From an uncultured Shinella sp. (GTDB lineage: Bacteria > Pseudomonadota > Alphaproteobacteria > Rhizobiales > Rhizobiaceae), in the NCBI RefSeq assembly GCF_946479415.1, contig NZ_CAMLFY010000010.1, forward strand, positions 10,786-74,785: a DNA stretch of 64,000 bases. The letters run 5' to 3'. Made by a program: the position numbers and the translations under genes. Shown here one piece after another: positions 1 to 64,000 of the stretch. The notes beneath the pieces were generated by a model, which saw only the letters and a list, made by a program, of their open reading frames with translations, ran no database searches and was not told where the DNA came from. Within the stretch, counting starts at the first letter, position 1, and each line of letters begins with the position of its first letter.

Positions 1-163
1 TTTCGTCAAGCTCGGCTATATCCCGGCGCGCAAGGGTATCGCCATGCCCGAAGGTTTTCCGGCACGCGAGACGATCCGCGTCCTGCCGCTTGATGCTGCA
101 ACGGCTTTGAAGAACACCGACGCCGACCTGAAGACCTTCTCAGGCTATTTCGGTTCGAACTGA
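1..163 (+). CDS. ABC transporter periplasmic substrate-binding protein, C-terminal fragment
   Basis: An open frame entering from the left edge (codons in phase with position 2) gives about 53 residues ending at TGA 161-163. It contains LGYIPARKGIA and ends SGYFGSN, which resembles the extreme C-terminus of class-2 periplasmic binding proteins of the FbpA/aminoethylphosphonate type. It lies 16 nt before a fused permease and its ATPase, the usual binding protein-permease-ATPase order, so it is most likely the soluble receptor of that importer. The start, signal peptide and ligand site are outside the window, so the substrate cannot be read. Confidence 0.7.
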   Translation, partial: FVKLGYIPARKGIAMPEGFPARETIRVLPLDAATALKNTDADLKTFSGYFGSN

Positions 164-179
164 GGCGCTAAGCCCTTTC

Positions 180-1874
180 ATGCGCGGTTATGTTCGCCCA
201 GGAAACAGCCAGCCCGCCTGGCTGTTTTCATTCATCGTCAGCGTCGTTCTCGTTCTCAGCGTGCTGCCGCTTGCGCGGCTTGCGATGGCGGGCATTGCCG
301 CCTTTGCGGCCGACGGCGCGCTCGACATGTTCTCCGACGCCGCCCTCTGGTCGGCCATCTATTACACGCTGGTCACTGCCGTGATCGGCACCTTGATCTC
401 GCTGGTCATTGGCACGCTCTTCGCTTTCCTCCTCACGCTGACCGATGTTCCAGGCAGGGGAGCGCTCGGCTTTCTTTTCGTGCTGCCGATGATGATCCCG
501 CCACAGGTGACGGCGCTTGCCTGGGTGCAGATATCAGGCCCTTCCAGCCCCCTCCTGAAGGCGCTGCACATCGCTCCGCCTCTCGGCTCGCCGCAGCCTC
601 TCTATTCTGCGGGCGGTATTGCTCTGCTCTACGGCGTACAGCATGCGCCGCTCGTCTATCTCGCCCTTCGTGCGGGACTGATGAGCGTACCGCGTGACGG
701 CATAGAAGCGGCACGCCTGTCGGGTGCTTCGCCCTTTCGCACGTTCCGGGATATTGTGCTGCCGTTGGCGCTGCCGGGGATGATTGCAGGCGCCGCGATC
801 GCCTTCGTCTCCTGCATCGGCAATTTCGGTATTCCCGCGATCCTTGGCATCCCGGCGTCGATCTATACGCTGGCGACGCTGATCTTCACGAAATTTTCCG
901 CTTTCACCGATCGCACCTTCGGCGACGTCGCCATGCTTTCCGGCATCATTGCCCTTGTTTCCGTAGCGGGGCTTGCCGTGCAGGAGCGAGTGCTGAGCGG
1001 CCGCGACTATCGCATCCTCGGTCAGTCGGGTGCGACAATGTCCTTTCCCATCGGCCGGTGGCGTTTCGTCTTCGCGCCCTTGCTGGTGGTCCTGCTGTTT
1101 TTCATGCTGGTCGCCCCGTTCCTTGCGCTGGTCGCGGGCGCACTGGTTCCGGCATATGGCGTGCCGCTGACTTTTCAGACGATATCTTTCAGCGCCTTTC
1201 AAGAGGTGCTTGTGCGGCAGGCGGTCACGCGGACCGCCTTCGCCAACTCGCTGTTTCTTGCGACGGTTACCGCTCTTGGCCTCCTAGCCCTCTCGATGCT
1301 TGCGGGTTACGTGTTGACCAGAAGGCGCGATGCTGCTTCGCGCCTTATAGCGAGCTTCATCGAAACCTCCTATGCGCTTCCCGGCATCGTCGTGGCGATT
1401 GCTTTCATCCTTGTCTTCGCGGCCCCGCTGCCGGTCTTCAACGCGACGCTTTATGGAACCATCTGGATCATCCTCCTGGCCTATTTCGCGAGCTTCTTTG
1501 CGGTCAGCTTGAAACCGGTCGTCAGCGCCTATCGGCAACTGGATCCAGCGCTGGAGGAGGCCGCGCGGCTTGCCGGAGCGGGTTTCTTCCTGCGCCTGAG
1601 GGATGTTCTCGTTCCGCTCGTCGCGCCCGCGGCGGGGGCATCCGTCATTCTCGTCTTTCTCATCGCCTGCAATGAACTGACTGTCTCGGCGCTGCTATGG
1701 TCCGCCGGCACGCAAACACTCGGCGTTGTCATCTATAATCTCGATGACAGCGGCAGCTCCGATGCCGCGTCGGCCCTTTCCGTGCTCGTCGTCTTGATGG
1801 TCGTCGTCATGATGCTTTTGTTGGAAGGATTGGCAAAACACCTGCCGAAAGGATCGGTGCCATGGCGAAGCTGA
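180..1874 (+). CDS. ABC transporter permease, fused two-domain (FbpB/AfuB-like)
   Basis: This 564-residue inner-membrane protein has two consecutive binding-protein-dependent permease domains and about 12 hydrophobic segments. Each half carries an EAA-type coupling loop: GIEAARLSGASPFRTFRDIV near residue 180 and ALEEAARLAGAGFFLRLRDV near residue 460. This architecture is typical of Fe(III) or 2-aminoethylphosphonate importers, where one polypeptide makes the whole channel. The start ATG 180 follows the receptor stop by 16 nt, and the 3' end overlaps the ATPase gene by 13 nt, so translation is probably coupled. The substrate is inferred only at the level of iron or aminoalkylphosphonate. Confidence 0.85.
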   Translation: MRGYVRPGNSQPAWLFSFIVSVVLVLSVLPLARLAMAGIAAFAADGALDMFSDAALWSAIYYTLVTAVIGTLISLVIGTLFAFLLTLTDVPGRGALGFLFVLPMMIPPQVTALAWVQISGPSSPLLKALHIAPPLGSPQPLYSAGGIALLYGVQHAPLVYLALRAGLMSVPRDGIEAARLSGASPFRTFRDIVLPLALPGMIAGAAIAFVSCIGNFGIPAILGIPASIYTLATLIFTKFSAFTDRTFGDVAMLSGIIALVSVAGLAVQERVLSGRDYRILGQSGATMSFPIGRWRFVFAPLLVVLLFFMLVAPFLALVAGALVPAYGVPLTFQTISFSAFQEVLVRQAVTRTAFANSLFLATVTALGLLALSMLAGYVLTRRRDAASRLIASFIETSYALPGIVVAIAFILVFAAPLPVFNATLYGTIWIILLAYFASFFAVSLKPVVSAYRQLDPALEEAARLAGAGFFLRLRDVLVPLVAPAAGASVILVFLIACNELTVSALLWSAGTQTLGVVIYNLDDSGSSDAASALSVLVVLMVVVMMLLLEGLAKHLPKGSVPWRS

Positions 1875-2893
1875 TTTTCAACAATGTCAGCAAGGATTTT
1901 GGCATTGGCCGGCCTGCCGTGAGCAATCTGTCGCTTGATGTGCGAGAGGGCAGCTTCCTGGCATTGCTTGGCCCTTCGGGCTGCGGCAAGACGACCGTGC
2001 TGCGCATGGTCGCCGGCTTCGAGACCCCCACCGACGGCGCGATCTTTCTGGGGGAGCGATTGGTGGCCGATGCTACACAATCTCTGCCGCCGGAGCGGCG
2101 CAACATGGCGATGGTCTTTCAGTCCTACGCGCTGTGGCCGCATATGAGCGTGGCGGACAATGTCGGCTATCCGCTCAAGGTGCGCGGTGTTTCGAAGGAT
2201 GCCTATCGCAGCCGGATCCGCGAAGCACTCGACGCGGTGCGTCTCGCCGATCTTGCCGAACGCCGTCCCTCTGACCTCTCCGGCGGCCAGCGCCAGCGGG
2301 TGGCTCTGGCGCGCTGCCTCGTCACCCAGCCTGATGTGGTGCTTCTCGATGAGCCGTTGGCCAACCTCGATCGCCATCTGCGACAGGAAATGGAGGAAAC
2401 GTTCCGGGACTTCCATCAACGGTCCGGCGCCACGATGGTCTATGTCACGCATGATCAGAGCGAGGCCATGGCGCTTTCTACCGATATAGCGGTCATGTCC
2501 GAGGGCAAGCTCCTTCAGGTAGCACCTCCGGAAGCGTTGTACGCGCGTCCGAACGGCCGTCTTGTCGGCGGCCTGATTGGTCGCGGCGCCATTCTGTCGA
2601 TCCCGGCATCTGAATTGGTGGACAGAACACTCGAATGGGCCACCTTGCGTATGGCCTTGGAAGCACCCGTGCCGAATGGCCAGCCGGCTATGGATATTCT
2701 CGTTCGTCCAGAGAATGTTCATCTCGACGGCGAGGGGATCGCCGCCCGCGTCCGATCATCGTTCTACGAAGGTGAGCGCTATAGCCTGACGCTGGAATTG
2801 GCGAATGGGCAAACCCTTCGCGCCTTCAGCCGCCACGCGTCGAAGCCGGGTGACATATTGGGTGTGATCGTCGCGTCCGCCTGGCGACTGTAG
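1862..2893 (+). CDS. ABC transporter ATP-binding protein (FbpC/PotA-like)
   Basis: This 343-residue ATPase has Walker A GPSGCGKTT near residue 40, the signature LSGGQRQRVALARCL near 140, Walker B VVLLDEPLANLD and the switch region THDQSEAMAL. A C-terminal extension of about 110 residues, including VRPENVHLDGEG, matches the TOBE regulatory domain of the FbpC/PotA/UgpC class. It energises the permease encoded just upstream, with which it overlaps by 13 nt. It is the last gene of the importer operon and is followed by a hairpin with a UUCG tetraloop. The exact substrate is not readable. Confidence 0.88.
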   Translation: MAKLIFNNVSKDFGIGRPAVSNLSLDVREGSFLALLGPSGCGKTTVLRMVAGFETPTDGAIFLGERLVADATQSLPPERRNMAMVFQSYALWPHMSVADNVGYPLKVRGVSKDAYRSRIREALDAVRLADLAERRPSDLSGGQRQRVALARCLVTQPDVVLLDEPLANLDRHLRQEMEETFRDFHQRSGATMVYVTHDQSEAMALSTDIAVMSEGKLLQVAPPEALYARPNGRLVGGLIGRGAILSIPASELVDRTLEWATLRMALEAPVPNGQPAMDILVRPENVHLDGEGIAARVRSSFYEGERYSLTLELANGQTLRAFSRHASKPGDILGVIVASAWRL

Positions 2894-2913
2894 ATTTGCT
2901 CGAAGATCTGGAA

Positions 2914-2933
2914 TGCGGCTCTTCGGGGCCGCA
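2914..2933 (+). terminator. UUCG-loop hairpin downstream of importer operon
   Basis: TGCGGCTC and GGGCCGCA pair (one wobble) around a TTCG tetraloop 20 nt after the ATPase stop. The position and very stable loop suggest transcript termination or 3'-end protection. No T tract follows, so intrinsic termination is uncertain. Confidence 0.35.
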
Positions 2934-2986
2934 ATCTGCCCTACGGGTGTCCACATTGCCCAAGAGTGATGTGCAACGTGCTGAAA

Positions 2987-4669
2987 TTACCCAAACTTCT
3001 GCCGCGTCCAGTCGTCTAGCCGCTCGCTCAGTTGCTGGCGTTGGTCGTCTGAAAACGAGCGGACGATGTCCTGAAGCTGTTTCAGGGCGTCCTCACGCCC
3101 CTCGCGCGAGGCGAGGGTATACCAGAACGCCGCTTCCATCGGGTCCGGCTTCACGCCCTTTCCCTCGTTGTAGATATTTCCGAGATTGATATAGGCGGCG
3201 ACGGCGCCGAGCCTGGCCGCACGAAGGAAGATGTCGCGTGCGATCGTGTTGTCTTGCTTGAGGCCGGTGCCCTGCATGTAAAGCGTGGCCAGATTGACCA
3301 TGGCGTTGCGATCGCCGAGGTTCGTTCCGCGCTGGAAGAAGTCGATGGCCTTGGGGACATCGACCTTCGTTCCGAAACCGTTGAGGTGTATGAGCCCGAT
3401 CTTGTCGAGTGCGGATGACCAGTTTTGGTCTCCTGCCAATGTCAGCCACTTCAGCGCCTGCTTGTAATCCTGCTTCACGCCCTGGCCTTGCATATACATA
3501 TACCCGACATTGCTCTGGTCTTCGACGTGACCAAGTTCGGCGGCATGCAGATACAGCTCGAAAGCCTTCGACAGGTCCTTTTCGACACCAAGACCCTTGC
3601 GATAGAGGTTGCCCATATTGTGATAGGCGGCGAGATTGCCGGCCTTCATCGCAACTTCGTTGAGTTTCCGCGCCTCGTCACCGCGCCCCGCCTTGTCGAG
3701 CGCCCGGGCCAAAAGCGTTTTGAACCGCATGGTCGAGGGATCCTGCTTGATCGCCGCCTCGCAGGCCGGGATGGCGACATTTGGATCCAGATTGGCGTAA
3801 TCGACGCTCGGCCCGATCCGCTCGGGATCAGAGGGATGTGCGGCGGCGAGATCGCAAGGTGTTGCTTCGATGATAGCCTTTTCGCCGGCTTGCGGCTGCA
3901 AGACGATATCGGAAATCAGCGACGAGTTTTCCCAGGGAAGCTGCTTGCCTTGCGTGGCCTTCACGACCTGGGCGCGGGCGCGCTTGAAGACGGATTCGAT
4001 CGATTGTCCGGGTTCCACCAGCGCTGCTGCAAGCGCCGTCGTATAAGGACTGTTCTTGCCGTCGCCATCCTGCGCGACCGAGCCCGGCGACGTCGAAAAG
4101 GCGATCAAGGTCCCGATCTTGTTGCTTTCGATGCGCGCAAGGCCGCGCGTCGGTGCGCCGCCGATCGACCGGCTGACGCTCTGGAACGGATTGTCCCGGC
4201 AGGCGTCGAGAATGAAGATCAGCGAGCCCGCCTGAGAGGTCTCGAACTGCCGCACCACTTCGTTTGCCGCGATCGTGAACCAGGGCAGGTCATCGACCGA
4301 TTTCAGGGCGGCATCGACCGGAATAAGGTAGTTTTCCTCATTCGCCTGTACGCCATGCCCGGCAAAATAGATCACCACGATGTCGTTGGGCTGAATTCGC
4401 CCGCGAAAATCAACCATTGCGCGGCCCATCGCGGACTTGTCCGCGTTGATGACCGTGGTCACGTCAAACCCCACTTTACGCAGGGAAGCGGATATAAGCT
4501 CGGCGTCGGCGATGGAGTTCTTCAATAAAGGCAACGACTTATATGTCATGTTGCCGATCACGAGCGCGATCTTGCGGCCCGTCTTATCGTTTTCCGCTGC
4601 AAAGACGCTGCTGCAAAAAATGATGAGGACAACCAGAACAGACGACATCAGGAATCTGATGAATTTCAC
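2987..4669 (-). CDS. Secreted caspase-like (peptidase C14) protein with Sel1 repeats
   Basis: This 560-residue protein begins with a signal peptide (hydrophobic residues 8-20, likely cleavage after SSVFA at 24). A caspase/p20-like domain follows at about 30-260, with the catalytic dyad visible as His105 in YFAGHGVQ and Cys157 in FILDACRDNPF. A linker leads to about five Sel1-like TPR repeats (about 345-540), recognisable as AxxNLGxxYxxGxGVxxD units that normally form a protein-binding solenoid. The start is GTG 4669 with AGAGG eight bases upstream. Family members are periplasmic or secreted cysteine proteases, often Arg/Lys-specific; the target here is unknown. A small lipoprotein gene lies 40 nt upstream on the same strand and is probably co-transcribed. 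Confidence 0.85.
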   Translation of the reverse strand: MKFIRFLMSSVLVVLIIFCSSVFAAENDKTGRKIALVIGNMTYKSLPLLKNSIADAELISASLRKVGFDVTTVINADKSAMGRAMVDFRGRIQPNDIVVIYFAGHGVQANEENYLIPVDAALKSVDDLPWFTIAANEVVRQFETSQAGSLIFILDACRDNPFQSVSRSIGGAPTRGLARIESNKIGTLIAFSTSPGSVAQDGDGKNSPYTTALAAALVEPGQSIESVFKRARAQVVKATQGKQLPWENSSLISDIVLQPQAGEKAIIEATPCDLAAAHPSDPERIGPSVDYANLDPNVAIPACEAAIKQDPSTMRFKTLLARALDKAGRGDEARKLNEVAMKAGNLAAYHNMGNLYRKGLGVEKDLSKAFELYLHAAELGHVEDQSNVGYMYMQGQGVKQDYKQALKWLTLAGDQNWSSALDKIGLIHLNGFGTKVDVPKAIDFFQRGTNLGDRNAMVNLATLYMQGTGLKQDNTIARDIFLRAARLGAVAAYINLGNIYNEGKGVKPDPMEAAFWYTLASREGREDALKQLQDIVRSFSDDQRQQLSERLDDWTRQKFG

Positions 4670-4709
4670 TGGACGACCTCTTCATCTGGGCGCGGAACCA
4701 AGAGACGCG

Positions 4710-4925
4710 TCAATAGTTGGATTTTCCCTCGCCGCTGGTGGAAACGTGCCTCTTCTTCTGCCGAGGCTGTTTCTGCTTCGGCTCGACGCAGCGCTGGTTG
4801 ACCACGCCTTCACTGGTGTTGCAGATTTCAGGCTTACCGGCGGATGTCTCGCACCCGCTCAAGACCGCGGTTCCTGCCAGCATGGCGACCAGAGCTGTTA
4901 TTTTACCCGTCAAAAACTTCGTCAT
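4710..4925 (-). CDS. Small lipoprotein
   Basis: This 71-residue protein starts at ATG 4925. An N-terminal hydrophobic stretch is followed by the lipobox LSGC (Cys near residue 25), predicting signal peptidase II processing and membrane anchoring. The mature part is short, with two further cysteines (EICN and QRCVEP) that may form a disulfide, and a Lys/Gln-rich tail. A longer frame back to 4967 exists, but it would put 14 non-signal residues before the signal sequence, so the inner start is preferred. It precedes the caspase-like gene by 40 nt on the same strand, suggesting a shared transcript. No family was recognised. Confidence 0.65.
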   Translation of the reverse strand: MTKFLTGKITALVAMLAGTAVLSGCETSAGKPEICNTSEGVVNQRCVEPKQKQPRQKKRHVSTSGEGKSNY

Positions 4926-5241
4926 AATGCACCGAGTAACGAGAGGGAAAGTACATATGGACGTCAAGGTAAATTGCGTATCTTCTAATGGATTGTGCTA
5001 AGCGAAACCCTTTCTGTCAACCGGAAAGACATCGCCGACGGCCTTCGGAATGGCAGAAAATGGGTGGAAATCTTCAGTCCGTGGCGAAGCTTCGATACCC
5101 TTGCCGGCATGGAAATACGCCGCCGCTACTGTCCTGCAATTGTAGAATTCCCGATCCGCATATAGCGTTGCTTTTGCAGGCGCAGTTCGGATCGCGCGAC
5201 AAGCCTGTCGGGCAGGATGACGAGGAATTCCGGGGGGCCGT
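4926..5241. other. Intergenic region between lipoprotein and heparinase genes
   Basis: This 316-nt stretch separates divergent genes and should hold both promoters. Short frames cross it in several phases but none resembles a protein. The only structure noted is a weak CGACA/TGTCG hairpin near 5200. Just before the rightward gene there is a G-rich run (5232-5237) that could act as a ribosome-binding site. A stop codon at 5218-5220 closes the heparinase frame upstream. Confidence 0.4.
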
Positions 5242-6951
5242 TTGCTGTTTCTGAAGGGCGATGATGCCAAAGCGCTTCGGCAGCGCGCGCTGCAGGATCC
5301 GTTGGCGGCAAACTTGGCGCAAGCTGTCGTGGGCCAAGCGCAGGCAATCCTGTCCGAGCCGGTCATCGAGCGCCGTTTCGAGGCCGGGCGTCCCGTCATG
5401 CTACCCACATCGCGGCTGATGGCAGACCGCGCCTTCGTTTTGGGTATCGCGTTTTTTCTGACCGGTGGCCAGATTTATCGGCGGCGGCTGATTGACGAGA
5501 TGCTGGCGGTTTCGGCCTTTCCCGACTGGAACATGACGCATTTCATCGATGCCGCCGAGATGCTGGCCGCCGTTGCGATCGGCCGCGACTGGTGCGCGCC
5601 GTTGCTCACTACTGGAGAGAAGCGTGTCATCGACACGGCGATGGTCGAATTTGCGATGAAGCCGGGGCTTTATTCGTTGATCGACAGTCCGAAATGGCCG
5701 CGGATACGGACCAACTGGAATATCGTTTGTAGTGCCAGCCTGATCATCGGCGCCCTTGTTGTCGATGACACTCACCAGGAGATCAGTACTGACGTCCTCG
5801 AACGGGCTTGCGCTGCCATCCAGATTGGGCTCGCGGCCTATGGTCGCGATGGCGGTTGGCCTGAGGGCGCCGGTTATTGGGAATATGCGACCCGCTTTGC
5901 CGTTCTGGCCTTTGCCGCACTGGAGAGCAGGGGCTGTACCCTGTTGAAAATCGAGAATTTTCCGGCGCTTCTCGACACTTGGCGGTTCGGGCGGGCACTG
6001 ACCGCGCCCTCAGGCCTGGTCTTCGATTCCGGCGACAGTCTTGCCCTTGGCCGGCGGCTGCCGGTCTATGGCTGGCTTGCGAACAGAAGCGCCGATGCCG
6101 GTGCTGCCGATTGGCAATGGCGAGCGCCGGGAGATCGTCATCCTCTCGACCTGCTATGGTTCGCGCCCGCTCCGATTGGGATTGCAGAAGCACGATCGGA
6201 TGTCGAAGTCTTTCGCGATGCCGGCTACGCGGTGGTGGCAGGAGAGGGTGGCACCTATCTCGCGGTCCGCGGCGGGTCGAACCGTACCAACCACGCCCAT
6301 CTCGATCTCGGCACCTTCATCCTGGAATGCGACGGCGTCAGGTTCGCCAGCGATCTTGGACGGGAAGATTATGCGGTGCCGGGCTACTTTAAGGCCGAGA
6401 CCCGTTTTACCCATTTCCGTACCCGCACCCGCGCCCACAATACGATAGGTTTTGCCGGACGCGATCAGTCGCTCGATGCCCGCGCCGACTTTGTTGAATG
6501 CGAAGGTGAGAGACAGATCGCCTGCCATATCCGCGACCCGGATGCGCCTTACGAGCATTTCCGCGCTTTCAAGGTCCTGAATGACAGGTCCGTCATCGTC
6601 ATCGACCGTCTGCGGCCTGCCAAGGAGATGACGACACCCGTCGAGATCATGTGGAATCTCTACACGCAGGCGGTCGTGCGCGCGGGTGAAGCGAGCCTGG
6701 AACTGACGATCGGCGACAAGACGATGTACCTTGCCATTCAACAGCCGGAAAAGGCTTCGTTGACCGTCGAAACAGTTTCGGAATTGGGGTCCGGGGCGCA
6801 TGCCTTCAATCGTATTTCGCTGCGGTTGGAAGCGTCGCGCGACGTTACGATTGCCGCGATCTTTTCAGGCACGCCGGCTCATGATGGAACAGCCGAGATA
6901 GACGGTCTTGACCGGTGGCTTGAAGAAGTGATGCAGCCGGCCCTAGTGTAG
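5242..6951 (+). CDS. Heparinase II/III-like polysaccharide lyase
   Basis: This protein of about 569 residues has an N-terminal all-alpha barrel (about 1-320, containing DGGWPEGAGYWEYATRF) and a C-terminal beta-sandwich of the heparinase II/III family. The family signature appears at about 345-415: NRTNHAHLDLGTFILECDGV, then a DLGRE segment and TRAHNTI. These enzymes cleave uronic-acid-containing polysaccharides by beta-elimination. No signal peptide is seen. The start is doubtful: the frame is closed at 5218-5220, it lacks an in-frame ATG, and TTG 5242 is the first usual start; ATT 5227 is the alternative. The residues around the start still read like the family N-terminus, so little or nothing is missing. 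The next gene begins 32 nt downstream after a strong GGAGGAGG, suggesting an operon with glycosyltransferase-type genes. Confidence 0.8.
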   Translation: MLFLKGDDAKALRQRALQDPLAANLAQAVVGQAQAILSEPVIERRFEAGRPVMLPTSRLMADRAFVLGIAFFLTGGQIYRRRLIDEMLAVSAFPDWNMTHFIDAAEMLAAVAIGRDWCAPLLTTGEKRVIDTAMVEFAMKPGLYSLIDSPKWPRIRTNWNIVCSASLIIGALVVDDTHQEISTDVLERACAAIQIGLAAYGRDGGWPEGAGYWEYATRFAVLAFAALESRGCTLLKIENFPALLDTWRFGRALTAPSGLVFDSGDSLALGRRLPVYGWLANRSADAGAADWQWRAPGDRHPLDLLWFAPAPIGIAEARSDVEVFRDAGYAVVAGEGGTYLAVRGGSNRTNHAHLDLGTFILECDGVRFASDLGREDYAVPGYFKAETRFTHFRTRTRAHNTIGFAGRDQSLDARADFVECEGERQIACHIRDPDAPYEHFRAFKVLNDRSVIVIDRLRPAKEMTTPVEIMWNLYTQAVVRAGEASLELTIGDKTMYLAIQQPEKASLTVETVSELGSGAHAFNRISLRLEASRDVTIAAIFSGTPAHDGTAEIDGLDRWLEEVMQPALV

Positions 6952-6983
6952 AAATCGGAGCCCGCTCATGGAGGAGGCCGAGG

Positions 6984-7412
6984 ATGCGTTTCTTCAGCAC
7001 GTTGTTTAAAGCTGCGTCGAAGCCCCGGCAAGCCGTCGAACCTACCTTGTCGCCCTCCGACGCTCCCGCGACGCGACAGCTCCTGCTGGTGACGATATTG
7101 GGTGCCGAGCCGGCGAGAATCGCTGAGATCGTCGAGAGGACATCGGCGGCTCATCCTGGCATAAAGATCGTCTATGTAACGGATACGCTCGACTTCGCAA
7201 TCTTCCGGGAGCGGAAAGCGACGTTCGAATATATTCCGTCCCTCTCGGAGCAAAACCGGCATGCGGAAGCGATGAATTGGCCGCGTTACCTGAAGCGCCG
7301 CTGGGAGCTCATCGAGGCCAAGTGGGCGCCGACGCAGTCGGTGGCTTACGGGCTCAATTTCGACCGTCTGCTTGCCGCATCCGAACGGGCGGGCACGGCG
7401 GGCAAACACTAG
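6984..7412 (+). CDS. Unknown protein, paralogue of the 12206-12664 product
   Basis: This 142-residue protein has a good ribosome-binding site and ATG 6984. No family was recognised. It aligns by eye with the product of 12206-12664 over most of its length: LLVTILGAEPARIAEIVERT vs VMITVLGVDPAHIDEIITVT, IVYVTDTLDF vs LVYITDDLDF, and AEAMNWPRYLKRRWELIEAKW vs LESMNWESYLRGRWKLLLTKW (each read in pieces). The core looks like an alternating beta/alpha fold of the kind seen at the start of glycosyltransferase domains. Each copy sits immediately upstream of a MurG-like glycosyltransferase, so a partner or accessory role in the same reaction is likely. Confidence 0.7.
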   Translation: MRFFSTLFKAASKPRQAVEPTLSPSDAPATRQLLLVTILGAEPARIAEIVERTSAAHPGIKIVYVTDTLDFAIFRERKATFEYIPSLSEQNRHAEAMNWPRYLKRRWELIEAKWAPTQSVAYGLNFDRLLAASERAGTAGKH

Positions 7413-7421
7413 CCGGCCCGA

Positions 7422-8510
7422 ATGGTCATGCGCCCTGACAACGTCCTTTTTGCATCCTCGAACGGCATCGGTCTCGGCCATCTCGCTCGCCAGATGGCCA
7501 TAGCGGATAGGCTGGCTGCGGGGCAGCGCTCCGTTTTCCTGACGATGTCCTACGCGGCAGCGACACTGAAGCAGGCGGGTTATCTCTGCCTGATGACTGC
7601 GCATCACCGCAGCAACGGTTTGGAGGTGGAGGCCTGGAACGCGGCTCTCGAGCAGGAATATCTCATGACGATCGATGAACTCAGGCCAAAGGCCTTCGTT
7701 TACGATGCGACCGCCGTCTTCGGCGGCGTCGTCGAGATGCTGTATCGCGTGCCGAAGCTGACGTCGATCTGGATAAGGCGGCCGATGTGGCGTCCGGTGC
7801 ATGCCCAGTTTCTGCAGCATTCGGCGCGGTTTACGCTCGTCGTCGAACCCGGTGAACTGGCGGACGAGCTGGATGATGGCCCGACGAAGGCAGTTCAGTC
7901 CGAAACCATGCGGGTTTCGCCCATTCTGCATACGGATCCGGGCGACCGGCTGACACGTGACGCGGCACGGCAGGCTCTTGGCTTGCCTTTGGATGCAGTC
8001 GTCATCTGCCTGCAGATTTCCAACGGCGGTGCCTATGACCTCGGGGGCGTCCGCGCTTCCGTCATCGAACGGTTGCTGGCCCTGGACAATGTTTTCGTCG
8101 TCGAATTTCGCTCAGCGCTCGTGCCGGCGGCGGACAGTGCCGACAATCCACGACATTTGATGTTGAACCTGTTTCCCGCCTTTCGCTACAGCGCTGCCTG
8201 GGATGCCGCGATATCCGCAGCAGGTTACAACAGCTTTCACGAAAACGTTCTCGGCGCCGTGCCTACTCTTTTCGTGCCGAACGAAGGCGACGAGATGGAC
8301 ATGCAGGCGACAAGGGCGCGATGGGCAAAACAGCAAGGCTGCGGGCTGATGATACGTCGCGAGGAAGCCGGAGAGCTCGATGCCGCTCTTGAGCAGCTGC
8401 TCGATGCCGGTGAGCGGGACGCGATGAGAAACCGCTGCCGGTCGATCGAATGGAGCAACGGTGCGATAGCCCTCGCACGTCACATCGATGCGCTACCGTC
8501 CGTGACCTGA
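7422..8510 (+). CDS. MurG-like (GT-B fold) glycosyltransferase
   Basis: This 362-residue protein starts nine bases after the preceding stop. The N-terminus NVLFASSNGIGLGHLARQMA is the glycine-rich, GHxxR-type start of GT28/MurG and UDP-glucuronosyl-type transferases. The C-terminal half has AAGYNSFHENVLGAVPTLFV, equivalent to the nucleotide-sugar-binding segment where MurG has GGxxTxxE followed by a P-x-hydrophobic strand. It is about 50 percent identical by eye to the second half of the fusion protein at 9987-12209. The donor sugar and acceptor cannot be read. It is probably co-transcribed with the heparinase-like lyase and the small protein upstream. Confidence 0.8.
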   Translation: MVMRPDNVLFASSNGIGLGHLARQMAIADRLAAGQRSVFLTMSYAAATLKQAGYLCLMTAHHRSNGLEVEAWNAALEQEYLMTIDELRPKAFVYDATAVFGGVVEMLYRVPKLTSIWIRRPMWRPVHAQFLQHSARFTLVVEPGELADELDDGPTKAVQSETMRVSPILHTDPGDRLTRDAARQALGLPLDAVVICLQISNGGAYDLGGVRASVIERLLALDNVFVVEFRSALVPAADSADNPRHLMLNLFPAFRYSAAWDAAISAAGYNSFHENVLGAVPTLFVPNEGDEMDMQATRARWAKQQGCGLMIRREEAGELDAALEQLLDAGERDAMRNRCRSIEWSNGAIALARHIDALPSVT

Positions 8511-8545
8511 AAGGGGAGTGCCAGTAGCAGGGCATCCTCCATCTG

Positions 8546-8569
8546 ATCATCGGCCGGAAAGCCGAAGAT
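8546..8569. terminator. Hairpin between convergent genes
   Basis: An ATCATCGGC arm pairs with GCCGAAGAT (one mismatch) around a 6-nt loop in the 64-nt gap between the convergent glycosyltransferase and radical SAM genes. The position suits a bidirectional terminator. There is no clear T tract on either side. Confidence 0.3.
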
Positions 8570-8574
8570 GCGCG

Positions 8575-9879
8575 TCACAGGGAGTAGGCCGGCACAGGGC
8601 TGCGTTCGATCTCGACATTTTCCGCCGTGGGCGGAAAGTTCGCAAGCCGCTCATCGACATCGAACAGTTTTCGGTGCGTTCCCTGGTCGCCGCGCGCCTT
8701 CTCGAAGATGGCGATCGCGCCGGCGCTCTCAGCGACGGTTGCAGCATCGAAGGATTGCCGGCGCAGTGCGACATCCAGGGCTTCGTAAAGTGTGTCGAAC
8801 AGCTTTTCGCGGTCGTTGCGGATGATGAAGTCCATCCAGCGGCGACACCAGTCGTCCTTGACGGCCTGCGGCAGAAATTCGACCGCCATGAAGTTCGTGG
8901 CCTTGCGCGGAAACATCAACTTTGCCGTGACCTTGAGATGACGGTCGATGGCAAATTGCAGGAGATCGCCGAGATGCAGGAGGCCGAACGATGTCAGGGT
9001 CACGTCGAGTGCGATGTCTATCGACGGCGATTTCCGTGCCAATGCGATCAGAGCGTCCATGTTCTCGGAAAAATGTGCGGTCCTGAAACCGCTGCGGATA
9101 TATTCGCCCGCCATGCCCAGACCATCCACCGACGCCTGCACCGTGACATGCGAGAAATGCGGCCAGAGGTCTTCGACCGTCTGGCCCTTGAATTTCAACA
9201 TGGTCAGATTGGTGTTGTAGGCGACATCGGTATGCCGGGCGTGGCCCGTGCTGATGAGCTCGTTCATGACGGTCCAATGGGTCTCGTCGAACAGCGGCTC
9301 ACCGCCGGCCCAATAGAGATGGCTGATCGTTCCCGCGCGCGCGGCCGCGATGAGTTCGTCCCGCGCGATCGACTGCGCCTCGTTGCGCGCCTCGATATAG
9401 CTTCTGTCCCAAAATGTCGGATCGCGGTCGAGTTTCTGAAGTTCCGGATCGCGGCGTATTTCCATCTCGAGCGTCGTCGAGTAACGCGGGCCGCAGATCC
9501 GGCATTTCAGATTGCAGGTCGATGAGCGATAGTCGAACGTAAAGGGTTCGAGGCTCGTCGATCCGTCGGCATTCGTTGCGGCAATGGCAGGGCCAACCCA
9601 TTCCGGCCAGCGCGCCATCATCTGATCGCGATAGGTGATGGCGCGGTTGGATTGCTGGCTGCAATCGCTGCACCGCGGAAGAAGTTCGCCCGCCAGCATC
9701 TGGCGGCGCACCTGCTTCATTTCCTCGGAGTTCCAATAGTCCGCCAAACGGTTTTGGGCGGGGCTGGGCGCGTTGCCGAGATTGACCGTATCGACGCAAC
9801 AGAGCTTTCGGTGCCCTTGCGCCGTCACATGGGCATGAATCCAGGGGATGAGACAGAAACCTTTGGGAATCTGATGCAT
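8575..9879 (-). CDS. Radical SAM protein with N-terminal cysteine cluster (twitch/SPASM-type)
   Basis: This 434-residue protein has the canonical radical SAM CxxxCxxC at Cys122, Cys126 and Cys129 (STCNLKCRIC), followed by the glycine-rich SAM-binding segment LYWAGGEPLF. Five cysteines lie before the radical SAM core (Cys9, Cys27, Cys28, Cys70, Cys73, the last two as RCSDC); this is where some relatives bind an auxiliary Fe-S cluster. The enzyme would generate a deoxyadenosyl radical to modify a peptide, sugar or other small molecule. No precursor peptide gene was found beside it. It lies between two units that each encode a small unknown protein and a MurG-like glycosyltransferase, and is transcribed with the second one after a 107-nt gap. 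The substrate is unknown. Confidence 0.85.
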   Translation of the reverse strand: MHQIPKGFCLIPWIHAHVTAQGHRKLCCVDTVNLGNAPSPAQNRLADYWNSEEMKQVRRQMLAGELLPRCSDCSQQSNRAITYRDQMMARWPEWVGPAIAATNADGSTSLEPFTFDYRSSTCNLKCRICGPRYSTTLEMEIRRDPELQKLDRDPTFWDRSYIEARNEAQSIARDELIAAARAGTISHLYWAGGEPLFDETHWTVMNELISTGHARHTDVAYNTNLTMLKFKGQTVEDLWPHFSHVTVQASVDGLGMAGEYIRSGFRTAHFSENMDALIALARKSPSIDIALDVTLTSFGLLHLGDLLQFAIDRHLKVTAKLMFPRKATNFMAVEFLPQAVKDDWCRRWMDFIIRNDREKLFDTLYEALDVALRRQSFDAATVAESAGAIAIFEKARGDQGTHRKLFDVDERLANFPPTAENVEIERSPVPAYSL

Positions 9880-9986
9880 CGTCTTGCCTCACCTGCTGCT
9901 CGCCCGAATTATGTCGGCTCCCAAAAGCAAGTCAATGCGCCGACAAGGATCAGCCCTCCGGCCTTTTGCCCTTGCGGCGTGCCTCG

Positions 9987-12209
9987 CTAGTGCTCTTTGT
10001 CGCGTCCCGTCACGTCCCAGTCGGTTCGAACCAACCGCGCATGATCTTCCATATATCGCGCGATTTCCCGCGCGCCATTTTCCCATTCGATGGCGCGGCA
10101 GCGGCCGGCGATGCGGGCGTGCTCGTTCGCATCGAGCAACTGCTCGACATGGGCCTTCACATGGGCAAGGTCGTAGTCCCGGCGCATCAGTAAACCGTGA
10201 CCGGTCAGTTCAGCCCAACGCGCGCGGTTCAATTGAAGGTCCATTTCGTCAGCCTCGTTTGGCACGAAGAGCGTCGGAATGGCTCCTAAAACCTGCTCGT
10301 GGAATGCGTTGTAACCGGCCGCCGTCACGGCCGCATCGAAAGCCCGGCTGTGGCGGAAGCTCGGGAAGAGCTCGGCGACCCTGTGGCGCGGATGCGTGGG
10401 CGCTGCGGCCGCCGCCTCGGCGGCGATCGGTGACCGCAGGTCGAGAAGCAGCGTGTCGGGCCGTTCGAGCACGGCGTCGATGATTGCCTTGCGGACCGGC
10501 GTCATGTCGAAATTCGCACCCGAGCCAAGTTGCAGGGCGATGACCAGCAGGTCTTCCGGCAAGTCGAGAGCGGCCCGCGCTGCGGCGCGGCTCATGCGCT
10601 CGTCCGGTTCGATATGCAGCACCGGCGGCACCAGCAGCACTCGGCCGCGTTCGGCCGCCGTGGGGCCGTGATCGAAATCCTGCGCCAGTTCCGCCGGCTC
10701 GATGATGGCATCGAAATGGTGGGACATCTCCAGGAATGTCCGATGGCTCTCGCGCCACATCGGTCGTCGCACCCACACCGAAAACGTATTCGGGAACATT
10801 CGCAGCGCCTGCACTACGCCGTCGAAGACGGCGGTCGCGTCATAAGCGAAGACCGCGGGCTTCAGATGCGCCAGAAGGTCGAACATTTCTTCGGCAAGTG
10901 TGCGGTTCCAGTCGTCCGAATGCGCATCCAGATGGCGATGATAGGTGAGGAAATGCGCCTGGTATCCTTCGCGGACCGCTGCCTTCATCGAGTAGGACAT
11001 GGTCGCAAAGACGGATCTCAGGTCCAGTGGCAGATGCCGCGCGATGGCGAGTTGCTGTGCCAGATGCCCGACGCCGATGCCGTTGGATGAGGCAAACAGG
11101 ACGTTTCGTGTCGGCAGCGGTGCGGAGATCGCGCTGGCTTGCGACGCCGGTACGTCAAATGCCTGCCGCACCCGATCAATCCGGCCTGAATAAATTTCGG
11201 CCGAGCACATGTCGACGGCGAAGGCGCGCGCCCTTGTGCGCTGTGCCGCATAGGCGGCGGGATCGTTGACGAAGCGATCGATAACTTTTTCCACATGCGC
11301 GGGCATAGCGTAGATGGCGGCGGTCCCGAAGATCGTCTCGAAATGCGGTGGTAGTATCACCACCAGTCCGACGGCAAGCGCCTCCAGAATGGTGCGACCG
11401 AAGGCTTCGGACCATTTGTTGTCGTGATAGTAGACGTAGAAATCCAGGCTGGCCAGGAATTCGGCGATTCCAGTCCAGGCGAAGGGAATGAGTTCCCAGT
11501 TGCCGGGAAGCGCGCCATACATGTCCTCGAGATAGTCGTCCGCCCCGAGAACCCTGATATGATACCGTTCGCCGTTGGCAGGATAGGCCCAGAGGGCCTC
11601 CTGTTTCGAAGGCCATTTCAACCGGTCGGGGCGTGAATGCCGGCCGATGACGATCGGCGTACCGATAGGGCGTGCGTCGCGCATCGGCCAATCGTCGAGA
11701 TCGATCAGGTTCATCCAGTCCTGGTCGAGAAGCGAGGACTGCGGTGGCAGCGTCCGAGGCAGGCTGTAACGGACCACGCCGCTGACGGGGGCGAAGGCTG
11801 GCGCCAGTCCAAAAGAATCCTGGCAGTTGCGGCTGATGGCGGTGAGATCGTATTGCCGCGTTCCCTCGCGGTCGAACATCGGGTGATGCAGCACCATGAT
11901 GAGTGCACGGGTCTCGATGCGCAGCGGCGTGCTCGGGCGGTTCGCCATGATCGTCGGATGATGGATCAAGACGATCCCCGCCCGCATCGGCACGGAGGGA
12001 TCGACGCGCTCGACCACGCCATCCTCCAACAGGCTGCGGATATCCGGGTGCATCGGGAAGGGAAGTCCAAGCAGTGGTCCTTTGACCGTCATCAGCCCGC
12101 AGCGCATGCCGGCCCGCGCCGCCGCCCGCATCTCCACTGCAACCGCCGTCGACGTGCCGCCCTCAAACCGTGCATCGGCGACAAACAGGATATCGAAATC
12201 AGTGATCAT
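9987..12209 (-). CDS. Fused glycosyltransferase: GT4-like domain plus MurG-like domain
   Basis: This 740-residue protein starts at ATG 12209, overlapping the upstream stop as ATGA; a longer frame to 12320 is rejected because it runs back into the upstream gene. Residues 1 to about 355 resemble a GT4-type glycosyltransferase: ILFVADARFEGG at the start and the E-x7-E pair Glu268/Glu276 in SEAFGRTILEALA. From residue 368 a second domain begins with NVLFASSNGIGVGHLAQQLA and matches the 362-residue protein at 7422-8510 throughout, including AAGYNAFHEQVLGAIPTLFV. One chain therefore carries two transferase modules, perhaps adding two sugars in sequence. The coupling to the small unknown protein mirrors the arrangement at 6984-8510. 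Confidence 0.8.
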   Translation of the reverse strand: MITDFDILFVADARFEGGTSTAVAVEMRAAARAGMRCGLMTVKGPLLGLPFPMHPDIRSLLEDGVVERVDPSVPMRAGIVLIHHPTIMANRPSTPLRIETRALIMVLHHPMFDREGTRQYDLTAISRNCQDSFGLAPAFAPVSGVVRYSLPRTLPPQSSLLDQDWMNLIDLDDWPMRDARPIGTPIVIGRHSRPDRLKWPSKQEALWAYPANGERYHIRVLGADDYLEDMYGALPGNWELIPFAWTGIAEFLASLDFYVYYHDNKWSEAFGRTILEALAVGLVVILPPHFETIFGTAAIYAMPAHVEKVIDRFVNDPAAYAAQRTRARAFAVDMCSAEIYSGRIDRVRQAFDVPASQASAISAPLPTRNVLFASSNGIGVGHLAQQLAIARHLPLDLRSVFATMSYSMKAAVREGYQAHFLTYHRHLDAHSDDWNRTLAEEMFDLLAHLKPAVFAYDATAVFDGVVQALRMFPNTFSVWVRRPMWRESHRTFLEMSHHFDAIIEPAELAQDFDHGPTAAERGRVLLVPPVLHIEPDERMSRAAARAALDLPEDLLVIALQLGSGANFDMTPVRKAIIDAVLERPDTLLLDLRSPIAAEAAAAAPTHPRHRVAELFPSFRHSRAFDAAVTAAGYNAFHEQVLGAIPTLFVPNEADEMDLQLNRARWAELTGHGLLMRRDYDLAHVKAHVEQLLDANEHARIAGRCRAIEWENGAREIARYMEDHARLVRTDWDVTGRDKEH

Positions 12210-12664
12210 GCCGCGCCACCCCCTGTCCGGCCGTTGGGCGCCGACGCGAGATAGTTTTCGGCATTCTGCCCATAGGCAAGAACATGCGCCGGCCGCCATT
12301 TGGTCAAAAGCAGCTTCCACCGACCCCTGAGATAACTTTCCCAGTTCATACTCTCCAGGTGCATGCGCTGCTCATGTATCGGCGGCAGATATTCGAACAT
12401 GACGCCCTGATGGCGAAAGCGCATGAAGTCGAGGTCGTCGGTGATATAGACCAGGCGGTGGGTGCCTGAAAATTTGGCCTTCGTCACAGTGATGATTTCA
12501 TCGATATGAGCAGGATCGACGCCGAGAACAGTAATCATCACCACGGAGATATCAGGCTGCGAGGCGTAGATGTAAACCGATCCAGGTTCTGGATCTCCCG
12601 CTCTCGAATGGTCTTCTTTCTTTAAATGCAAAAGCCATTTCGTGATCAGGCTCAATTTTCGCAC
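12206..12664 (-). CDS. Unknown protein, paralogue of the 6984-7412 product
   Basis: This 152-residue protein starts at ATG 12664 and ends in an ATGA overlap with the fused glycosyltransferase, so the two are translationally coupled. It shares with the 6984-7412 product the segments ITVLGVDPAHIDEI, RLVYITDDLDF, the ESMNW-(3)-LRGRWKLL block and a C-terminal AYGQN (AYGLN in the other copy). The first 35 residues differ and are basic, then polar. No signal peptide or membrane segment is seen. Function unknown; the duplication together with a glycosyltransferase argues that the two proteins act together. Confidence 0.7.
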   Translation of the reverse strand: MRKLSLITKWLLHLKKEDHSRAGDPEPGSVYIYASQPDISVVMITVLGVDPAHIDEIITVTKAKFSGTHRLVYITDDLDFMRFRHQGVMFEYLPPIHEQRMHLESMNWESYLRGRWKLLLTKWRPAHVLAYGQNAENYLASAPNGRTGGGAA

Positions 12665-12776
12665 CCCGGCAAAGCAGATCTGTATTATTTAAATCATGCG
12701 CGCCGAGGGCCGTAAACTGTCTTCCGCAAAGCCCTCTCTTATGTCCGCATCGGCTCTCCGGTGTTTGACATCTGCA

Positions 12777-14339
12777 TCAGTTCACGCCGCGGTAAACGAT
12801 GCCTCGTGCCAGCCAGCAGCCGACGACAAGACCCGTTACCGCGCCGCCCGAGTCTCGCTGGATCAAGACCGTCCAGTCGCCGGGGGCGGCGGCGTCCAGG
12901 GCGCGGCGGCTGGTGATGACAAAGACGTCTTGCGCCAATGCATACATTCGCTCCATCGGCCCCTTGCCATAGAGCCCCTCGAAGACGGCGAAGGCGGCGC
13001 CATCTCGCACCTCGATTTCCATGAAGGCATCGAGTTCGTCGGACCGGTAGCGCCCCGCGATCGGTGTGGCGTCCACCCACTCCACCGGCTCAAGCCGGCG
13101 TGCCGTCACGGTAAGGTTTTCGCTTTGCCGCTCCATGACGAGATGGCCGTCTTCCCTGCGCAGGCTGAAACCCTGCCCACGCGCCACGCCGTCCGCCGTT
13201 ACGGTCGCCAGTGCGGAAGACGGGCCGTACCACAGCTTCACGCCGCCGGCATCCGCGGATGTGCGCACGATAAGCCCCTGCGCCTCATCCAGCCACAACC
13301 CGTCCCAATCCGTTGACGGAATGGTCTCGGTGCGGTTCTCGCGGCCGAGCGCGGCATCGGCGAGTGCGGCAGCCGCCGCGAAGCCGCTTGCCCCATGATT
13401 GAACATGACGACCACGGACAGGCGTTCCGCCGCGACATGCATGCGATAGGAACTGAACCCGCGCAGGCCGCCGCCATGGCCGGTGAATTCGAGGCCGTTA
13501 TAGACGTCCCGCCGGAGGCCGTAGGCATAGGTCGCGGGCGTGCCATCCGCGTAGAAGGCGGGTGCTGAGAGGCGATTGTAGAGACCGTCAGGCGCGTCTC
13601 GCGTGGCGTCGATATGGCATTCCCATGCGAGCATGTCATCGAGCGAGGCGGCAATGCCGGCATCGCCGAACCAGTAGATGCCATTGTCGGCCGGCAGGAA
13701 GCCGGTATCGTCATTTCCTTCATAGCCGACGACGCCATCAACTGGCACGCGCGTATTCGCAGACAGGACGGCCGTGGACATTCCGGCCGGCGCAAACAGC
13801 CTCTCCCGGAGAAGGTCGGCATAGGCACGGCCGGTGCCGCGCTCGATAAGCTCGCCGAGGATACGGAAATTACCGTTGCTGTAGGAGTAATGTGCGCCGG
13901 CGGGAAAGTGCCCGGTCTTTGCGCTGGCGATGAGGGGCAGGGCATCCTCGCGACGGAATTCGGTTTCCGGATAGGCGCCGTGCAGCACGGTCAGCGCCCA
14001 ATAGTCACGCAGGCCCGACTGGTTATGGCAGAGTTCGGCAATGGTCGGCAGTCGGTCGCGATAGTCTGGAAGATAGTCGCGCACCTTATCGTCCAGCGCG
14101 GCGGGATCGCCGAACTGGTCGAGCAGCAGCGCGCAGGTGAACTGTTTCGAGATCGAACAGATCGGCAAGCGTGTTTGCGCCGTCATCGGCAAGCGGCGAT
14201 ACATGTCGGCAAAACCCCAGGCGCGGCGCGCCACGACCTTGCCGTCCTTGACGATGCCAGCCACGCCTCCCGGTCCGCGAAAACGAAGGGGAAGGCGGTT
14301 CAGCGCCCGGTCGAGCGCCGCGGTATCGAGCATCGTCAT
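12777..14339 (-). CDS. dap: D-stereospecific aminopeptidase (DAP, serine peptidase S12)
   Basis: This 520-residue protein is the same length as the Ochrobactrum anthropi D-aminopeptidase DAP and agrees with it, from memory, along the whole sequence. The catalytic motifs fall at the same numbers: Ser62 and Lys65 in PICSISKQFTC, Tyr153 in HYSYSNGNF, and the HGG triad at 288-290. After the penicillin-binding-protein-like domain come two beta-barrel domains (about 330-520), including FEGLYGKGPMERMY and the near-terminal VGCWLARG. DAP releases N-terminal D-residues such as D-Ala from small peptides. It lacks a signal peptide and lies 12 nt downstream of a YkuD-type gene, so it may recycle D-amino-acid peptides derived from peptidoglycan. 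Confidence 0.88.
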   Translation of the reverse strand: MTMLDTAALDRALNRLPLRFRGPGGVAGIVKDGKVVARRAWGFADMYRRLPMTAQTRLPICSISKQFTCALLLDQFGDPAALDDKVRDYLPDYRDRLPTIAELCHNQSGLRDYWALTVLHGAYPETEFRREDALPLIASAKTGHFPAGAHYSYSNGNFRILGELIERGTGRAYADLLRERLFAPAGMSTAVLSANTRVPVDGVVGYEGNDDTGFLPADNGIYWFGDAGIAASLDDMLAWECHIDATRDAPDGLYNRLSAPAFYADGTPATYAYGLRRDVYNGLEFTGHGGGLRGFSSYRMHVAAERLSVVVMFNHGASGFAAAAALADAALGRENRTETIPSTDWDGLWLDEAQGLIVRTSADAGGVKLWYGPSSALATVTADGVARGQGFSLRREDGHLVMERQSENLTVTARRLEPVEWVDATPIAGRYRSDELDAFMEIEVRDGAAFAVFEGLYGKGPMERMYALAQDVFVITSRRALDAAAPGDWTVLIQRDSGGAVTGLVVGCWLARGIVYRGVN

Positions 14340-14351
14340 CGTTCTACCCTG

Positions 14352-14864
14352 TCAATCCGCCGAACGGAACTCGAGATGCGTCCCGGGTTCGGCACGGGCA
14401 AGAAACGCCAGCAGATCGCCCTTGGCAAGAGCCGCGCAGCCTTCCGTGGGGGAATAATCCGGGCGGGCTATGTGCAGGAAAATGGCACTGCCGGCGCCGG
14501 GAACCGGCGGATCGTCATTGTGGCCGAGCACGACGACGATGTCGTAGAGATCGTCCTGCCGCCACATCTCTTCATGGCTTGCCGCGAAAGGGCGGGTGAC
14601 GGGGCGGTTATAGTCTGCGTGGGCAGGATCATCGCACCAGCCGTCCATCTCCGCGATTGCCTGCGTCGGGAAGGGCGACACCGGTTTTTCGATGCGGTCC
14701 GGGCGATAATATACCCTGCGGATCGGCCATCGACCGATGGGACTGACGCCATCGCCTTCCATCTTCTCCAGCTGTATGCCGCTGCGCCCCACGGCCGAGC
14801 GCCAGATCCGGTCGCCGTAGCATGCCTGCCAGCGCTCGCCGTCCGAGGTCACGATCAGATCCAT
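14352..14864 (-). CDS. YkuD-family L,D-transpeptidase-like protein
   Basis: This 170-residue protein starts at ATG 14864 with AGGAA five bases upstream. The YkuD active site is visible as VLGHNDDPP, His131 in FLHIARP and Cys143 in SPTEGCAAL, matching the HxnS/TxGC pattern of L,D-transpeptidases. The family uses the Cys to form or exchange 3-3 peptide crosslinks or to attach proteins to peptidoglycan. No signal peptide is seen, unlike classical periplasmic members; similar short versions are common in Rhizobiales. It is followed after 12 nt by the D-aminopeptidase gene, so the pair probably handles D-amino-acid-containing peptides. Confidence 0.82.
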   Translation of the reverse strand: MDLIVTSDGERWQACYGDRIWRSAVGRSGIQLEKMEGDGVSPIGRWPIRRVYYRPDRIEKPVSPFPTQAIAEMDGWCDDPAHADYNRPVTRPFAASHEEMWRQDDLYDIVVVLGHNDDPPVPGAGSAIFLHIARPDYSPTEGCAALAKGDLLAFLARAEPGTHLEFRSAD

Positions 14865-14956
14865 AGGCGTTCCTTTGCGGTCCATGGGAAACGGCGGGCC
14901 GCAAGGATATGCGGATCGGTGAGACAGCTTAGCCGCTGTCTCACCCATTTCAATGG

Positions 14957-16330
14957 TCAGCCGAGAATGCTCTTCACTGCCTCGGCCGCGGCCTTCACGA
15001 CGATGTCTGCCTCTTCGCGAGTAAGGCAAAGCGGTGGCGCGAAGCCGAGGATATCGCCTTGCGGCATCGCACGACCGATGATGCCGCGTTCGAGAAGGGC
15101 GGCGGAGACCTGCGGGCCGATCTTTTTGCCCGGATCGAAGAAGACGCGGTCGTCCTTGTCCTCGACGAATTCGATTGCTGCCATCAGGCCGTCACCACGC
15201 ACGTCGCCGACATGCTTGTGATCGCCGACGGCCTTGGCGAGCTCGCTGCGGAAATAGGCGCCCGTCGAACCGGCATTTTCGACGAGGCCGAGTTCGTCGA
15301 TCAGTTCGAGATTGGCGACGCCGGCGGCGGCGCAGATCGGATGCGAGGAGTAGGTCCAGCCATGGCCGATGGCGCCGAGTTCATCCGAACCCTTGACGAG
15401 CACATCCCATACCTTGTCCGAGACGATGGTGCCGGAGAGGGGCGCGTAGGCCGAAGTCAGACCCTTAGCGATGGTGATAAGCGCCGGTTTCATGCCGTAA
15501 TGATCCGAGCCGAACATCGTGCCGAGGCGCCCGAAGCCGGTGACGACCTCGTCGGCGACGAGCAGGATGTCGTATTTGTCGAGCACGGCCTGGATTTTCT
15601 GCCAATAGCCCTTCGGCGGCGGCACGATGCCGCCGGTGCCCAGGATCGGCTCGCCGATGAAGGCGGCAACAGTCTCCGGCCCTTCGGCAAGGATCATCTC
15701 TTCCAGCTTGTCGGCGCAATATTGCGAGAATTGTTCCTCGTTCATCGTGTGGTCCGGCCGACGGAAGAAGTAGGGAGCCTCCGTATGCAGGATCGGCGCG
15801 CGCGGCAGGTCGAAGGCATTGTGGAAGAGATGGAGGCCGGTCAGGGAGCCGGTCATGACGCCCGAGCCGTGATAGCCGCGCCAGCGGGAGATGATCTTCT
15901 TCTTCTCCGGGCGGCCGAGAATGTTGTTGTAGTACCAGATCAGCTTGATGTTGGTCTCGTTGGCATCCGAGCCGGAAAGGCCGAAATAGACGCGGCTCAT
16001 GCCTTCGGGCGCGCGGTCGATGATCATCTTGGAGAGCGTGATCGACGCTTCCGTGCCGTGGCCGACATAGGCGTGGTAGTAGGCAAGGTTCTTCGCCTGC
16101 TCGGCAATCGCATCGGCGATCTTCTGGCGGCCATAGCCGACATTGACGCAGTAGAGGCCGGCAAAGGCATCGAGGCTCGTCTTGCCGGTTGTATCCGTGA
16201 TGTAGACGCCTTCGCCGCCGCCGATGACGCGTGTCGGCGTCTCGCCGCGGGCGTGCATGCCCATATGGGTCGAGGGGTGGAAGAAATGGTCGCGGTCCCA
16301 GGCGGTGAGTTCGTTGCGTCCGTCGGACAT
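14957..16330 (-). CDS. doeD: Class III aminotransferase, probable diaminobutyrate transaminase of ectoine catabolism
   Basis: This 457-residue PLP-dependent omega-aminotransferase shows the cofactor aspartate in LLVADEVVTGFGR (Asp260) and the Schiff-base lysine Lys289 in ITIAKGLTSAYAPLSG. It sits 32 nt after a semialdehyde dehydrogenase and downstream of an AsnC regulator, divergent from the ectoine genes. In known ectoine degraders a transaminase (DoeD or Atf) converts L-2,4-diaminobutyrate, released by DoeB, to aspartate semialdehyde, which the dehydrogenase oxidises. The specific substrate is inferred from context; the same fold also covers putrescine, GABA and beta-alanine transaminases. 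Confidence 0.78.
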   Translation of the reverse strand: MSDGRNELTAWDRDHFFHPSTHMGMHARGETPTRVIGGGEGVYITDTTGKTSLDAFAGLYCVNVGYGRQKIADAIAEQAKNLAYYHAYVGHGTEASITLSKMIIDRAPEGMSRVYFGLSGSDANETNIKLIWYYNNILGRPEKKKIISRWRGYHGSGVMTGSLTGLHLFHNAFDLPRAPILHTEAPYFFRRPDHTMNEEQFSQYCADKLEEMILAEGPETVAAFIGEPILGTGGIVPPPKGYWQKIQAVLDKYDILLVADEVVTGFGRLGTMFGSDHYGMKPALITIAKGLTSAYAPLSGTIVSDKVWDVLVKGSDELGAIGHGWTYSSHPICAAAGVANLELIDELGLVENAGSTGAYFRSELAKAVGDHKHVGDVRGDGLMAAIEFVEDKDDRVFFDPGKKIGPQVSAALLERGIIGRAMPQGDILGFAPPLCLTREEADIVVKAAAEAVKSILG

Positions 16331-16362
16331 GGTCTTTCCTTTCGATGTTGCTGGCGCCGGGA

Positions 16363-17859
16363 TCAGGCGGCCGTGTCGATGCAGAGATATTTGAGTTCGG
16401 TGAAGGCCTCCATGCCGTGGCGCGAGCCCTCGCGGCCGAGACCGGATTGTTTCCAGCCCCCGAAGGGGATCGGCCCGCCGGTGATCTTCACCCGGTTGAT
16501 CGCCACCATGCCGTATTCCAGCGCGCGGGCAAGGCGCATCTGGCGGGCGCCGTTTTCGGTGACGACATAGGCGACGAGGCCGTATTCGGTGTCGTTGGCG
16601 CGGGAGACCACTTCGGCCTCGCTGTCGAAAGCCGTGACGGCGGCGACGGGGCCGAAGGTTTCCTCGCGCATGATGAGCGCGTCATTCGGGACATCGGTCA
16701 GAAGCGTCGGTTCGAAGAAGAGCGGGCCGGCCTTGTGGCGCTTGCCGCCGGTCAGCAGCTTTGCGCCGCGGTTCAGCGCATCGGCCACCTGTTCCTCCAC
16801 CTTGGCGATGGCACGTTCATGCATCAGCGGGCCGATTTCGACGTCGGCCTCCAGCCCGGCGCCGACCTTCAGGGTCGCGATGCGCGTCTTGAAAGCCGTG
16901 TTGAATGCCGCGAGCGCGGAACGTTCGACATAGATGCGGTTGGCGGCGAGGCAATCCTGCCCCGATGTCGCAAATTTCGCGTTGACCGCGATATCGGCCG
17001 CCTTGTCGATATCGGCATCGGCGAAGACGATCAGCGGGGCATGGCCGCCGAGCTCCATCACTAGGCGCTTCATGGTGGGCGCGCACTGGCCGGCGATCAG
17101 CTTGCCGATCTCGGTCGAGCCGGTGAAGCTCATGGCGCGGATACCGGGATCGGCGCTCATTTGTCCGACGATGTTTGCGGCATTGCCCGTGACGACATTG
17201 AAAACGCCGGCGGGAAAGCCGGCCCGCTCGCCGAGTTCTGCAAGCGCAAGCGCGGAGAGCGGCGTTTCGCTGGAGGGATGGGCAACGACGGTGCAGCCGG
17301 CGGCAAGCGCTGCGGCCGCCTTGCGGGTGATCATCGCGGAGGGGAAATTCCACGGCGTCACGATGCCGACGACGCCGAGCGCCTCGCGCCGTACGATCAT
17401 CTCGGCGCCTGGCAGGTGGCTCGTCACGTTTTCCGCGTTCAGGCGTTTTCCTTCCTCGGCATACCATTCGACGAAGGAGGCGGCGTAGTCGATCTCGCCG
17501 CGGGATTCCGCGATCGGCTTGCCCTGTTCCAGTGTCATCAGCAAGGCGAGATCTTCGCGGTGCTCCAGCATCAGGTCGTGCCATCTGCGCAGGATTTTCG
17601 CGCGCTGCTGCGGCAGCATATCCCGCCATGCGGCGAAGGCGTCCGCTGCGGCGGTGATGGCGTCCGTGGTCTGATCGCCATCGAGCGCGGCAACCCAGGC
17701 CAGGGGCGCAGAGGAAGCGGGGTCGGTCACCTTGAAACTCGCGCCATCGCGGCCGGCGACCCAGCGGCCGCCGACATAGGAAAGCTCGCGCAGCAGATGC
17801 GGATCGGCAAGGCGGGCAAGCGCGTCGTGAAAGGTCGGGCGGGCAAATAGGGCGGTCAC
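16363..17859 (-). CDS. doeC: NAD(P)-dependent semialdehyde dehydrogenase (DoeC/Ssd-like)
   Basis: This 498-residue protein starts at GTG 17859, which has a strong AGAGGAGG six bases upstream; a longer frame to 18006 is rejected. Typical succinate-semialdehyde dehydrogenase features are GVVGIVTPWNFPSAMITRK, SFTGSTEIGKL, the general base in MELGGHAPLIVF and the catalytic cysteine in SGQDCLAANR. It carries the full ALDH length. Co-transcription with an AsnC regulator and a class III transaminase next to ehu-eut-doe genes points to oxidation of aspartate semialdehyde from ectoine. A second, similar enzyme lies at 28428-29903, so which one is used in the pathway is uncertain. Confidence 0.8.
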   Translation of the reverse strand: MTALFARPTFHDALARLADPHLLRELSYVGGRWVAGRDGASFKVTDPASSAPLAWVAALDGDQTTDAITAAADAFAAWRDMLPQQRAKILRRWHDLMLEHREDLALLMTLEQGKPIAESRGEIDYAASFVEWYAEEGKRLNAENVTSHLPGAEMIVRREALGVVGIVTPWNFPSAMITRKAAAALAAGCTVVAHPSSETPLSALALAELGERAGFPAGVFNVVTGNAANIVGQMSADPGIRAMSFTGSTEIGKLIAGQCAPTMKRLVMELGGHAPLIVFADADIDKAADIAVNAKFATSGQDCLAANRIYVERSALAAFNTAFKTRIATLKVGAGLEADVEIGPLMHERAIAKVEEQVADALNRGAKLLTGGKRHKAGPLFFEPTLLTDVPNDALIMREETFGPVAAVTAFDSEAEVVSRANDTEYGLVAYVVTENGARQMRLARALEYGMVAINRVKITGGPIPFGGWKQSGLGREGSRHGMEAFTELKYLCIDTAA

Positions 17860-17908
17860 GGCAGCCTCCTCTGGCGGTGTTGGAGGAGTCTGCCAGATGA
17901 ACGGCGTC

Positions 17909-17975
17909 AGATTGTCTATTGCCGGGGCCGGAGGCAGAGATTTTGGCCAAAGGTGCGGGCGGCCGTAGACAATCT
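17909..17975. promoter_or_regulatory. 10-bp inverted repeat in the asnC-ssd gap
   Basis: AGATTGTCTA at 17909-17918 is the exact reverse complement of TAGACAATCT at 17966-17975, 47 nt apart, in the 118-nt gap between the AsnC-type gene and its downstream dehydrogenase. The core AGACAAT recurs at 18503-18509 in the asnC-enuR divergent region. Spaced dyads are typical of Lrp/AsnC octamers, so autoregulation by the neighbouring regulator is plausible. Confidence 0.45.
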
Positions 17976-17977
17976 CT

Positions 17978-18460
17978 CTATTCGGAGGCGGGCAGCAGCG
18001 CTGCAAGCGGCAGCACTGTCTCTTCCTTCACCGTCTTGGTGACGATGTAGGTGAAGTAGCGATCGATGCCGAGTTCGCGGTCGAGCAGGCTATCGACGAG
18101 ACGCTGATAGGCGTCGATATCGGCGGCCATGATCTTCAGGATGTAATCGACGCCGCCGCCGACAGACCAGCAGGCCACGATTTCGGGTGTTGCAGCAACC
18201 GCGCGCTCGAAGCGCTCGAAATCCACCTGTCGATGATTGGAAAGCGTCACCTCCATCATGACGCTGGCGACCGGCGCGATACGGCGCACCGCGACACGGG
18301 CATGATAGCCCGAAACGATCCCCGCCTTTTCCAGTTTGCGCAGGCGCAGCCAGCAAGGTGTGGGCGAGAGGCCTGCCTTTTCCGCGAGCGCCAGTTTGGT
18401 GATGCGCCCGTTCTCCTGAATGGCCTCCAGGATGCGCAGGTCGATGGCGTCGAGTTTCAT
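17978..18460 (-). CDS. doeX: Lrp/AsnC-family regulator of ectoine catabolism
   Basis: This 160-residue protein starts at ATG 18460, with GGAGG upstream; a longer frame to 18508 is less likely. The N-terminal winged helix (MKLDAIDLRILEAIQENGRI in two halves, then LSPTPCWLRLRKLEKAG) is the standard AsnC DNA-binding domain, and the C-terminal RAM domain contains GGVDYILKIMAADIDAY. Family members bind amino acids or their derivatives and form octamers. An asnC gene (doeX) accompanies ectoine catabolic genes in several bacteria. It is the first gene of the leftward unit with the dehydrogenase and transaminase and diverges from enuR. Confidence 0.82.
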   Translation of the reverse strand: MKLDAIDLRILEAIQENGRITKLALAEKAGLSPTPCWLRLRKLEKAGIVSGYHARVAVRRIAPVASVMMEVTLSNHRQVDFERFERAVAATPEIVACWSVGGGVDYILKIMAADIDAYQRLVDSLLDRELGIDRYFTYIVTKTVKEETVLPLAALLPASE

Positions 18461-18562
18461 GCGGTCGCCCTCCGGGCGGGGATCGTGTGGAACGAGGGAA
18501 AAAGACAATGGAAAGGCATTTTGGCGTTGTCAATTGAACTGAATTTGAGCACTGTTGAAATC
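18461..18562. promoter_or_regulatory. Divergent promoter region asnC/enuR
   Basis: This 102-nt gap must hold the start signals of both regulators. It contains AGACAAT (18503-18509), also found twice before the dehydrogenase, and TTGTC at 18527-18531, forming a GACAA/TTGTC dyad with an 18-nt spacer. No convincing -35/-10 pair could be assigned by eye. Confidence 0.4.
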
Positions 18563-19948
18563 ATGACAAATTGGCAACCCGATCCATCCCAATTGCGCCG
18601 TCCGGCCTATCTCTCCCTTGCCGAGCAGATTGCCCGCGCCATTCAGGAAGGACTTCTGCCCAACGGTACGCGCCTTCTGCCACACCGCAAGCTCGCCGAC
18701 GACCTTAAACTTTCCGTTCAGACCGTCAGCCGCGCCTATGACGAGCTGATCCGCCGCGGCCTCATCTCGGGCGAGATCGGCCGCGGCTCCTTCGTGCAGA
18801 CGCGGCCGAAGGAACCGGAGCCGCCCTATTTGCCGGAGCGTCTCGGCGAGCTGGTCGATCTCTCGATCCTCAAGCCCGTTTGCGAGCAGCTTCATCTGGA
18901 GCGCATGCGCGAGGCATTCGGCTGGCTGGCGGAAAACCTGCCGTCGAGCTCGGCGCTCTCCTTCCGTCCAAACATGGTTTTTCCACGCCACAGGATTGTC
19001 GCGGCCGAATGGCTGGCGCGCTGCGGCCTCGATATTTCGCCGCTCAATATCAGCCTCACCAACGGCGCGACGTCGGGCATGACGGTCGCGCTGATGAGCG
19101 TGGCGCCGCCCGGCTCCACCGTTGCGACGGAGGCGATCAGTCACCACACGCTGGTGCCGCTTTCCACCTATCTCGGCCTGCATCTCGAGGGCTTGCCGAT
19201 CGATAGGGATGGCATGATCCCCGAGGCGCTGGACGACGCTTGCCGTAAGGGCGTCATCCGTGCCGTCTTCCTTCAGCCTTCCGTCATCAATCCGACCGCG
19301 ACGCTGATGAGCGCCGAACGCCGGCAGGCGCTGGCTGATGTGGCGCGATGCCACGATATCGCGATCATCGAGAACGACATTCTGGGGCCGCTCGTCGAAG
19401 GGCGCGCGCCGCCGATTGCCGCCTATGCGCCGGAGCGGACGCTCTACGTCACGAGTTTCACGAAGATCACGGTGCCGGGCCTGCGCATCGGCTATCTTGC
19501 GGCACCCGATCGTTATGTCGCGGCCGTGGCGAACCGGCACCTCGTTTCCAACTGGATGGCAACGCCTTCGATCGCGGAGATCGCAACCCGCTGGGTCAGC
19601 GACGGCACGGCGATGGAGCTGGTCAATTGGCAGCGTCGCGCTCTCGCCGTTCGCCACGACATCGCAAAAGAGGCCTTTGCGGGGCTGCCCTACCACACGC
19701 ATCCGCAGAGCCTGCATGTCTGGTTGCCGCTGCCGGAGGGGCATACGGAAGAGGGCTTCGTGTCGCAGGCGCGGTTGCGCGGCGTCGCCATTGCGCCCGG
19801 CTCCTCCTTCAGGACCTGTGACCAGCACTGGCATCCGGCAGTGCGCATCTCGCTGGGATCGACGACGGAGCAGGAACTTCGCACGGGGCTCGGCATTCTG
19901 GCATCGCTGGCCAGCGGAAATCCCGAAGCGCTTCTGCTCGCGATTTGA
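18563..19948 (+). CDS. enuR: MocR/GntR-type PLP-binding regulator of ectoine genes
   Basis: This 461-residue protein starts at ATG 18563; a longer frame from 18233 is ruled out because it overlaps asnC. The N-terminal GntR winged helix (about 15-80) includes LADDLKLSVQTVSRAYDELI, followed by an aminotransferase-like domain (about 110-450). Lys301 in VTSFTKITVPGLRIGY is in the PLP-lysine position, almost the same number as the lysine reported for Ruegeria EnuR (Lys302). EnuR represses ectoine uptake and breakdown genes and is released by catabolic intermediates such as acetyl-diaminobutyrate. Its position directly before ehuA and divergent from asnC matches known loci. Confidence 0.85.
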   Translation: MTNWQPDPSQLRRPAYLSLAEQIARAIQEGLLPNGTRLLPHRKLADDLKLSVQTVSRAYDELIRRGLISGEIGRGSFVQTRPKEPEPPYLPERLGELVDLSILKPVCEQLHLERMREAFGWLAENLPSSSALSFRPNMVFPRHRIVAAEWLARCGLDISPLNISLTNGATSGMTVALMSVAPPGSTVATEAISHHTLVPLSTYLGLHLEGLPIDRDGMIPEALDDACRKGVIRAVFLQPSVINPTATLMSAERRQALADVARCHDIAIIENDILGPLVEGRAPPIAAYAPERTLYVTSFTKITVPGLRIGYLAAPDRYVAAVANRHLVSNWMATPSIAEIATRWVSDGTAMELVNWQRRALAVRHDIAKEAFAGLPYHTHPQSLHVWLPLPEGHTEEGFVSQARLRGVAIAPGSSFRTCDQHWHPAVRISLGSTTEQELRTGLGILASLASGNPEALLLAI

Positions 19949-19972
19949 GAAAATTGCCCGCCAATCGGGCGC

Positions 19973-20005
19973 CCGAAGAATAATTGTACTGATATTATTA
20001 TTCGG
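19973..20005 (+). promoter_or_regulatory. Candidate operator upstream of ehuA
   Basis: The A/T-rich dyad CCGAAGAATAAT and ATTATTATTCGG (11 of 12 positions pair) is separated by 9 nt and lies 65-98 nt before the ehuA ATG. It is the only strong dyad in the 122-nt enuR-ehuA gap, so it is a candidate site for EnuR. The link to EnuR is inference. Confidence 0.45.
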
Positions 20006-20070
20006 ATTGACATGATTTCTATCGCCGCGCATCGTTAGGCCATCACTTGTCTCAACAGGGAGAGACATGC

Positions 20071-20856
20071 ATGGCAGCCCCCATTATCCGCATCGACAAC
20101 ATCACCAAGCGCTACGGTCCTTTGACCGTGCTCGACGGTCTGTCGATGGAGGTGATGCCGGGCGAAAAGCTTGCGCTCATCGGCCCATCCGGCTCCGGCA
20201 AGACGACGATCCTGCGTATTCTGATGACGCTGGAAGCCATCAGCGGCGGGCATATCCAGGTCGATGGCGATCAGCTCTACCATATGCCGCGAAACGGAAG
20301 CCTCGTGGCGGCGGACGATCGCCACCTGCACAGGATGCGCGAGAAGATCGGCATGGTCTTCCAGCACTTCAATCTCTTTCCGCACAAATGTGTGCTCCAC
20401 AATGTCACGCTCGCGCCGATGCTGACGAAAGGCGTGGCGAAGGCCGCGGCTCAGAAGCGGGCGATGGAGCTTCTCGACATGGTGGGCCTCGCCGACAAGG
20501 CGAAGAGCATGCCCGCACAATTGTCCGGTGGGCAGAAGCAGCGCGTGGCAATCGCCCGCGCGCTGGCGCTCTCGCCGAAGATCATGCTGTTCGACGAGGT
20601 GACCTCGGCGCTCGACCCGGAACTGGTCGAGGAGGTGCTGAACGTCATGCGCAAGCTCGCCGCCGAGACCGATATGACCATGCTGCTGGTGACCCATGAA
20701 ATGGGCTTCGCCCACGATTTTGCCGACCGCATCCTGTTCTTCGACCGCGGCAAGATCGTCGAGGAGGGCAAGCCGGACGAGATTTTCCGCAATCCCAAGC
20801 AGGAACGCACGCAGACCTTCCTGCGCAAGATCATCGCGGCCGGGCACCGCGTCTGA
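20071..20856 (+). CDS. ehuA: Ectoine/hydroxyectoine ABC transporter ATP-binding protein
   Basis: This 261-residue polar-amino-acid-type ATPase has Walker A GPSGSGKTT, signature LSGGQKQRVAIARAL, Walker B IMLFDEVTSALDPE and VTHEMGFAHDF. ATG 20071 is preceded by AGGGAGA; a TTG eight codons upstream is less likely. It heads ehuABCD, which with eutABC and doeAB reproduces the gene order of the rhizobial ectoine locus, and that order is the main reason for the substrate assignment. The ATPase drives import through the EhuC/EhuD channel. Confidence 0.87.
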   Translation: MAAPIIRIDNITKRYGPLTVLDGLSMEVMPGEKLALIGPSGSGKTTILRILMTLEAISGGHIQVDGDQLYHMPRNGSLVAADDRHLHRMREKIGMVFQHFNLFPHKCVLHNVTLAPMLTKGVAKAAAQKRAMELLDMVGLADKAKSMPAQLSGGQKQRVAIARALALSPKIMLFDEVTSALDPELVEEVLNVMRKLAAETDMTMLLVTHEMGFAHDFADRILFFDRGKIVEEGKPDEIFRNPKQERTQTFLRKIIAAGHRV

Positions 20857-20932
20857 GGGGTTTCCCCCGGAAACAAAGCCTCGAGCAACAACCGAAAATA
20901 ACAACCAGAAACAGCCAGAGGAGTTCGCAACA

Positions 20933-21784
20933 ATGCGCATAAGGACATTTTTGACCGTGGCGGCCGGCGCAAGCGCGCTGATGGCGGCCGTCGCCACCAC
21001 GCCGGCTTTCGCCGATGACGGCAAGCTGGAAGAATTGAAGGCGCAGGGCTTTGCCCGTGTCGCCATCGCCAACGAGCCGCCGTTCACCGCGGTCGCCGCC
21101 GACGGCAAGGTCTCGGGTGCGGCTCCCGATGTCGCCCGCGAAGTGTTCAAACGCCTCGGCGTTACGGACATCGTCGCCTCGATCTCGGAATACGGCGCGA
21201 TGATTCCCGGCCTTCAGGCCGGCCGTCACGACGTCATCACCGCAGGCCTCTTCATGAAGCCCGAGCGTTGCGCGGCCGTCGCCTATTCCGAGCCGATCCT
21301 CTGCGATGCCGAAGCCTTTGCGCTCAAGAAGGGCAATCCGCTGAAGCTCAAGAGCTACAAGGATATTGCCGACAATCCGGATGCGAAGATCGGTGCGCCG
21401 GGCGGCGGCACGGAAGAGAAGCTTGCGCTCGAAGCCGGCGTGCCGCGTGACCGTGTCATCGTTGTGCCGGATGGCCAAAGCGGCCTGAAGATGCTGCAGG
21501 ATGGTCGCATCGATGCCTATTCGCTGCCGGTTCTGTCCATCAACGACCTGGTCGCCAAGGCGAACGATCCCGAGATCGAGGTTGTCGCTCCGGTGGAGGG
21601 CGCCCCGGTCTATTGCGACGGTGCGGCCTTCAAGAAGGGCGACGAAGCGCTGCGTGACGCCTTCGACGTGGAGCTTGCCAAGCTCAAGGAGAGCGGTGAG
21701 TTCGCCAAGATCATCGAACCCTACGGCTTCTCCGCCAAGGCTGCGATGTCAACGACGCGCGACAAGCTCTGCGCAGCGAAGTGA
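20933..21784 (+). CDS. ehuB: Ectoine/hydroxyectoine-binding periplasmic protein
   Basis: This 283-residue protein starts at ATG 20933 with AGGAG nine bases upstream. It has a clear signal peptide (ASALMAAVATTPAFA, cleavage near residue 27) and the class-2 amino-acid-binding fold: VAIANEPPFTAVAADGKVSG, a binding-pocket stretch AAPDVAREVFKRLG, and GAPGGGTEEKLALEAG in the second lobe. EhuB captures ectoine and hydroxyectoine in the periplasm. It is followed by an unusual 240-nt gap containing a long inverted repeat before ehuC, which may alter the ratio of receptor to channel. Confidence 0.87.
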   Translation: MRIRTFLTVAAGASALMAAVATTPAFADDGKLEELKAQGFARVAIANEPPFTAVAADGKVSGAAPDVAREVFKRLGVTDIVASISEYGAMIPGLQAGRHDVITAGLFMKPERCAAVAYSEPILCDAEAFALKKGNPLKLKSYKDIADNPDAKIGAPGGGTEEKLALEAGVPRDRVIVVPDGQSGLKMLQDGRIDAYSLPVLSINDLVAKANDPEIEVVAPVEGAPVYCDGAAFKKGDEALRDAFDVELAKLKESGEFAKIIEPYGFSAKAAMSTTRDKLCAAK

Positions 21785-21827
21785 TCGTCTAAGCAAGGAT
21801 CTGGACGTTTGGATATGAGGCTGCCTT

Positions 21828-21982
21828 ACCCCCCTCTGCCCTGCCGGGCATCTCCCCCACATGGGGGGAGATTGGATGGAGCATTGTTTTGCCCATCTCC
21901 AATGTCGCCGATCGAGCGAGACCTCCATCTTCTGCCGATCTCCCCCCATGTGGGGGAGATGCCCGGCAGGGCAGAGGGGGGT
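21828..21982. repeat. Palindromic intergenic element (45-bp inverted repeat) between ehuB and ehuC
   Basis: The left arm 21828-21872 and right arm 21938-21982 are perfect reverse complements over 45 bp, with a 65-nt centre. Each arm starts or ends with a run of six C or G, contains CTGCCCTGCCGGGCATCTCC, and holds its own inner dyad (CTCCCCCACATGGGGGGAG). The composition resembles the mosaic palindromic elements common between genes in Rhizobium, Agrobacterium and Brucella relatives. As RNA it would form a very stable stem within the ehu transcript, so it may stabilise ehuB mRNA or attenuate downstream expression. No second copy was seen in the window. Confidence 0.85.
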
Positions 21983-22023
21983 GCCTTGCGGTTCGCTCTT
22001 GCCACAACGGGATTGCACGCACC

Positions 22024-22683
22024 ATGACCGACTGGTCCGGCTATATTGGACTGATCCTGCAAGGCGCGCTCGTGACGCTTGAACTCACCGTCATGGGCTC
22101 GGTGCTGGCCGTCGTCATGGCGTTTCTCGCCGGGCTTGGCCGCGTCAGCCGCTTCATGGCGGTTCGGGCGCTGGCGACGACCTATATCGAGTTCTTTCGC
22201 GGTACGTCGATTTTCGTCCAGCTCTTCTGGGTCTATTTCGTATTGCCGTTTGCCGGCGTCACGCTGTCGCCGCTCCAGGCCGGCGTGCTGGCGCTTGGCC
22301 TGAATGTCGGCGCCTATGGGGCGGAGGTGGTGCGCGGCGCCGTCAAGGCGATCGGCCGCGAGCAGCGCGAGGCCTGCATCGCGCTCAATCTCTCGCGCGG
22401 CCAGGCGATGCGTCACGTCATCCTTCCGCAGGCGCTGCCCTTGATGCTGCCAACCTTCGGCAACAATGCGATCGAGCTGCTGAAGGGCACGGCCGTCGTC
22501 TCCCTGATTTCGCTCACGGATATGACGTTCCAGGCCCAGGTGGTGCGCGCGCAGACCGGCAGCACGCTGATCCCCTTCGCCGTCATCCTCGTGCTCTATT
22601 TCCTGATGGCGCTCGCCATTTCCTACGGAATGCGCTGGCTGGAGCGCAGGGTTACCCGTGGCCTCGATGGTGTGAGGACCTGA
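22024..22683 (+). CDS. ehuC: Ectoine/hydroxyectoine ABC transporter permease
   Basis: This 219-residue inner-membrane protein of the His/Glu/Gln/Arg permease family has about five hydrophobic segments and the coupling loop REQREACIALNLSRGQAMRH, followed by VILPQALPLMLPTFGNN. The start ATG 22024 is chosen because the longer frame from 21889 would translate the palindromic repeat. EhuC and EhuD form the channel. The gene ends 2 nt before ehuD starts. Confidence 0.87.
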   Translation: MTDWSGYIGLILQGALVTLELTVMGSVLAVVMAFLAGLGRVSRFMAVRALATTYIEFFRGTSIFVQLFWVYFVLPFAGVTLSPLQAGVLALGLNVGAYGAEVVRGAVKAIGREQREACIALNLSRGQAMRHVILPQALPLMLPTFGNNAIELLKGTAVVSLISLTDMTFQAQVVRAQTGSTLIPFAVILVLYFLMALAISYGMRWLERRVTRGLDGVRT

Positions 22684-22685
22684 CG

Positions 22686-23348
22686 ATGGAATGGGACTGG
22701 AATTTCGTCTGGGAAATCATGCCCACCCTGCTCGAGGGCCTGAAGATCACCATCCTGGCGACCGTGCTGGGCGCTGCCGTCGCCGCCGTCGTCGGTCTCG
22801 TCTTCGCGATCCTGCGCATGACGGCGCCCAAGCCGGTCGCGAAGGTGACGGGTTTTATCGTGGAGTTCATTCGCGGCACGCCGCTGCTCGTGCAACTGTA
22901 CTTCATCTTCTATGTGCTGCCGGATATCGGCATTCGCCTGCCGGCGCTGCTTGCGGGCGTCATCGGGCTCGGTCTGCACTACGGCACCTATGCGGCGGAG
23001 GTCTATCGCGCCGGCATCGAGAACGTGCCGCGCGGACAGTGGGAGGCGGCAAAGGCAACGAACCTCACGGGACGCCAGACCTGGCTCCATGTGATCCTTC
23101 CGCAGGCGATCCCGCCGATGATCCCCGCACTCGCCAACTATCTGATCGCGATGTTCAAGGAGACACCATTGCTTTCGGCCATCACCGTGCTCGAGCTGAT
23201 GAACCAGGCGAAGAGCGTCGCCAACAGCAGCTACCGCTATATCGAGCCGATGACCTTGGTCGGCGTGTTCTTCCTGATCATGAGCCTGATTTCCGTCGTC
23301 TTCCTGCGCTGGCTGGAAGAACGTTACGCCCGGCTGGAGGAACGCTGA
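22686..23348 (+). CDS. ehuD: Ectoine/hydroxyectoine ABC transporter permease
   Basis: This 220-residue partner permease has five hydrophobic stretches, the segment EFIRGTPLLVQLYFIFYVLP and the coupling loop NVPRGQWEAAKATNLTGRQT. It belongs to the same amino-acid permease family as EhuC and is required with it for import. The stop TGA shares its last base with the ATG of eutA (TGATG), so uptake and catabolism are translationally linked. Confidence 0.87.
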   Translation: MEWDWNFVWEIMPTLLEGLKITILATVLGAAVAAVVGLVFAILRMTAPKPVAKVTGFIVEFIRGTPLLVQLYFIFYVLPDIGIRLPALLAGVIGLGLHYGTYAAEVYRAGIENVPRGQWEAAKATNLTGRQTWLHVILPQAIPPMIPALANYLIAMFKETPLLSAITVLELMNQAKSVANSSYRYIEPMTLVGVFFLIMSLISVVFLRWLEERYARLEER

Positions 23349-24124
23349 TGCAGGCGATCGATCTCACACTCGCGTCGCGTGCGCCAAAGCTTGACGATCG
23401 TCCGCTGGCAAAACGCGTCGGCTTGATCATCCTTGCGACCGATCACACGACGGAGGTGGATTTCCAGCGCGTGGTGGCAAGCGAGCGGATCGGCGTTTAT
23501 GCCACGCGCATCCCCTATGCCAATCCGGTGACGCCGGAAAACCTGCGTGCCATGCAGCCTTCGCTAACGGCGGGTGCTGCTCTCATCCTGCCGGACGAGC
23601 CGCTCGATGTGGTGATGTATTCCTGCACGTCGGCCTCGGTGGTCATCGGCGATGCCGAAGTGAAGGCAGCGGTAAAGGCCGCCAAGCCGACGGCCGCCGT
23701 GGTAACGCCAACTGCGGCCGCAGTTTCCGGCCTCAAGGCCCTCGGCGCGCGGCGCATTTCCGTGCTGACGCCCTACACGCTCGAAACGAGCAGGCCGATG
23801 GCCGATTATTTCCTGGCCCTCGGCTTCGATATCGCCCGCTTCACCTGCCTTGGTCTCACCGACGACCGTGAGATGGCGCGGATTTCCCCCGAAGAAATCA
23901 TCGCCTTTGCGAGGGAGGCAATGGCACCGGACTCCGAAGCGCTCTTCATTTCCTGCACGGCTGTGCGTGCAGCCGGCGTTGCTGCAGCGATCGAAGCTGT
24001 CATCGGCAAACCAGTCGTCACCAGCAATCTTGCCACAGCCTGGGCCTGCCTCCGCCTTTGCAGCGACGAGGTGTCCCGGCCGGAGCTTGGCCGGCTGATG
24101 ACGCTTGCCTATGCGGGGCGCTGA
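23348..24124 (+). CDS. eutA: Ectoine utilisation protein EutA (Asp/Glu racemase-like)
   Basis: This 258-residue protein belongs to the aspartate racemase/arylmalonate decarboxylase fold, with the two opposed catalytic cysteines visible: Cys93 in VVMYSCTSAS and Cys203 in LFISCTAVR. In the ectoine locus EutA is thought to act with EutB and EutC in converting hydroxyectoine to ectoine; the precise step has been proposed rather than fully proven. The start ATG 23348 overlaps the ehuD stop, and a frame running back through ehuD is excluded. Confidence 0.85.
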   Translation: MQAIDLTLASRAPKLDDRPLAKRVGLIILATDHTTEVDFQRVVASERIGVYATRIPYANPVTPENLRAMQPSLTAGAALILPDEPLDVVMYSCTSASVVIGDAEVKAAVKAAKPTAAVVTPTAAAVSGLKALGARRISVLTPYTLETSRPMADYFLALGFDIARFTCLGLTDDREMARISPEEIIAFAREAMAPDSEALFISCTAVRAAGVAAAIEAVIGKPVVTSNLATAWACLRLCSDEVSRPELGRLMTLAYAGR

Positions 24125-24127
24125 GCG

Positions 24128-25135
24128 ATGACGAATGCGACCCTTCCCGTGACATTGGCGGACATCGAGCAGGCGGCGCGGCGCATCGATGGCCGCATTC
24201 TGCACACGCCCTTGGTCCAGTCCGCATCGCTTTCGAAGCACTGTGGCGTGCCGGTGAGCCTGAAGCTCGAACATCACCAGGCGACGGGCAGTTTCAAACT
24301 GCGCGGGGCGACGAACGCGGTGCTGTCGCTTTCGCCCGATGCGCGTGCAAGGGGCGTCGTCGCCGCATCGACGGGCAACCACGGCCGGGCGCTGGCGCAT
24401 GCCGCCAAGGCGGAGGGATGCGTTGCGACGATCTGCATGTCCCGGCTCGTGCCGGATAACAAGGTATCCGAAATCCGTCGGCTCGGCGCCAATGTCCATA
24501 TCGTCGGCAAGTCGCAGGACGACGCACAGGTCGAGGTGGAGCGGCTGGTTTCCGAAGACGGGCTCGTGATGGTGCCGCCCTTCGACAATGCGGCGGTGGT
24601 TGCAGGACAGGCAACGCTCGGCCTGGAGATCGTGGACGCCATGCCCGAGGTCGCCACGGTTCTCGTTCCGCTCTCCGGCGGCGGGCTTGCCGCGGGCGTT
24701 GCCGCGGCGGTCAAGGCCCGGTCGCCGAAGACACGCATCATCGGCCTTACCATGGCACGCGGTGCCGCGATGAAGGCGAGCCTCGATGCCGGCCGGCCGG
24801 TCCAGGTCGAGGAAGTCGAGAGCCTTGCCGATTCCCTCGGCGGCGGCATCGGCCTCGACAACACCGTTACCTTCGCGATGTGCCGAGCGCTGCTGGACGA
24901 TGTGATCCTGCTTGAAGAGGAAGAGATCGCCGCCGGCATGCGGCATGCTTACTCGCAAGAGCGGGAAGTGATCGAGGGCGCGGGGGGCGTGGGTATCGCT
25001 GCTTTGCTTGCGGGCCGCCTGGGGCGGCTGGACGGGCCGGTTGCTGTGATCCTCTCCGGCCGCAACGTGGATATGGCCCAGCACCTGCGGGTCATCAATG
25101 GGGCGGTCGATCCGTTCCGGGAGGACGCGGCATGA
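24128..25135 (+). CDS. eutB: Hydroxyectoine utilisation dehydratase
   Basis: This 335-residue fold-type II PLP enzyme resembles threonine dehydratase. The Schiff-base lysine is Lys57 in TGSFKLRGATNAV, and the phosphate-binding glycine loop is LVPLSGGGLAAG. EutB is believed to dehydrate the hydroxylated intermediate in the conversion of hydroxyectoine to ectoine, with EutC performing the following reduction. It follows eutA after 3 nt and overlaps eutC by 4 nt (ATGA), so these form one translational block. Confidence 0.86.
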   Translation: MTNATLPVTLADIEQAARRIDGRILHTPLVQSASLSKHCGVPVSLKLEHHQATGSFKLRGATNAVLSLSPDARARGVVAASTGNHGRALAHAAKAEGCVATICMSRLVPDNKVSEIRRLGANVHIVGKSQDDAQVEVERLVSEDGLVMVPPFDNAAVVAGQATLGLEIVDAMPEVATVLVPLSGGGLAAGVAAAVKARSPKTRIIGLTMARGAAMKASLDAGRPVQVEEVESLADSLGGGIGLDNTVTFAMCRALLDDVILLEEEEIAAGMRHAYSQEREVIEGAGGVGIAALLAGRLGRLDGPVAVILSGRNVDMAQHLRVINGAVDPFREDAA

Positions 25136-26124
25136 CGAAGATGAAAATCCTGACCGAGACGGAGTTGCGGCGCATCGTTCCGCTCGATCTCGAAGCCATC
25201 GCCTGCGTGGAGGAGGCGTTTCACGCGCTTGCCACCAAGGCCGTGGTCATGCCGCCGATCCTCCGGCTCGACATGCCCGACCAGCGCGCCGAGGTGGATG
25301 TGAAAACCGCTTATGTGCCCGGTCTTGACGGGTTCGCCATCAAGATCAGCCCCGGTTTCTTCGACAATCCAGCGATCGGCCTGCCCAGCACCAATGGCCT
25401 GATGGTGCTTTTCTCAACCAAGACCGGTCTGGTGCAGGCGGTGTTGCTCGACAATGGTTACCTGACGGATGTCCGCACCGCCGCCGCCGGTGCCGTCGCA
25501 GCCCGCTATCTTTCGCGCCCGGATGCTTCGGTCGCCGCTATCTTCGGTGCCGGCATGCAGGCCACATTGCAGCTCGAAGCTCTAAGCCTTGTCCGCCCCA
25601 TTCGCGAAGCGCGCATCTGGGCGCGCGATGCGATGAAAGCGGAAGCGGTGGCCATGGAGTTGACGGCGAAGCTCGGTTTCCCTGTGCGTGCCGAGACCGA
25701 TGGTCGTGCGGCGGTCGCCGGTGCCGATATCATCGTCACCACGACACCATCCGAAACGCCGATCCTGAGGGCTGAATGGCTTCAGGCCGGCCAGCATGTC
25801 ACCGCGATGGGCTCGGATGCCGAGCACAAGAACGAGATCGAGCCTGCCGTCATCACCGGCGCCGGGCTCTATGTCGCCGACAGCCTCAAGCAGACGAGGC
25901 GGCTCGGTGAACTGCACCATGCCATCGATGCGGGCCTGGTGACGGAAGGCATGATCTTCCCTGAACTCGGCGAGATCATCGCCGGGCGAAAACCGGGCCG
26001 CACCGGCCCTGACGAGATAACCGTGGCGGATCTGACCGGCACGGGCATTCAGGATACGGCCATTGCAACGCTCGCAGCCGCCCGGGCGGCTGCGGCGGGC
26101 GCCGGCACGGCCTTCGAAAGTTGA
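25132..26124 (+). CDS. eutC: Ectoine utilisation protein EutC (ornithine cyclodeaminase family)
   Basis: This 330-residue protein of the ornithine cyclodeaminase/mu-crystallin family contains the Rossmann NAD-binding segment FGAGMQATLQLEAL (about 143-156) and the substrate-side motif DNGYLTDVRTAAAGAVAARY. Relatives reduce or cyclise imines of small amino acids; EutC is the proposed reductase of the hydroxyectoine branch. It overlaps eutB by four bases and is followed after 34 nt by doeA, which has its own AGAGG site. Confidence 0.86.
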   Translation: MTKMKILTETELRRIVPLDLEAIACVEEAFHALATKAVVMPPILRLDMPDQRAEVDVKTAYVPGLDGFAIKISPGFFDNPAIGLPSTNGLMVLFSTKTGLVQAVLLDNGYLTDVRTAAAGAVAARYLSRPDASVAAIFGAGMQATLQLEALSLVRPIREARIWARDAMKAEAVAMELTAKLGFPVRAETDGRAAVAGADIIVTTTPSETPILRAEWLQAGQHVTAMGSDAEHKNEIEPAVITGAGLYVADSLKQTRRLGELHHAIDAGLVTEGMIFPELGEIIAGRKPGRTGPDEITVADLTGTGIQDTAIATLAAARAAAAGAGTAFES

Positions 26125-26158
26125 GACCGGCTTTTCGCCGGGTATAGAGGAAAAACCG

Positions 26159-27340
26159 ATGAAACAAGCGAACCTGAAGTTCACGCTTCCGGAGTATCAA
26201 GCGCGTCTCGAAAAAACGCGCAAAGCCATGGAAGCCAAGGGCATCGACGTGCTGATCTGCAGCGATCCGTCGAACATGAACTGGCTGACCGGTTATGACG
26301 GCTGGTCCTTCTACGTCCACCAGTGCGTCGTCGTCCCACCCTCGGGCGAGCCGATCTGGTACGGCCGAGGACAGGATGCCAATGGCGCGAAGTTCACCGC
26401 CTATCTGAAGCATGAAAACATCATCGGCTATCCCGACCATTACGTGCAGTCCACCGAGCGCCATCCGATGGATTATCTTTCGGCAAAGCTCGCCGAAAGG
26501 GGGCTGGACACGCTGACGATCGGCGTCGAGATGGACAATTACTGGTTCTCCGCCGCCGCCTTCGCCTCTTTGACAAAACATCTGCCGAATGCCCGCTTCG
26601 TCGATGCCACCGCGCTCGTGAACTGGCAGCGCGCGGTGAAGAGCGAGACGGAAATCAAATATATGCGCAATGCCGCGAGGATCGTCGAAAAGATGCATGA
26701 GCGCATCTTCGACAAGATCGAGGTCGGTATGCGCAAATGCGATCTCGTTGCGGAAATCTACGATGCCGGCACGCGCGGCGTGGAGGGCATCGGCGGCGAT
26801 TATCCGGCCATCGTGCCGTTGCTTCCGTCGGGCGTGGAAGCGTCCGCGCCGCATCTCACCTGGGACGACCGGCCGATGAAATCGGGCGAGGGCACCTTCT
26901 TCGAGATCGCCGGCTGCTACAATCGCTACCATGTGCCGCTGTCGCGCACCGTCTTCCTCGGCAAGCCGACGCAGGCGTTTCTGGATGCCGAAAAGGCGAC
27001 GCTCGAGGGCATGGAGGCGGGACTTGCCGTCGCAAAGCCGGGCAATACCTGCGAGGATATCGCCAATGCCTTTTTCGGCGTTCTCAAGAAATACGGTATC
27101 GTGAAGGACAATCGCACGGGCTACCCGATCGGCGTTTCCTATCCGCCGGACTGGGGCGAACGCACGATGAGCCTGCGTCCCGGCGACAAGAGCGAGCTCA
27201 AGCCCGGCATGACCTTCCATTTCATGACCGGCCTGTGGCTCGACGACATGGGTTTCGAGACCACGGAGAGCATCCTGATCACCGAAACCGGCGTCGAATG
27301 CCTCGCCAATGTGCCGCGCAAGCTTCTCGTGAAGGACTGA
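26159..27340 (+). CDS. doeA: Ectoine hydrolase
   Basis: This 393-residue protein has the M24 creatinase/prolidase-like two-domain fold: N-terminal domain to about residue 155 and a pita-bread domain after it. Recognisable stretches are DPSNMNWLTGYDGWSFYVHQ and SPPDWGERTMSLRPGDKSE (read in pieces). DoeA (EutD in rhizobia) opens the ectoine ring to N-alpha-acetyl-diaminobutyrate, with some gamma isomer. The start ATG 26159 follows AGAGG; the frame from 26063 overlaps eutC and is rejected. It lies 3 nt before doeB. Confidence 0.87.
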   Translation: MKQANLKFTLPEYQARLEKTRKAMEAKGIDVLICSDPSNMNWLTGYDGWSFYVHQCVVVPPSGEPIWYGRGQDANGAKFTAYLKHENIIGYPDHYVQSTERHPMDYLSAKLAERGLDTLTIGVEMDNYWFSAAAFASLTKHLPNARFVDATALVNWQRAVKSETEIKYMRNAARIVEKMHERIFDKIEVGMRKCDLVAEIYDAGTRGVEGIGGDYPAIVPLLPSGVEASAPHLTWDDRPMKSGEGTFFEIAGCYNRYHVPLSRTVFLGKPTQAFLDAEKATLEGMEAGLAVAKPGNTCEDIANAFFGVLKKYGIVKDNRTGYPIGVSYPPDWGERTMSLRPGDKSELKPGMTFHFMTGLWLDDMGFETTESILITETGVECLANVPRKLLVKD

Positions 27341-27343
27341 GCC

Positions 27344-28354
27344 ATGCCGGAACGCACGCTGCGCCCGTCGCCGATCACCCCCACGGTCGATTTCTCGGCC
27401 GAGGGGGTGCAGCACGGCTTCCTGCGCCTGCCCTATAGCCGGGACGATTCCGCCTGGGGCTCGGTGATGATCCCGCTGACGGTGGTGAAAAACGGGGAGG
27501 GGCCGACAGCCCTTCTCACCGGCGGCAATCACGGCGACGAATACGAGGGGCCGATCGCGCTCTTCGATCTTGCGCGCACGCTCAAGGCGCAGGATGTGAC
27601 CGGCCGCGTCATCATCATTCCCGCGATGAATTACCCGGCCTTCCTTGCCGGCACGCGAACCTCGCCGATCGACAAGGGAAACATGAACCGCAGCTTTCCG
27701 GGCGCGCCGGATGGTACGGTCACATTGAAGATCGCCGACTATTTTCAGCGCACGCTGCTGCCGCTCGCCGATATCGTGCTCGATTTCCATTCCGGCGGCA
27801 GGACGCTGGACTTCCTGCCTTTCTGCGCCGCCCATATCCTGCCCGACAAGCAGCAGGAGGCGAAGGCCTTCGACCTCGTCAGCGCCTTCGGCGCGCCCTG
27901 GTCGATGAAGATGCTGGAGATCGACGCGGTCGGCATGTACGACACGGCAGCCGAGGAAATGGGCAAGGTCTTCATCACCACGGAACTTGGCGGCGGCGGC
28001 ACGGCCACGGCGAAAAGCGCTGCAATCGCCAAGGCAGGCGTCGCCAATGTGCTGAAGGCGGCAGGTGTCTTGAAGGGGGCGGTCGAAGCCACCGAGACGA
28101 CATGGCTCGATATGCCCGATGGCGATTGCTTTTCCTTCGCCGAAGATGGGGGGCTGATCGAGCCGCTTTTCGATCTCGGGGATACCATCAAGACCCATGA
28201 TGTCGTCGCCCGCATCTACCCCACCGGCCGCACCGGCGTGCCGCCTCTTGAGGTGAAGGCGAAGATGGACGGTATCCTGGCGGCCCGCCATTTTCCGGGT
28301 CTGGTCAAGCCGGGCGACTGCGTCAGCGTGCTCGCAGCGATCGTGACGGGGTGA
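27344..28354 (+). CDS. doeB: N-alpha-acetyl-L-2,4-diaminobutyrate deacetylase
   Basis: This 336-residue zinc enzyme belongs to the succinylglutamate desuccinylase/aspartoacylase family. Zinc ligands are visible as His63 and Glu66 in GGNHGDEYEG and His149 in VLDFHSGG; the arginine/asparagine substrate segment is GNMNRSFPG. DoeB (EutE) removes acetate from the ring-opened ectoine, giving diaminobutyrate for the transaminase. It is the last gene of the ehu-eut-doe operon and faces a dehydrogenase gene across 73 nt. Confidence 0.87.
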   Translation: MPERTLRPSPITPTVDFSAEGVQHGFLRLPYSRDDSAWGSVMIPLTVVKNGEGPTALLTGGNHGDEYEGPIALFDLARTLKAQDVTGRVIIIPAMNYPAFLAGTRTSPIDKGNMNRSFPGAPDGTVTLKIADYFQRTLLPLADIVLDFHSGGRTLDFLPFCAAHILPDKQQEAKAFDLVSAFGAPWSMKMLEIDAVGMYDTAAEEMGKVFITTELGGGGTATAKSAAIAKAGVANVLKAAGVLKGAVEATETTWLDMPDGDCFSFAEDGGLIEPLFDLGDTIKTHDVVARIYPTGRTGVPPLEVKAKMDGILAARHFPGLVKPGDCVSVLAAIVTG

Positions 28355-28392
28355 GCGATCCAGGCATCGACAGGCCGTCCCGTCATCGACGA

Positions 28393-28411
28393 CGCGGGCG
28401 GCTTGCCCGCG
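28393..28411. terminator. Hairpin between convergent doeB and dehydrogenase genes
   Basis: CGCGGGC and GCCCGCG pair perfectly around GGCTT in the 73-nt convergent gap. The position fits a bidirectional terminator, but no T tract is present. Confidence 0.35.
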
Positions 28412-28427
28412 GCCCCGGCATGGGCGC

Positions 28428-29903
28428 CTAGATACCACCCATGCAAAGATATTTCATCTCCAGATAGTCCTCCAGACCATGGCGGGAGCCTTCCCGGCCC
28501 ATGCCGGATTGCTTGACGCCGCCGAAGGGGGCGGCTTCGGAGGACATGCGCCCGGTATTGATGCCGACCATACCGTATTCCAGGGCCTCGGCGACCCGCC
28601 AGACGCGGCTGAGATTGGAGGCGTAGAAATAGGCGGCGAGGCCGTAGATCGTGTCATTGGCCTCGCGCACCACCTGGTCGGCATCCGTAAAGCGGATGAT
28701 GGGGGCGAGCGGTCCGAAGGTTTCTTCCTGCGCGATGCGCATGTCGCGGGCAATGCCGGTCAGCACCGTCGGCGCGAAGAAGGTGCCGGTGCCTTCGATC
28801 CGCTTTCCGCCGCAATGGACGCTGCCGCCTCGCTCGACCGCATCGGCGACATGCGCCTCGATCTTGGAAAGCGCGCGCGTGTCGATCAGCGGGCCGATGG
28901 CCACGTCGGGATCAAAGCCGTCCCCGACGGAAAGCGTCCTGACGCGCGCGGTGAATTTCTCGGCGAATTCGTCATGCACACCGGCCTGTACGTAAAGCCG
29001 GTTCGCCGAAACGCAGGTCTGGCCCGCATTGCGGAATTTCGCCTGGATGGCGCCGTCGACCGCGGCATCGACATCCGCATCGTCGAAAACGATGAAGGGG
29101 GCGTTGCCGCCAAGCTCCAGGCTGAGCTTCTTTACCTGATCGGAACATTGACGCATCAGCAGGCGGCCGACTTCCGTCGAACCGGTGAAGCTGATCTTGC
29201 GGACGCTTGGATTGGTGCAGAGTTCACGACCGACGGCGTCGCCTTCCGAGGCGTAGATCAGGTTGACCACACCGGCCGGAAATCCTGCTTTTTCCGCAAG
29301 TGCAAACATTGCCCCGGCCACAAGGGGCGTCTGTTCGGCCGGCTTGAGCACCACCGTGCAACCGGCCGCCAGCGCTGGCGAGATTTTGCGCGCGACCATC
29401 GACGCGGGGAAGTTCCAAGGCGTGATGGCGCCGACCACGCCGATGGGTTGCTTGATGACGATCATGCGCCGATCGCGCGAGGGCGCGGGGATGGTCTCGC
29501 CATAGATGCGGTTGGCCTCCTCTGCATACCATTGCAGATAGGCGGCGGCATGCGACACCTCGGATTTCGCCTCGGCGAGCGGCTTGCCCATTTCGGCGGT
29601 CAGGATGGCGGCGAGATCGTCCGTGTGGCGCACGATCAGCTGGTGCCAGCGCCAGAGCGTATCTGACCGTTCACGGGCCGTGCGGGCCGCCCATTCGGTC
29701 TGTGCCTCGGCAGCGCGCTCAATGGCGGCCCGGGTCTCGGCAATGCCCATATCCGGAATTTCGGCGAGGAGTTCGCCGGTTGCGGGGTTGAAGACTTCGA
29801 ATGTCGCGCCGCCTGCGGGCAGGCCAAGCCATGCCGGGTCGGCGATCGCTGCAAACAGGTCGCGATTTTCCAGGCGGCGAATGAGGTTTTGTGTCAGGGG
29901 CAC
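28428..29903 (-). CDS. NAD(P)-dependent succinate/aspartate-semialdehyde dehydrogenase
   Basis: This 491-residue aldehyde dehydrogenase has PIGVVGAITPWNFPASMVAR, SFTGSTEVGRLL, the general base in LELGGNAPFIVF and the catalytic cysteine in AGQTCVSANRLYV. It starts at GTG 29903 with GGGAGG seven bases upstream; the ATG at 29908-29910 is in another frame. It resembles the enzyme at 16363-17859 throughout, and the two flank the ectoine operon. It may oxidise the same semialdehyde or succinate semialdehyde; it is transcribed towards doeB from its own promoter. Confidence 0.82.
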   Translation of the reverse strand: MPLTQNLIRRLENRDLFAAIADPAWLGLPAGGATFEVFNPATGELLAEIPDMGIAETRAAIERAAEAQTEWAARTARERSDTLWRWHQLIVRHTDDLAAILTAEMGKPLAEAKSEVSHAAAYLQWYAEEANRIYGETIPAPSRDRRMIVIKQPIGVVGAITPWNFPASMVARKISPALAAGCTVVLKPAEQTPLVAGAMFALAEKAGFPAGVVNLIYASEGDAVGRELCTNPSVRKISFTGSTEVGRLLMRQCSDQVKKLSLELGGNAPFIVFDDADVDAAVDGAIQAKFRNAGQTCVSANRLYVQAGVHDEFAEKFTARVRTLSVGDGFDPDVAIGPLIDTRALSKIEAHVADAVERGGSVHCGGKRIEGTGTFFAPTVLTGIARDMRIAQEETFGPLAPIIRFTDADQVVREANDTIYGLAAYFYASNLSRVWRVAEALEYGMVGINTGRMSSEAAPFGGVKQSGMGREGSRHGLEDYLEMKYLCMGGI

Positions 29904-30109
29904 GTGGCATCCTCCCGGTCAGCTCTTCCTGACGCAGAGATATGAGAGCGAAGGGCTCTTCGCAATCGGGAAATTGTATCGATTTTCAATTGGTTGTCCC
30001 TCCCGATTGCCGAAACATCGGACCGTCCGGCAAATCGCGTCACACTTGTAACTCCCACGAGGCCGGTCCGTGGCGGTAGGCTGCTTTCCGATCGAACGTT
30101 CGCAGCAGG

Positions 30110-30352
30110 ATGATGATCGTGACGACAAGCACTTCAAGCAACGGCGTCCGCTGGCTTGGCCTGTTAGCCTCGCCGACCTTCGCTGTGATGATGTCTGTTT
30201 CGATGTTTGATGAGCCGCAGGCACCGATATGCGGAGAAGGCAGCGGTCTGGCGCCGTTCAGCAGCATGACGGTGATGTATCTGCTGATGGCTCTCTTCCA
30301 CCTGGCGCCCTGGTTCAAACTTGCCGGGCGCCCCTCAGCACAAGGAGAATGA
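30110..30352 (+). CDS. Small membrane protein, unknown
   Basis: This 80-residue protein has two hydrophobic stretches (about 13-31 and 49-69, VMYLLMALFHLAPWF), so it is probably an inner-membrane hairpin. Its stop TGA at 30350-30352 overlaps the ATG cluster of the next gene, and the ribosome site AAGGAG of that gene lies inside its 3' end; this coupling is the main evidence that it is real. No family was recognised. Confidence 0.5.
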   Translation: MMIVTTSTSSNGVRWLGLLASPTFAVMMSVSMFDEPQAPICGEGSGLAPFSSMTVMYLLMALFHLAPWFKLAGRPSAQGE

Positions 30353-30354
30353 TG

Positions 30355-31056
30355 ATGCGACACGAGATTGTTTCACGCGAGGAATGGCTGAAGGCGCGCC
30401 ACGCGCTGTTCGAAAAAGAACGGGCCATGACCCACGCCCTTGACGCGTTGCGTGCGGATCGCCGGAACCTTCCTTGGGTCCGGATCGAAAAGAACTATGT
30501 TTTCCAGGGCGCAGACGGACAGGTCGCCCTTGAAGAGCTTTTCGACGGACGCAACCAGCTTGCAATTTATCACTTCATGCTTCCGCCGGGCACCGATCAC
30601 ATCTGTCCTGGCTGCGCCTATACGATGGATCATGCCGATTCTGCCCGGCAGCATTTCGAGCACGCTGATCTTTCCTTTGCCGCGGTGTCTCGGGCGCCCA
30701 TGGCCCGTATCAGGGCCGTGCAGGAGCGCATGGGCTGGACATTCCCTTGGGTTTCGGCAGGCGACGGCGATTTCAGCTATGATTTCGGCGTATCCTTCGC
30801 GCCGGAGGATCGGGAGGCAGGCAAGGCCCTCTACAATTACGGCCTGACGACGATCAAGCGCAGCTCCGACATGTTCGGCCTCAGCGTCTTCGTGAAAGAC
30901 GAGAGCGGAGCGATCTTCCATAGTTATTCGACCTATCACCGCGGCACGGAGCTCCTGATGGGCACTTTCAACTGGCTCGACCTGACACCCAAGGGGCGGA
31001 ATGAAGCCGAAGGCACCATGAACTGGGTGCGGTTGCATGACGAATACGGAAAATAG
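30355..31056 (+). CDS. DUF899 thioredoxin-fold protein
   Basis: This 234-residue protein matches the DUF899 family by eye: an N-terminal REEWLKARHALFEKEKA-like helix (here with ERAMT), then YVFQGADGQVALEELFDGR and the pair of cysteines in HICPGCAYTMDH, which sits where thioredoxin-fold proteins have their CxxC. Family members are presumed dithiol or peroxide-linked proteins; the activity is not established. Three ATG codons in a row (30349, 30352, 30355) follow AAGGAG; the third gives the best spacing. It is coupled to the small membrane protein upstream. Confidence 0.75.
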   Translation: MRHEIVSREEWLKARHALFEKERAMTHALDALRADRRNLPWVRIEKNYVFQGADGQVALEELFDGRNQLAIYHFMLPPGTDHICPGCAYTMDHADSARQHFEHADLSFAAVSRAPMARIRAVQERMGWTFPWVSAGDGDFSYDFGVSFAPEDREAGKALYNYGLTTIKRSSDMFGLSVFVKDESGAIFHSYSTYHRGTELLMGTFNWLDLTPKGRNEAEGTMNWVRLHDEYGK

Positions 31057-31242
31057 GGTCGGGCACCGCGGCGCCCGATGTCCGAAAACGTGCCGGTCGA
31101 GGCGCCCATCCGCGCACGGCGGGTGGATGCTTCGATGGAAGGTGGCGACAATGGTGCAGATCTAGGCTATGCGGTGGAGCCGTTTCCGATCCGGTTCGGC
31201 CTATCTCGACAAATCGCCCTGAAAGAGATCAGCAGACCGCCA

Positions 31243-31836
31243 ATGCTGCGAAGATTGTATAAATGGGTTCTGTCCCTTTCCGCCCGCCCGACGGCGCAGA
31301 TCTGGCTTGCCGTGATCGCCTTCGTCGAAAGCTCCATTTTTCTTGTGCCGGCCGATGTGCTGCTGCTGCCGATGGTGTTGACGCAGCCGAAGAAGGCATA
31401 TCGATATGCGGCCATCGCCACGATAGCGTCCGTGCTCGGTGGCATCGCGGGTTGGGCGCTTGGGTACTTCGCCTATGAAACCGTCGCGAAGCCGATCCTG
31501 TCCTTTTACGGTAAGCTCGCCGAATTCGAGCATTTGAAAGCGTCGATCGACGATCGCTGGATATTGCTGATGATGATCACGTCGGGGATTGCGCATCTGC
31601 CGCCGATCAAGGTGGTCACGATACTGTCGGGCGCGGTTCACATGAGTTTGCCGGTCTTCATCCTGTCCGCCACGGTGACGCGAGGAGCGCGTTTCTTCCT
31701 GTTTGCCTATCTAGTGCGCCGGTTTGGCGAGACCGTGGCGCTTTTCATCGAGCAGCGATTGAACCAGGTCGTGCTGATCGTGGCTGCTTTGGCGGCGGCG
31801 GCCATTCTTCTGTCAGGCAAATTCGTGACGATTTGA
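31243..31836 (+). CDS. YqaA/DedA-like inner-membrane protein
   Basis: This 197-residue membrane protein resembles the YqaA branch of the DedA/SNARE-associated family, with four to five hydrophobic segments and the conserved ESSIFLVPADVLLLPMVL stretch near residues 28-45 and AHLPPIKVVTILSGA near 120. DedA-type proteins are implicated in lipid-carrier flipping and membrane homeostasis. ATG 31243 is chosen because the frame from 31078 adds a charged, non-membrane extension, though that longer form cannot be excluded. A strong terminator follows. Confidence 0.7.
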   Translation: MLRRLYKWVLSLSARPTAQIWLAVIAFVESSIFLVPADVLLLPMVLTQPKKAYRYAAIATIASVLGGIAGWALGYFAYETVAKPILSFYGKLAEFEHLKASIDDRWILLMMITSGIAHLPPIKVVTILSGAVHMSLPVFILSATVTRGARFFLFAYLVRRFGETVALFIEQRLNQVVLIVAALAAAAILLSGKFVTI

Positions 31837-31864
31837 CCGTGCCTGGCGCGGGCCGATGCGACAT

Positions 31865-31895
31865 GCCGCCCGACGGAACTCGGGCGGCGGGTTTT
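31865..31895 (+). terminator. Rho-independent terminator
   Basis: A perfect 9-bp stem (GCCGCCCGA with TCGGGCGGC) closes a 6-nt loop and is followed by GGGTTTT on the plus strand, 29 nt after the YqaA-like stop. It should end that transcript and also separates it from the convergent amidase gene. Confidence 0.75.
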
Positions 31896-31914
31896 AGGAG
31901 GCCCGATCCATCGA

Positions 31915-33915
31915 TCAGGATGTGCCGCCGGCAATGGCATAGGCAGCTTCACCCCGCGCGCAAGCGATCACGATATGCCCATACGGCGCGCGCCATTCAC
32001 TGTGGACATGCGTATTCTCGTCCAGATCGAGGGTCACGCTGACATCCGTGCCCTCCTGCCGGAACGGGACCTGCTGACCGTTCACCGTCAACCAGAGAAG
32101 CGGCGTCCGGCTCTGTGCCTGTATCGACAGCCGCCTGCGTCCGGTCTCATCGGAAACCATCGAGGCCGTCAGTCTCAGGCTGGTTGCATCCGGCAGATTT
32201 CCTCCGGCGGAGGCCGGAAGACTAGGGAGCTCGGGTGTCCGCGGCGGCGGTTCACGGTAGATGCCCGTCTTTTCGAAGGCACAGGCATAGGCGAGCAGCG
32301 CGGTATCGTCCCAGGCCCGGCCGGCAAAGGTCAGCCCGGCCGGCATCCGGATGTCTTCCATCATGCCCATCGGAACGGTCACTGTCGGAATGCCGAGATG
32401 GCGGATCGCCAGGTTGCCGTTTGCCACCCAAGTGCCGTTCCGCCATGCGAGGTCGGCCGAGACGGGGTTTATGTCGGCATCGGCCGGGCCGATATCGGCA
32501 ACGGCCGGGAAGATTACTGCATCCAGCCCCAATCGGTCCATCCAGGCTTCCAGATCGATACGGCGTGTTTCTTCGAGCCCCCGAAGTCCCTCGGCAAGCT
32601 CGGGGATTTCCTCAAACGAAGCGACAGGGTGGTCTCTGAGGTGGGCAGGATAGTCGGCGATGTGATCATCGAAGCCGTGATAGCGGTCAGGCAGGCTGCC
32701 CTTCGGCGCGGGGAAAATACGGGCTCTATCGACATCGACAAGCCGCGACAGCTTGGGATCGGCGTTTGCCGCGAGAAAGTCATCCCAGGCCCAGGCGGAT
32801 AGATCCACGATTTCGCGGTGCAGATAGGCGGCGCTGACGAGGCCGCGTGTCGAGATGGTCGGTGCGCCCGCTCGATCTCCCTCGTAGTTGCTGACGACGG
32901 GAAAGTCGGTGATCACGACCTCAGCGCCCGCCGCTTCCAGTGCCGTGCGTGCTGCCGCGCAAAGGGCAACCATCGAGGCGCGGGTTTCGATACGCTGGCC
33001 CGTCGGCCCGCCGATCCCCACCTTCTTGCCGGATCCGGCCTCCGGATCGGCGTTGATATACATGGCCGGCAGGCCGAAGCGCTTGCCGGCGAGGCTCGCC
33101 GTTCGCGTGATCGCCCCATAGGAGTGGGGCCGGATTTCTGAGGCTTTCGGGATCGAAATCCAAGGCTGACGCCGCCAAAGGTCGCCGCGGCTTTCGGGGT
33201 CGTCCGCCACGATGACATCGAGCAATTCCAGCATGTCGGCCATCGAGCGGCTGTGCGGCACCACGACATCCATGGTTGGCACAAGCGGCCAGTTGCCGCG
33301 CACGGAGATGACGCCGCGGCTCGGTGTGTAGGCGCAAAGCCCGTTGTTTGCTGCGGGCGCGCGGCCGCTCGACCAGGTTTCCTCGCCCAGGCCGAAAGCG
33401 GCGAAGCTTGCGGCCGTGGCGGTCCCCGAACCGTTCGAAGAGCCGGATCCGAAGGCGGCCGTCAGCCAGTCGGCGTTGTAAGGCGATTCCGCGCGGCCAT
33501 AGACGCCGCGCTGCATGCCGCCATTGGCCATCGGAGGCATGTTGGTCAATCCGATCAGCACGGCGCCGGCCGCACGCAGGCGGGAAATCGCAAAGGCGTC
33601 TTCCGTCGCGACCAGGTCGGCGAAGGCAGGCGAGCCGGAAGCGACGCTCAGCCCTTTCACCTTGTAGCTGTCCTTGGCGGTGTACGGAATGCCGTCAAGC
33701 GGGCCAAGACTTTCACCTCGCGCGCGCCGAAGGTCCGAGGCGCATGCTTCCGCAAACATATCGGGGTTGAGCACCGGAACAGCGTTGAGCGCAATGCCGT
33801 GCCGGTCGTAGTAGGCGATACGGTTCAGATAGGCCGCGACCAGCTCGACGCTGGTGGTTTCCCCTGCCTGGAGTGCTTCGCGCAGCGCAGCGATCGATGT
33901 TTCGACGACCTTCAT
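31915..33915 (-). CDS. Amidase-signature hydrolase, long form
   Basis: This 666-residue protein has an amidase-signature core (about 1-560) with the catalytic lysine in IPYTAKDSYKVKG and the Gly/Ser-rich stretch FGSGSSNGSGTATAASF. The nucleophile region reads ETWSSGRAPAANN, where most amidases have a GGSxRxPA motif, so the Ser-cisSer-Lys triad is probably kept with variant neighbours. About 100 extra C-terminal residues (from about 565, including RRLSIQAQSRTPLLW) may form a beta-rich domain. Most family members are 450-500 residues. The substrate is unknown; a putrescine-type binding protein and two agmatine deiminases lie immediately upstream on the same strand. No signal peptide is seen. 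Confidence 0.8.
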   Translation of the reverse strand: MKVVETSIAALREALQAGETTSVELVAAYLNRIAYYDRHGIALNAVPVLNPDMFAEACASDLRRARGESLGPLDGIPYTAKDSYKVKGLSVASGSPAFADLVATEDAFAISRLRAAGAVLIGLTNMPPMANGGMQRGVYGRAESPYNADWLTAAFGSGSSNGSGTATAASFAAFGLGEETWSSGRAPAANNGLCAYTPSRGVISVRGNWPLVPTMDVVVPHSRSMADMLELLDVIVADDPESRGDLWRRQPWISIPKASEIRPHSYGAITRTASLAGKRFGLPAMYINADPEAGSGKKVGIGGPTGQRIETRASMVALCAAARTALEAAGAEVVITDFPVVSNYEGDRAGAPTISTRGLVSAAYLHREIVDLSAWAWDDFLAANADPKLSRLVDVDRARIFPAPKGSLPDRYHGFDDHIADYPAHLRDHPVASFEEIPELAEGLRGLEETRRIDLEAWMDRLGLDAVIFPAVADIGPADADINPVSADLAWRNGTWVANGNLAIRHLGIPTVTVPMGMMEDIRMPAGLTFAGRAWDDTALLAYACAFEKTGIYREPPPRTPELPSLPASAGGNLPDATSLRLTASMVSDETGRRRLSIQAQSRTPLLWLTVNGQQVPFRQEGTDVSVTLDLDENTHVHSEWRAPYGHIVIACARGEAAYAIAGGTS

Positions 33916-34048
33916 TGATTTCCTCCCGCATGGACCATGCTTGCGGATGATGGATGCCCGCTAGGAGCAGCGAGCATCGGTCTCTTCCGCGCAAGGCTCC
34001 CCGCCTGCAATATCGTTGCACCGGTTCTAGCCTTGGGTTTTTTGCCCG

Positions 34049-34072
34049 GCAATGTCCCATCTGGGACATTGC
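34049..34072. promoter_or_regulatory. Perfect 24-bp palindrome upstream of amidase
   Basis: GCAATGTCCCA and TGGGACATTGC are perfect inverted arms around TC, 134 nt before the amidase start and 17 nt after the potF-like stop. No T tract follows on either strand, so an operator is more likely than a terminator. A sigma-54 type -24/-12 pair with correct spacing was looked for between it and the amidase and not found. Confidence 0.5.
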
Positions 34073-34089
34073 GATCTCTCCGGCGCCGG

Positions 34090-35175
34090 TTACCGCAGCC
34101 CTTTCGCGCGGTCCCAGGCCTGGGTCCACATCTTGAGAGCCTTCTGGCTGAGTGCCCTCGGCAAATGCAGACGCTTCTGGTTTTCGTCAGAGGGGTAGAG
34201 GTCGGGGTTCGCCCGCAGGTTTTCATCAAGCAGGCCAAGTGCGGCCTTGTTTGCCGTGGAGAAACCAGTTTCGGTGGCCGCGACCGCGGCGATTTCCGGG
34301 CGCAGGAAGAAGTCGATGAAGGCATGAGCCGCTTCCGGATGGGCTGCGTCGGCGGGAATGGCGAGGACATCGGCCCAGACGAGGTTGCCCTCTTTCGAGA
34401 GACGGTACGCGATGCTGAACGGTTTTCCCGCCTCTTTCGCCCGGCTGCTGGCGATCAGCATGTCACCGGAAAAGCCGATCGCCAGGCACAGATCGCCATC
34501 GGCGAGATCATTGACATAGCTGGAGCTGTGGAACTTGCGCACATAGGGGCGGACCTTGCTGACCACCTCCACGGCTTTTTCCAGCTCATTCCTGTCGGTC
34601 GTGTCGGGGTTCAGCCCGAGGTAGATGAGGGCGAGACCCAGCACCTGCTCGGCATCGTCGAGCATGCCGACGCCGCAGGAGGCGAATTTCTCGACGACCG
34701 CGGGATCGAAGACCATGCGCAGACTATCGACCGGTGCATCGGGCATGATCGCCTTCACCTTCTCGACGTTATAGCCGACACCGGTCGTGCCCCACATCCA
34801 GGGCACGTTGTGTGCATTGTCGGCATCGACGCTCGCGCCGCGGGCCAAGACTGCGGGATCGAGATTTCCAAGATTGGACAACCGGGCGCGATCCAACGGC
34901 GCCCAGATGCCGACGGGCAGCTGACGCAGGAAATGCGGAGAGAGGTTGACGGTCACCAGGTCGTAGCCCGATTTTCCCGTCAGCATCTTGGTCTCGACGA
35001 TGTCGTTGGAATCGAACAGGTCGTAGGAGACCTTGATGCCCGTTTCCTTCTCGAAGGCGGCAATCGACTGGGCGCTGAAATAGGATTCCCAGGAATAGAG
35101 ATAGAGCACCTTTTCCTCCGCCCATGCCGAGGTCGTGAAAAGGCATGCCGTCGCAAGCGTGAGCCAGCGTTTCAT
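34090..35175 (-). CDS. Polyamine-type ABC transporter binding protein (PotF/PotD-like)
   Basis: This 361-residue protein has a signal peptide (MKRWLTLATACLFTTSAWA, cleaved near residue 19) and begins its mature part with the polyamine-binding consensus LYLYSWESYFS. Other conserved stretches are GYDLVTVNLSPHF, VPWMWGTTGVGYN and IPADAAHPEAAHAFIDFFL. Such receptors bind putrescine, spermidine or related amines. No permease or ATPase gene follows in the window, so it would have to use a channel encoded elsewhere or act as a sensor. It lies 26 nt after the second agmatine deiminase, which fits agmatine/putrescine metabolism. Confidence 0.8.
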   Translation of the reverse strand: MKRWLTLATACLFTTSAWAEEKVLYLYSWESYFSAQSIAAFEKETGIKVSYDLFDSNDIVETKMLTGKSGYDLVTVNLSPHFLRQLPVGIWAPLDRARLSNLGNLDPAVLARGASVDADNAHNVPWMWGTTGVGYNVEKVKAIMPDAPVDSLRMVFDPAVVEKFASCGVGMLDDAEQVLGLALIYLGLNPDTTDRNELEKAVEVVSKVRPYVRKFHSSSYVNDLADGDLCLAIGFSGDMLIASSRAKEAGKPFSIAYRLSKEGNLVWADVLAIPADAAHPEAAHAFIDFFLRPEIAAVAATETGFSTANKAALGLLDENLRANPDLYPSDENQKRLHLPRALSQKALKMWTQAWDRAKGLR

Positions 35176-35201
35176 CGTCGTTCTCCGTTTCTGATGGCGG
35201 T

Positions 35202-36308
35202 TTATCGGGGTTGCTGTTGTGTGACGCAGTGAATGCCGCCGCCGTTTTCATAGATGCGGTCAACATCGAGTTGCACGATGCGACGACCGGGATGCAGCCG
35301 GCCGAGAACGTCCTTCGCCAGCGCATCCGCCTTCCGGTCGCCGAATTGCGGCGTGTAGAGGGCTCCGTTGCCGACATAATAGTTTGCGTAGCTGCTGAGG
35401 AAATCCTCGCTCGTCGAGCGAACCTCGGTTGCCGAGGGAATGGAAACGACCTCGAAGGCGCGGCCACGCGCATCGCGCGTCTTGGCGAGGATCGCGAGCG
35501 CCTCCTCATGGGCGCGTCCCCACTCCGAAGTGTCGCCGGGATAGCTGCTGGCGATGATAAGGCCGGGCTGCACGAAGCGGAGCGAACCGTCGATGTGCCC
35601 ATCCGTGATATCAAGCCCGCGCACGCCGGGCACCCAGACGACGGTTTCAATGCCGAGCGCGGCCTTGAGGCGTTTTTCGATCTCGGCACGCGTCATGCCG
35701 GGGTTGCGATTGTCGTTCACCCAGCAGCTTTCCGTAAGCAGGAGCGTGCCGTCGCCGTCATATTCCATGCCGCCGCCTTCGCCGCAAAGGTCTGCATCGT
35801 GACGATCGACCTTCAGCAGCGTCGCAATCTGCGCGGCGAGCTTGCCGTCGCTGGCGTGGGGCTGCTTGTTGCCCCAGCCGTTGAAACCGAAATCGACGGC
35901 GGCGACACCGCCGTCTTTCTTGCGGACGAAGACCGGGCCACTGTCGCGTGCCCACATGTCGTCCGTCGGGATATCGACGATCTCGACCTTCGGTCCGCAG
36001 AGGCGGGCTGCCAATGCATGCTGATCCGCGGGCGCCGCCATGGAAACGGGCTCGTTTTCGGCGATCGCCGCGGCAAGCCGGCCAAGTGTTTCCTGCACGC
36101 TTTCGAAATAGGCGCCGGGGCCGCCATAGAATCGCGGCGTCGAGGGCCAGGCCATCCATGTTCTCTCGTGCGGGTCGGCTTCGGCGGGAACGTTCACCAT
36201 CCGGATATCCTCCTCTGCGGCACGGCTATGGGCCGCGGGTAAAAGCGCCAGGCCCGCTGTCGCCAGAACGAAGCTGCGGCGTGACACCATTGTGGCGCGC
36301 CGGTTCAC
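35202..36308 (-). CDS. Tat-exported agmatine deiminase-family protein
   Basis: This 368-residue protein of the agmatine deiminase/peptidylarginine deiminase family shows MWARDSGPVFVRK, LTESCWVNDNRNPG, ITDGHIDGSLRFV and the catalytic cysteine Cys361 in GGGIHCVTQQQ. Its N-terminus contains a twin-arginine signal (SRRSFVLATAGLALLPAA), so the enzyme should fold in the cytoplasm and work in the periplasm. The start is read as GTG 36308: it overlaps the upstream stop as GTGA and has AGGAG eight bases before it; ATG 36290 is the alternative. It would hydrolyse agmatine or a related guanidino compound to a carbamoyl amine outside the cell membrane. Confidence 0.82.
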   Translation of the reverse strand: MNRRATMVSRRSFVLATAGLALLPAAHSRAAEEDIRMVNVPAEADPHERTWMAWPSTPRFYGGPGAYFESVQETLGRLAAAIAENEPVSMAAPADQHALAARLCGPKVEIVDIPTDDMWARDSGPVFVRKKDGGVAAVDFGFNGWGNKQPHASDGKLAAQIATLLKVDRHDADLCGEGGGMEYDGDGTLLLTESCWVNDNRNPGMTRAEIEKRLKAALGIETVVWVPGVRGLDITDGHIDGSLRFVQPGLIIASSYPGDTSEWGRAHEEALAILAKTRDARGRAFEVVSIPSATEVRSTSEDFLSSYANYYVGNGALYTPQFGDRKADALAKDVLGRLHPGRRIVQLDVDRIYENGGGIHCVTQQQPR

Positions 36309-37327
36309 AGCGGCTGCTCCTGCGTGATGCAATGGATGGCGCCGCCACCGGGAGCGACGGCGCCCATATCGACCGTGACGATCCGCCGATCCGGGAAGGC
36401 GCGGGCGACCGCTGCCCTGGCCTCGTCACCGGACGGGCGTCCGAAGGTCGGCATTACGACACCGCCATTGGTCAGCGCGAAATTGATGTAGGAGCGGGCA
36501 AAAACCTCGCTGGTCGCTTCCACGTCATAGGCTTCCGGGATGGGGATGACCTCGAAACTGCGCCCACGCGCATCCGTCTGACTTTTAAGCGCCGCCAGGT
36601 TGTCGGCGAGGATGCGGCCGTGCAGATCGGTCGGATCGGGATTGTATTCAAACATCACGACGCCGGGTTTCACGAAGCAGCACATGCCGTCGACATGGCC
36701 GTCGGTTTCCAGATCGAGCGGATCGCCGGGCAGCCAAACGACCTTTTCGAGGCCCAGCATTCTCACGAGTTCCTGCTCGACCCAGGCCTTGGAGAGGCCG
36801 GGATTGCGGTTGGGATGAAGCAGGCTCGTCTCCGTGACGATCAAGGTGCCATCACCGTCGCACGCCAGCGAGCCGCCCTCGCAGTGAAGAAAGGACCGGA
36901 TGATTGCGGCCTCTTCATAGGCCAGAACGCGGCCGGCCAGAGCGTCGTCGGTATCGAACGGCGCGTGTTTGCGCCCCCAGGCATTGAAGCGCCAGGAGAC
37001 GCCGGCAAGGCCGCCGTCGGCGCGCTTGAGGAAAGTCGGGCCGGAATCGCGGATCCAGCAGTCGTCGATCGGCAGCGCGACGATCTCGATGGCATCGGCA
37101 AGCTGTGCCCGGGCGCTCTGCGTGTGATCGGGATGGGCCACCATGCTGACGGGCTCGAATTGCGCGATCGCAGCCGCGACATTGGCATAAGCGCGCTGCA
37201 TGTCGGGCAGGCATGCACCGTAGAGATCCTGGCGGTGCGGCCAGGCCATCCATGTCTTGGCATGGGGTTCGAATTCGCCTGGGCGGCGCAGCTTCAGGTG
37301 CTGTCGCGACTGTATCGTCGTGTCCAT
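36305..37327 (-). CDS. aguA: Agmatine deiminase
   Basis: This 340-residue cytoplasmic protein has the complete agmatine deiminase motif set: WMAWPHR near the start, CWIRDSGPTF, HCEGGSLACDGDGT, ETDGHVDGMC and the nucleophile Cys333 in GGGAIHCITQEQPL. It lacks a signal peptide, unlike its downstream paralogue, to which it is coupled by a 4-base overlap. AguA converts agmatine to N-carbamoylputrescine and ammonia. No carbamoylputrescine amidase of the nitrilase type is seen here; the nearby amidase could conceivably substitute, but that is speculation. The divergent LysR gene probably regulates the operon. Confidence 0.85.
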   Translation of the reverse strand: MDTTIQSRQHLKLRRPGEFEPHAKTWMAWPHRQDLYGACLPDMQRAYANVAAAIAQFEPVSMVAHPDHTQSARAQLADAIEIVALPIDDCWIRDSGPTFLKRADGGLAGVSWRFNAWGRKHAPFDTDDALAGRVLAYEEAAIIRSFLHCEGGSLACDGDGTLIVTETSLLHPNRNPGLSKAWVEQELVRMLGLEKVVWLPGDPLDLETDGHVDGMCCFVKPGVVMFEYNPDPTDLHGRILADNLAALKSQTDARGRSFEVIPIPEAYDVEATSEVFARSYINFALTNGGVVMPTFGRPSGDEARAAVARAFPDRRIVTVDMGAVAPGGGAIHCITQEQPL

Positions 37328-37423
37328 GATTGACTCCTATCCATGTATGACGCTCATTGTTGATTCAGGGATGCGCCGATACAAACGAGAAGCATTCCTG
37401 CTCAAGGTGAATGGAATTCATGA
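37328..37423. promoter_or_regulatory. Divergent promoter region aguA/lysR
   Basis: This 96-nt gap separates the leftward agmatine operon from a rightward LysR gene, the usual layout for LysR control. A perfect ATTCATGAAT palindrome (37416-37425) covers the lysR start codon and could serve as an autoregulatory site. Confidence 0.4.
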
Positions 37424-38311
37424 ATGGTCAAGTTTCGCCATATTCCGCCGACCCAGTTCATGAAGGGTTTCGAGGCTGCGGCCCGGCTTGAAAGTTTCAG
37501 TCGCGCCGCGGAGGAGGTGGGCCTGACGCAATCGGCTATCAGCCATCAGATGCGCTTGCTCGAGGCACAGATCGGCCAGCCGCTGTTCCTGCGTATCGGC
37601 CGTGAGGTGCGCCTCACGGATGCCGGGCGCGACTATCACCGCACCGTTAGGCGCTGTCTTGAGATGATGGAGGAGGGGTATCGGCGGCTGGAGCCCTACC
37701 GCAAACCAGGCAGTGTCGTGATCTACGCGCCCAAGGACGTTACGCGGCGATGGCTGTTGCCGCGCCTGCCGGCATTGAAGGCGGCTGTTCCCTCCTGCGA
37801 ACCTTGGCTGGATACGAGTGGTGCGGCGGTCGATTTCGAAACGATGGAGGTCGACATCGCCATCATTCACGCGCGCGAGCCCCCGGCGGGCGGGGAAAGC
37901 ATTCTGATCGCGCGCAGCAGCCTTTCGCCCGTTGCAGCGCCCGCCCTTGCAGGCATGATCCGCACGGCCGCCGATCTGTTGACACTGCCCCTGATCCACG
38001 AGGAAGGTGCGATCGGCTGGGCCGACTGGTTCAGTGATCGAGGGATCGTGCCGGCCTCTGTCTGGACAGGCATGAACTTCAGCGACAGCGATATTGCCCT
38101 TGCGGCAGGCGAGCTCGGCCAGGGTGTCGCTCTCGCGAGTCTGTTCCTGGCGCAAGACGCTCTTGCCACAGGAAAATTGATTCAACCTCTTGCGGACGTC
38201 ATCGAGAGCGGGCGCGGATGGTATGCCCTATCCAGCCAGGAGCGACTGAAGGACGAGGACGTGCGGGACACCTGGCATTGGTTGAAGGGACAAGCGGCGG
38301 CGGATTTTTAG
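37424..38311 (+). CDS. LysR-family transcriptional regulator (GcvA-like)
   Basis: This 295-residue protein has an N-terminal winged helix (about 8-66) with FEAAARLESFSRAAEEVGLT and QSAISHQMRLLEAQIGQPLF, the hallmark of LysR regulators. The effector domain of about 200 residues ends GRGWYALSSQERLKDEDV, like GcvA/AmpR-type members. It diverges from the agmatine deiminase operon and likely controls it; the effector may be agmatine or a related amine, which is inference from position. Confidence 0.83.
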   Translation: MVKFRHIPPTQFMKGFEAAARLESFSRAAEEVGLTQSAISHQMRLLEAQIGQPLFLRIGREVRLTDAGRDYHRTVRRCLEMMEEGYRRLEPYRKPGSVVIYAPKDVTRRWLLPRLPALKAAVPSCEPWLDTSGAAVDFETMEVDIAIIHAREPPAGGESILIARSSLSPVAAPALAGMIRTAADLLTLPLIHEEGAIGWADWFSDRGIVPASVWTGMNFSDSDIALAAGELGQGVALASLFLAQDALATGKLIQPLADVIESGRGWYALSSQERLKDEDVRDTWHWLKGQAAADF

Positions 38312-38428
38312 GCGGTCTGCGGGCGCTGTTTGTCGCCACCGAGGAGGCGCTGCTCGACCATGCATAGCGTTATCGCGATACATGGTGGCCCTGGCGTTGC
38401 CTATCTTGGTCTAAGCAGCTTGGCACAT

Positions 38429-38454
38429 CACCCGTGTGCTGGCGGTCACGGGTG
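38429..38454. terminator. Hairpin between convergent lysR and autotransporter genes
   Basis: CACCCGTG pairs perfectly with CACGGGTG around 10 nt; an overlapping CTGGCGG/CCGCCAG stem offers an alternative fold. It lies in the 164-nt convergent gap. Neither strand has a clear T tract. Confidence 0.3.
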
Positions 38455-38475
38455 CTGCCCGCCAGACAGGCAAAC

Positions 38476-41400
38476 TCAAAACTGCTTGGCGGCCTTGATG
38501 CGTCCGCCCGCGGACGTTTCGCCGCTTTCGGCGATATTGAGAAGCAGGCTCAGGTCCAGCATCCACATGTTTGCGGTCTGCAACGCCACGCCGGCGGTCA
38601 GCGAGCCGAAGGCGCCGGAGCCGTCGAGGCCCGAATAGCCGCCCGTCACGCCGAGTTTCGGCGTTACCTGCGTGCCGCTCTCCAGCGTGAACGACCGTGC
38701 GATTTCAGCCCCCAGGCTCACGCGGAACTGCTCCTGGTCGAATCCGTCGATTGCGACCGTGTCTCCCGCATCGTTCTTCACGGCGTAATCATCGACGCTT
38801 TCGGAGAAATAGACGATGCGCAGTTTCGGCGTGATTGTCGTGGCTTCGTCGAGGTTCCATTGCCCTTCGAGCGAAGTGTCGGCCATCCAGCGGGTCGTGT
38901 CGAAACTGCCGTCCCAGAATGCCGTGTCGATATCGTTGGACGATCCGCCATAGCGCAGGCTGGCATTCCAGTAGATGTTCCGCGCGATCTCGAAGGAAGC
39001 ATAGGGGCCGACCAGCCAGCCGTTACCTGTAAGCTCGGCATCCTCGTCCGTCGGGTCCGTCATCCTGTCGTAGTGGAACGACAGGCCGACGAGCGCCTTG
39101 TCGGTCAGGAGGTAATCCGCGCCGAGGCTGATCATGGCGAAACTGCCCCAGCGGCCGTCATTGCCGTCTCGATTGTGGGCGAGAAAGGCACCGTCGATCC
39201 AGATGTTGAACGGCGAGGATGCGGCCGCGCTGACGCCATCGGCATGGTCGCGGGCGGCCTCCATCTGCCGCAGGCTGGTCGAGAGACTGCCGGTCATGCC
39301 GTCTTCGGATGGCGTCATGCGGGCGGTCACAGGATCGGTCGCTTCCTCCATCTGCCGACGCTCCAGAAGTCCCGGCACCTTGATCGTCGAGGAGATCAGG
39401 TCCTGTCGCGTCTGGACGAAATCACGCACGAGTGCATCGATATCGTCCGCGACCTTGGCAGGGTCGTGGGCCAGCCGGTAGGTAACGACGCCGGTATTGG
39501 ACGTGCCGAGCGCACTGATCAGCCGGTAACCGACCTGTACCTCACCCGAATAGGCGGGGTCGGGCGTGTATTTCAGATACCAGCCGACCGGCGCTTCGGC
39601 GGCTGCCGCAGATGCGACGTCACCGCGGATGATCGTGGCCGTGCCCGCATTTGCCGGTGTGACGAAGGCGAGCTCCGCGGCGGTGAACGGACCGCCCGTC
39701 GCACCGCGGTTCAGATAGACATTTGCGGGCGTTCCGCCGGCGGGGACCTCCACGACGATATTGATGACGGTGGTTGTCCGGCGCTTTACGCGGAGTGTGT
39801 AATTGGCTTTTCCGGTTGCGCCGTTGCCGTCTCTCACCTGGATGGCGAGTGTGTAATTGCCGGCGCTCGCATCCGTGGCCAGGGGGCCGGTCAATTCTCC
39901 GGTCGAGACATTCAGCACCACGCCCTTCGGCAATTTACCGGAAGAAATACTATAGACCAGCGCGCCGGAGCCGCCCTTTGCGGTGATCGACTGACTGTAG
40001 CTCTCGCCCGCCATGGCCTCGTCCAGGGCACCGCCTGCCGGCGTGAAGGTGAACGTGACCTTGGGCGGCTTGATTTTAAGGGAGTAGGTGGCGGTCGCCG
40101 TCGTGCCGACGGTGTCGGTTGCCGTGACGGTGACCGTGAAGTCACCACTTGCCGTCGGCGTGCCGGTGATTGCTGCTGTCGATGCATCGAGGCTGAGCCC
40201 TGCCGGAAGCGCTCCGCGCGTCACGGCATAGCCGATCGCGCCGACCCCGCCGCTGGCCGAAATCGACGTGTTCGAATAGGACGTGCCCGCCGTCCCGGAC
40301 TTCAGAGCCGTGCCCGTTGCCGGCGTCAGCACGACGGCCGGCGCCGTGACCGCAATCGTGTAGCGCGCCGAAGCCGAGCCGCTGGTCGCGGCTGTCGCCG
40401 TTATGGTGAAAGTTGTCGTGCCGAATGCGCCTGCCGTCGGCGTGCCCGATATCGCCCCCGTCGTTGCGTTGAGCTTCAGCCCGGCCGGCAGCGCGCCGGT
40501 TGTCACGGCATAGGTGATCTTGCCCACCCCGCCCTGTGCCGAGATTGCGGTATCAAAGTAGGAGGTGCCGACCACACCCGCAGTCAGGGTCGAACCCGTT
40601 GCCGGTGTCAGAACGACCGCCGGTCCCTTGACGACGATCGCATAGACGGCCGAGGCGGAGCCGCTTGTCGCCGCCGTGGCTTTCACCGTGAAGCGGGTCG
40701 TGCCGAGCGCCGCCGCGGTTGGCTTGCCGGTGATAGCGCCCGTCCCGGCGTTGATCTTCAGGCCTGCAGGCAACGCGCCGCTCGTGACGGCATAGGAAAT
40801 CTTGCCGACCCCGCCGCTGGCGGAAATCGACGTGTCGGAATAGGCGGCACTGACCATGCCTTCATTGAGCACCGAGCCGGTTACGGGTGTCAGGACCACG
40901 GCAGGACCGCACACGGTGATTTTGTAGCGTGCCGTCGCCGAGCCGGCCGTTGCTGCCGTTGCCTTGATCGTGAAGACCGCTGTGCCAAGCGCCGCCGCCG
41001 TCGGCGTGCCGGAGATCGCGCCCGTCGATGCGTTGAGCGTGAGCCCGGCCGGCAGCGACCCGCCCGTCACCGCATAGCTGATCGCGCCGGTGCCGCCCGT
41101 TGCTGAGATCGACGTATCCGAATAGGTGACGCCGACGGTGCCGGCGGTCAGAGCGGACCCAGATGCCGGCGTCAGCACCACCGCCGTGGTGCCGATGGAG
41201 ATTTTATAGATGGCCGAAGCGGTGCCGCTGGTTGCCGCCGTCGCCGTCACGGTAAAGGTGGCAAGGCCAAAGGCGGCGTTTGTCGGCGTGCCGGAGATGG
41301 CACCCGTCGATGCGCCAAGGCTGAGCCCGGCCGGCAGCGCACCGGCTGTCACGGCGTAGCTGATCGTCCCGACCCCGCCGCTCGCCGAGATCGATGTGTC

Positions 41401-44400
41401 GGAGTAGGCCGTGCCGATGGTGCCGGCCGTCAGTGTCGTGCCGGATACGGGCGACAGAACCATTGCCGGTGCGCCCACCGAAATCGTGTAGCTCGCCGAG
41501 GCCGAGCCGCTGGTTGCCGCCGTCGCCGTCACGGTGAAGGTTGCCGTTCCGAAGGCGGCACTGGTCGGCGTGCCGGTGATGGCGCCCGTTGCCGTATTGA
41601 GGCTCAGTCCCGCCGGAAGCGCACCACTCGTTACGGCAAAGCTGATCGTCCCGACGCCGCCAGCTGCAGAGATCGAGGCGTTCGAATAGACGACGCCCAC
41701 GGTGCCGGCCGTCAAGGCCGTTCCCGTGACAGGGAACAGCACGACGGAGGTTCCACCGACGGTGATCGAATAGCTCGCGGAAGCCGCGCCGCTGGTTGCA
41801 GCCGTCGCAGTCACGGTGAAGGTCGATGTGCCCAGCGCGCCGGCCGTCGGCGTGCCCGTTATTGCACCGCTCGAAGCATTGAGATTGAGCCCCGATGGAA
41901 GCGCACCGCCTGTCACGGCAAAGCTGATCGCGCCGACGCCGCCACCTGCCGAGATCGAGGTGTTCGAATAGGCCACGCCCACCGTTCCACCCGTCAAGGC
42001 CGTTCCCGTGACGGGTGAGAGCACGACGGAGGTGCCGCCGACGGTGATCGAATAGGCCGCGGATGCCGAGCCGGATGTCGCCGCCGTCGCCGTTATCGTG
42101 AAGCTTGCCGTGCCGAAAGCGGCGACGGCCGGCGTGCCGGTAATCGCGCCGGTCGCCGTGTCGAGGCTGAGCCCTGTTGGAAGGGTGCCGGCGGTCAGCG
42201 CGTAGCTGAACGTTCCAACCCCACCACTGGCGGAGATCGACGTGTCCGAATAGGCGACGCCGACGGTGCCGGCGGAAAGTGCGCTACCCGTTACCGGCGT
42301 CATCACCACCGGCGGGGCCGCCACTGCTATGGAATAGCTTGCCGATATGGAACCCGCTGTTGCAGCCGTGGCCGTTACGGTAAAGTTTGCCGTGCCCAAT
42401 CCGGCTGTCGTCGGCGTCCCTGTGATCGCGCCGGTAGAGGTATCGAGTGAGAGCCCAGCCGGCAGTGCGCCACTTGTCACGGCATAGCTGATCGCGCCGA
42501 CGCCACCACTGGCTGAAATCGACGTGTCCGAATAGGAAACTCCGACCGTGCCGGCCGAAAGCGTCGCGCCGGTCGCCGGCGTCAGCACCACGGGCGGCGC
42601 TGCAATCGTGATCGTATAAGAGGCTTGCTCGAAGTTTCCGAAAACCAGCGACTCTATGTCTACGACGATTGTCGTCGTGCCGAGTGCGCTCGCCGTTGGT
42701 GTTCCGGTGATTGCACCCGTCGTGGCGTCCATTGCCAAACCGTCAGGAAGCCCGCTTCCGTAGTATTTGACCGCACCGATAGGAGCACTCGCCGAGACCG
42801 ATGTGTCCGAATAGGCGGATCCGACCAGGCCGCTCGTCAAGGCGGTTCCGGTCGCTGGCGCCAGGTTCAGCGGCGGCCCCACGATCGTGATCGAATACGT
42901 GTTTACAGCCGAGCCGCTTGTCGCGGCCGTTGCCGTGATGCCGACGTTGAACGTGCCCATGGCCGTGGCGGCGCCGCTGATTTCGCCGGTCGCTGTGTTG
43001 AGCGTGAGGCCCGGCGGCAGCGCGCCGGCGGTCACCGCAAATGTAATGGTTCCCACGCCGCCTGTCGCGGAGATGGTCGTCGAGTAGGCAAGCCCCCCAG
43101 TGCCTCCTGTGATCGCGCCGCTTGCGGGCGACATGACCACGGGCGGTGCGGTGATCGTGATCGAATAGGCGGCCGTCGTCGATCCGCTGGTCGCTGCTGC
43201 CGCCGACACCGTGAAATTCGACGTGCCGAACGCAGCCGCTGTCGGTGTGCCCGTGATCGCGCCCGTCGAGGAGTTGAGGGAGAGTCCGGCGGGCAGCGCG
43301 CCGCTCGCGACTGCGTAGGTGAGCGCCCCTACGCCGCCGGTTGCGGAGATCGAGGTGTCGGAATAGCTCGTTCCCACCACGCCGGCGGTGAGGGCCGCAC
43401 CGGTCGTGGGCGTGAGCACCACGGGCGGCGCCGTGACCGCGATCGAATAGCTGGCGGCAGCTGATCCCGTCGTCGATGCCGTCGCCGTCACCGTGAAGTT
43501 TGCCGTTCCGAGCGCCCCGGCTGTCGGCGTGCCGGTTATCGCGCCGCTCGACGTGTTGAGGCTGAGGCCGGCCGGCAACGAGCCGGAGGTCACGGCGTAG
43601 GTGATCGTGCCGACACCGCCCGTCGCCGAGATCGACGTGTCGGAATAGCTCGTTCCCACCACGCCTGCGGTGAGGGCCGTACCGGTCGTGGGTGTCAGCA
43701 CCACGGGCGGTGCCGTGACCGTGATCGAGTAATTCGCGCTGGCCGAGCCGGTTGTTGCAGCCGTCGCCGTCACCGTGAAGTTCGCCGTTCCAAGCGCCCC
43801 GGTCGTCGGCGTGCCCGTGATCGCGCCACTCGATGTGTTAAGGCTGAGGCCCGCCGGTAACGAGCCGGAGGTGACGGCATAGGTGATCGTGCCGACACCG
43901 CCCGTCGCCGAAATGGAACTGTTGGAATAGGACGAGCCAACCACGCCTGCGGTAAGCGCGGTACCGGTCGCGGGCGTCAGCACGACGGGCGGGGCCGTCA
44001 CCGTGATCGAGTAATTCGCGCTCACCGAGCCGCTGGTCGCGGCGGTCGCGGTCACCGTGAAATTCGCCGTTCCGATCGCGCCCGCCGTGGGCGTGCCGGT
44101 TATCGCGCCGGTCGATGTGTTGATGCTGAGCCCGGCCGGCAATGCGCCAGCCGTCACGGCATAGGTGATCGTGCCGGAACCTCCCGTCGCCGAAATCGAG
44201 GTGTTGGAATAGGATGTGCTCACCGTGCCGGCGGAAAGCGCGGTCCCGCTTGCCGGTGTCAGTGAAACCGGGGGAAAGGCGTTGATGGTGACGGTCACGC
44301 TCTGCGCGATGAAGTGCACGCCGCCGGTCGAGATGGTGGTGCTGTCCTGAACCTTCAGAATGAAGGTCGAACTGCCGACTACCGTCGGCGTGCCGGACAG

Positions 44401-45204
44401 GAGGCCGGTGCTCGAGAGGCTCAATCCCGCCGGCAGGCTGCCGCTGTCACGGGTGTAGGTGTAGCCCGCGGTGCCGCCGCTCGCGGAAAACTGCACACTA
44501 TAGGCCGTGCCGATGCCGCCATCCGGCGGGCTGTCCGGCGTCACGTCAATAACGGGCGCGGCGATGACGACGCTGTAGGCTTTGTCGAGCGTATTGGCCG
44601 TCGGTGTCGTGGAATCCGTCACGCGGACGCTAAAGTTGTAGGGGCCTGAGCCTGTCGGCGTGCCGGAGATGACGCCGGAGGAGGAGAGGGTGAGGCCGGG
44701 CGGCAGGTTGCTGCCTGACACGAGCGCGTAGGTATAGGGGCCGGTTCCGCCGCTCGTGCTGATTGCCTGATTGTAGGAGGTGCCGATGGCAGGCGTGGCA
44801 ACGGTCGATGGCGTGACCGTCAGCGGGGAAGTCGATGCGTTGACCGTGATGTTGAACGTAATCGGTGCTGCAACATCATCCTTGACGATGAATGTGTCTG
44901 ATGTCGCTCCGTCGCCGTTGTTCGTGTAGATCAGCGCGTAGGTGTTCGAGGGTATTCCGAAGGTTAGGCTGCCATGGGATGGCGAGACGTTGGCTGGTCC
45001 GATGAAGCCGAAATCGGCGCAGGTAAAGGTTGCGGTGCCGCCGGAGGTTATGGTCGCCGTCTGTGGAGAGGTGCATGCGGCGTGTGCCGCTGTTGCGGGC
45101 CAAAGGACGATCAATGAGATCAGGGTCAGGAATGCCAGGAAAAATGCCGGCCCGTCGCGATGCCGGCGCGAAATGCCTGACTTATTAAGCCATTTCTTAT
45201 GCAT
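38476..45204 (-). CDS. Giant autotransporter with 18 putative-Ig repeats
   Basis: This 2242-residue surface protein has four parts. Residues 1-42 form an extended signal peptide ending PATAAHA. Residues 43-126 are a unique domain with two cysteines. Residues 127-1809 hold 18 tandem repeats of about 93 residues of the putative Ig (He_PIG) type, each with SDTSISATGGVG, a LPAGLSLN turn and GAITGTPT. After a unique linker the C-terminal about 245 residues form an autotransporter beta-barrel (from NIWIDGAFLAHNRDG) ending in the outer-membrane phenylalanine, KQF. Repeats 3-6 are the most alike; the first two and last one are divergent. The stalk would be displayed on the cell surface as an adhesin or spacer. 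Start ATG 45204 is preceded by AGGGGCGGG. It diverges from three tail-collar genes. Confidence 0.88.
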   Translation of the reverse strand: MHKKWLNKSGISRRHRDGPAFFLAFLTLISLIVLWPATAAHAACTSPQTATITSGGTATFTCADFGFIGPANVSPSHGSLTFGIPSNTYALIYTNNGDGATSDTFIVKDDVAAPITFNITVNASTSPLTVTPSTVATPAIGTSYNQAISTSGGTGPYTYALVSGSNLPPGLTLSSSGVISGTPTGSGPYNFSVRVTDSTTPTANTLDKAYSVVIAAPVIDVTPDSPPDGGIGTAYSVQFSASGGTAGYTYTRDSGSLPAGLSLSSTGLLSGTPTVVGSSTFILKVQDSTTISTGGVHFIAQSVTVTINAFPPVSLTPASGTALSAGTVSTSYSNTSISATGGSGTITYAVTAGALPAGLSINTSTGAITGTPTAGAIGTANFTVTATAATSGSVSANYSITVTAPPVVLTPATGTALTAGVVGSSYSNSSISATGGVGTITYAVTSGSLPAGLSLNTSSGAITGTPTTGALGTANFTVTATAATTGSASANYSITVTAPPVVLTPTTGTALTAGVVGTSYSDTSISATGGVGTITYAVTSGSLPAGLSLNTSSGAITGTPTAGALGTANFTVTATASTTGSAAASYSIAVTAPPVVLTPTTGAALTAGVVGTSYSDTSISATGGVGALTYAVASGALPAGLSLNSSTGAITGTPTAAAFGTSNFTVSAAAATSGSTTAAYSITITAPPVVMSPASGAITGGTGGLAYSTTISATGGVGTITFAVTAGALPPGLTLNTATGEISGAATAMGTFNVGITATAATSGSAVNTYSITIVGPPLNLAPATGTALTSGLVGSAYSDTSVSASAPIGAVKYYGSGLPDGLAMDATTGAITGTPTASALGTTTIVVDIESLVFGNFEQASYTITIAAPPVVLTPATGATLSAGTVGVSYSDTSISASGGVGAISYAVTSGALPAGLSLDTSTGAITGTPTTAGLGTANFTVTATAATAGSISASYSIAVAAPPVVMTPVTGSALSAGTVGVAYSDTSISASGGVGTFSYALTAGTLPTGLSLDTATGAITGTPAVAAFGTASFTITATAATSGSASAAYSITVGGTSVVLSPVTGTALTGGTVGVAYSNTSISAGGGVGAISFAVTGGALPSGLNLNASSGAITGTPTAGALGTSTFTVTATAATSGAASASYSITVGGTSVVLFPVTGTALTAGTVGVVYSNASISAAGGVGTISFAVTSGALPAGLSLNTATGAITGTPTSAAFGTATFTVTATAATSGSASASYTISVGAPAMVLSPVSGTTLTAGTIGTAYSDTSISASGGVGTISYAVTAGALPAGLSLGASTGAISGTPTNAAFGLATFTVTATAATSGTASAIYKISIGTTAVVLTPASGSALTAGTVGVTYSDTSISATGGTGAISYAVTGGSLPAGLTLNASTGAISGTPTAAALGTAVFTIKATAATAGSATARYKITVCGPAVVLTPVTGSVLNEGMVSAAYSDTSISASGGVGKISYAVTSGALPAGLKINAGTGAITGKPTAAALGTTRFTVKATAATSGSASAVYAIVVKGPAVVLTPATGSTLTAGVVGTSYFDTAISAQGGVGKITYAVTTGALPAGLKLNATTGAISGTPTAGAFGTTTFTITATAATSGSASARYTIAVTAPAVVLTPATGTALKSGTAGTSYSNTSISASGGVGAIGYAVTRGALPAGLSLDASTAAITGTPTASGDFTVTVTATDTVGTTATATYSLKIKPPKVTFTFTPAGGALDEAMAGESYSQSITAKGGSGALVYSISSGKLPKGVVLNVSTGELTGPLATDASAGNYTLAIQVRDGNGATGKANYTLRVKRRTTTVINIVVEVPAGGTPANVYLNRGATGGPFTAAELAFVTPANAGTATIIRGDVASAAAAEAPVGWYLKYTPDPAYSGEVQVGYRLISALGTSNTGVVTYRLAHDPAKVADDIDALVRDFVQTRQDLISSTIKVPGLLERRQMEEATDPVTARMTPSEDGMTGSLSTSLRQMEAARDHADGVSAAASSPFNIWIDGAFLAHNRDGNDGRWGSFAMISLGADYLLTDKALVGLSFHYDRMTDPTDEDAELTGNGWLVGPYASFEIARNIYWNASLRYGGSSNDIDTAFWDGSFDTTRWMADTSLEGQWNLDEATTITPKLRIVYFSESVDDYAVKNDAGDTVAIDGFDQEQFRVSLGAEIARSFTLESGTQVTPKLGVTGGYSGLDGSGAFGSLTAGVALQTANMWMLDLSLLLNIAESGETSAGGRIKAAKQF
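39778..44826 (-). repeat. 18 tandem repeats of about 280 bp inside the autotransporter gene
   Basis: The region encodes 18 in-frame copies of a 90-95-residue Ig-like unit. Neighbouring units in the 43-44.2 kb part remain highly similar at DNA level, while the outer ones have drifted. The repetitive GC-rich sequence also produces a long meaningless open frame on the opposite strand. Copy number could vary between strains by recombination, and assembly errors are possible here. Confidence 0.85.
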
Positions 45205-45445
45205 TGTCCCGCCCCTGTACGCGCGCAATGCCGCGAGGAGGGTCATCCATTATCGCGGTCAGTCCGTTCAGCGCTTTAACCAATGACTTGCACGAAGCGT
45301 CGGAAAATACAACTCTGAATCGCAGATAGCGATAAATGACCTTCAAAAAAGATTATCAAGGCACTCTTCCCAAGGTGCGCGTTATGGGCGAGAGTGTTTG
45401 CGAGAATCTATTCAAAGTCGCTAAATTGTTGGGTGGGGGCAACAC

Positions 45446-45976
45446 ATGACCGATGTGTATCTCGGGCAGATCATGATGAGTGGGTTCGCATTTGCGCCGC
45501 GTTATTTCGCGCTCTGCAACGGCCAACTCTTGTCGATCAGTCAGAATCAAGCCTTGTTCTCGTTGCTGGGAACATATTACGGCGGGAACGGCACCACCAA
45601 TTTTGCGCTGCCTAACCTGCAGGGCCGCGTACCGGTCTCTGCGGGTTCGTCTGTCGATCCTTCCTGGCAACCCCCGCCTTATGCGATCGGGGAGACCGGC
45701 GGCGTCGAAACCGTGACGCTGAACACGCAGCAGATGCCCAATCACATTCACCAGGGCAACGGCACCACCGCCGACGGCGCGATACGCAATCCGACGGGCA
45801 CGCTTTTTGCGAAGAACTCCGTTCCCATCTATGCGCAGGCGACGGGAGCTCAGGTGCCCCTGTCGTCACAGACCGTCGCGTCGGCGGGTGGCGGACAGGC
45901 GCATTCCAACATGCAGCCTTACAGCGTCATCAATTTCTGCATCGCGCTTTCGGGCGTTTACCCGTCCCGCAACTAA
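45446..45976 (+). CDS. Phage tail-collar domain protein 1
   Basis: This 176-residue protein has the tail-collar N-terminus VYLGQIMMSGFAFAPRYFAL with CNGQLLSISQNQALFSLLG, then TYYGGNGTTNFALPNLQGRV, and a C-terminal QPYSVINFCIALSGVYPS. These segments define the small stand-alone tail-collar proteins related to the microcystin-related protein MdpB and to phage short tail fibres. It is the first of three tandem paralogues, starting after a G-rich ribosome site and divergent from the giant autotransporter. No signal peptide is seen, so how it would reach the surface is unknown. No other phage structural gene is nearby. Confidence 0.85.
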   Translation: MTDVYLGQIMMSGFAFAPRYFALCNGQLLSISQNQALFSLLGTYYGGNGTTNFALPNLQGRVPVSAGSSVDPSWQPPPYAIGETGGVETVTLNTQQMPNHIHQGNGTTADGAIRNPTGTLFAKNSVPIYAQATGAQVPLSSQTVASAGGGQAHSNMQPYSVINFCIALSGVYPSRN

Positions 45977-45997
45977 CACCATCGCCGGAGGTCAAAG

Positions 45998-46528
45998 ATG
46001 AGCACTCCCTATCTCGGGGAAATACGCATGTTCGGTTTTCCCCGCGTGCCGACCGGCTGGCAAGCATGTGATGGTTCGCTGCTGGCTATATCGCAATATG
46101 ACGCGCTGTATAGTCTGCTCGGCACCACCTATGGCGGTGACGGACAATCCACATTCGGCGTACCCGATCTCCGCGGACGCGTTCCCATGCATTGGGGGAG
46201 CGGGCAAGGTCTGTCGTCTCATGTCGCCGGTGAACTTGCGGGCACCGAGGCCGTGACGCTGATCACCAATCAGATGCCGCAGCATACGCACACCTTCTTC
46301 GCGACCACGGCGGCGGCAGATTCGGCGACGGTCGGAACGACGACGGAGCTTGGAGCGCTCGGCAGCGATACACTGTATGCCACCGATGTCACGGGCCTGA
46401 CGCCTTTCAGCATGTCGGGGGCCTCGACGAAGGCCGCCGGCAATACGCAACCCCACGACAACCTGATGCCGACACTCACGGTGCAATTCTGCATTGCGCT
46501 TTTCGGCGTCTATCCGTCGCAAGGCTGA
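45998..46528 (+). CDS. Phage tail-collar domain protein 2
   Basis: This 176-residue paralogue of its neighbours starts after a GGAGGT site 21 nt beyond the first gene. It has YLGEIRMFGFPRVPTGWQAC, LLAISQYDALYSLLGTTYGG and DLRGRVPMHWGSGQG, and ends TVQFCIALFGVYPSQG. The middle (about 95-150) differs most from the other two copies, as expected if this part forms the exposed, ligand-binding tip. It is otherwise the same architecture as the other two, implying a heterotrimer or three interchangeable fibres. Confidence 0.85.
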   Translation: MSTPYLGEIRMFGFPRVPTGWQACDGSLLAISQYDALYSLLGTTYGGDGQSTFGVPDLRGRVPMHWGSGQGLSSHVAGELAGTEAVTLITNQMPQHTHTFFATTAAADSATVGTTTELGALGSDTLYATDVTGLTPFSMSGASTKAAGNTQPHDNLMPTLTVQFCIALFGVYPSQG

Positions 46529-46559
46529 TGCGAACTCATTTCACGATAAGGGGATAAAA

Positions 46560-47093
46560 ATGACAGAGCCTTTCATTGGGGAAATCCAGCTGTTCGGCTT
46601 CAACTTCGCACCCCGTGGCTGGGCGTTCTGCAATGGCGCAACGCTTGCGATCCAGCAAAACACGGCATTGTTTTCGCTGCTTGGTGTAACCTACGGCGGC
46701 AACGGTATGTCGACGTTCCAGCTGCCGAACTTCATGGGGCGGACCGCAAACAATCAGGGCACGGGACCCGGCCTGAGCCAGCGATTGGCCGGCGAAGTCT
46801 TCGGGGAAAACAGTCTCACGCTGAGTTTGCTGGAAATGCCGGCCCACTCCCATTCGTTCGGGATCTACAATCAGGGTGACGTCGCGAAAAAATCGGGGAC
46901 GCCGTCCGCCGGCAATTCGTTGACCGCGCCCACGCAAAGCATTCCTTTTTCCAATGCGGGTGCGCCGGATGCGCAGTTTGCTCCCAACATGATCGGCCCG
47001 GCAGGAAACGGTCAGCCGCATGAAAACCGACAACCGTATCTGGCGATAAACTACTGCATCGCCCTTGAAGGCGTTTTCCCGTCCTTCGGATGA
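46560..47093 (+). CDS. Phage tail-collar domain protein 3
   Basis: This 177-residue third copy starts at ATG 46560 after AAGGGG; an earlier in-frame start at 46494 would run into the previous gene. It contains FIGEIQLFGFNFAPRGWAFC, LAIQQNTALFSLLGVTYGGN, a GNSLT-type central segment and the C-terminal YLAINYCIALEGVFPSFG. The stop overlaps the start of the GNAT gene (ATGA), so the acetyltransferase is coupled to the fibre genes. Confidence 0.85.
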   Translation: MTEPFIGEIQLFGFNFAPRGWAFCNGATLAIQQNTALFSLLGVTYGGNGMSTFQLPNFMGRTANNQGTGPGLSQRLAGEVFGENSLTLSLLEMPAHSHSFGIYNQGDVAKKSGTPSAGNSLTAPTQSIPFSNAGAPDAQFAPNMIGPAGNGQPHENRQPYLAINYCIALEGVFPSFG

Positions 47094-47665
47094 GTCCTGT
47101 TCAAGGTTTGGCGATGTCCGATTTTCCGGTGCGGTTCCTGCCGCCCCGTATTGACGTGGCAGGTATCGCGTTGCGCCACGCCGTGCCGTCGGATGTTGCG
47201 TTCTTCCTGGAACTTTACCAGTCGTTCCGCATGGAGGAACTGGCAGCGGTGCCGTGGCCACCGGAGCAAAAAGACGTCTTTCTCCGGCAGCAGTTCAGTT
47301 TCCAGCACCGCCACTATCTCGGAAGCTTTCCCAACGCCGATTTTCTTGTCGTCGCATGCGATCGGGTGCCGATTGGGCGCCTTTATCTGGATTGTACGCC
47401 GGATCGGTGGCATGTCATCGATATCGGTTTTCTGCCGGAGCATCGCGGCCGCGGCTTGGGAACGGCTCTGCTATCCGCAATTCAGCATGAAGCGGTCGTG
47501 GCGGGCGCGGCTAGGGTCGTGTTGCATGTCGAACAGCACAACTTCCGCGCCAGGGCGCTCTATCGTCGGTTGTCCTTCCGGGAGGTTGACGACAATGGCA
47601 CCCATTTGCGGATGGAATGGCCGGGCCGCGCTGTCAAAGCCGCTGCGGAACCGCCGGCTGTTTAG
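47090..47665 (+). CDS. GNAT-family N-acetyltransferase
   Basis: This 191-residue protein has a GNAT fold with the acetyl-CoA-binding signature HRGRGLGTALLSAIQ (motif A) and HVEQHNFRARALYRRLSFRE near the end. It starts at ATG 47090 overlapping the stop of the third tail-collar gene; ATG 47114 is an alternative. The coupling suggests it modifies the tail-collar proteins or a partner, for example by acetylating an N-terminus or lysine, though no substrate can be read. Its last 4 bases overlap the convergent small gene. Confidence 0.82.
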   Translation: MSPVQGLAMSDFPVRFLPPRIDVAGIALRHAVPSDVAFFLELYQSFRMEELAAVPWPPEQKDVFLRQQFSFQHRHYLGSFPNADFLVVACDRVPIGRLYLDCTPDRWHVIDIGFLPEHRGRGLGTALLSAIQHEAVVAGAARVVLHVEQHNFRARALYRRLSFREVDDNGTHLRMEWPGRAVKAAAEPPAV

Positions 47666-47955
47666 TTGAACACCGCCTGATAGACGATGCCCTGCTTGTC
47701 GCGCGCGACCGGAACGAGGAAAATATCCAGGACGCCGAGCGAGATATTCGTCATGCGATAAATCTGCTGCGGGAGCACGACCGCCGAATTGCTTCTAAAC
47801 AGGAGGGAGAACGGCTCCCGTCTCATGCCCGGCAAAATCTGCGTTCCGCCCGGCCTCGTTTCGGCGAGGGTCAGCGGCACGGTGCTTTCGCCGAGAGAAA
47901 GATCGAATGCTTCACCGACACGTCCCGCAAAATGTTGAAGCGTCAGCAGGTCCAT
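47662..47955 (-). CDS. Small protein, DUF6916-like
   Basis: This 97-residue protein converges on the GNAT gene, sharing four bases of the stop codons (TAA within the overlapped TTTAG). It contains GEAFDLSLGESTVPLTLAET, then GMRREPFSLLFRS and a C-terminal IYRMTNISLGVLDIFLVPVA, a pattern I associate, from memory, with the DUF6916 family that is often found beside tail-collar genes. It looks like a short all-beta domain. ATG 47955 has GGGAG nine bases upstream; an ATG six bases earlier is possible. The function is unknown. Confidence 0.6.
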   Translation of the reverse strand: MDLLTLQHFAGRVGEAFDLSLGESTVPLTLAETRPGGTQILPGMRREPFSLLFRSNSAVVLPQQIYRMTNISLGVLDIFLVPVARDKQGIVYQAVFN

Positions 47956-48172
47956 GCGCATTCTCTCCCGGTCGTCTGCAATCCCAAGGATTTCTCCTAC
48001 AACAGGAACGGGACGGAAGACAGAGGGGCTATCGCAATGCGATCACCCGACACGGCGTTTTCCGTATGTTTTGCGTTCCTGCGAATCCGTCGCCGTGCCT
48101 GGATGCCGTGCGGGAGAGATCTGCCCTCGGTCGCCAGAGGGCGCCAAACCTGACTGGTATTTTCGGATAGTG

Positions 48173-49573
48173 TCAGGCGTGGATCGCACCACCTCCGATG
48201 CCCAGGGCTGCTTCCTTGACAGCTTCGCTGTGGGTCGGATGAGCATGGCAGGTATAGGCAACATCTTCCGCCGTTGCGCCGAATTCCATCGCCTGGGCGA
48301 TCTGGGCGATCATCGTTCCCGCGAGAGACGCGACGATGTGAGCCCCGAGGATCACATCGGTCTGTTCGTCGGAAATGATTTTTACGAAGCCGTCGGTCTC
48401 GCCATTCACCTTGGCGCGGCCATTTGCGGCCATCGGAAATGTCGAGACGCGGAATGGGCGTCCGGTCGCCTTTGCCGCCTCTTCTGTCAGCCCGACGCTG
48501 GCGACTTCGGGATCGGTATAGACGACCGCCGGAACGATGGCGTGATTGACGTCGCGCGGGATGCCGGCGAGGCGTTCGGCCAATGCGATGCCTTCATCTC
48601 CGGCGCGATGCGCCAGCATCGGACCATTCGTGACGTCCCCGATCGCGTAGATACCGTTTACCGCGGTTCGCGCCGCACCATCGACCGGTATGAAACCACG
48701 GTCGTCGGTGTCTATGCCGATGATATCCAAGTGGAGTTTCGATGTGTTGGGCCGACGCCCGGTCGCAATCAGAACGGTGTCCGCCATGATGGTTTCCGGA
48801 GCGCCTTCGGCTTCCACCGTGATTGCGGCGGAATCTCCAGCCCTTTCGATCGATTGGACCTGAACCGAGGTGCGGATATCGAGCCCTTGTTTTTCAACGA
48901 GTTGTCTCACCCTTACGCGGATGTCGCGGTCCATACCGGGAAGGATATCATCCAGATATTCGAGGACGATGACCTTCGATCCCAATCGGCTCCAGACCGA
49001 GCCCAGTTCCAAGCCGATGACACCACCTCCAACCACGACCATCGTCTCTGGAACGGCTTTCAGCGCGAGTGCCCCGGTCGAATCGATGATGATGCCCTCT
49101 TGATTGTTCACATCGACCGATCGAAACGGTGAGGGATCGGAACCGGTCGCGATCACAATCGACTTCGCGGTGTAGTCCCGACCTGAGATCGACACTCTGT
49201 TATGTCCCGAAAACGCCGCCCATCCCTCAATACGCACGATCTTGTGTTTTCTGAAAAGGAAATCGATGCCCTTGGTCAGGCTGTGAACCGTTGCGTCCTT
49301 GCGGGCCATCATCTTTGAAAGATCGAGCGATACGTTTTCAACCTTGATTCCATAATCCGACAACGCGCCATGGGCGGCGGTGTGAAAATGGTGCGAAGCC
49401 GTCAGAAGCGCCTTCGAGGGAATGCACCCCACATTCAGGCAGGTGCCGCCCAAGGTATCGCGCCCTTCGACGCAGGCGGTCGCGAGACCCAGCTGGGCCG
49501 CACGGATTGCACATGCATATCCACCAGGGCCACCACCGATGACGAGCACGTCAAAGTCGAATTCTTCCATCAT
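48173..49573 (-). CDS. lpdA: Dihydrolipoyl dehydrogenase (E3)
   Basis: This 466-residue flavoprotein has the FAD-binding GGGPGGYACAIRAAQLG, the redox disulfide GGTCLNVGCIPSK, the NAD-binding GGGVIGLELGSVWSRLG and the C-terminal catalytic HAHPTHSEA with His-Glu pair. It reoxidises the lipoyl groups of the E2 component. It overlaps the E2 gene by four bases (ATGA) and is the last gene of the complex operon. Confidence 0.9.
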   Translation of the reverse strand: MMEEFDFDVLVIGGGPGGYACAIRAAQLGLATACVEGRDTLGGTCLNVGCIPSKALLTASHHFHTAAHGALSDYGIKVENVSLDLSKMMARKDATVHSLTKGIDFLFRKHKIVRIEGWAAFSGHNRVSISGRDYTAKSIVIATGSDPSPFRSVDVNNQEGIIIDSTGALALKAVPETMVVVGGGVIGLELGSVWSRLGSKVIVLEYLDDILPGMDRDIRVRVRQLVEKQGLDIRTSVQVQSIERAGDSAAITVEAEGAPETIMADTVLIATGRRPNTSKLHLDIIGIDTDDRGFIPVDGAARTAVNGIYAIGDVTNGPMLAHRAGDEGIALAERLAGIPRDVNHAIVPAVVYTDPEVASVGLTEEAAKATGRPFRVSTFPMAANGRAKVNGETDGFVKIISDEQTDVILGAHIVASLAGTMIAQIAQAMEFGATAEDVAYTCHAHPTHSEAVKEAALGIGGGAIHA

Positions 49574-50802
49574 TGCGGCCAGGACTCCAGTGTTCGCACG
49601 AATTCGCCAAGCCAGGTGTTCGTCTGGTGACCATCGAGAGACCGATGATCGATCGTCAGGGACACATATGCCATCGGCCGGATTTGGATTGTGTCGATGC
49701 CGTCCACCTCGCGGACCACGACCCGCTTCTCGAGCTTGCCCACGCCCAGAATGGCCGACTGCGGCTGATTGATGATGATCGGCGCTGCGAAAAGGGACCC
49801 GGAAACGCCGTGGTTGGAGATTGTGAACGTGCCGTCTTTCAGGTCCTCCGGCTTAAGCGCGTTGTTGCGGGCACGGCTGGTCATGTCCTGAAGACGTGCC
49901 GCAATGCCCTGAAGCGAGAGGTTCTGTGCCTGGCGAATGACCGGCACCACCAACCCCTTGTCGCCGAGTGCGGTGCCGATCCCGATATTGACGTCGCCGA
50001 AGATCTCCAGGCTGTCGGCGTGCCACCGGCTGTTGACTTCGGGGACCATCTTCATCGCGGCGATACAGGCCGCGACGATATAGGCGGTGTATGAGAGGTT
50101 CACACCTTCCGCCTTCATCCGGCTTTTATGGGCATCCCTGTGACGCATGATCGCCGTGAAATCGGCCTCGAAGACTGCGGTCACCTGCGGCGCGGTGGCA
50201 AGGGACTGGTGCATATGCTTCGCGATGGCCAGGCGCATCGCCGTATGCGGGACCTTTCTTGAAACACCGCCTTCCAAGGGCGCGACCGATGCTGGACCGG
50301 CTAAGATGTCGCCGCTCGGTCTCGCTGGAGCAGGAGGCAGGGCAAAGCTGGACGGAGCGGCCTCGCGTTCATGCGCCAAATCCATGTCTGCCCGGGTAAC
50401 GCGGCCACTCTTCCCGGTTCCGCTGACCGTGGACGGATCGATGCCATATTCCGCCGCGGCGCGTCGAACAGCCGGGGAATAGTGTATGCCGGCGTGACGG
50501 GATATGGCTTGCTGCTCGATGGTCGATTCCGTGACGGTCGGTGTGGCGGGGGTGCTAGCCCGTTGCGTGGACATGCGGCCCAATATCGCGCCCGGTGCTG
50601 CGTCGTCGCCATTGTTCATGCTGATTTCGACGAGGGTCCCGTCACAGGGTGCGGGAACCTCCTGGGTTACCTTGTCCGTCTCCAGTTCGACGAGGGCCTC
50701 ACCCTCGGCGACACTGTCGCCCACCTGCTTCAGCCAGTTTCGAACGACGGCTTTGGTGCCCTCCTGTTCGACCGGTGCCAGAATATCGATCGTTTCGCTC
50801 AT
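49570..50802 (-). CDS. bkdB: Branched-chain 2-oxoacid dehydrogenase E2 (dihydrolipoyl acyltransferase)
   Basis: This 410-residue protein has one N-terminal lipoyl domain with the lipoylated lysine in ELETDKVTQEVPAPCDG, a peripheral-subunit-binding domain near 130-165 (YSPAVRRAAAEYGIDPSTVS), and a C-terminal acyltransferase domain with the active site TIDHRSLDGHQTNTWL. The start ATG 50802 lies right after the E1 stop; a longer frame overlapping E1 is rejected. It transfers the branched acyl group from E1 to CoA. The alternative, pyruvate or 2-oxoglutarate specificity, is less likely given the fused E1. Confidence 0.85.
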   Translation of the reverse strand: MSETIDILAPVEQEGTKAVVRNWLKQVGDSVAEGEALVELETDKVTQEVPAPCDGTLVEISMNNGDDAAPGAILGRMSTQRASTPATPTVTESTIEQQAISRHAGIHYSPAVRRAAAEYGIDPSTVSGTGKSGRVTRADMDLAHEREAAPSSFALPPAPARPSGDILAGPASVAPLEGGVSRKVPHTAMRLAIAKHMHQSLATAPQVTAVFEADFTAIMRHRDAHKSRMKAEGVNLSYTAYIVAACIAAMKMVPEVNSRWHADSLEIFGDVNIGIGTALGDKGLVVPVIRQAQNLSLQGIAARLQDMTSRARNNALKPEDLKDGTFTISNHGVSGSLFAAPIIINQPQSAILGVGKLEKRVVVREVDGIDTIQIRPMAYVSLTIDHRSLDGHQTNTWLGEFVRTLESWPQ

Positions 50803-50804
50803 CC

Positions 50805-52883
50805 CTAGAACTCCAGAAGCGCTGCAATTCGCTCGGCAATCCGCTCCACCGACGGAACCGCCCAATCCAACAGAACCGGGTTATGCGGGCTTGGAATATC
50901 GGGCATGGTCAGACGAGAAATGGGGGCGTCGAGATCCATGAATGCTTTGTCGGCAACGACTGCCGCGATTTCGGCGCCGAAGCCGGCCGAACCGAGGTCT
51001 TCGTGCACGATGAGGCATCGACGGGTCTTCTTGACCGAAGACAGGACGGCATCCTCATCCCAGGGCATGAGCGTCCTCAAATCGACGACGTCGGCGGAAA
51101 AGCCTTCGGCCGCGTCTTCGCAGCGCTGGACCATGGCTCCCCAGGTCACGATGGTGATGTCGTTGCCCGTGCGTGTGAACTTCGCCTTTCCAAAGGGAAG
51201 CGCGAAATCGTCGCCGGGATAGGGACGGCGCGCCCAGGCGTGATCGAGCATAGCGCGATGTTCAAAGAAGATCACGGGATCATTGCCTCGCAGCGACGTC
51301 CGCAGCAGGCCTACCGCATCCTCCGCATTCGAGGGAACCGCCACCTTCCAGCCCGGCTGGTGGACGAAAGCGACCTCGTTCGTCTGGCTGTGCCAGGGAT
51401 CCCCGCATTTGAAGAAACCGCCCGGCATGCGGAGCACGATCGGGGCTGCGAAACGGTTGTTCGTGCGCCAGCGGATCGTGCCGCAATCATTGATCTGCTC
51501 GCTTGCAGGTTCCGCATATTTCCGGAACTGGATTTCGGGCACCGGCACCAGGCCGGCCAGCGCCATGCCGACGGCACGGCCGACAATTCCTTCTTCCGAT
51601 AGCGACGTGTCGAAAACCCGACCGTTGCCGAACTTCTCCTGAAGGCCCAGCGTCACGGCGTGGACGCCGCCCTTCGGGCCGACATCCTCGCCAAAGATGA
51701 CGACACGTTCGTTGATCGACAATTCGTGATCGAGCGTTTTGCGGATCGCGGTGACCATGTTCATCCGCGATCCCGAACGTTCCGGAACATCGGTGCTGAC
51801 GGGGGCGACGTAGCCGTCGCGATGCTGGCCGCCCATGACCTGCATCTCGCCGCTGTAGAAAACATTCCTGGTCACGGTGCCGGGATCGGTCACGGGACGC
51901 GCTTCGGCGGCTTCGCGCGCGCGTTCCGCGTCATCCCGCGCTTTGTTCCGGGTGGCGTCCCACTCCTCGGGTGTCATGACGGCAGGAACGAGAAAGTCGT
52001 GGAGACGCGGCAGAGGATCCCGCTCCCATTCCTTCCGGACGATATCCTCGCTTTTATAGGTCTGCGTATCCTGGAAACTGTGGCCTTGGAGCCGGGGAAC
52101 GGTCAGGCGCAACAGCGCCGGCTTGCGCATTTCTCGAACAAAGGCAACGGCCTCCTGCGTCAGGCGTGCGGCTGCGGCAGGATCGCAGCCGTCCCCATCC
52201 AGAATCAGCAGGTCTTTCCAGCTTGCCAGATTGGCCGCAATGTTTCCGCCGGGGGTCTGGATGGTCGAGGGCACCGAGATTCCAAAGCCGTTGTCCTCAA
52301 TGTAAAACAACATCGGGAGCGACTGGGTCGTCGCCGCTGTCATCGCTGCCCAGAATCCATTTGATGCAACGGAGCCGTCGCCGCCGAGTACGACGGCGAT
52401 ATCCCTGGCATATTCCCGGCGCCCGAGCGTATCGGAGTAATAGTTCATGGCCTGCGCCCAGCCGGCCGTCGGCGTGTATTGCGTACCCACGCCACCGCAC
52501 ATCGGAAGGGCCGATGCGCCGGAGAGATTGGGATAGTTGAAGACCACGCCGATGTCGCGCCCGTCCGAATATCCGCCGGATCGCCCCATGGCGGAACCCA
52601 GCGCATCAACCGGATCGACGCCGAGTGAAAGCAGGAGGGGGCGTGAACGATAATAGCCGCAGGCCGCGTCATGGGTGCCGGTCAGTTGCATGCCCAACAG
52701 GATCTGCGCCATGTCATGCCCACGGGCCGAAAACTGATAGAGCACCTTCTTTTCGGGAACGAGCCGCGTCTCTTCCATTTCGTCCAGAGCGCGCGACAGT
52801 TGCAGATAATAGGCAAGGCGCTGCCAGTCGATCCCGTCGTCTGGCGAGTTTCGCTCGCGGCCCTTCACGACAACCTGGTCCAT
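50805..52883 (-). CDS. 2-oxoisovalerate-type dehydrogenase, fused alpha-beta E1
   Basis: This 692-residue protein joins the E1 alpha part (about 1-330, with the thiamine diphosphate motif GGDGSVASNGFW and FYIEDNGFG) and the E1 beta part (about 370-692, with VVIFGEDVGPKGGVHAVT and LPFGKAKF). Separate genes encode these in most bacteria; the fused form is known in several groups. It decarboxylates branched-chain 2-oxoacids. The start codon and the divergent Lrp gene are 119 nt apart. Confidence 0.85.
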   Translation of the reverse strand: MDQVVVKGRERNSPDDGIDWQRLAYYLQLSRALDEMEETRLVPEKKVLYQFSARGHDMAQILLGMQLTGTHDAACGYYRSRPLLLSLGVDPVDALGSAMGRSGGYSDGRDIGVVFNYPNLSGASALPMCGGVGTQYTPTAGWAQAMNYYSDTLGRREYARDIAVVLGGDGSVASNGFWAAMTAATTQSLPMLFYIEDNGFGISVPSTIQTPGGNIAANLASWKDLLILDGDGCDPAAAARLTQEAVAFVREMRKPALLRLTVPRLQGHSFQDTQTYKSEDIVRKEWERDPLPRLHDFLVPAVMTPEEWDATRNKARDDAERAREAAEARPVTDPGTVTRNVFYSGEMQVMGGQHRDGYVAPVSTDVPERSGSRMNMVTAIRKTLDHELSINERVVIFGEDVGPKGGVHAVTLGLQEKFGNGRVFDTSLSEEGIVGRAVGMALAGLVPVPEIQFRKYAEPASEQINDCGTIRWRTNNRFAAPIVLRMPGGFFKCGDPWHSQTNEVAFVHQPGWKVAVPSNAEDAVGLLRTSLRGNDPVIFFEHRAMLDHAWARRPYPGDDFALPFGKAKFTRTGNDITIVTWGAMVQRCEDAAEGFSADVVDLRTLMPWDEDAVLSSVKKTRRCLIVHEDLGSAGFGAEIAAVVADKAFMDLDAPISRLTMPDIPSPHNPVLLDWAVPSVERIAERIAALLEF

Positions 52884-53002
52884 GAGATCCTCCCGTAATC
52901 ACATGGGATCAGCATATTCGGTTGCCGCGCGATTATCCTTTCAATCTCGGGGCCAAATCCTTACGATATGAATTAAGACGTTCATAGTTTCGGATTTTTC
53001 GA
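52884..53002. promoter_or_regulatory. Divergent promoter region bkd/lrp
   Basis: The 119-nt gap between the leftward E1 gene and the rightward Lrp/AsnC gene should hold both promoters. It is relatively A/T-rich compared with the neighbours. No clear dyad was found by eye. Confidence 0.35.
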
Positions 53003-53470
53003 ATGGAATCATTCACTCTCGATGCGGTCGACAAAGCTATCCTCCGTGCTTTGCAGGAAGAAGGTGACATCAGCCAGACAAGATTGGCGGAACGGGTCGG
53101 GGCGTCTGCGGCTTCCTGCTGGAGACGCATCACCAAGCTCGAACAGGCTGGCGTGCTCGGTAAAACTGTCCGGCTTGTCGATCCCGATGCGATCGGCAAA
53201 GGGCTGAACGTCTTCTGCCAGGTCCGGATGAAGTCCCATGATCCTGCTGCGCGGCGTGACTTCGAGCTCTTCATCAATAGTCATCGGGAAGTGCTTGAAT
53301 GTTACTCGATGTCAGGTGAGTGGGACTATCTGATCCGAGCTGTCGTCGGCGACGTCCGCGAATATGAAACCCTCTTGATGAGAGGGATTCTGACGCATGA
53401 CGCCGTTTTGACCTCGTCATCCCACTTTGCTCTGAAGGCGGTGAAATACACGACTGCACTTCCCACGTGA
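53003..53470 (+). CDS. Lrp/AsnC-family regulator, probable bkd activator
   Basis: This 155-residue protein has an AsnC helix-turn-helix in AVDKAILRALQEEGDISQTR and ERVGASAASCWRRITKLEQ, then a RAM effector domain with SMSGEWDYLIRAVVGDVREY. Divergence from the branched-chain dehydrogenase operon matches the BkdR arrangement of pseudomonads, where an Lrp-type protein activates bkd in response to branched-chain amino acids. It is not closely similar to the other Lrp-type protein in the window at 17978-18460 outside the common core. Confidence 0.82.
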   Translation: MESFTLDAVDKAILRALQEEGDISQTRLAERVGASAASCWRRITKLEQAGVLGKTVRLVDPDAIGKGLNVFCQVRMKSHDPAARRDFELFINSHREVLECYSMSGEWDYLIRAVVGDVREYETLLMRGILTHDAVLTSSSHFALKAVKYTTALPT

Positions 53471-53528
53471 CGCCGCCGGCTCGTCACCTTCGCAACGACC
53501 GGGATGGAGCATCGACGCGGTGATGTTG

Positions 53529-54731
53529 TCACCCGCGTGCGCGTAGCGCCGCCGTCAAAGGCAGGCGCGTCGCGGACAAGGCTGGCAGGGCGCCTCCGAC
53601 GGCGCCGATTGCCAAACCGAGAATGCCTGCCGTCACCATCACGCCTTCGTCCATGGTGAGCCGGAAAGACAGGCTGGCATTGTTTGTGCCGATGGTGCTG
53701 GCCTGCCAGCCATTGAACATGAACCACGACGCCACGAGGCCGAGGATCACACCGGCTGCCGCAAGCGTCACGGCCTCCATCCATGTCGCGATGAAGGCTG
53801 GCAGACGGCTGAAACCCAAGGCGCGCATGGTGGCGATTTCGACGGTCCGGTCGGACACCGAACTCATCATCGTGTTGAGTGCGCCCGCGGTGGCGCCGAG
53901 CGCCATCAGCAATGCCACCGGCCATCCGAACAGCCGAATGAGATTGGCTGTGCCCGATGACTGAGCGGCGAACAGATCCGCTTCGGTCATCGCGACCAGA
54001 GGGGTGCCGGTGATTTGCCCAAGCGCCACCTTCAGCTTTTCCATTGCGCCGGGACCTTCCAACCGTAGGCGAAGGCTCTGAACCTCTCCCATTCGATCGA
54101 AGGCGGAGCCAACGGTATCGAGATCACCCCATATTTCTGACTCGAAAGCACTGCCGCCCGATGCGAAATGCCCGCTCACCGTCCAATCGACCGGGCCTAG
54201 CCGCACGCGACTTCCAACGGCGAGTGCCGGGAATTCTTCTGCAATCCGTTCACCGACGACGATCTCACGCGCACCTTGCTTGGCGAAACGCCCGGTCGTC
54301 AGCACGACACCGTCACGCAAGGTAGGCCCGGTTGGATCCATGCCACGCAGGGCCAGCATCTTTACCGTATCCGCTTGATCGTCGCGCATTTCGACGGCGA
54401 CCACTATTTCCCGTGACGATACCGGATCGCCGCTTGTATCCCGCCGCACGCCGATATCCCCTCGCATTGCCGCGATCGTCCGGATGGCGGCAGCCGGAAT
54501 ATCGGAGCCGTTCTCCTGGCTGGTGCCGCCACCGAGGACCACCGCCACGCTCGGCGAGCCGGCACTTCTCAAAGCCGTCTCGAACCCGCTGGCCATGGAC
54601 AGGAAACCTGCAAGCACACAGACGACGAGCGCGACGGAAAATGCCATGGAGGCGGCGATTGCAAAGCGTCTCGGCAGGCTGAGGAGGTTTGCTCTGATCA
54701 TCACTTGCGTTTGCTTGAATAGGGAAGACAT
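53529..54731 (-). CDS. ABC transporter permease (MacB/FtsX-like) 2
   Basis: This 400-residue membrane protein starts at ATG 54731, four bases after the previous stop; a longer frame to 54779 overlaps it. One N-terminal membrane segment (about 22-48) is followed by a periplasmic MacB-type domain of about 220 residues and three C-terminal membrane segments (LIRLFGWPVALLMALGATAG and after, ending GGALPALSATRLPLTAALRA). The architecture is that of mechanotransmission exporters rather than importers. It is the last gene of the adaptor-ATPase-permease-permease operon. Confidence 0.82.
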   Translation of the reverse strand: MSSLFKQTQVMIRANLLSLPRRFAIAASMAFSVALVVCVLAGFLSMASGFETALRSAGSPSVAVVLGGGTSQENGSDIPAAAIRTIAAMRGDIGVRRDTSGDPVSSREIVVAVEMRDDQADTVKMLALRGMDPTGPTLRDGVVLTTGRFAKQGAREIVVGERIAEEFPALAVGSRVRLGPVDWTVSGHFASGGSAFESEIWGDLDTVGSAFDRMGEVQSLRLRLEGPGAMEKLKVALGQITGTPLVAMTEADLFAAQSSGTANLIRLFGWPVALLMALGATAGALNTMMSSVSDRTVEIATMRALGFSRLPAFIATWMEAVTLAAAGVILGLVASWFMFNGWQASTIGTNNASLSFRLTMDEGVMVTAGILGLAIGAVGGALPALSATRLPLTAALRARG

Positions 54732-54735
54732 CGTT

Positions 54736-55878
54736 TTATCTCGCTCTGAAGGCCGCGGTAATCGGCACGCGCATGGCATTGATCGCCGGTATCAGTCCGG
54801 TGAGGAGACCCAAGCCTGCAATGAATGAAACGGCCTTGGCGAACACCGGCAACGAGAGGACGAGGCCCAGCGTCGGGCCGGTCACAATGGTGGCGATCTT
54901 TGCCAGGATGAGCCCGATCGTGCCGCCTGCCGTGAAGACGAACAGCGTTTCGGCAAGCACGAGCTGCAGGATTTGCCCGCGCGAAAAGCCAAGCGTCTTC
55001 AACACGCCGATCTCGAACGTGCGCTCGCGGACGGCGAAGACCATCGTGTTGACGACGATCATCAGCAGTGTGACGAAGGCGGCACTGACGACAAGATCGA
55101 TAATCAGGCCGACATCGGCATATTGGCGAAGGAAGGCTTCCAAAAACTGCTTTTCCGACTGCGTGCGGGTCGGGACAGCCGAATTGACAAACAGGGCATC
55201 GATACGTGCAGCAAGAACGGCGGCAGACGTGCCGCCTGAGGGACGCACGACAAAAGCATCGACCGTGTCCTTGCCGCGCGCGCGGGCGGTGTTGACGTAA
55301 TCGTAGTTTGCGAGCAGGAAATAGGTGTCGGTATTGGCGTTCTCGCCTTCGAAAATACCGGCGATCTCGAACCGCCAGTCGCGGCTCCCATCTTTCCGGG
55401 TCATCTGGAACGAGGTCACCGTGATGCGTTGCCCAACCGTCCAGCCTTGTGCCTCCGCCAAGGCGCGACCGACCAAAACGCGGTCTCTCGTCCCGCCGAC
55501 TGCGGCAATCAGGTCCGACGTCAGGCCAAGCTCTCTGCCGTTCACCGCAGCGATTGAGCTGAGATCAGCAGCGCTCACGGCCACGACGTTTTTCTCGATA
55601 TCGACATACCCTCGCAGCCGCGTCAGATAGGCGACAGCACCGACACCCGGCTCGGCTTCAATGCGTCTCATATACGCCATTGGCAGGGGCTGTGTGCGTC
55701 CCGCTGCATTCATTACGCCGAGAAGGTCGTCGCTGGCGCCGGACGATCCTTGCGTTCCGTCGAGAAAGCTCGCGGTCAGGCCGTAGATTAAGAAGGCAAC
55801 CGTCACGCAGCAGATCAGGAGGACGGTGCGGGTGGGCTTTCGCCGGAGGTTTCGTCTGGCAATATGGAGGAAGCGCAT
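54736..55878 (-). CDS. ABC transporter permease (MacB/FtsX-like) 1
   Basis: This 380-residue permease has the same four-membrane-segment FtsX arrangement: an N-terminal helix (TRTVLLICCVTVAFLIYGL), a periplasmic domain to about residue 255 and three C-terminal helices containing VNTMVFAVRERTFEIGVLKT. It shares its start codon region with the ATPase stop (TGATG). With the next gene it probably forms a heterodimeric MacB-like exporter. Confidence 0.83.
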   Translation of the reverse strand: MRFLHIARRNLRRKPTRTVLLICCVTVAFLIYGLTASFLDGTQGSSGASDDLLGVMNAAGRTQPLPMAYMRRIEAEPGVGAVAYLTRLRGYVDIEKNVVAVSAADLSSIAAVNGRELGLTSDLIAAVGGTRDRVLVGRALAEAQGWTVGQRITVTSFQMTRKDGSRDWRFEIAGIFEGENANTDTYFLLANYDYVNTARARGKDTVDAFVVRPSGGTSAAVLAARIDALFVNSAVPTRTQSEKQFLEAFLRQYADVGLIIDLVVSAAFVTLLMIVVNTMVFAVRERTFEIGVLKTLGFSRGQILQLVLAETLFVFTAGGTIGLILAKIATIVTGPTLGLVLSLPVFAKAVSFIAGLGLLTGLIPAINAMRVPITAAFRAR

Positions 55879-56585
55879 CAGGCAGCCCTTTTCTGCTCAA
55901 CAAAACTTCCCTTGTCGAGGTGTAGGGTCCGGCGGGCGTGAAATGCGGCCTGCGGATCGTGTGTCACCATCACGATCGTCTTTCCAAACTCCCTGTTGAG
56001 GAGGCGCAGCATGGTGAGAACATCGTCCGCGGATTTCCGGTCGAGATCGCCGGTCGGCTCGTCGCAGAGCAGGAGAGCGGGATCGGCCGCGATTGCGCGC
56101 GCTATGCCGACACGCTGCTGCTGGCCGCCGGACATCGATCCGGGATACTGTTTTTCACGCCCGGCAAGGCCGACCAGTTCGAGAACATTGCCGACGCGAA
56201 TACGCCGCTCTTTCGCCGAAATCGGTTTGAGCAGAAGCGGCAGTTCGACATTCTCTCTTGCATTGAGCATCGGCAACAGATTGTAGAACTGGAAGACGAT
56301 GCCCAGGTTGTGCGCCCGCCATGCCGAGCGCGCGCTTTCTCCCATGCGGTCAAGCCTGACGCCGCCGATGGCGATCTCACCGGCATCCGGGCTTTCGACA
56401 CCCGCGAGCATGTTGAGCAGGGTTGATTTTCCTGAACCGGACGGCCCCATGATTGCTACGAAGTCGCCACGGGGGATGTCCAGGTCCAGTTTGGGAAAGA
56501 TCGGGATAGCTTCGCCGCCGATCCTGAATTGCTTCCTTACATCTCTCAAAACGATATATGGCGCACCGTCGTGACGTTCGGTCAT
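55878..56585 (-). CDS. ABC transporter ATP-binding protein (MacB/LolD-like)
   Basis: This 235-residue ATPase has Walker A GPSGSGKSTLLNMLAG, signature MSGGQQQRVGIARAIA, Walker B ALLLCDEPTGDLDRKSADDV and MVTHDP. The stand-alone short form belongs to the LolD/MacB class that works with FtsX-type permeases. It overlaps the adaptor gene by four bases (ATGA) and the first permease gene by one base. Confidence 0.87.
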   Translation of the reverse strand: MTERHDGAPYIVLRDVRKQFRIGGEAIPIFPKLDLDIPRGDFVAIMGPSGSGKSTLLNMLAGVESPDAGEIAIGGVRLDRMGESARSAWRAHNLGIVFQFYNLLPMLNARENVELPLLLKPISAKERRIRVGNVLELVGLAGREKQYPGSMSGGQQQRVGIARAIAADPALLLCDEPTGDLDRKSADDVLTMLRLLNREFGKTIVMVTHDPQAAFHARRTLHLDKGSFVEQKRAA

Positions 56586-57682
56586 CGTTGAGCTTCTCCT
56601 GTTTGATAATGGGTTTCGGGCACGATGATGCGGATGCGCGCGGCCATGTTGGGCCGGATGCCGACCGGCGGTTCAACGAGGGAGAGCCGAAGCCCGATCG
56701 TGCCTTTTTCGGCCGATGCGACCGGCGCTATCCGTTGGAGCTCGATGGCAAAAGGTTGATCCGGAAAGCCGTCCAGCATCGCCTCTCCCCGCAAGCCGGG
56801 GCGCAGCAGAGACAGATTTGTTTCGGCCATGTCCGCGTCGATCGCCAGGTCGGTGGTATCGGTGAGCGTTAAAATGCTCTGGCTTTCGCGCACGCTGTCA
56901 GCACGCGCCAGAACCGTATCGCCGATATGTGCGCTGAGTTGCGTCACAGTTCCCGCAAATGGCGCACGGACCGTCAGCCCGTCCACCCGCTCCCGCGCAA
57001 CACGGATGGCGAGATCAGCCCTGGCTGCCTCTTGGCGGGCCAGTTCGACGCCGTTCAAGGCCTGCTTCAAGCCGGTTTCGGTGTCCTCAAGGTCTTTCCT
57101 GGCTGTTGCGTTGAGCCGCGTCAGAGCTTCGCTGCGGCGAAGCAAGGCCTTGGCATGTGCCAAAGTGATTTCCCTGGCGGCAAGCGCAAGATCGGCCGAA
57201 ACCTTGGCTGCGTTTGCTTGCTCCAATGCCAAGCGGGCGCTGGCGTCTTCCAGAACCGCGAGCACCTGGCCGGCATGGACCCGATCTCCAACGTCAACGG
57301 CAATGTCCGTGATCTGGCCCTCATATTTGGAAAAGACAGTCGTGGAATGCAGCGCGATGACATAGCCTGATCCCGTAATTTCACGCGCGGATGTTGCGGG
57401 CGATGCCATGCTTGGTGAGATATTGTCGTGTTCCGGAGTGCTGCGGAGTGCCTTCCCCGACCCGGTCTGGTCCCGTTTGGCGACGTCACCGTTATCTGAA
57501 AGGCCTGCTATCACGTCATTCGGAAATCTCGGAGCGAGCAGAGCCGCGGCGATACCGGTGGCCGCCAGGAACAGGGTGCCGGCGATCCACCCGACATGCG
57601 TGCGGCGCGGTTCCGGCGTCTCCAGAGAAAGAGACTTGAGCGTTTCGGCGAGTTTGCGATCGTGTTCGGTGAGCGTGTTCAT
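56582..57682 (-). CDS. Periplasmic adaptor (HlyD/MacA-like membrane fusion protein)
   Basis: This 366-residue protein has one N-terminal membrane anchor (about 29-50), a lipoyl half-domain beginning ITDIAVDVGDRVHAGQVLAV, a coiled-coil hairpin of about 100 residues (LALEQANAAKVSADLALAAR to RVARERVDG), the second lipoyl half GLTVRAPFAGTVTQLSAH and a beta-barrel domain. It is the adaptor that links the ABC exporter to an outer-membrane channel, which is not encoded here. It is the first gene of the operon, with a 22-bp dyad 34-55 nt before its start. Confidence 0.85.
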   Translation of the reverse strand: MNTLTEHDRKLAETLKSLSLETPEPRRTHVGWIAGTLFLAATGIAAALLAPRFPNDVIAGLSDNGDVAKRDQTGSGKALRSTPEHDNISPSMASPATSAREITGSGYVIALHSTTVFSKYEGQITDIAVDVGDRVHAGQVLAVLEDASARLALEQANAAKVSADLALAAREITLAHAKALLRRSEALTRLNATARKDLEDTETGLKQALNGVELARQEAARADLAIRVARERVDGLTVRAPFAGTVTQLSAHIGDTVLARADSVRESQSILTLTDTTDLAIDADMAETNLSLLRPGLRGEAMLDGFPDQPFAIELQRIAPVASAEKGTIGLRLSLVEPPVGIRPNMAARIRIIVPETHYQTGEAQR

Positions 57683-57715
57683 GCCGCCACCAAAGCCGGT
57701 CTGGTCGGCGAACTC

Positions 57716-57737
57716 GACCTTGAACCTGTTTCAGGTC
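57716..57737. promoter_or_regulatory. 22-bp dyad upstream of the exporter operon (copy 1)
   Basis: The half-sites GACCTTGAACC and TGTTTCAGGTC form an inverted repeat (9 of 11 positions pair) just upstream of the adaptor gene. It matches the dyad at 58860-58881 at 18 of 22 positions. The shared site suggests one regulator, probably the AraC-type protein encoded next to it, controls both promoters. Confidence 0.6.
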
Positions 57738-57774
57738 GTCCTGAATCGCGATTTCGCCCTATCGGAGGGCCGGA

Positions 57775-58809
57775 TCAGTCCGGCTGCGCCCGGCTCTGTC
57801 GCCACTGGACGGGCGTTATGTCGGTGAGCCGCCGGAACTCTCGATTGAAATTGGATTTGGTCTGGAAACCGACCTCGAGCATGATCTCCGTCACCGATTT
57901 TTCGGTGTCCGACAGCAATTGGCAGGCTTCCGCAATGCGAAATTCATTGACGTATTGCGAGACGTTTTTTCCGGTTGCACGGTTGATCGCCGCGGAAATC
58001 TGCCGTGCCGGAATAATGGCTTTGCGTGCCAGTCGATCAAGGTTGAGGTCCGGATCACGGTAAGAACGTTTTGTCTCCATGAGCAGCTGGATGGCCGCGA
58101 GCGTATCCCTGTCGGCCCTGTCGTCGGTGTCGGGGGCTCCGGTGTCGAGTTCAGCAGGCTCTCGCCCTTGAACGACGACGGCGGCGGCGATCGACAGCAC
58201 GATCAACGCAACGAGATTTCCGATTGCCACCATGCCGGGCGCATGTTTGCCCTGCGTCCATGAAAAATCGAGAAACACCAACAGGTCGAGCGCTGCCGAA
58301 AGCAACAAAGCAAACGCGGCAAAGATCAGCGCCCGATAGACGGGGGCGGCACTTTCGAAGGGTGTTCGCCGCAGAGCATCAGGCCCTTGCCGCATGAGGT
58401 ACAGGATTGCTCCGGCATAGCCGATGAATATCCCAGGCAGAACAGCATCGATCGCGCCCCGCCACGTTATAATCAGCAGCGCGATGATAACGGCGGGGAT
58501 CACATGCAGACCAAGCGGCATATGGCGAGAGAAGCGATCCTTGCGAACCATTTTCGCTACGCCGCAATAGACCAGGGGAGGTACGAGCGCCGCGCCCATC
58601 GGGGCGATGAACATCACCTGCTCGATATTGTATCCCCAGCGCAATCCCGAGAGAAAAGCCTGAAAGGCACTCAGGAGGATCAAGGCGAGGAAGGAAAGAT
58701 TGCGCGGCTTTCCGTCTTCACCGGCCCTCACCACAGCGACGAACAGAATGAGCAGCATCAGGGCAACAACGAAGGAAAGCGGAATGAAGGGCATGAGGGC
58801 CTGATGCAA
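57775..58809 (-). CDS. Membrane-anchored AraC-family regulator
   Basis: This 344-residue protein has about seven hydrophobic segments in residues 1-215, then a loop, then an AraC/XylS DNA-binding domain at about 245-340 (LDRLARKAIIPARQISAAIN, YVNEFRIAEACQLLSDTEKS and the second-helix consensus IMLEVGFQTKSNFNREFRRL). Membrane-embedded AraC regulators of this kind sense signals at the membrane and bind DNA directly. The gene lies 92 nt upstream of the exporter operon on the same strand and is divergent from a LytS-type kinase, with a 22-bp dyad in the shared promoter. Confidence 0.8.
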   Translation of the reverse strand: MHQALMPFIPLSFVVALMLLILFVAVVRAGEDGKPRNLSFLALILLSAFQAFLSGLRWGYNIEQVMFIAPMGAALVPPLVYCGVAKMVRKDRFSRHMPLGLHVIPAVIIALLIITWRGAIDAVLPGIFIGYAGAILYLMRQGPDALRRTPFESAAPVYRALIFAAFALLLSAALDLLVFLDFSWTQGKHAPGMVAIGNLVALIVLSIAAAVVVQGREPAELDTGAPDTDDRADRDTLAAIQLLMETKRSYRDPDLNLDRLARKAIIPARQISAAINRATGKNVSQYVNEFRIAEACQLLSDTEKSVTEIMLEVGFQTKSNFNREFRRLTDITPVQWRQSRAQPD

Positions 58810-58859
58810 GGATGGGGTGAATCGATGGGACTATGCTGATCTTACGGGCATGATACCGC

Positions 58860-58881
58860 GACCTGAAACATGTTTTAGGTC
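58860..58881. promoter_or_regulatory. 22-bp dyad in the araC/lytS divergent promoter (copy 2)
   Basis: GACCTGAAACA and TGTTTTAGGTC form a near-perfect dyad (10 of 11 positions pair, ACATGT at the centre), 51 nt before the araC start and 127 nt before the kinase start. It matches the copy at 57716-57737 at 18 of 22 positions. Presence at both promoters supports autoregulation plus control of the exporter. Confidence 0.65.
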
Positions 58882-59007
58882 TTGCCTGTCGTGAAGTCTC
58901 GGCGTGAGACGCCATCCTGATGGAGTGCGCGGGGTCAAGAGGCTGCGATAGCGAGCGGCGATCTTTGCGCCTATAATGGCGGCAATGCCTCGGTCGCGGA
59001 GCCTGTC

Positions 59008-60168
59008 ATGCAGCTTGAAAATCAATACGCACCATTTGAAATAACAGGTTTGGAGCCGGACAGCACTGAGGCCTCTTCCGTGGTGGTCAAGCTGTTGCTG
59101 GGGTTCTGGGCCACGGAATTTGCCATGTCCATCTCGCTCTGGGTCATTCTTGGCGTCAATCCGCTCAATTACATCCCGATCAAGGCGGCGGTGTCGCTGG
59201 TCTCGCTTCTGCTGACATTCGTCACCACGCGGATCATCCGATCGTTTCGCGTTTCGAACATCATCTCCAAGATATTTCTTTCCTTTCCCCTGTCCATTCT
59301 CGCCGCAATGATATCGACCTCGTTTGAATTTGGTCTCTTTCACTACATCGATCCCGCTGTCGCGGTTCAGTATGACCTGGGAAACTTCTGCTACTCGCTT
59401 TTCTATGCGATATCGCTGTTCTTCGGCTGGTCCTGCTTCTTCATAGCGCATTTGTACCATCTGGAAGCCCGCGCGCACGAGCGTCGCTTCGCCATATCGC
59501 GCGAGGAGGCCTTGAACGCCAAAGTGCAGGTGCTGCACTACCAGATCAATCCGCATTTCCTGTTCAACACGCTCAACTCCGTCGTCGGCTTGATCGAAGA
59601 AGGCGCATCGACGCATGCCAGCCGCATGGTCATATCGCTCTCGTCCTTTATGCGTAAAATGCTCGAACTCGATCCGCTGCACGACCTGACGCTTGCCGAG
59701 GAGCTATCCCTCGAAACCGAATATCTCCGGATCGAGCAGGAGCGTTTTTCCGACAGGATGAGCGTTTCCTTCCAGATACCCGAGGAACTCGCGGACGCCC
59801 TGGTTCCAAGCCTCATCCTGCAGCCGCTGATCGAGAATGCCGTCAAACACGGGCTTGCATGTTCGTCCGGGTTCCTGACGGTCACGATCACGGCCGTTCA
59901 GGAGGGCGAGGCTCTCATCCTGTTCGTCGATAACGTGACGCAGGCGCCGATGCGGTTTCACGCGGCCGGCCGCCCGAGCCTCGGGATCGGTCTTGCCAAT
60001 GTCGAACACCGCATCCGCGCACGTTTTCCGCAGGCGGGATCGTTGATCGCCGGCCCGGTTTCGCCGATGCATTTTCGCGCCATGCTTACCATGCCGCTTC
60101 GCAGAGCAGACAGCGCTCGCCCGTCAGCCGAATTGTCCCTAGGCGTGCACAGGGCAGTGAACGCGTGA
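59008..60168 (+). CDS. LytS-type sensor histidine kinase
   Basis: This 386-residue kinase has four membrane segments (about 29-50, 56-75, 89-110, 128-148). The His_kinase domain of the LytS/YehU class follows: the phosphorylated His183 in HYQINPHFLFNTLNSV, the N box in LQPLIENAVKHGL and the G box in GIGLANVEHRIR. No LytTR response regulator is found beside it; the divergent partner is an AraC-family membrane protein instead, an unusual pairing. The start ATG is 59008. The signal sensed is unknown, perhaps a peptide or envelope stress given the exporter and NRPS neighbours. Confidence 0.85.
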   Translation: MQLENQYAPFEITGLEPDSTEASSVVVKLLLGFWATEFAMSISLWVILGVNPLNYIPIKAAVSLVSLLLTFVTTRIIRSFRVSNIISKIFLSFPLSILAAMISTSFEFGLFHYIDPAVAVQYDLGNFCYSLFYAISLFFGWSCFFIAHLYHLEARAHERRFAISREEALNAKVQVLHYQINPHFLFNTLNSVVGLIEEGASTHASRMVISLSSFMRKMLELDPLHDLTLAEELSLETEYLRIEQERFSDRMSVSFQIPEELADALVPSLILQPLIENAVKHGLACSSGFLTVTITAVQEGEALILFVDNVTQAPMRFHAAGRPSLGIGLANVEHRIRARFPQAGSLIAGPVSPMHFRAMLTMPLRRADSARPSAELSLGVHRAVNA

Positions 60169-60240
60169 GCGCGGAACGACCGGGACGGCGTGTCCATGCA
60201 CGAACCGCCAGGAGATGAGGCTCTGAAACGGGAGGACGTC

Positions 60241-61047
60241 TCACGCCATGCGTTCGGCCAGCAATGGTGGCGGCGTGAAGGTTGCGAGCGTCGCGCACAA
60301 TGCTTCCAGATAGGCACTTCGCAGCTTGGCCAGGTAAAAATGCCCGCCACTCCAGATCTCTATATTGGCGGGCGAAGTTGAAAGGTCGGTCCAGCCGCCA
60401 AGGCTGTCCACCGGAACCAGGCCATCGGCATCACCTCCGGTGACATGAAGAGGGATGTCGAGCGGTGCGCGTCGATCGTCGAAAACATAGGTTTCCAACA
60501 GCTTGAGGTCGTTGCGCAGGATTGGCAGGATGAGGGCGAGCAGTTCCGGGGAATCCAGCACTTCCCGCGGTGTGCCATCGAACCGCTTCAATTCCTCGAC
60601 GAGATCCTGATCCGGCAGGAGATGCTTGAGGCGTCCGATCGGATGGGACGGTGCGGACCGGCCGCTCAGCAGCAGCCCTGCCGGCATGGCGAGACCGTTC
60701 CGTCTCAGGTAGTGCGTGAGTTCGTAGGAAATGAGCGCTCCCATGCTGTGTCCGAAGAAGGCAAAGGGCATCTCCGGAAGATAAGGAGCGAGCGCTTCCC
60801 CCAAGCTATCGACCAGGGTTGTCATCGTATCGATCGGCGGTTCCATCATGCGCATGCTGCGACCCGGCAATTGCACCGGCCAAACCTCTATGTCGCCGGG
60901 CAGGAGCGCGGCCCAGTCCCGATAGAATTCCGCACCCCCGCCGGCAAAAGGCAGGCAGAACAAGCGCAGGCGCGCATTGTCCCGGCGTGTGACATAGCTC
61001 ACCCACTTGCACGGAGAGCGGGTGAGAGGCGAAGCGGGAGCAGTCAT
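60241..61047 (-). CDS. Type II thioesterase of an NRPS cluster
   Basis: This 268-residue alpha/beta hydrolase has the GrsT/LgrE-type features FCLPFAGGGAEFYRDWAALL, the nucleophile Ser in FFGHSMGALISYELTHYL, the acid in VTGGDADGLVPVDSLGGW and the histidine in IWSGGHFYL. Type II thioesterases release mis-loaded or stalled intermediates from carrier domains. The start overlaps the NRPS stop by four bases (ATGA), so the two are translated together. Confidence 0.87.
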   Translation of the reverse strand: MTAPASPLTRSPCKWVSYVTRRDNARLRLFCLPFAGGGAEFYRDWAALLPGDIEVWPVQLPGRSMRMMEPPIDTMTTLVDSLGEALAPYLPEMPFAFFGHSMGALISYELTHYLRRNGLAMPAGLLLSGRSAPSHPIGRLKHLLPDQDLVEELKRFDGTPREVLDSPELLALILPILRNDLKLLETYVFDDRRAPLDIPLHVTGGDADGLVPVDSLGGWTDLSTSPANIEIWSGGHFYLAKLRSAYLEALCATLATFTPPPLLAERMA

Positions 61048-64000
61048 ATGAACTCGCGGGTTTTCATCGTTGCAATGCGTTTGGCGGGAGAGGAAATCCG
61101 TTCGAGGCCGATCAGGGTCTGTAAATTCTCCATGAGCAGCGCATCGTCGATCGGGCGGAACGGAAGACCTGTTGCAACCAGCCGGGCACGCGTCCGTTCG
61201 GAGCGGATCGGAATGAAGTGATCGTAGTCACGCCAGACATCGCCGATCAGCGGCAGGGTTTCCTGTGAAAGTGGCGAGGCCGGATCGACGGTGGCCGCGA
61301 CACGCCGCGCCCAGTCGGGACCGTCGAGGCATTCCACGGCGTAGCCGAGATTGCGCAACACGCGGCCGATATCCCGCCATTTGAGATCGGTGTCGTTGCA
61401 CAGATGGTGAACGCGCCCCCAGGCGGTGCGATCTTTGGCGAGCGCGATCATCGCGTCCGCCGCCTGATCGACGGGCACGAAATTCACGGGACGCTCGCCG
61501 TCGGGCACCGCGCCGCTCTGGATCATGAGTTCCACGAGGCGCCAGAACATGTCCTGCGGATTGGGGCGATGATGCACGAGATCGCCGCATACGGTGGTCA
61601 TGCGCATGACGGAAGCGGAAAGCCCGCGGTCGAGCGCCCGTCGCATCATGCTGTCGGAGGCCCAACGCGCCTGAAGATAGCCATTGGGCAAGCCTTGCCA
61701 GGCATCGAGGGCCGCGGTCTCGTCCGCTGCCGGGCTGTCGGCTTTCGCCGTGCTGTGATCCACGACGCCGAGGCTGCCGATGAAGTGCAGGGGCTTGGAT
61801 GGGCCTGCGGCTGCAAGCTCGATCATCGTGCGGGTCGATAGGACATTCGCGGCCCGCAGGCGATCATAGGGAAGGACGAAGTTGATGCGCACGCCGGTAT
61901 GAAACAGGACGTCCATACCATCCGCAAGGGCTGACCAACGCGACGGGGCGAGCCCGAACTGCGGCATCGCAAGCTCGCCGGCGACGGCCCGAAGCGCGTG
62001 CCCGCGCCGCTCCGTCCAAAGCCGGAAACTATCGAGATGGGCGGCGAGGCGTGAGAAGGCCTCGGCATCGTCGCGGCCTGCGGCAAGGCAGGTGACGACC
62101 GCATTCGGTTCATCGAGCAACCGGGCAAGCAGCCAGGCATTGATGAAGCCTTCCGCCCCCGACAGGAAGATACGGGCGCCGGATTGCGGCCAGTCGCGAG
62201 CAGGCTCGGCTGACGGCAAGATGGCGTCGGCCAGCCGGGATTCCTGATCGAGATCAACCGACTGCCGTTCGCGGGTCTCGTCTGCGGAGGCCGATCGGTT
62301 GGCCAGCGCGTCGATGAGTGCAGACTGGCTGCGCACGTCGGGATGATCGAGGACGGCGCGGATCGGGAAAGGCACTGCGAAACGGCGGCGGATGTTGAAG
62401 CAGAGCTGCGTCATCAGGATGGAGTTGCCGCCGGACTCGAAGAAATCGAGGCCGACACTCCGGATTTGCCGCCCCAGCGTCGCAGTCCACACATCGAGCA
62501 CTGCGCTTTCGGTATCGGTCTGCGCCGGCATGATGTCACCCTCGTCGGCTGGCAGGTCGAAGGCCGGCGTCGGCAGGTTGCGGCGATCGATCTTGCCGGT
62601 CGCCGTCTTGGGCATTGCCGCGAGGACAACGATGGCGTCGGGCACCATGGAGCGTGACAGGCGGCGCAGCAGCAGATTGCGGAGCTCGATCGAAAGGGCC
62701 TGGTCTGCCGCCACCGGAGATGTTTGACGCTGCGTCACGTAGGCAACCAAGCGCGGTTCCCCGTCTGCTCCCGAAAACTGCGTGACGATCGCCTGATCAA
62801 TGGCCGCATGTTGCTTCAGATGTACCTCGATCTCACCGGGTTCGATGCGAATGCCGCGAATCTTCAGCTGGTTGTCGCGACGTCCACGGAAAAGCAGCAT
62901 GCCGTCTGCCCGCAGCAGCGCCATGTCGCCGGTGCGGTAGAGCCGATGCTCGCTGCCGTCGGCCGCGGTCCAGACGCGGAAGGCCGCGGCGGATTGTTCA
63001 GGGTCGTTGCGGTAGCCGTTCGCCAGGCCCGCCCCGCCGATCATCAATTCGCCCACCGCGCCGTAGGGGAGCGGCCGGCCTTGGGGGTCGAGAACCCGGA
63101 CTTCCGTTCCGGCGATCGGGCGGCCGATGGGTATTTCGCTTTCATCTCCCTCGACCTCGCACCAGGTCGCATCGGCCATCACCTCGGAGGAGCCGTAGAC
63201 ATTGAGGACGCGCGCCTGCGCAAACCGCTGCCGCGCCTGGGCGGCCAGTGCCGGAGGAAAGGCTTCGCCGCTTACCTGAAGAATGCGGATCGCATCCAGC
63301 GTGCCGCTGTTCTGTGCCATCAGGGAGGAGAGCAATGTCGGTGTCAGGACCAGATGGCTTACGCGCCGCGTCGCCATGAGATCCCAGAGTTCCATGGGAT
63401 CACGTGCCGCTTCCGGCTCAGGGACGATGGCTGGATAGCCGAAGACCAAGGGTGCCAGCAACTCGCATACCGCATCGACGAAGGCCGGCGAGGTCTTCAG
63501 GCAGGCGACCGCATCAGGTGCGGCGGGGACATCGCGCGCCATCCATGCCAGCCGGTTGGCAAGCGCCTTGTGCGGCAGTTCCACGCCCTTCGGCTTTCCG
63601 GTCGAGCCGGAGGTGAAGACGACACAGGCGACGTCATCCGGCGCCGGGCGACGAAAGGCAGGCAGGATAGGCGCCGGGATCGCCGGGTCGATCGATGCGC
63701 AATCGATGACGGGGTCGCTGCCAGCTCCGTCATCAGCCCACAACGCGCTCTCGGTGAGGATCACACAAGGGCCGTGGTCGGCGAGTGTTTCGCACAGGGC
63801 CTGCTGCGGACGGCGCGGATCAAGCGCGAACCAGATGCGGTTGAGACGCAATGCGGCAAGGATCGACGCGGCGTAGTCGAAGCCCGGATGAAGCCGGATG
63901 GCAAGCGGTCTGCCGTCGGGCGCTGCCGCTTCCACCTGCGCTGCGATGGCGAGGGCTCGCTCGCGGAGTGCGGCGCGGCTGATGTTCTTTCCGTCTTCGT
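61044..64000 (-). CDS. NRPS-like A-PCP-reductase protein, N-terminus outside window
   Basis: The frame stays open to the right edge, so the N-terminus is missing and about 985 residues are visible. Residues in order: an adenylation domain with FTSGSTGKPKGVELPHKAL (A3), NVYGSSEVMADATW (A5), YRTGDMALLRADGMLLF (A7) and PKTATGKIDRR (A10); a carrier domain with FFESGGNSILMTQL (the phosphopantetheine Ser); and an NAD(P)-binding thioester reductase domain opening with IFLSGAEGFINAWLLARLL. The reductase active-site segment reads GYLQARWASD, with Arg where the YxxxK lysine is expected. Aligned by eye with GrsA, the pocket residues are V-D-C-V-Q-S-V-A-D-K, seven of ten matching the remembered beta-alanine code. 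It would load and release an amino acid as an aldehyde or alcohol. Confidence 0.85.
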   Translation of the reverse strand, partial: EDGKNISRAALRERALAIAAQVEAAAPDGRPLAIRLHPGFDYAASILAALRLNRIWFALDPRRPQQALCETLADHGPCVILTESALWADDGAGSDPVIDCASIDPAIPAPILPAFRRPAPDDVACVVFTSGSTGKPKGVELPHKALANRLAWMARDVPAAPDAVACLKTSPAFVDAVCELLAPLVFGYPAIVPEPEAARDPMELWDLMATRRVSHLVLTPTLLSSLMAQNSGTLDAIRILQVSGEAFPPALAAQARQRFAQARVLNVYGSSEVMADATWCEVEGDESEIPIGRPIAGTEVRVLDPQGRPLPYGAVGELMIGGAGLANGYRNDPEQSAAAFRVWTAADGSEHRLYRTGDMALLRADGMLLFRGRRDNQLKIRGIRIEPGEIEVHLKQHAAIDQAIVTQFSGADGEPRLVAYVTQRQTSPVAADQALSIELRNLLLRRLSRSMVPDAIVVLAAMPKTATGKIDRRNLPTPAFDLPADEGDIMPAQTDTESAVLDVWTATLGRQIRSVGLDFFESGGNSILMTQLCFNIRRRFAVPFPIRAVLDHPDVRSQSALIDALANRSASADETRERQSVDLDQESRLADAILPSAEPARDWPQSGARIFLSGAEGFINAWLLARLLDEPNAVVTCLAAGRDDAEAFSRLAAHLDSFRLWTERRGHALRAVAGELAMPQFGLAPSRWSALADGMDVLFHTGVRINFVLPYDRLRAANVLSTRTMIELAAAGPSKPLHFIGSLGVVDHSTAKADSPAADETAALDAWQGLPNGYLQARWASDSMMRRALDRGLSASVMRMTTVCGDLVHHRPNPQDMFWRLVELMIQSGAVPDGERPVNFVPVDQAADAMIALAKDRTAWGRVHHLCNDTDLKWRDIGRVLRNLGYAVECLDGPDWARRVAATVDPASPLSQETLPLIGDVWRDYDHFIPIRSERTRARLVATGLPFRPIDDALLMENLQTLIGLERISSPAKRIATMKTREFI

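Follow-up and report, generated by a model that had tools for sequence, protein, structure and literature searches.

A phage tail collar domain is found in the bacterial protein RhiB, encoded in the rhiABC operon of Rhizobium leguminosarum, and in COG4675, "microcystin-dependent protein" (PMC13133039, PMC6969944). As described in the accessible parts of these papers, the operon holds one collar gene with rhiA, rhiC, rhiD, and quorum-sensing genes, and those parts make no mention of a collar triad, a GNAT acetyltransferase, a DUF6916 protein, or a giant repeat protein. The locus analyzed here combines all of these. It shares the collar domain with RhiB, and "microcystin-dependent protein" is also a frequent name among relatives of its third collar, the comparison with the rhi operon being one of descriptions rather than of sequences.

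Among phage proteins, the head of the T4 short tail fibre gp12, in which an HxH motif holds zinc, and related tail fibres offer a second point of reference. A profile match and the HxH motif are common to these fibres and the collars of the cassette, but the latter lack a fibre shaft and begin directly with the collar domain, usually come as a set of three paralogues or singly, and stand without further tail genes in the flanks scanned. The giant neighbor of the collars resembles the type Va autotransporters EstA, NalP, EspP, and AaaA in its signal peptide, repetitive passenger, and C-terminal 12-strand barrel, and differs from them in that its passenger is Ig-like (He_PIG) and its clade has a collar cassette alongside. 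A literature search, from whose coverage subscription journals are mostly missing, found no papers on DUF6916 or PF21880 and, in the titles, abstract openings, and passages covered, no description of a collar cassette; the titles and abstract openings on giants with other kinds of anchoring name no collar partners.

Organization of the locus

The locus lies in a stretch of 64,000 nucleotides from an uncultured Shinella sp., referred to here as the window (Table 1). The original prediction, made from the sequence, had described a 2242-residue Ig-repeat autotransporter facing three stand-alone tail-collar proteins, a coupled acetyltransferase, and a small convergent DUF6916-like protein, in a region that was not an obvious prophage. 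All six genes are located where it had placed them, and these descriptions are borne out. For the autotransporter, the ORF, the He_PIG stretches, and the predicted barrel agree; the three collars score 89 to 95 bits against a curated PF07484 cut-off of 24; the acetyltransferase matches PF00583 (Acetyltransf_1; cut-off, 20.7 bits) and its start overlaps the stop of collar 3 by 4 nt (ATGA); and the convergent protein, whose gene overlaps that of the acetyltransferase by 4 nt, is well over the PF21880 cut-off of 27 bits. A consensus scan of the divergent intergenic region found no promoters. The eight larger flanking genes scanned encode an amidase, a solute-binding protein, two PAD_porph proteins, a LysR regulator, and E3, E2, and E1 dehydrogenase subunits; these are metabolic and regulatory families only, with no phage family at E ≤ 1e-10.

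Table 1. Features of the collar locus, in window coordinates
Feature	Position	Strand	Basis or content
Giant type Va autotransporter	38476..45246	-	signal peptide, 18 He_PIG Ig-like stretches, linker helix, 12-strand beta-barrel (predicted)
Autotransporter C-terminal part, last 417 aa	38476..39729	-	helix, then 12 long strands (AlphaFold2, Foldseek)
Divergent intergenic region, autotransporter/collar 1	45205..45445	.	sequence
Collar protein 1, 176 aa	45446..45976	+	PF07484, 91.3 bits; HxH motif; alignment, tree
Collar protein 2, 176 aa	45998..46528	+	PF07484, 95 bits; HxH motif; alignment, tree
Collar protein 3, 177 aa	46560..47093	+	PF07484, 89.3 bits; HxH motif; alignment, tree
GNAT N-acetyltransferase	47090..47665	+	PF00583, 57.3 bits; start overlaps collar 3 stop
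DUF6916 protein, 97-99 aa	47662..47961 (or to 47955 from next ATG)	-	PF21880, 101.3 bits; small mostly-beta fold

The giant autotransporter

The autotransporter ORF spans 2256 aa from its first start codon, and an ATG 14 codons downstream is the likely start, giving a protein of 2242 aa; a database entry (P0241) of the same length is in line with this choice. Judged from sequence and hydropathy rather than by a trained predictor, the 2242-aa form begins with a Sec signal peptide, in which a hydrophobic core is followed by AHA near residue 40. The passenger matches He_PIG in 18 stretches (Pfam profile search, E = 1.4e-227), and its Ig units repeat with a period of mostly 282 nt.

For the barrel, a profile search of the window protein gave no PF03797 match reaching E 0.01, while close homologues carry this family, one of which (P0242), 84% identical across the barrel region, is listed with it. 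An AlphaFold2 model of the C-terminal 417 aa (mean pLDDT, 84.7) shows a helix (90-115) followed by 12 long strands, and autotransporters fill the first 16 rows of a Foldseek search with this model (E 2e-11 to 8e-7), with AaaA, EstA, NalP, EspP, Hbp, and BrkA as best matches. Structure prediction and Foldseek together confirm the 12-strand barrel. By its modeled structure the giant is a type Va autotransporter, and display of the passenger outside the cell is predicted.

Three collar lineages and their relation to phages

All three window collars carry the HxH motif in alignment, as do 205 of 207 triad collars. In a quick tree labeled by position, the three collars form mostly separate lineages with conserved order (15 changes, compared with an average of 100 after shuffling, the related genomes not being independent). 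A collar profile matches the T4 gp12 head (PDB 1OCY) over residues 6-99 at E 2.8e-4 and a long tail fibre (8KEC) at E 2.6e-8. From the occurrence of clusters of three or one, the separate lineages, the HxH motif, and the three-collar fusions described below, we infer that the collars fit a trimer, which could be built from three copies of one collar or from one each of the three.

Relatives of collar 3 are abundant in databases, with at least 7914 matches, and carry names such as "phage tail," "tail fiber," or "microcystin-dependent" protein. The genes could be the remnant of a prophage, or domesticated tail genes with no common function, as the collar domain is known from phage tails, profile searches match PHROG tail families, and 258 phage records are related. 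All of those records are less than 60% identical, however (the best of the 20 listed is a 37% match annotated as a minor tail protein), whereas each of the 120 top-ranking database proteins listed reaches 61% identity or more along almost the full length. With the eight flanking genes scanned free of phage families and with order, number, and partners kept across many genomes, a prophage origin of this kind is very improbable, and we set it aside.

Recurrence of the cassette

The original prediction had proposed looking for the same neighborhood across genomes. It recurs in other genera and classes, and the gene arrangement is therefore beyond chance. The 80 best loci, chosen by likeness to a profile that includes the window's own collars, comprise 67 triads, 11 single collars, and 2 pairs, some of the non-triads lying at contig ends. 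With the 13 loci lacking a triad excluded, a GNAT gene lies at most 4 kb from 62/67 triads and a DUF6916 gene at most 4 kb from 48/67, and an ORF of at least 900 aa is found within 3.5 kb of 44 of the 51 triads with both flanks. One locus (L028) was scored there as lacking a giant because an opposite-strand ORF masked it; the giant is seen in the comparison of the closest loci.

In an even phylum sample of 299 genomes, searched for collars at E ≤ 1e-12, 53 genomes carry them, in 29 trios, 26 singles, and 5 pairs with no larger clusters, sizes that are possibly undercounted given that no more than 11 candidates were scored per genome. Some of the single collars are phage-like and set in longer frames. 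GNAT accompanies 22/29 trios, DUF6916 20/29, and a giant 18/29; among well-flanked trios, 17/22 have an ORF of at least 900 aa at most 3.5 kb away and 5/22 do not, two of these five being themselves fusions (to RTX repeats in L176 and to GNAT in L098). Single-collar clusters share these partners less often (GNAT 5/11, DUF6916 5/11, giant 7/11), as counted in the 11 of 26 that were fetched; of the 5 pairs, 4 were fetched. ORF annotation differs slightly between the 80-locus and phylum-sample counts, and totals need not add up. Giants occupy 19 of 104 neighbor slots at positions 1-2 and 2 of 125 at positions 4-8 in the phylum sample, relatedness being ignored. DUF6916 genes stand near collars in 10/10 places in a class sample and within 5 kb of them in 11 of 13 genomes in an order sample. 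The hosts span different envelopes, Ensifer, Nocardioides, and Paenibacillus among them. The recurring unit is thus one or more collars together with GNAT and DUF6916, and a giant repeat protein of varying kind is usually its neighbor.

Giant partners and fusions

The original prediction had included the autotransporter in the conserved set and suggested that the whole could be a long stalk with phage-derived tips. The idea of a dedicated machine, whose triad arose as a tip for this particular stalk, draws on the closest relatives. Among the 28 closest loci (L007-L033 and L074), sequence covers the giant's side in 24; a passenger-like large ORF lies beside the triad in 24/24 and is divergent from it in 23/24, with He_PIG verified by Pfam in 5. 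A Pfam scan, however, found no autotransporter barrel in the giant of L022, and only 1 of the 10 places in 199 genomes of the order with a window-type barrel (E below 1e-50) is beside a trio. Seven of the other nine have no cassette gene in the fetched stretches, one comes from a genome that gave no collar match, and one (G124) is at a contig end. Triads elsewhere stand beside other giants. A dedicated machine is accordingly improbable, and an exclusive pairing of autotransporter and triad is largely refuted, with most window-type autotransporters of the order sample standing alone. What stands of the predicted set is the linkage of collars, GNAT, and DUF6916, usually with a giant repeat protein; the autotransporter as constant partner does not. 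The separation of triad and autotransporter that would speak against the pairing is found in part.

Most of the adjoining giants scanned have Ig-, cadherin-, SLH-, barrel-, or beta-helix-type domains. Giants of other anchoring types (SLH, OmpA-like barrel, DUF4347-type, cadherin or Big repeats) stand in the same position next to collar genes, by trios in L034 and L066 and by single collars in L199, L200, L204, and L206. Two giants (L097 and L190) match no family, and that of L106 matches only a weak beta-helix model. In two genomes, counted as genomes and not as origins, three collars are fused to RTX repeats. Both fusions lack the HxH motif, so their assembly need not match that of separate collars. 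For one of them (L101), scans of two large neighbor ORFs returned FliS for one and no match for the other, with no type I transporter between them, and it is the RTX repeats of this fusion that suggest type I export. A putative role for collars as receptor-binding tips on a stalk is reasonable.

Acetyltransferase and DUF6916 protein

A collar-collar-GNAT fusion (L098, one genome) and a small residue at position 2 of the collars lead us to favor acetylation of the collars themselves. Residue 2 is Ser, Ala, or Thr in 187/201 triad collars and in 163/537 other ORFs, which serve as a rough control because their starts are unverified; the count omits 9 of 210 collar rows, most with a non-ATG start and one broken. 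(Collar 3 of L074, interrupted by a frameshift, was retained unaltered.) A serious if somewhat doubtful possibility is that GNAT acts on something else, such as a metabolite, a lysine, or the giant while it is still inside the cell, with its coupling to collar 3 merely transcriptional. It matches PDB entries weakly and of several kinds, antibiotic and diamine acetyltransferases among them, and the rimI model scores 48.4 bits, below its cut-off of 86.4. The start-stop overlap with collar 3 and the fusion argue against another target, as does the fact that the small residue 2 is conserved in collars and not in DUF6916 proteins.

A role in a phage tube or baseplate was also considered for the DUF6916 protein. 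The leading rows of a Foldseek search include the phage Mu baseplate and a MuSo2 tail protein only at E above 0.1, and a second structure aligner placed the N-domains of YcgR and MrkH first; we reject a tube or baseplate role and take the YcgR/MrkH match as likeness in shape, not as homology. The YcgR and MrkH N-domains are cytoplasmic.

A proposed working of the cassette

We tentatively propose, at somewhat less than even confidence, that this is a widespread cassette in which collars are exported as a ligand-binding trimer head cooperating with a giant of exported type, with GNAT acetylating and DUF6916 helping. The collars would be made in the cytoplasm and would assemble into a metal-knotted trimer resembling the T4 short tail fibre head, composed either of a single collar in three copies or of collars 1, 2, and 3 together. 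While still in the cytoplasm they would be acetylated by GNAT, most likely at the N-terminal Ser, Ala, or Thr exposed by Met removal, and DUF6916 may be a dedicated helper or adaptor. The trimer would then act outside the cell as a ligand-binding head working with the giant protein, on which it probably sits, the scaffold here being the Ig-repeat autotransporter.

An outside role is favored because both three-collar fusions run on into RTX repeats, a kind found on type I secreted proteins, and because most of the adjoining giants scanned carry the domain types listed above. Counting against it, no signal peptide is visible in the window collars, only 1 of 210 collars exceeds the hydropathy threshold, and no route of export is apparent. 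Alternatively, GNAT, DUF6916, and the collar trimer might act solely inside the cell, in folding, capping, or regulation of the giant or in an unrelated cytoplasmic task. The absence of visible signal peptides would suit such a role, as would the GNAT-collar fusion, which puts collars where acetyl-CoA is, and the cytoplasmic shape relatives of DUF6916. RhiA, encoded beside the collar gene rhiB, serves as a cytoplasmic marker in the accessible parts of the reports (PMC2275737; PMC13133039). The RTX fusions, the far greater frequency of giant repeat proteins next to collars than in outer gene slots, and the phage relatives of the collar domain, which are tail fibre proteins, all point the other way, and we consider a wholly intracellular role rather unlikely.

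For the exported head, too, there is contrary evidence: the widely differing domains of the giants offer no evident common docking site, and the 5/22 trios with no giant, like the many single-collar clusters, count against the proposed working. Its most specific form, in which a phage receptor-binding head has become an interchangeable, N-acetylated, heterotrimeric tip, the trio, its acetyltransferase, and the DUF6916 helper staying constant while the giant stalks are exchanged across many kinds of anchoring and the leaderless trimer is exported by an undescribed route, is unlikely.

Significance

The names that databases give to collar proteins say nothing of what these proteins do in bacteria. 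Here they belong to an ordered, partner-specific cassette that is mostly found near giants. Were the proposed working true, it would raise the question of how leaderless proteins exit the cell, it would provide a function for a large family of collars and for DUF6916, and it would point to a dedicated step of protein N-acetylation in bacteria.

RESULTS

For the window locus, the gene positions of the original prediction stand, its residue count for the autotransporter agrees with a start at the internal ATG (see table), and the autotransporter, Collar (PF07484), GNAT and DUF6916 memberships hold. The autotransporter carries 18 He_PIG stretches, spaced mostly at 282 nt. AlphaFold2, from a 14-row alignment, modeled its last 417 residues as one helix plus 12 long strands, at a mean pLDDT of 84.7, and each of the top 16 PDB matches to this model is an autotransporter (AaaA, EstA, NalP, EspP, Hbp, BrkA and AIDA-I among them). 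Three Collar genes diverge from it, followed by GNAT, which overlaps the third by ATGA, and by a convergent DUF6916 gene with a 4-nt overlap at the GNAT end. Near relatives of the window proteins are Rhizobiales, Shinella and Ensifer proteins, which points to a probable host in the Rhizobiaceae. A prophage identity was rejected on the flanks examined, where the eight genes are all metabolic or regulatory and none is a phage gene. Nearby, two tandem PAD_porph genes (agmatine or peptidyl-arginine deiminase type) adjoin a solute-binding protein gene.

Features of the window locus and of collar loci in other genomes (L-numbers)
Locus	Feature	Position	Strand	Content
Window	Giant autotransporter ORF	38476-45246	minus	2242 residues from ATG 14 codons in
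Window	PAD_porph gene pair	35202-37327
L034 (Nocardioides)	Giant beside triad			Cadherin repeats
L066 (Paenibacillus)	Giant beside triad			SLH and CBM_X2
L043, L106	Giants beside triads			Beta-helix (weak in L106)
L095	Giant beside triad			ASH-like Ig domains
L057	Giant beside collar pair (contig edge)			Big_1
L109	Giant beside single collar			Autotransporter with TIG domains
L204	Giant beside single collar			OmpA-like barrel; Big and cadherin repeats
L206	Giant beside single collar			Big_13
L199, L200	Giants beside single collars			DUF4347 with cadherin-type repeats
L101	Collar-RTX ORF	7905-10613		902 aa
L176	Collar-RTX ORF	9567-11759		730 aa
L098	Collar-GNAT frame	7694-9373		Two Collar domains plus GNAT domain
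L009	Three further ORFs with Collar matches	12784-17381

A collar-profile scan of one genome per species gave more than 80 loci, and the best 80, analyzed here, come from many phyla. The nearest 28 (L007-L033 and L074), which we take to be from Rhizobiales and Xanthomonadales, with two from Burkholderiales, form a close clade with the order giant, collars 1 to 3, GNAT and DUF6916, as far as contigs extend. A large ORF like the window passenger (phmmer, at least 192 bits) is present in all 24 close loci with sequence on that side, divergent in 23 and co-directional in one; of the others, L012 and L023 have a fragment at a contig end and L020 and L029 have no sequence there. All five such ORFs run against Pfam contain He_PIG; PF03797 was found in two and a window-type barrel by homology in two others. 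In the L022 giant, which has He_PIG repeats, neither Pfam nor homology found a barrel. The Mesorhizobium triad of L009 adjoins further Collar ORFs, two of which (622 and 630 aa) each carry a single Collar domain within their final third; these ORFs are more like phage tail fibers.

The conserved set that had been proposed is real and wider than was thought. Outside the close clade, where the collars, GNAT and DUF6916 mostly remain together, the kind of giant changes (see table); the domain scan matched no family in the giants of triads L097 and L190. Among the best 80 loci, GNAT lies within 4 kb at 62 of 67 triad loci and DUF6916 at 48, and an ORF of at least 900 aa lies within 3.5 kb at 44 of the 51 triad loci with both flanks. 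Judging from their domains, the giants would be exported. L055 and L063 each have two triads side by side, and L098 joins two collars to GNAT in a single frame.

To avoid choice by likeness, three samples were drawn evenly, all centered on Ensifer oleiphilus (G002, itself counted). In the order sample, DUF6916 occurs in 13 of 199 genomes, 11 of which have a collar within 5 kb on the same contig; the exceptions are G077, whose nearest collar lies some 45 kb off, and G144, which lacks one. The class sample has DUF6916 in 8 of 190 genomes, at 10 places (one under the family cutoff), and all 10 stretches fetched (3.2 to 3.3 kb) hold a collar. Of 14 control genomes, only Deinobacterium chartae has DUF6916. 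In the phylum sample, with at most 11 candidates scored per genome, collars at an E value of at most 1e-12 occur in 53 of 299 genomes, and the 123 matches group into 60 clusters, 29 holding three collars, 26 a single one and 5 a pair, with none larger. A zero-truncated Poisson distribution with that mean would predict about 23, 19, 11 and 5 clusters of one, two, three and four. The 29 triads are accompanied by GNAT in 22 cases, DUF6916 in 20 and a giant in 18 (17 of 22 with both flanks). Giants occupy 19 of 104 slots when the two genes closest to the collars on either flank are counted, versus 2 of 125 in slots 4 to 8 (Fisher P = 9e-6, kinship of genomes ignored); for the 40 triad loci outside the close clade in the first scan, the counts are 26 of 144 versus 5 of 181. 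Of the single-collar clusters (L202, L205, L207 and others), some share the cassette partners and some have none, and single collars may therefore be more than one system.

An exclusive pairing of autotransporter and triad did not survive this sampling. Among the 199 order-sample genomes, 6 have window-type barrels (E below 1e-50), at 10 places altogether, and just one of these, in G002, is beside its own triad. Seven (L121-L127) have no collar, GNAT or DUF6916 match within up to 10 kb per side, less at contig ends, and one is in G187, a genome without a collar match. The last lies at a contig end in G124; another contig of this genome opens on a passenger-like fragment next to a lone collar (L102), so this barrel may be linked. 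G002 itself has four autotransporters of this barrel type (L091 and L121-L123), one of which adjoins a triad.

DISCUSSION

Several observations bear on whether the collars trimerize. In T4 gp12, the HxH motif holds zinc at the trimer axis, and the collar profile matches the gp12 head at an E value of 2.8e-4. By pattern search, HxH is kept in 205 of 207 triad collar rows; one of the two misses reads HMH in its printed, frameshifted row. A quick tree of 210 triad collars needs 15 changes of position label (shuffled mean, 100; minimum, 2), and within the close clade each gene position forms its own 28-row group, which indicates that the three paralogues are old and have mostly kept their order. 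Fusions also occur. In two different genomes, L101 and L176 each have three Collar domains and, after them, 7 or 8 stretches of calcium-binding RTX repeats, and HxH is absent from both, as if the covalent link made the metal knot needless; in L099, two collars are fused and HxH is kept. Because clusters are mostly of one or three, the paralogues old and ordered, HxH kept and fusions natural, the trio, or one collar three times, probably makes a trimer.

Phage genomes have only distant relatives of the collar: all 258 records fall below 60% identity, and the best of the 20 matches listed, annotated as a minor tail protein, reaches 37%. RhiB of R. leguminosarum is a bacterial relative with genetics, and RhiA of the rhi operon has served as a cytoplasmic marker (PMC2275737). 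Soil metaproteomes include COG4675 proteins (PMC5579227), which shows that this group is expressed in nature. The cassette itself is not described in those parts of the literature that were searched.

That the trimer is the physical tip of the window autotransporter is a possible reading; that it works at the surface together with a giant is slightly favored. Since most window-type barrels stand without the cassette, the autotransporter family is a general one, which the triad uses in the close clade.
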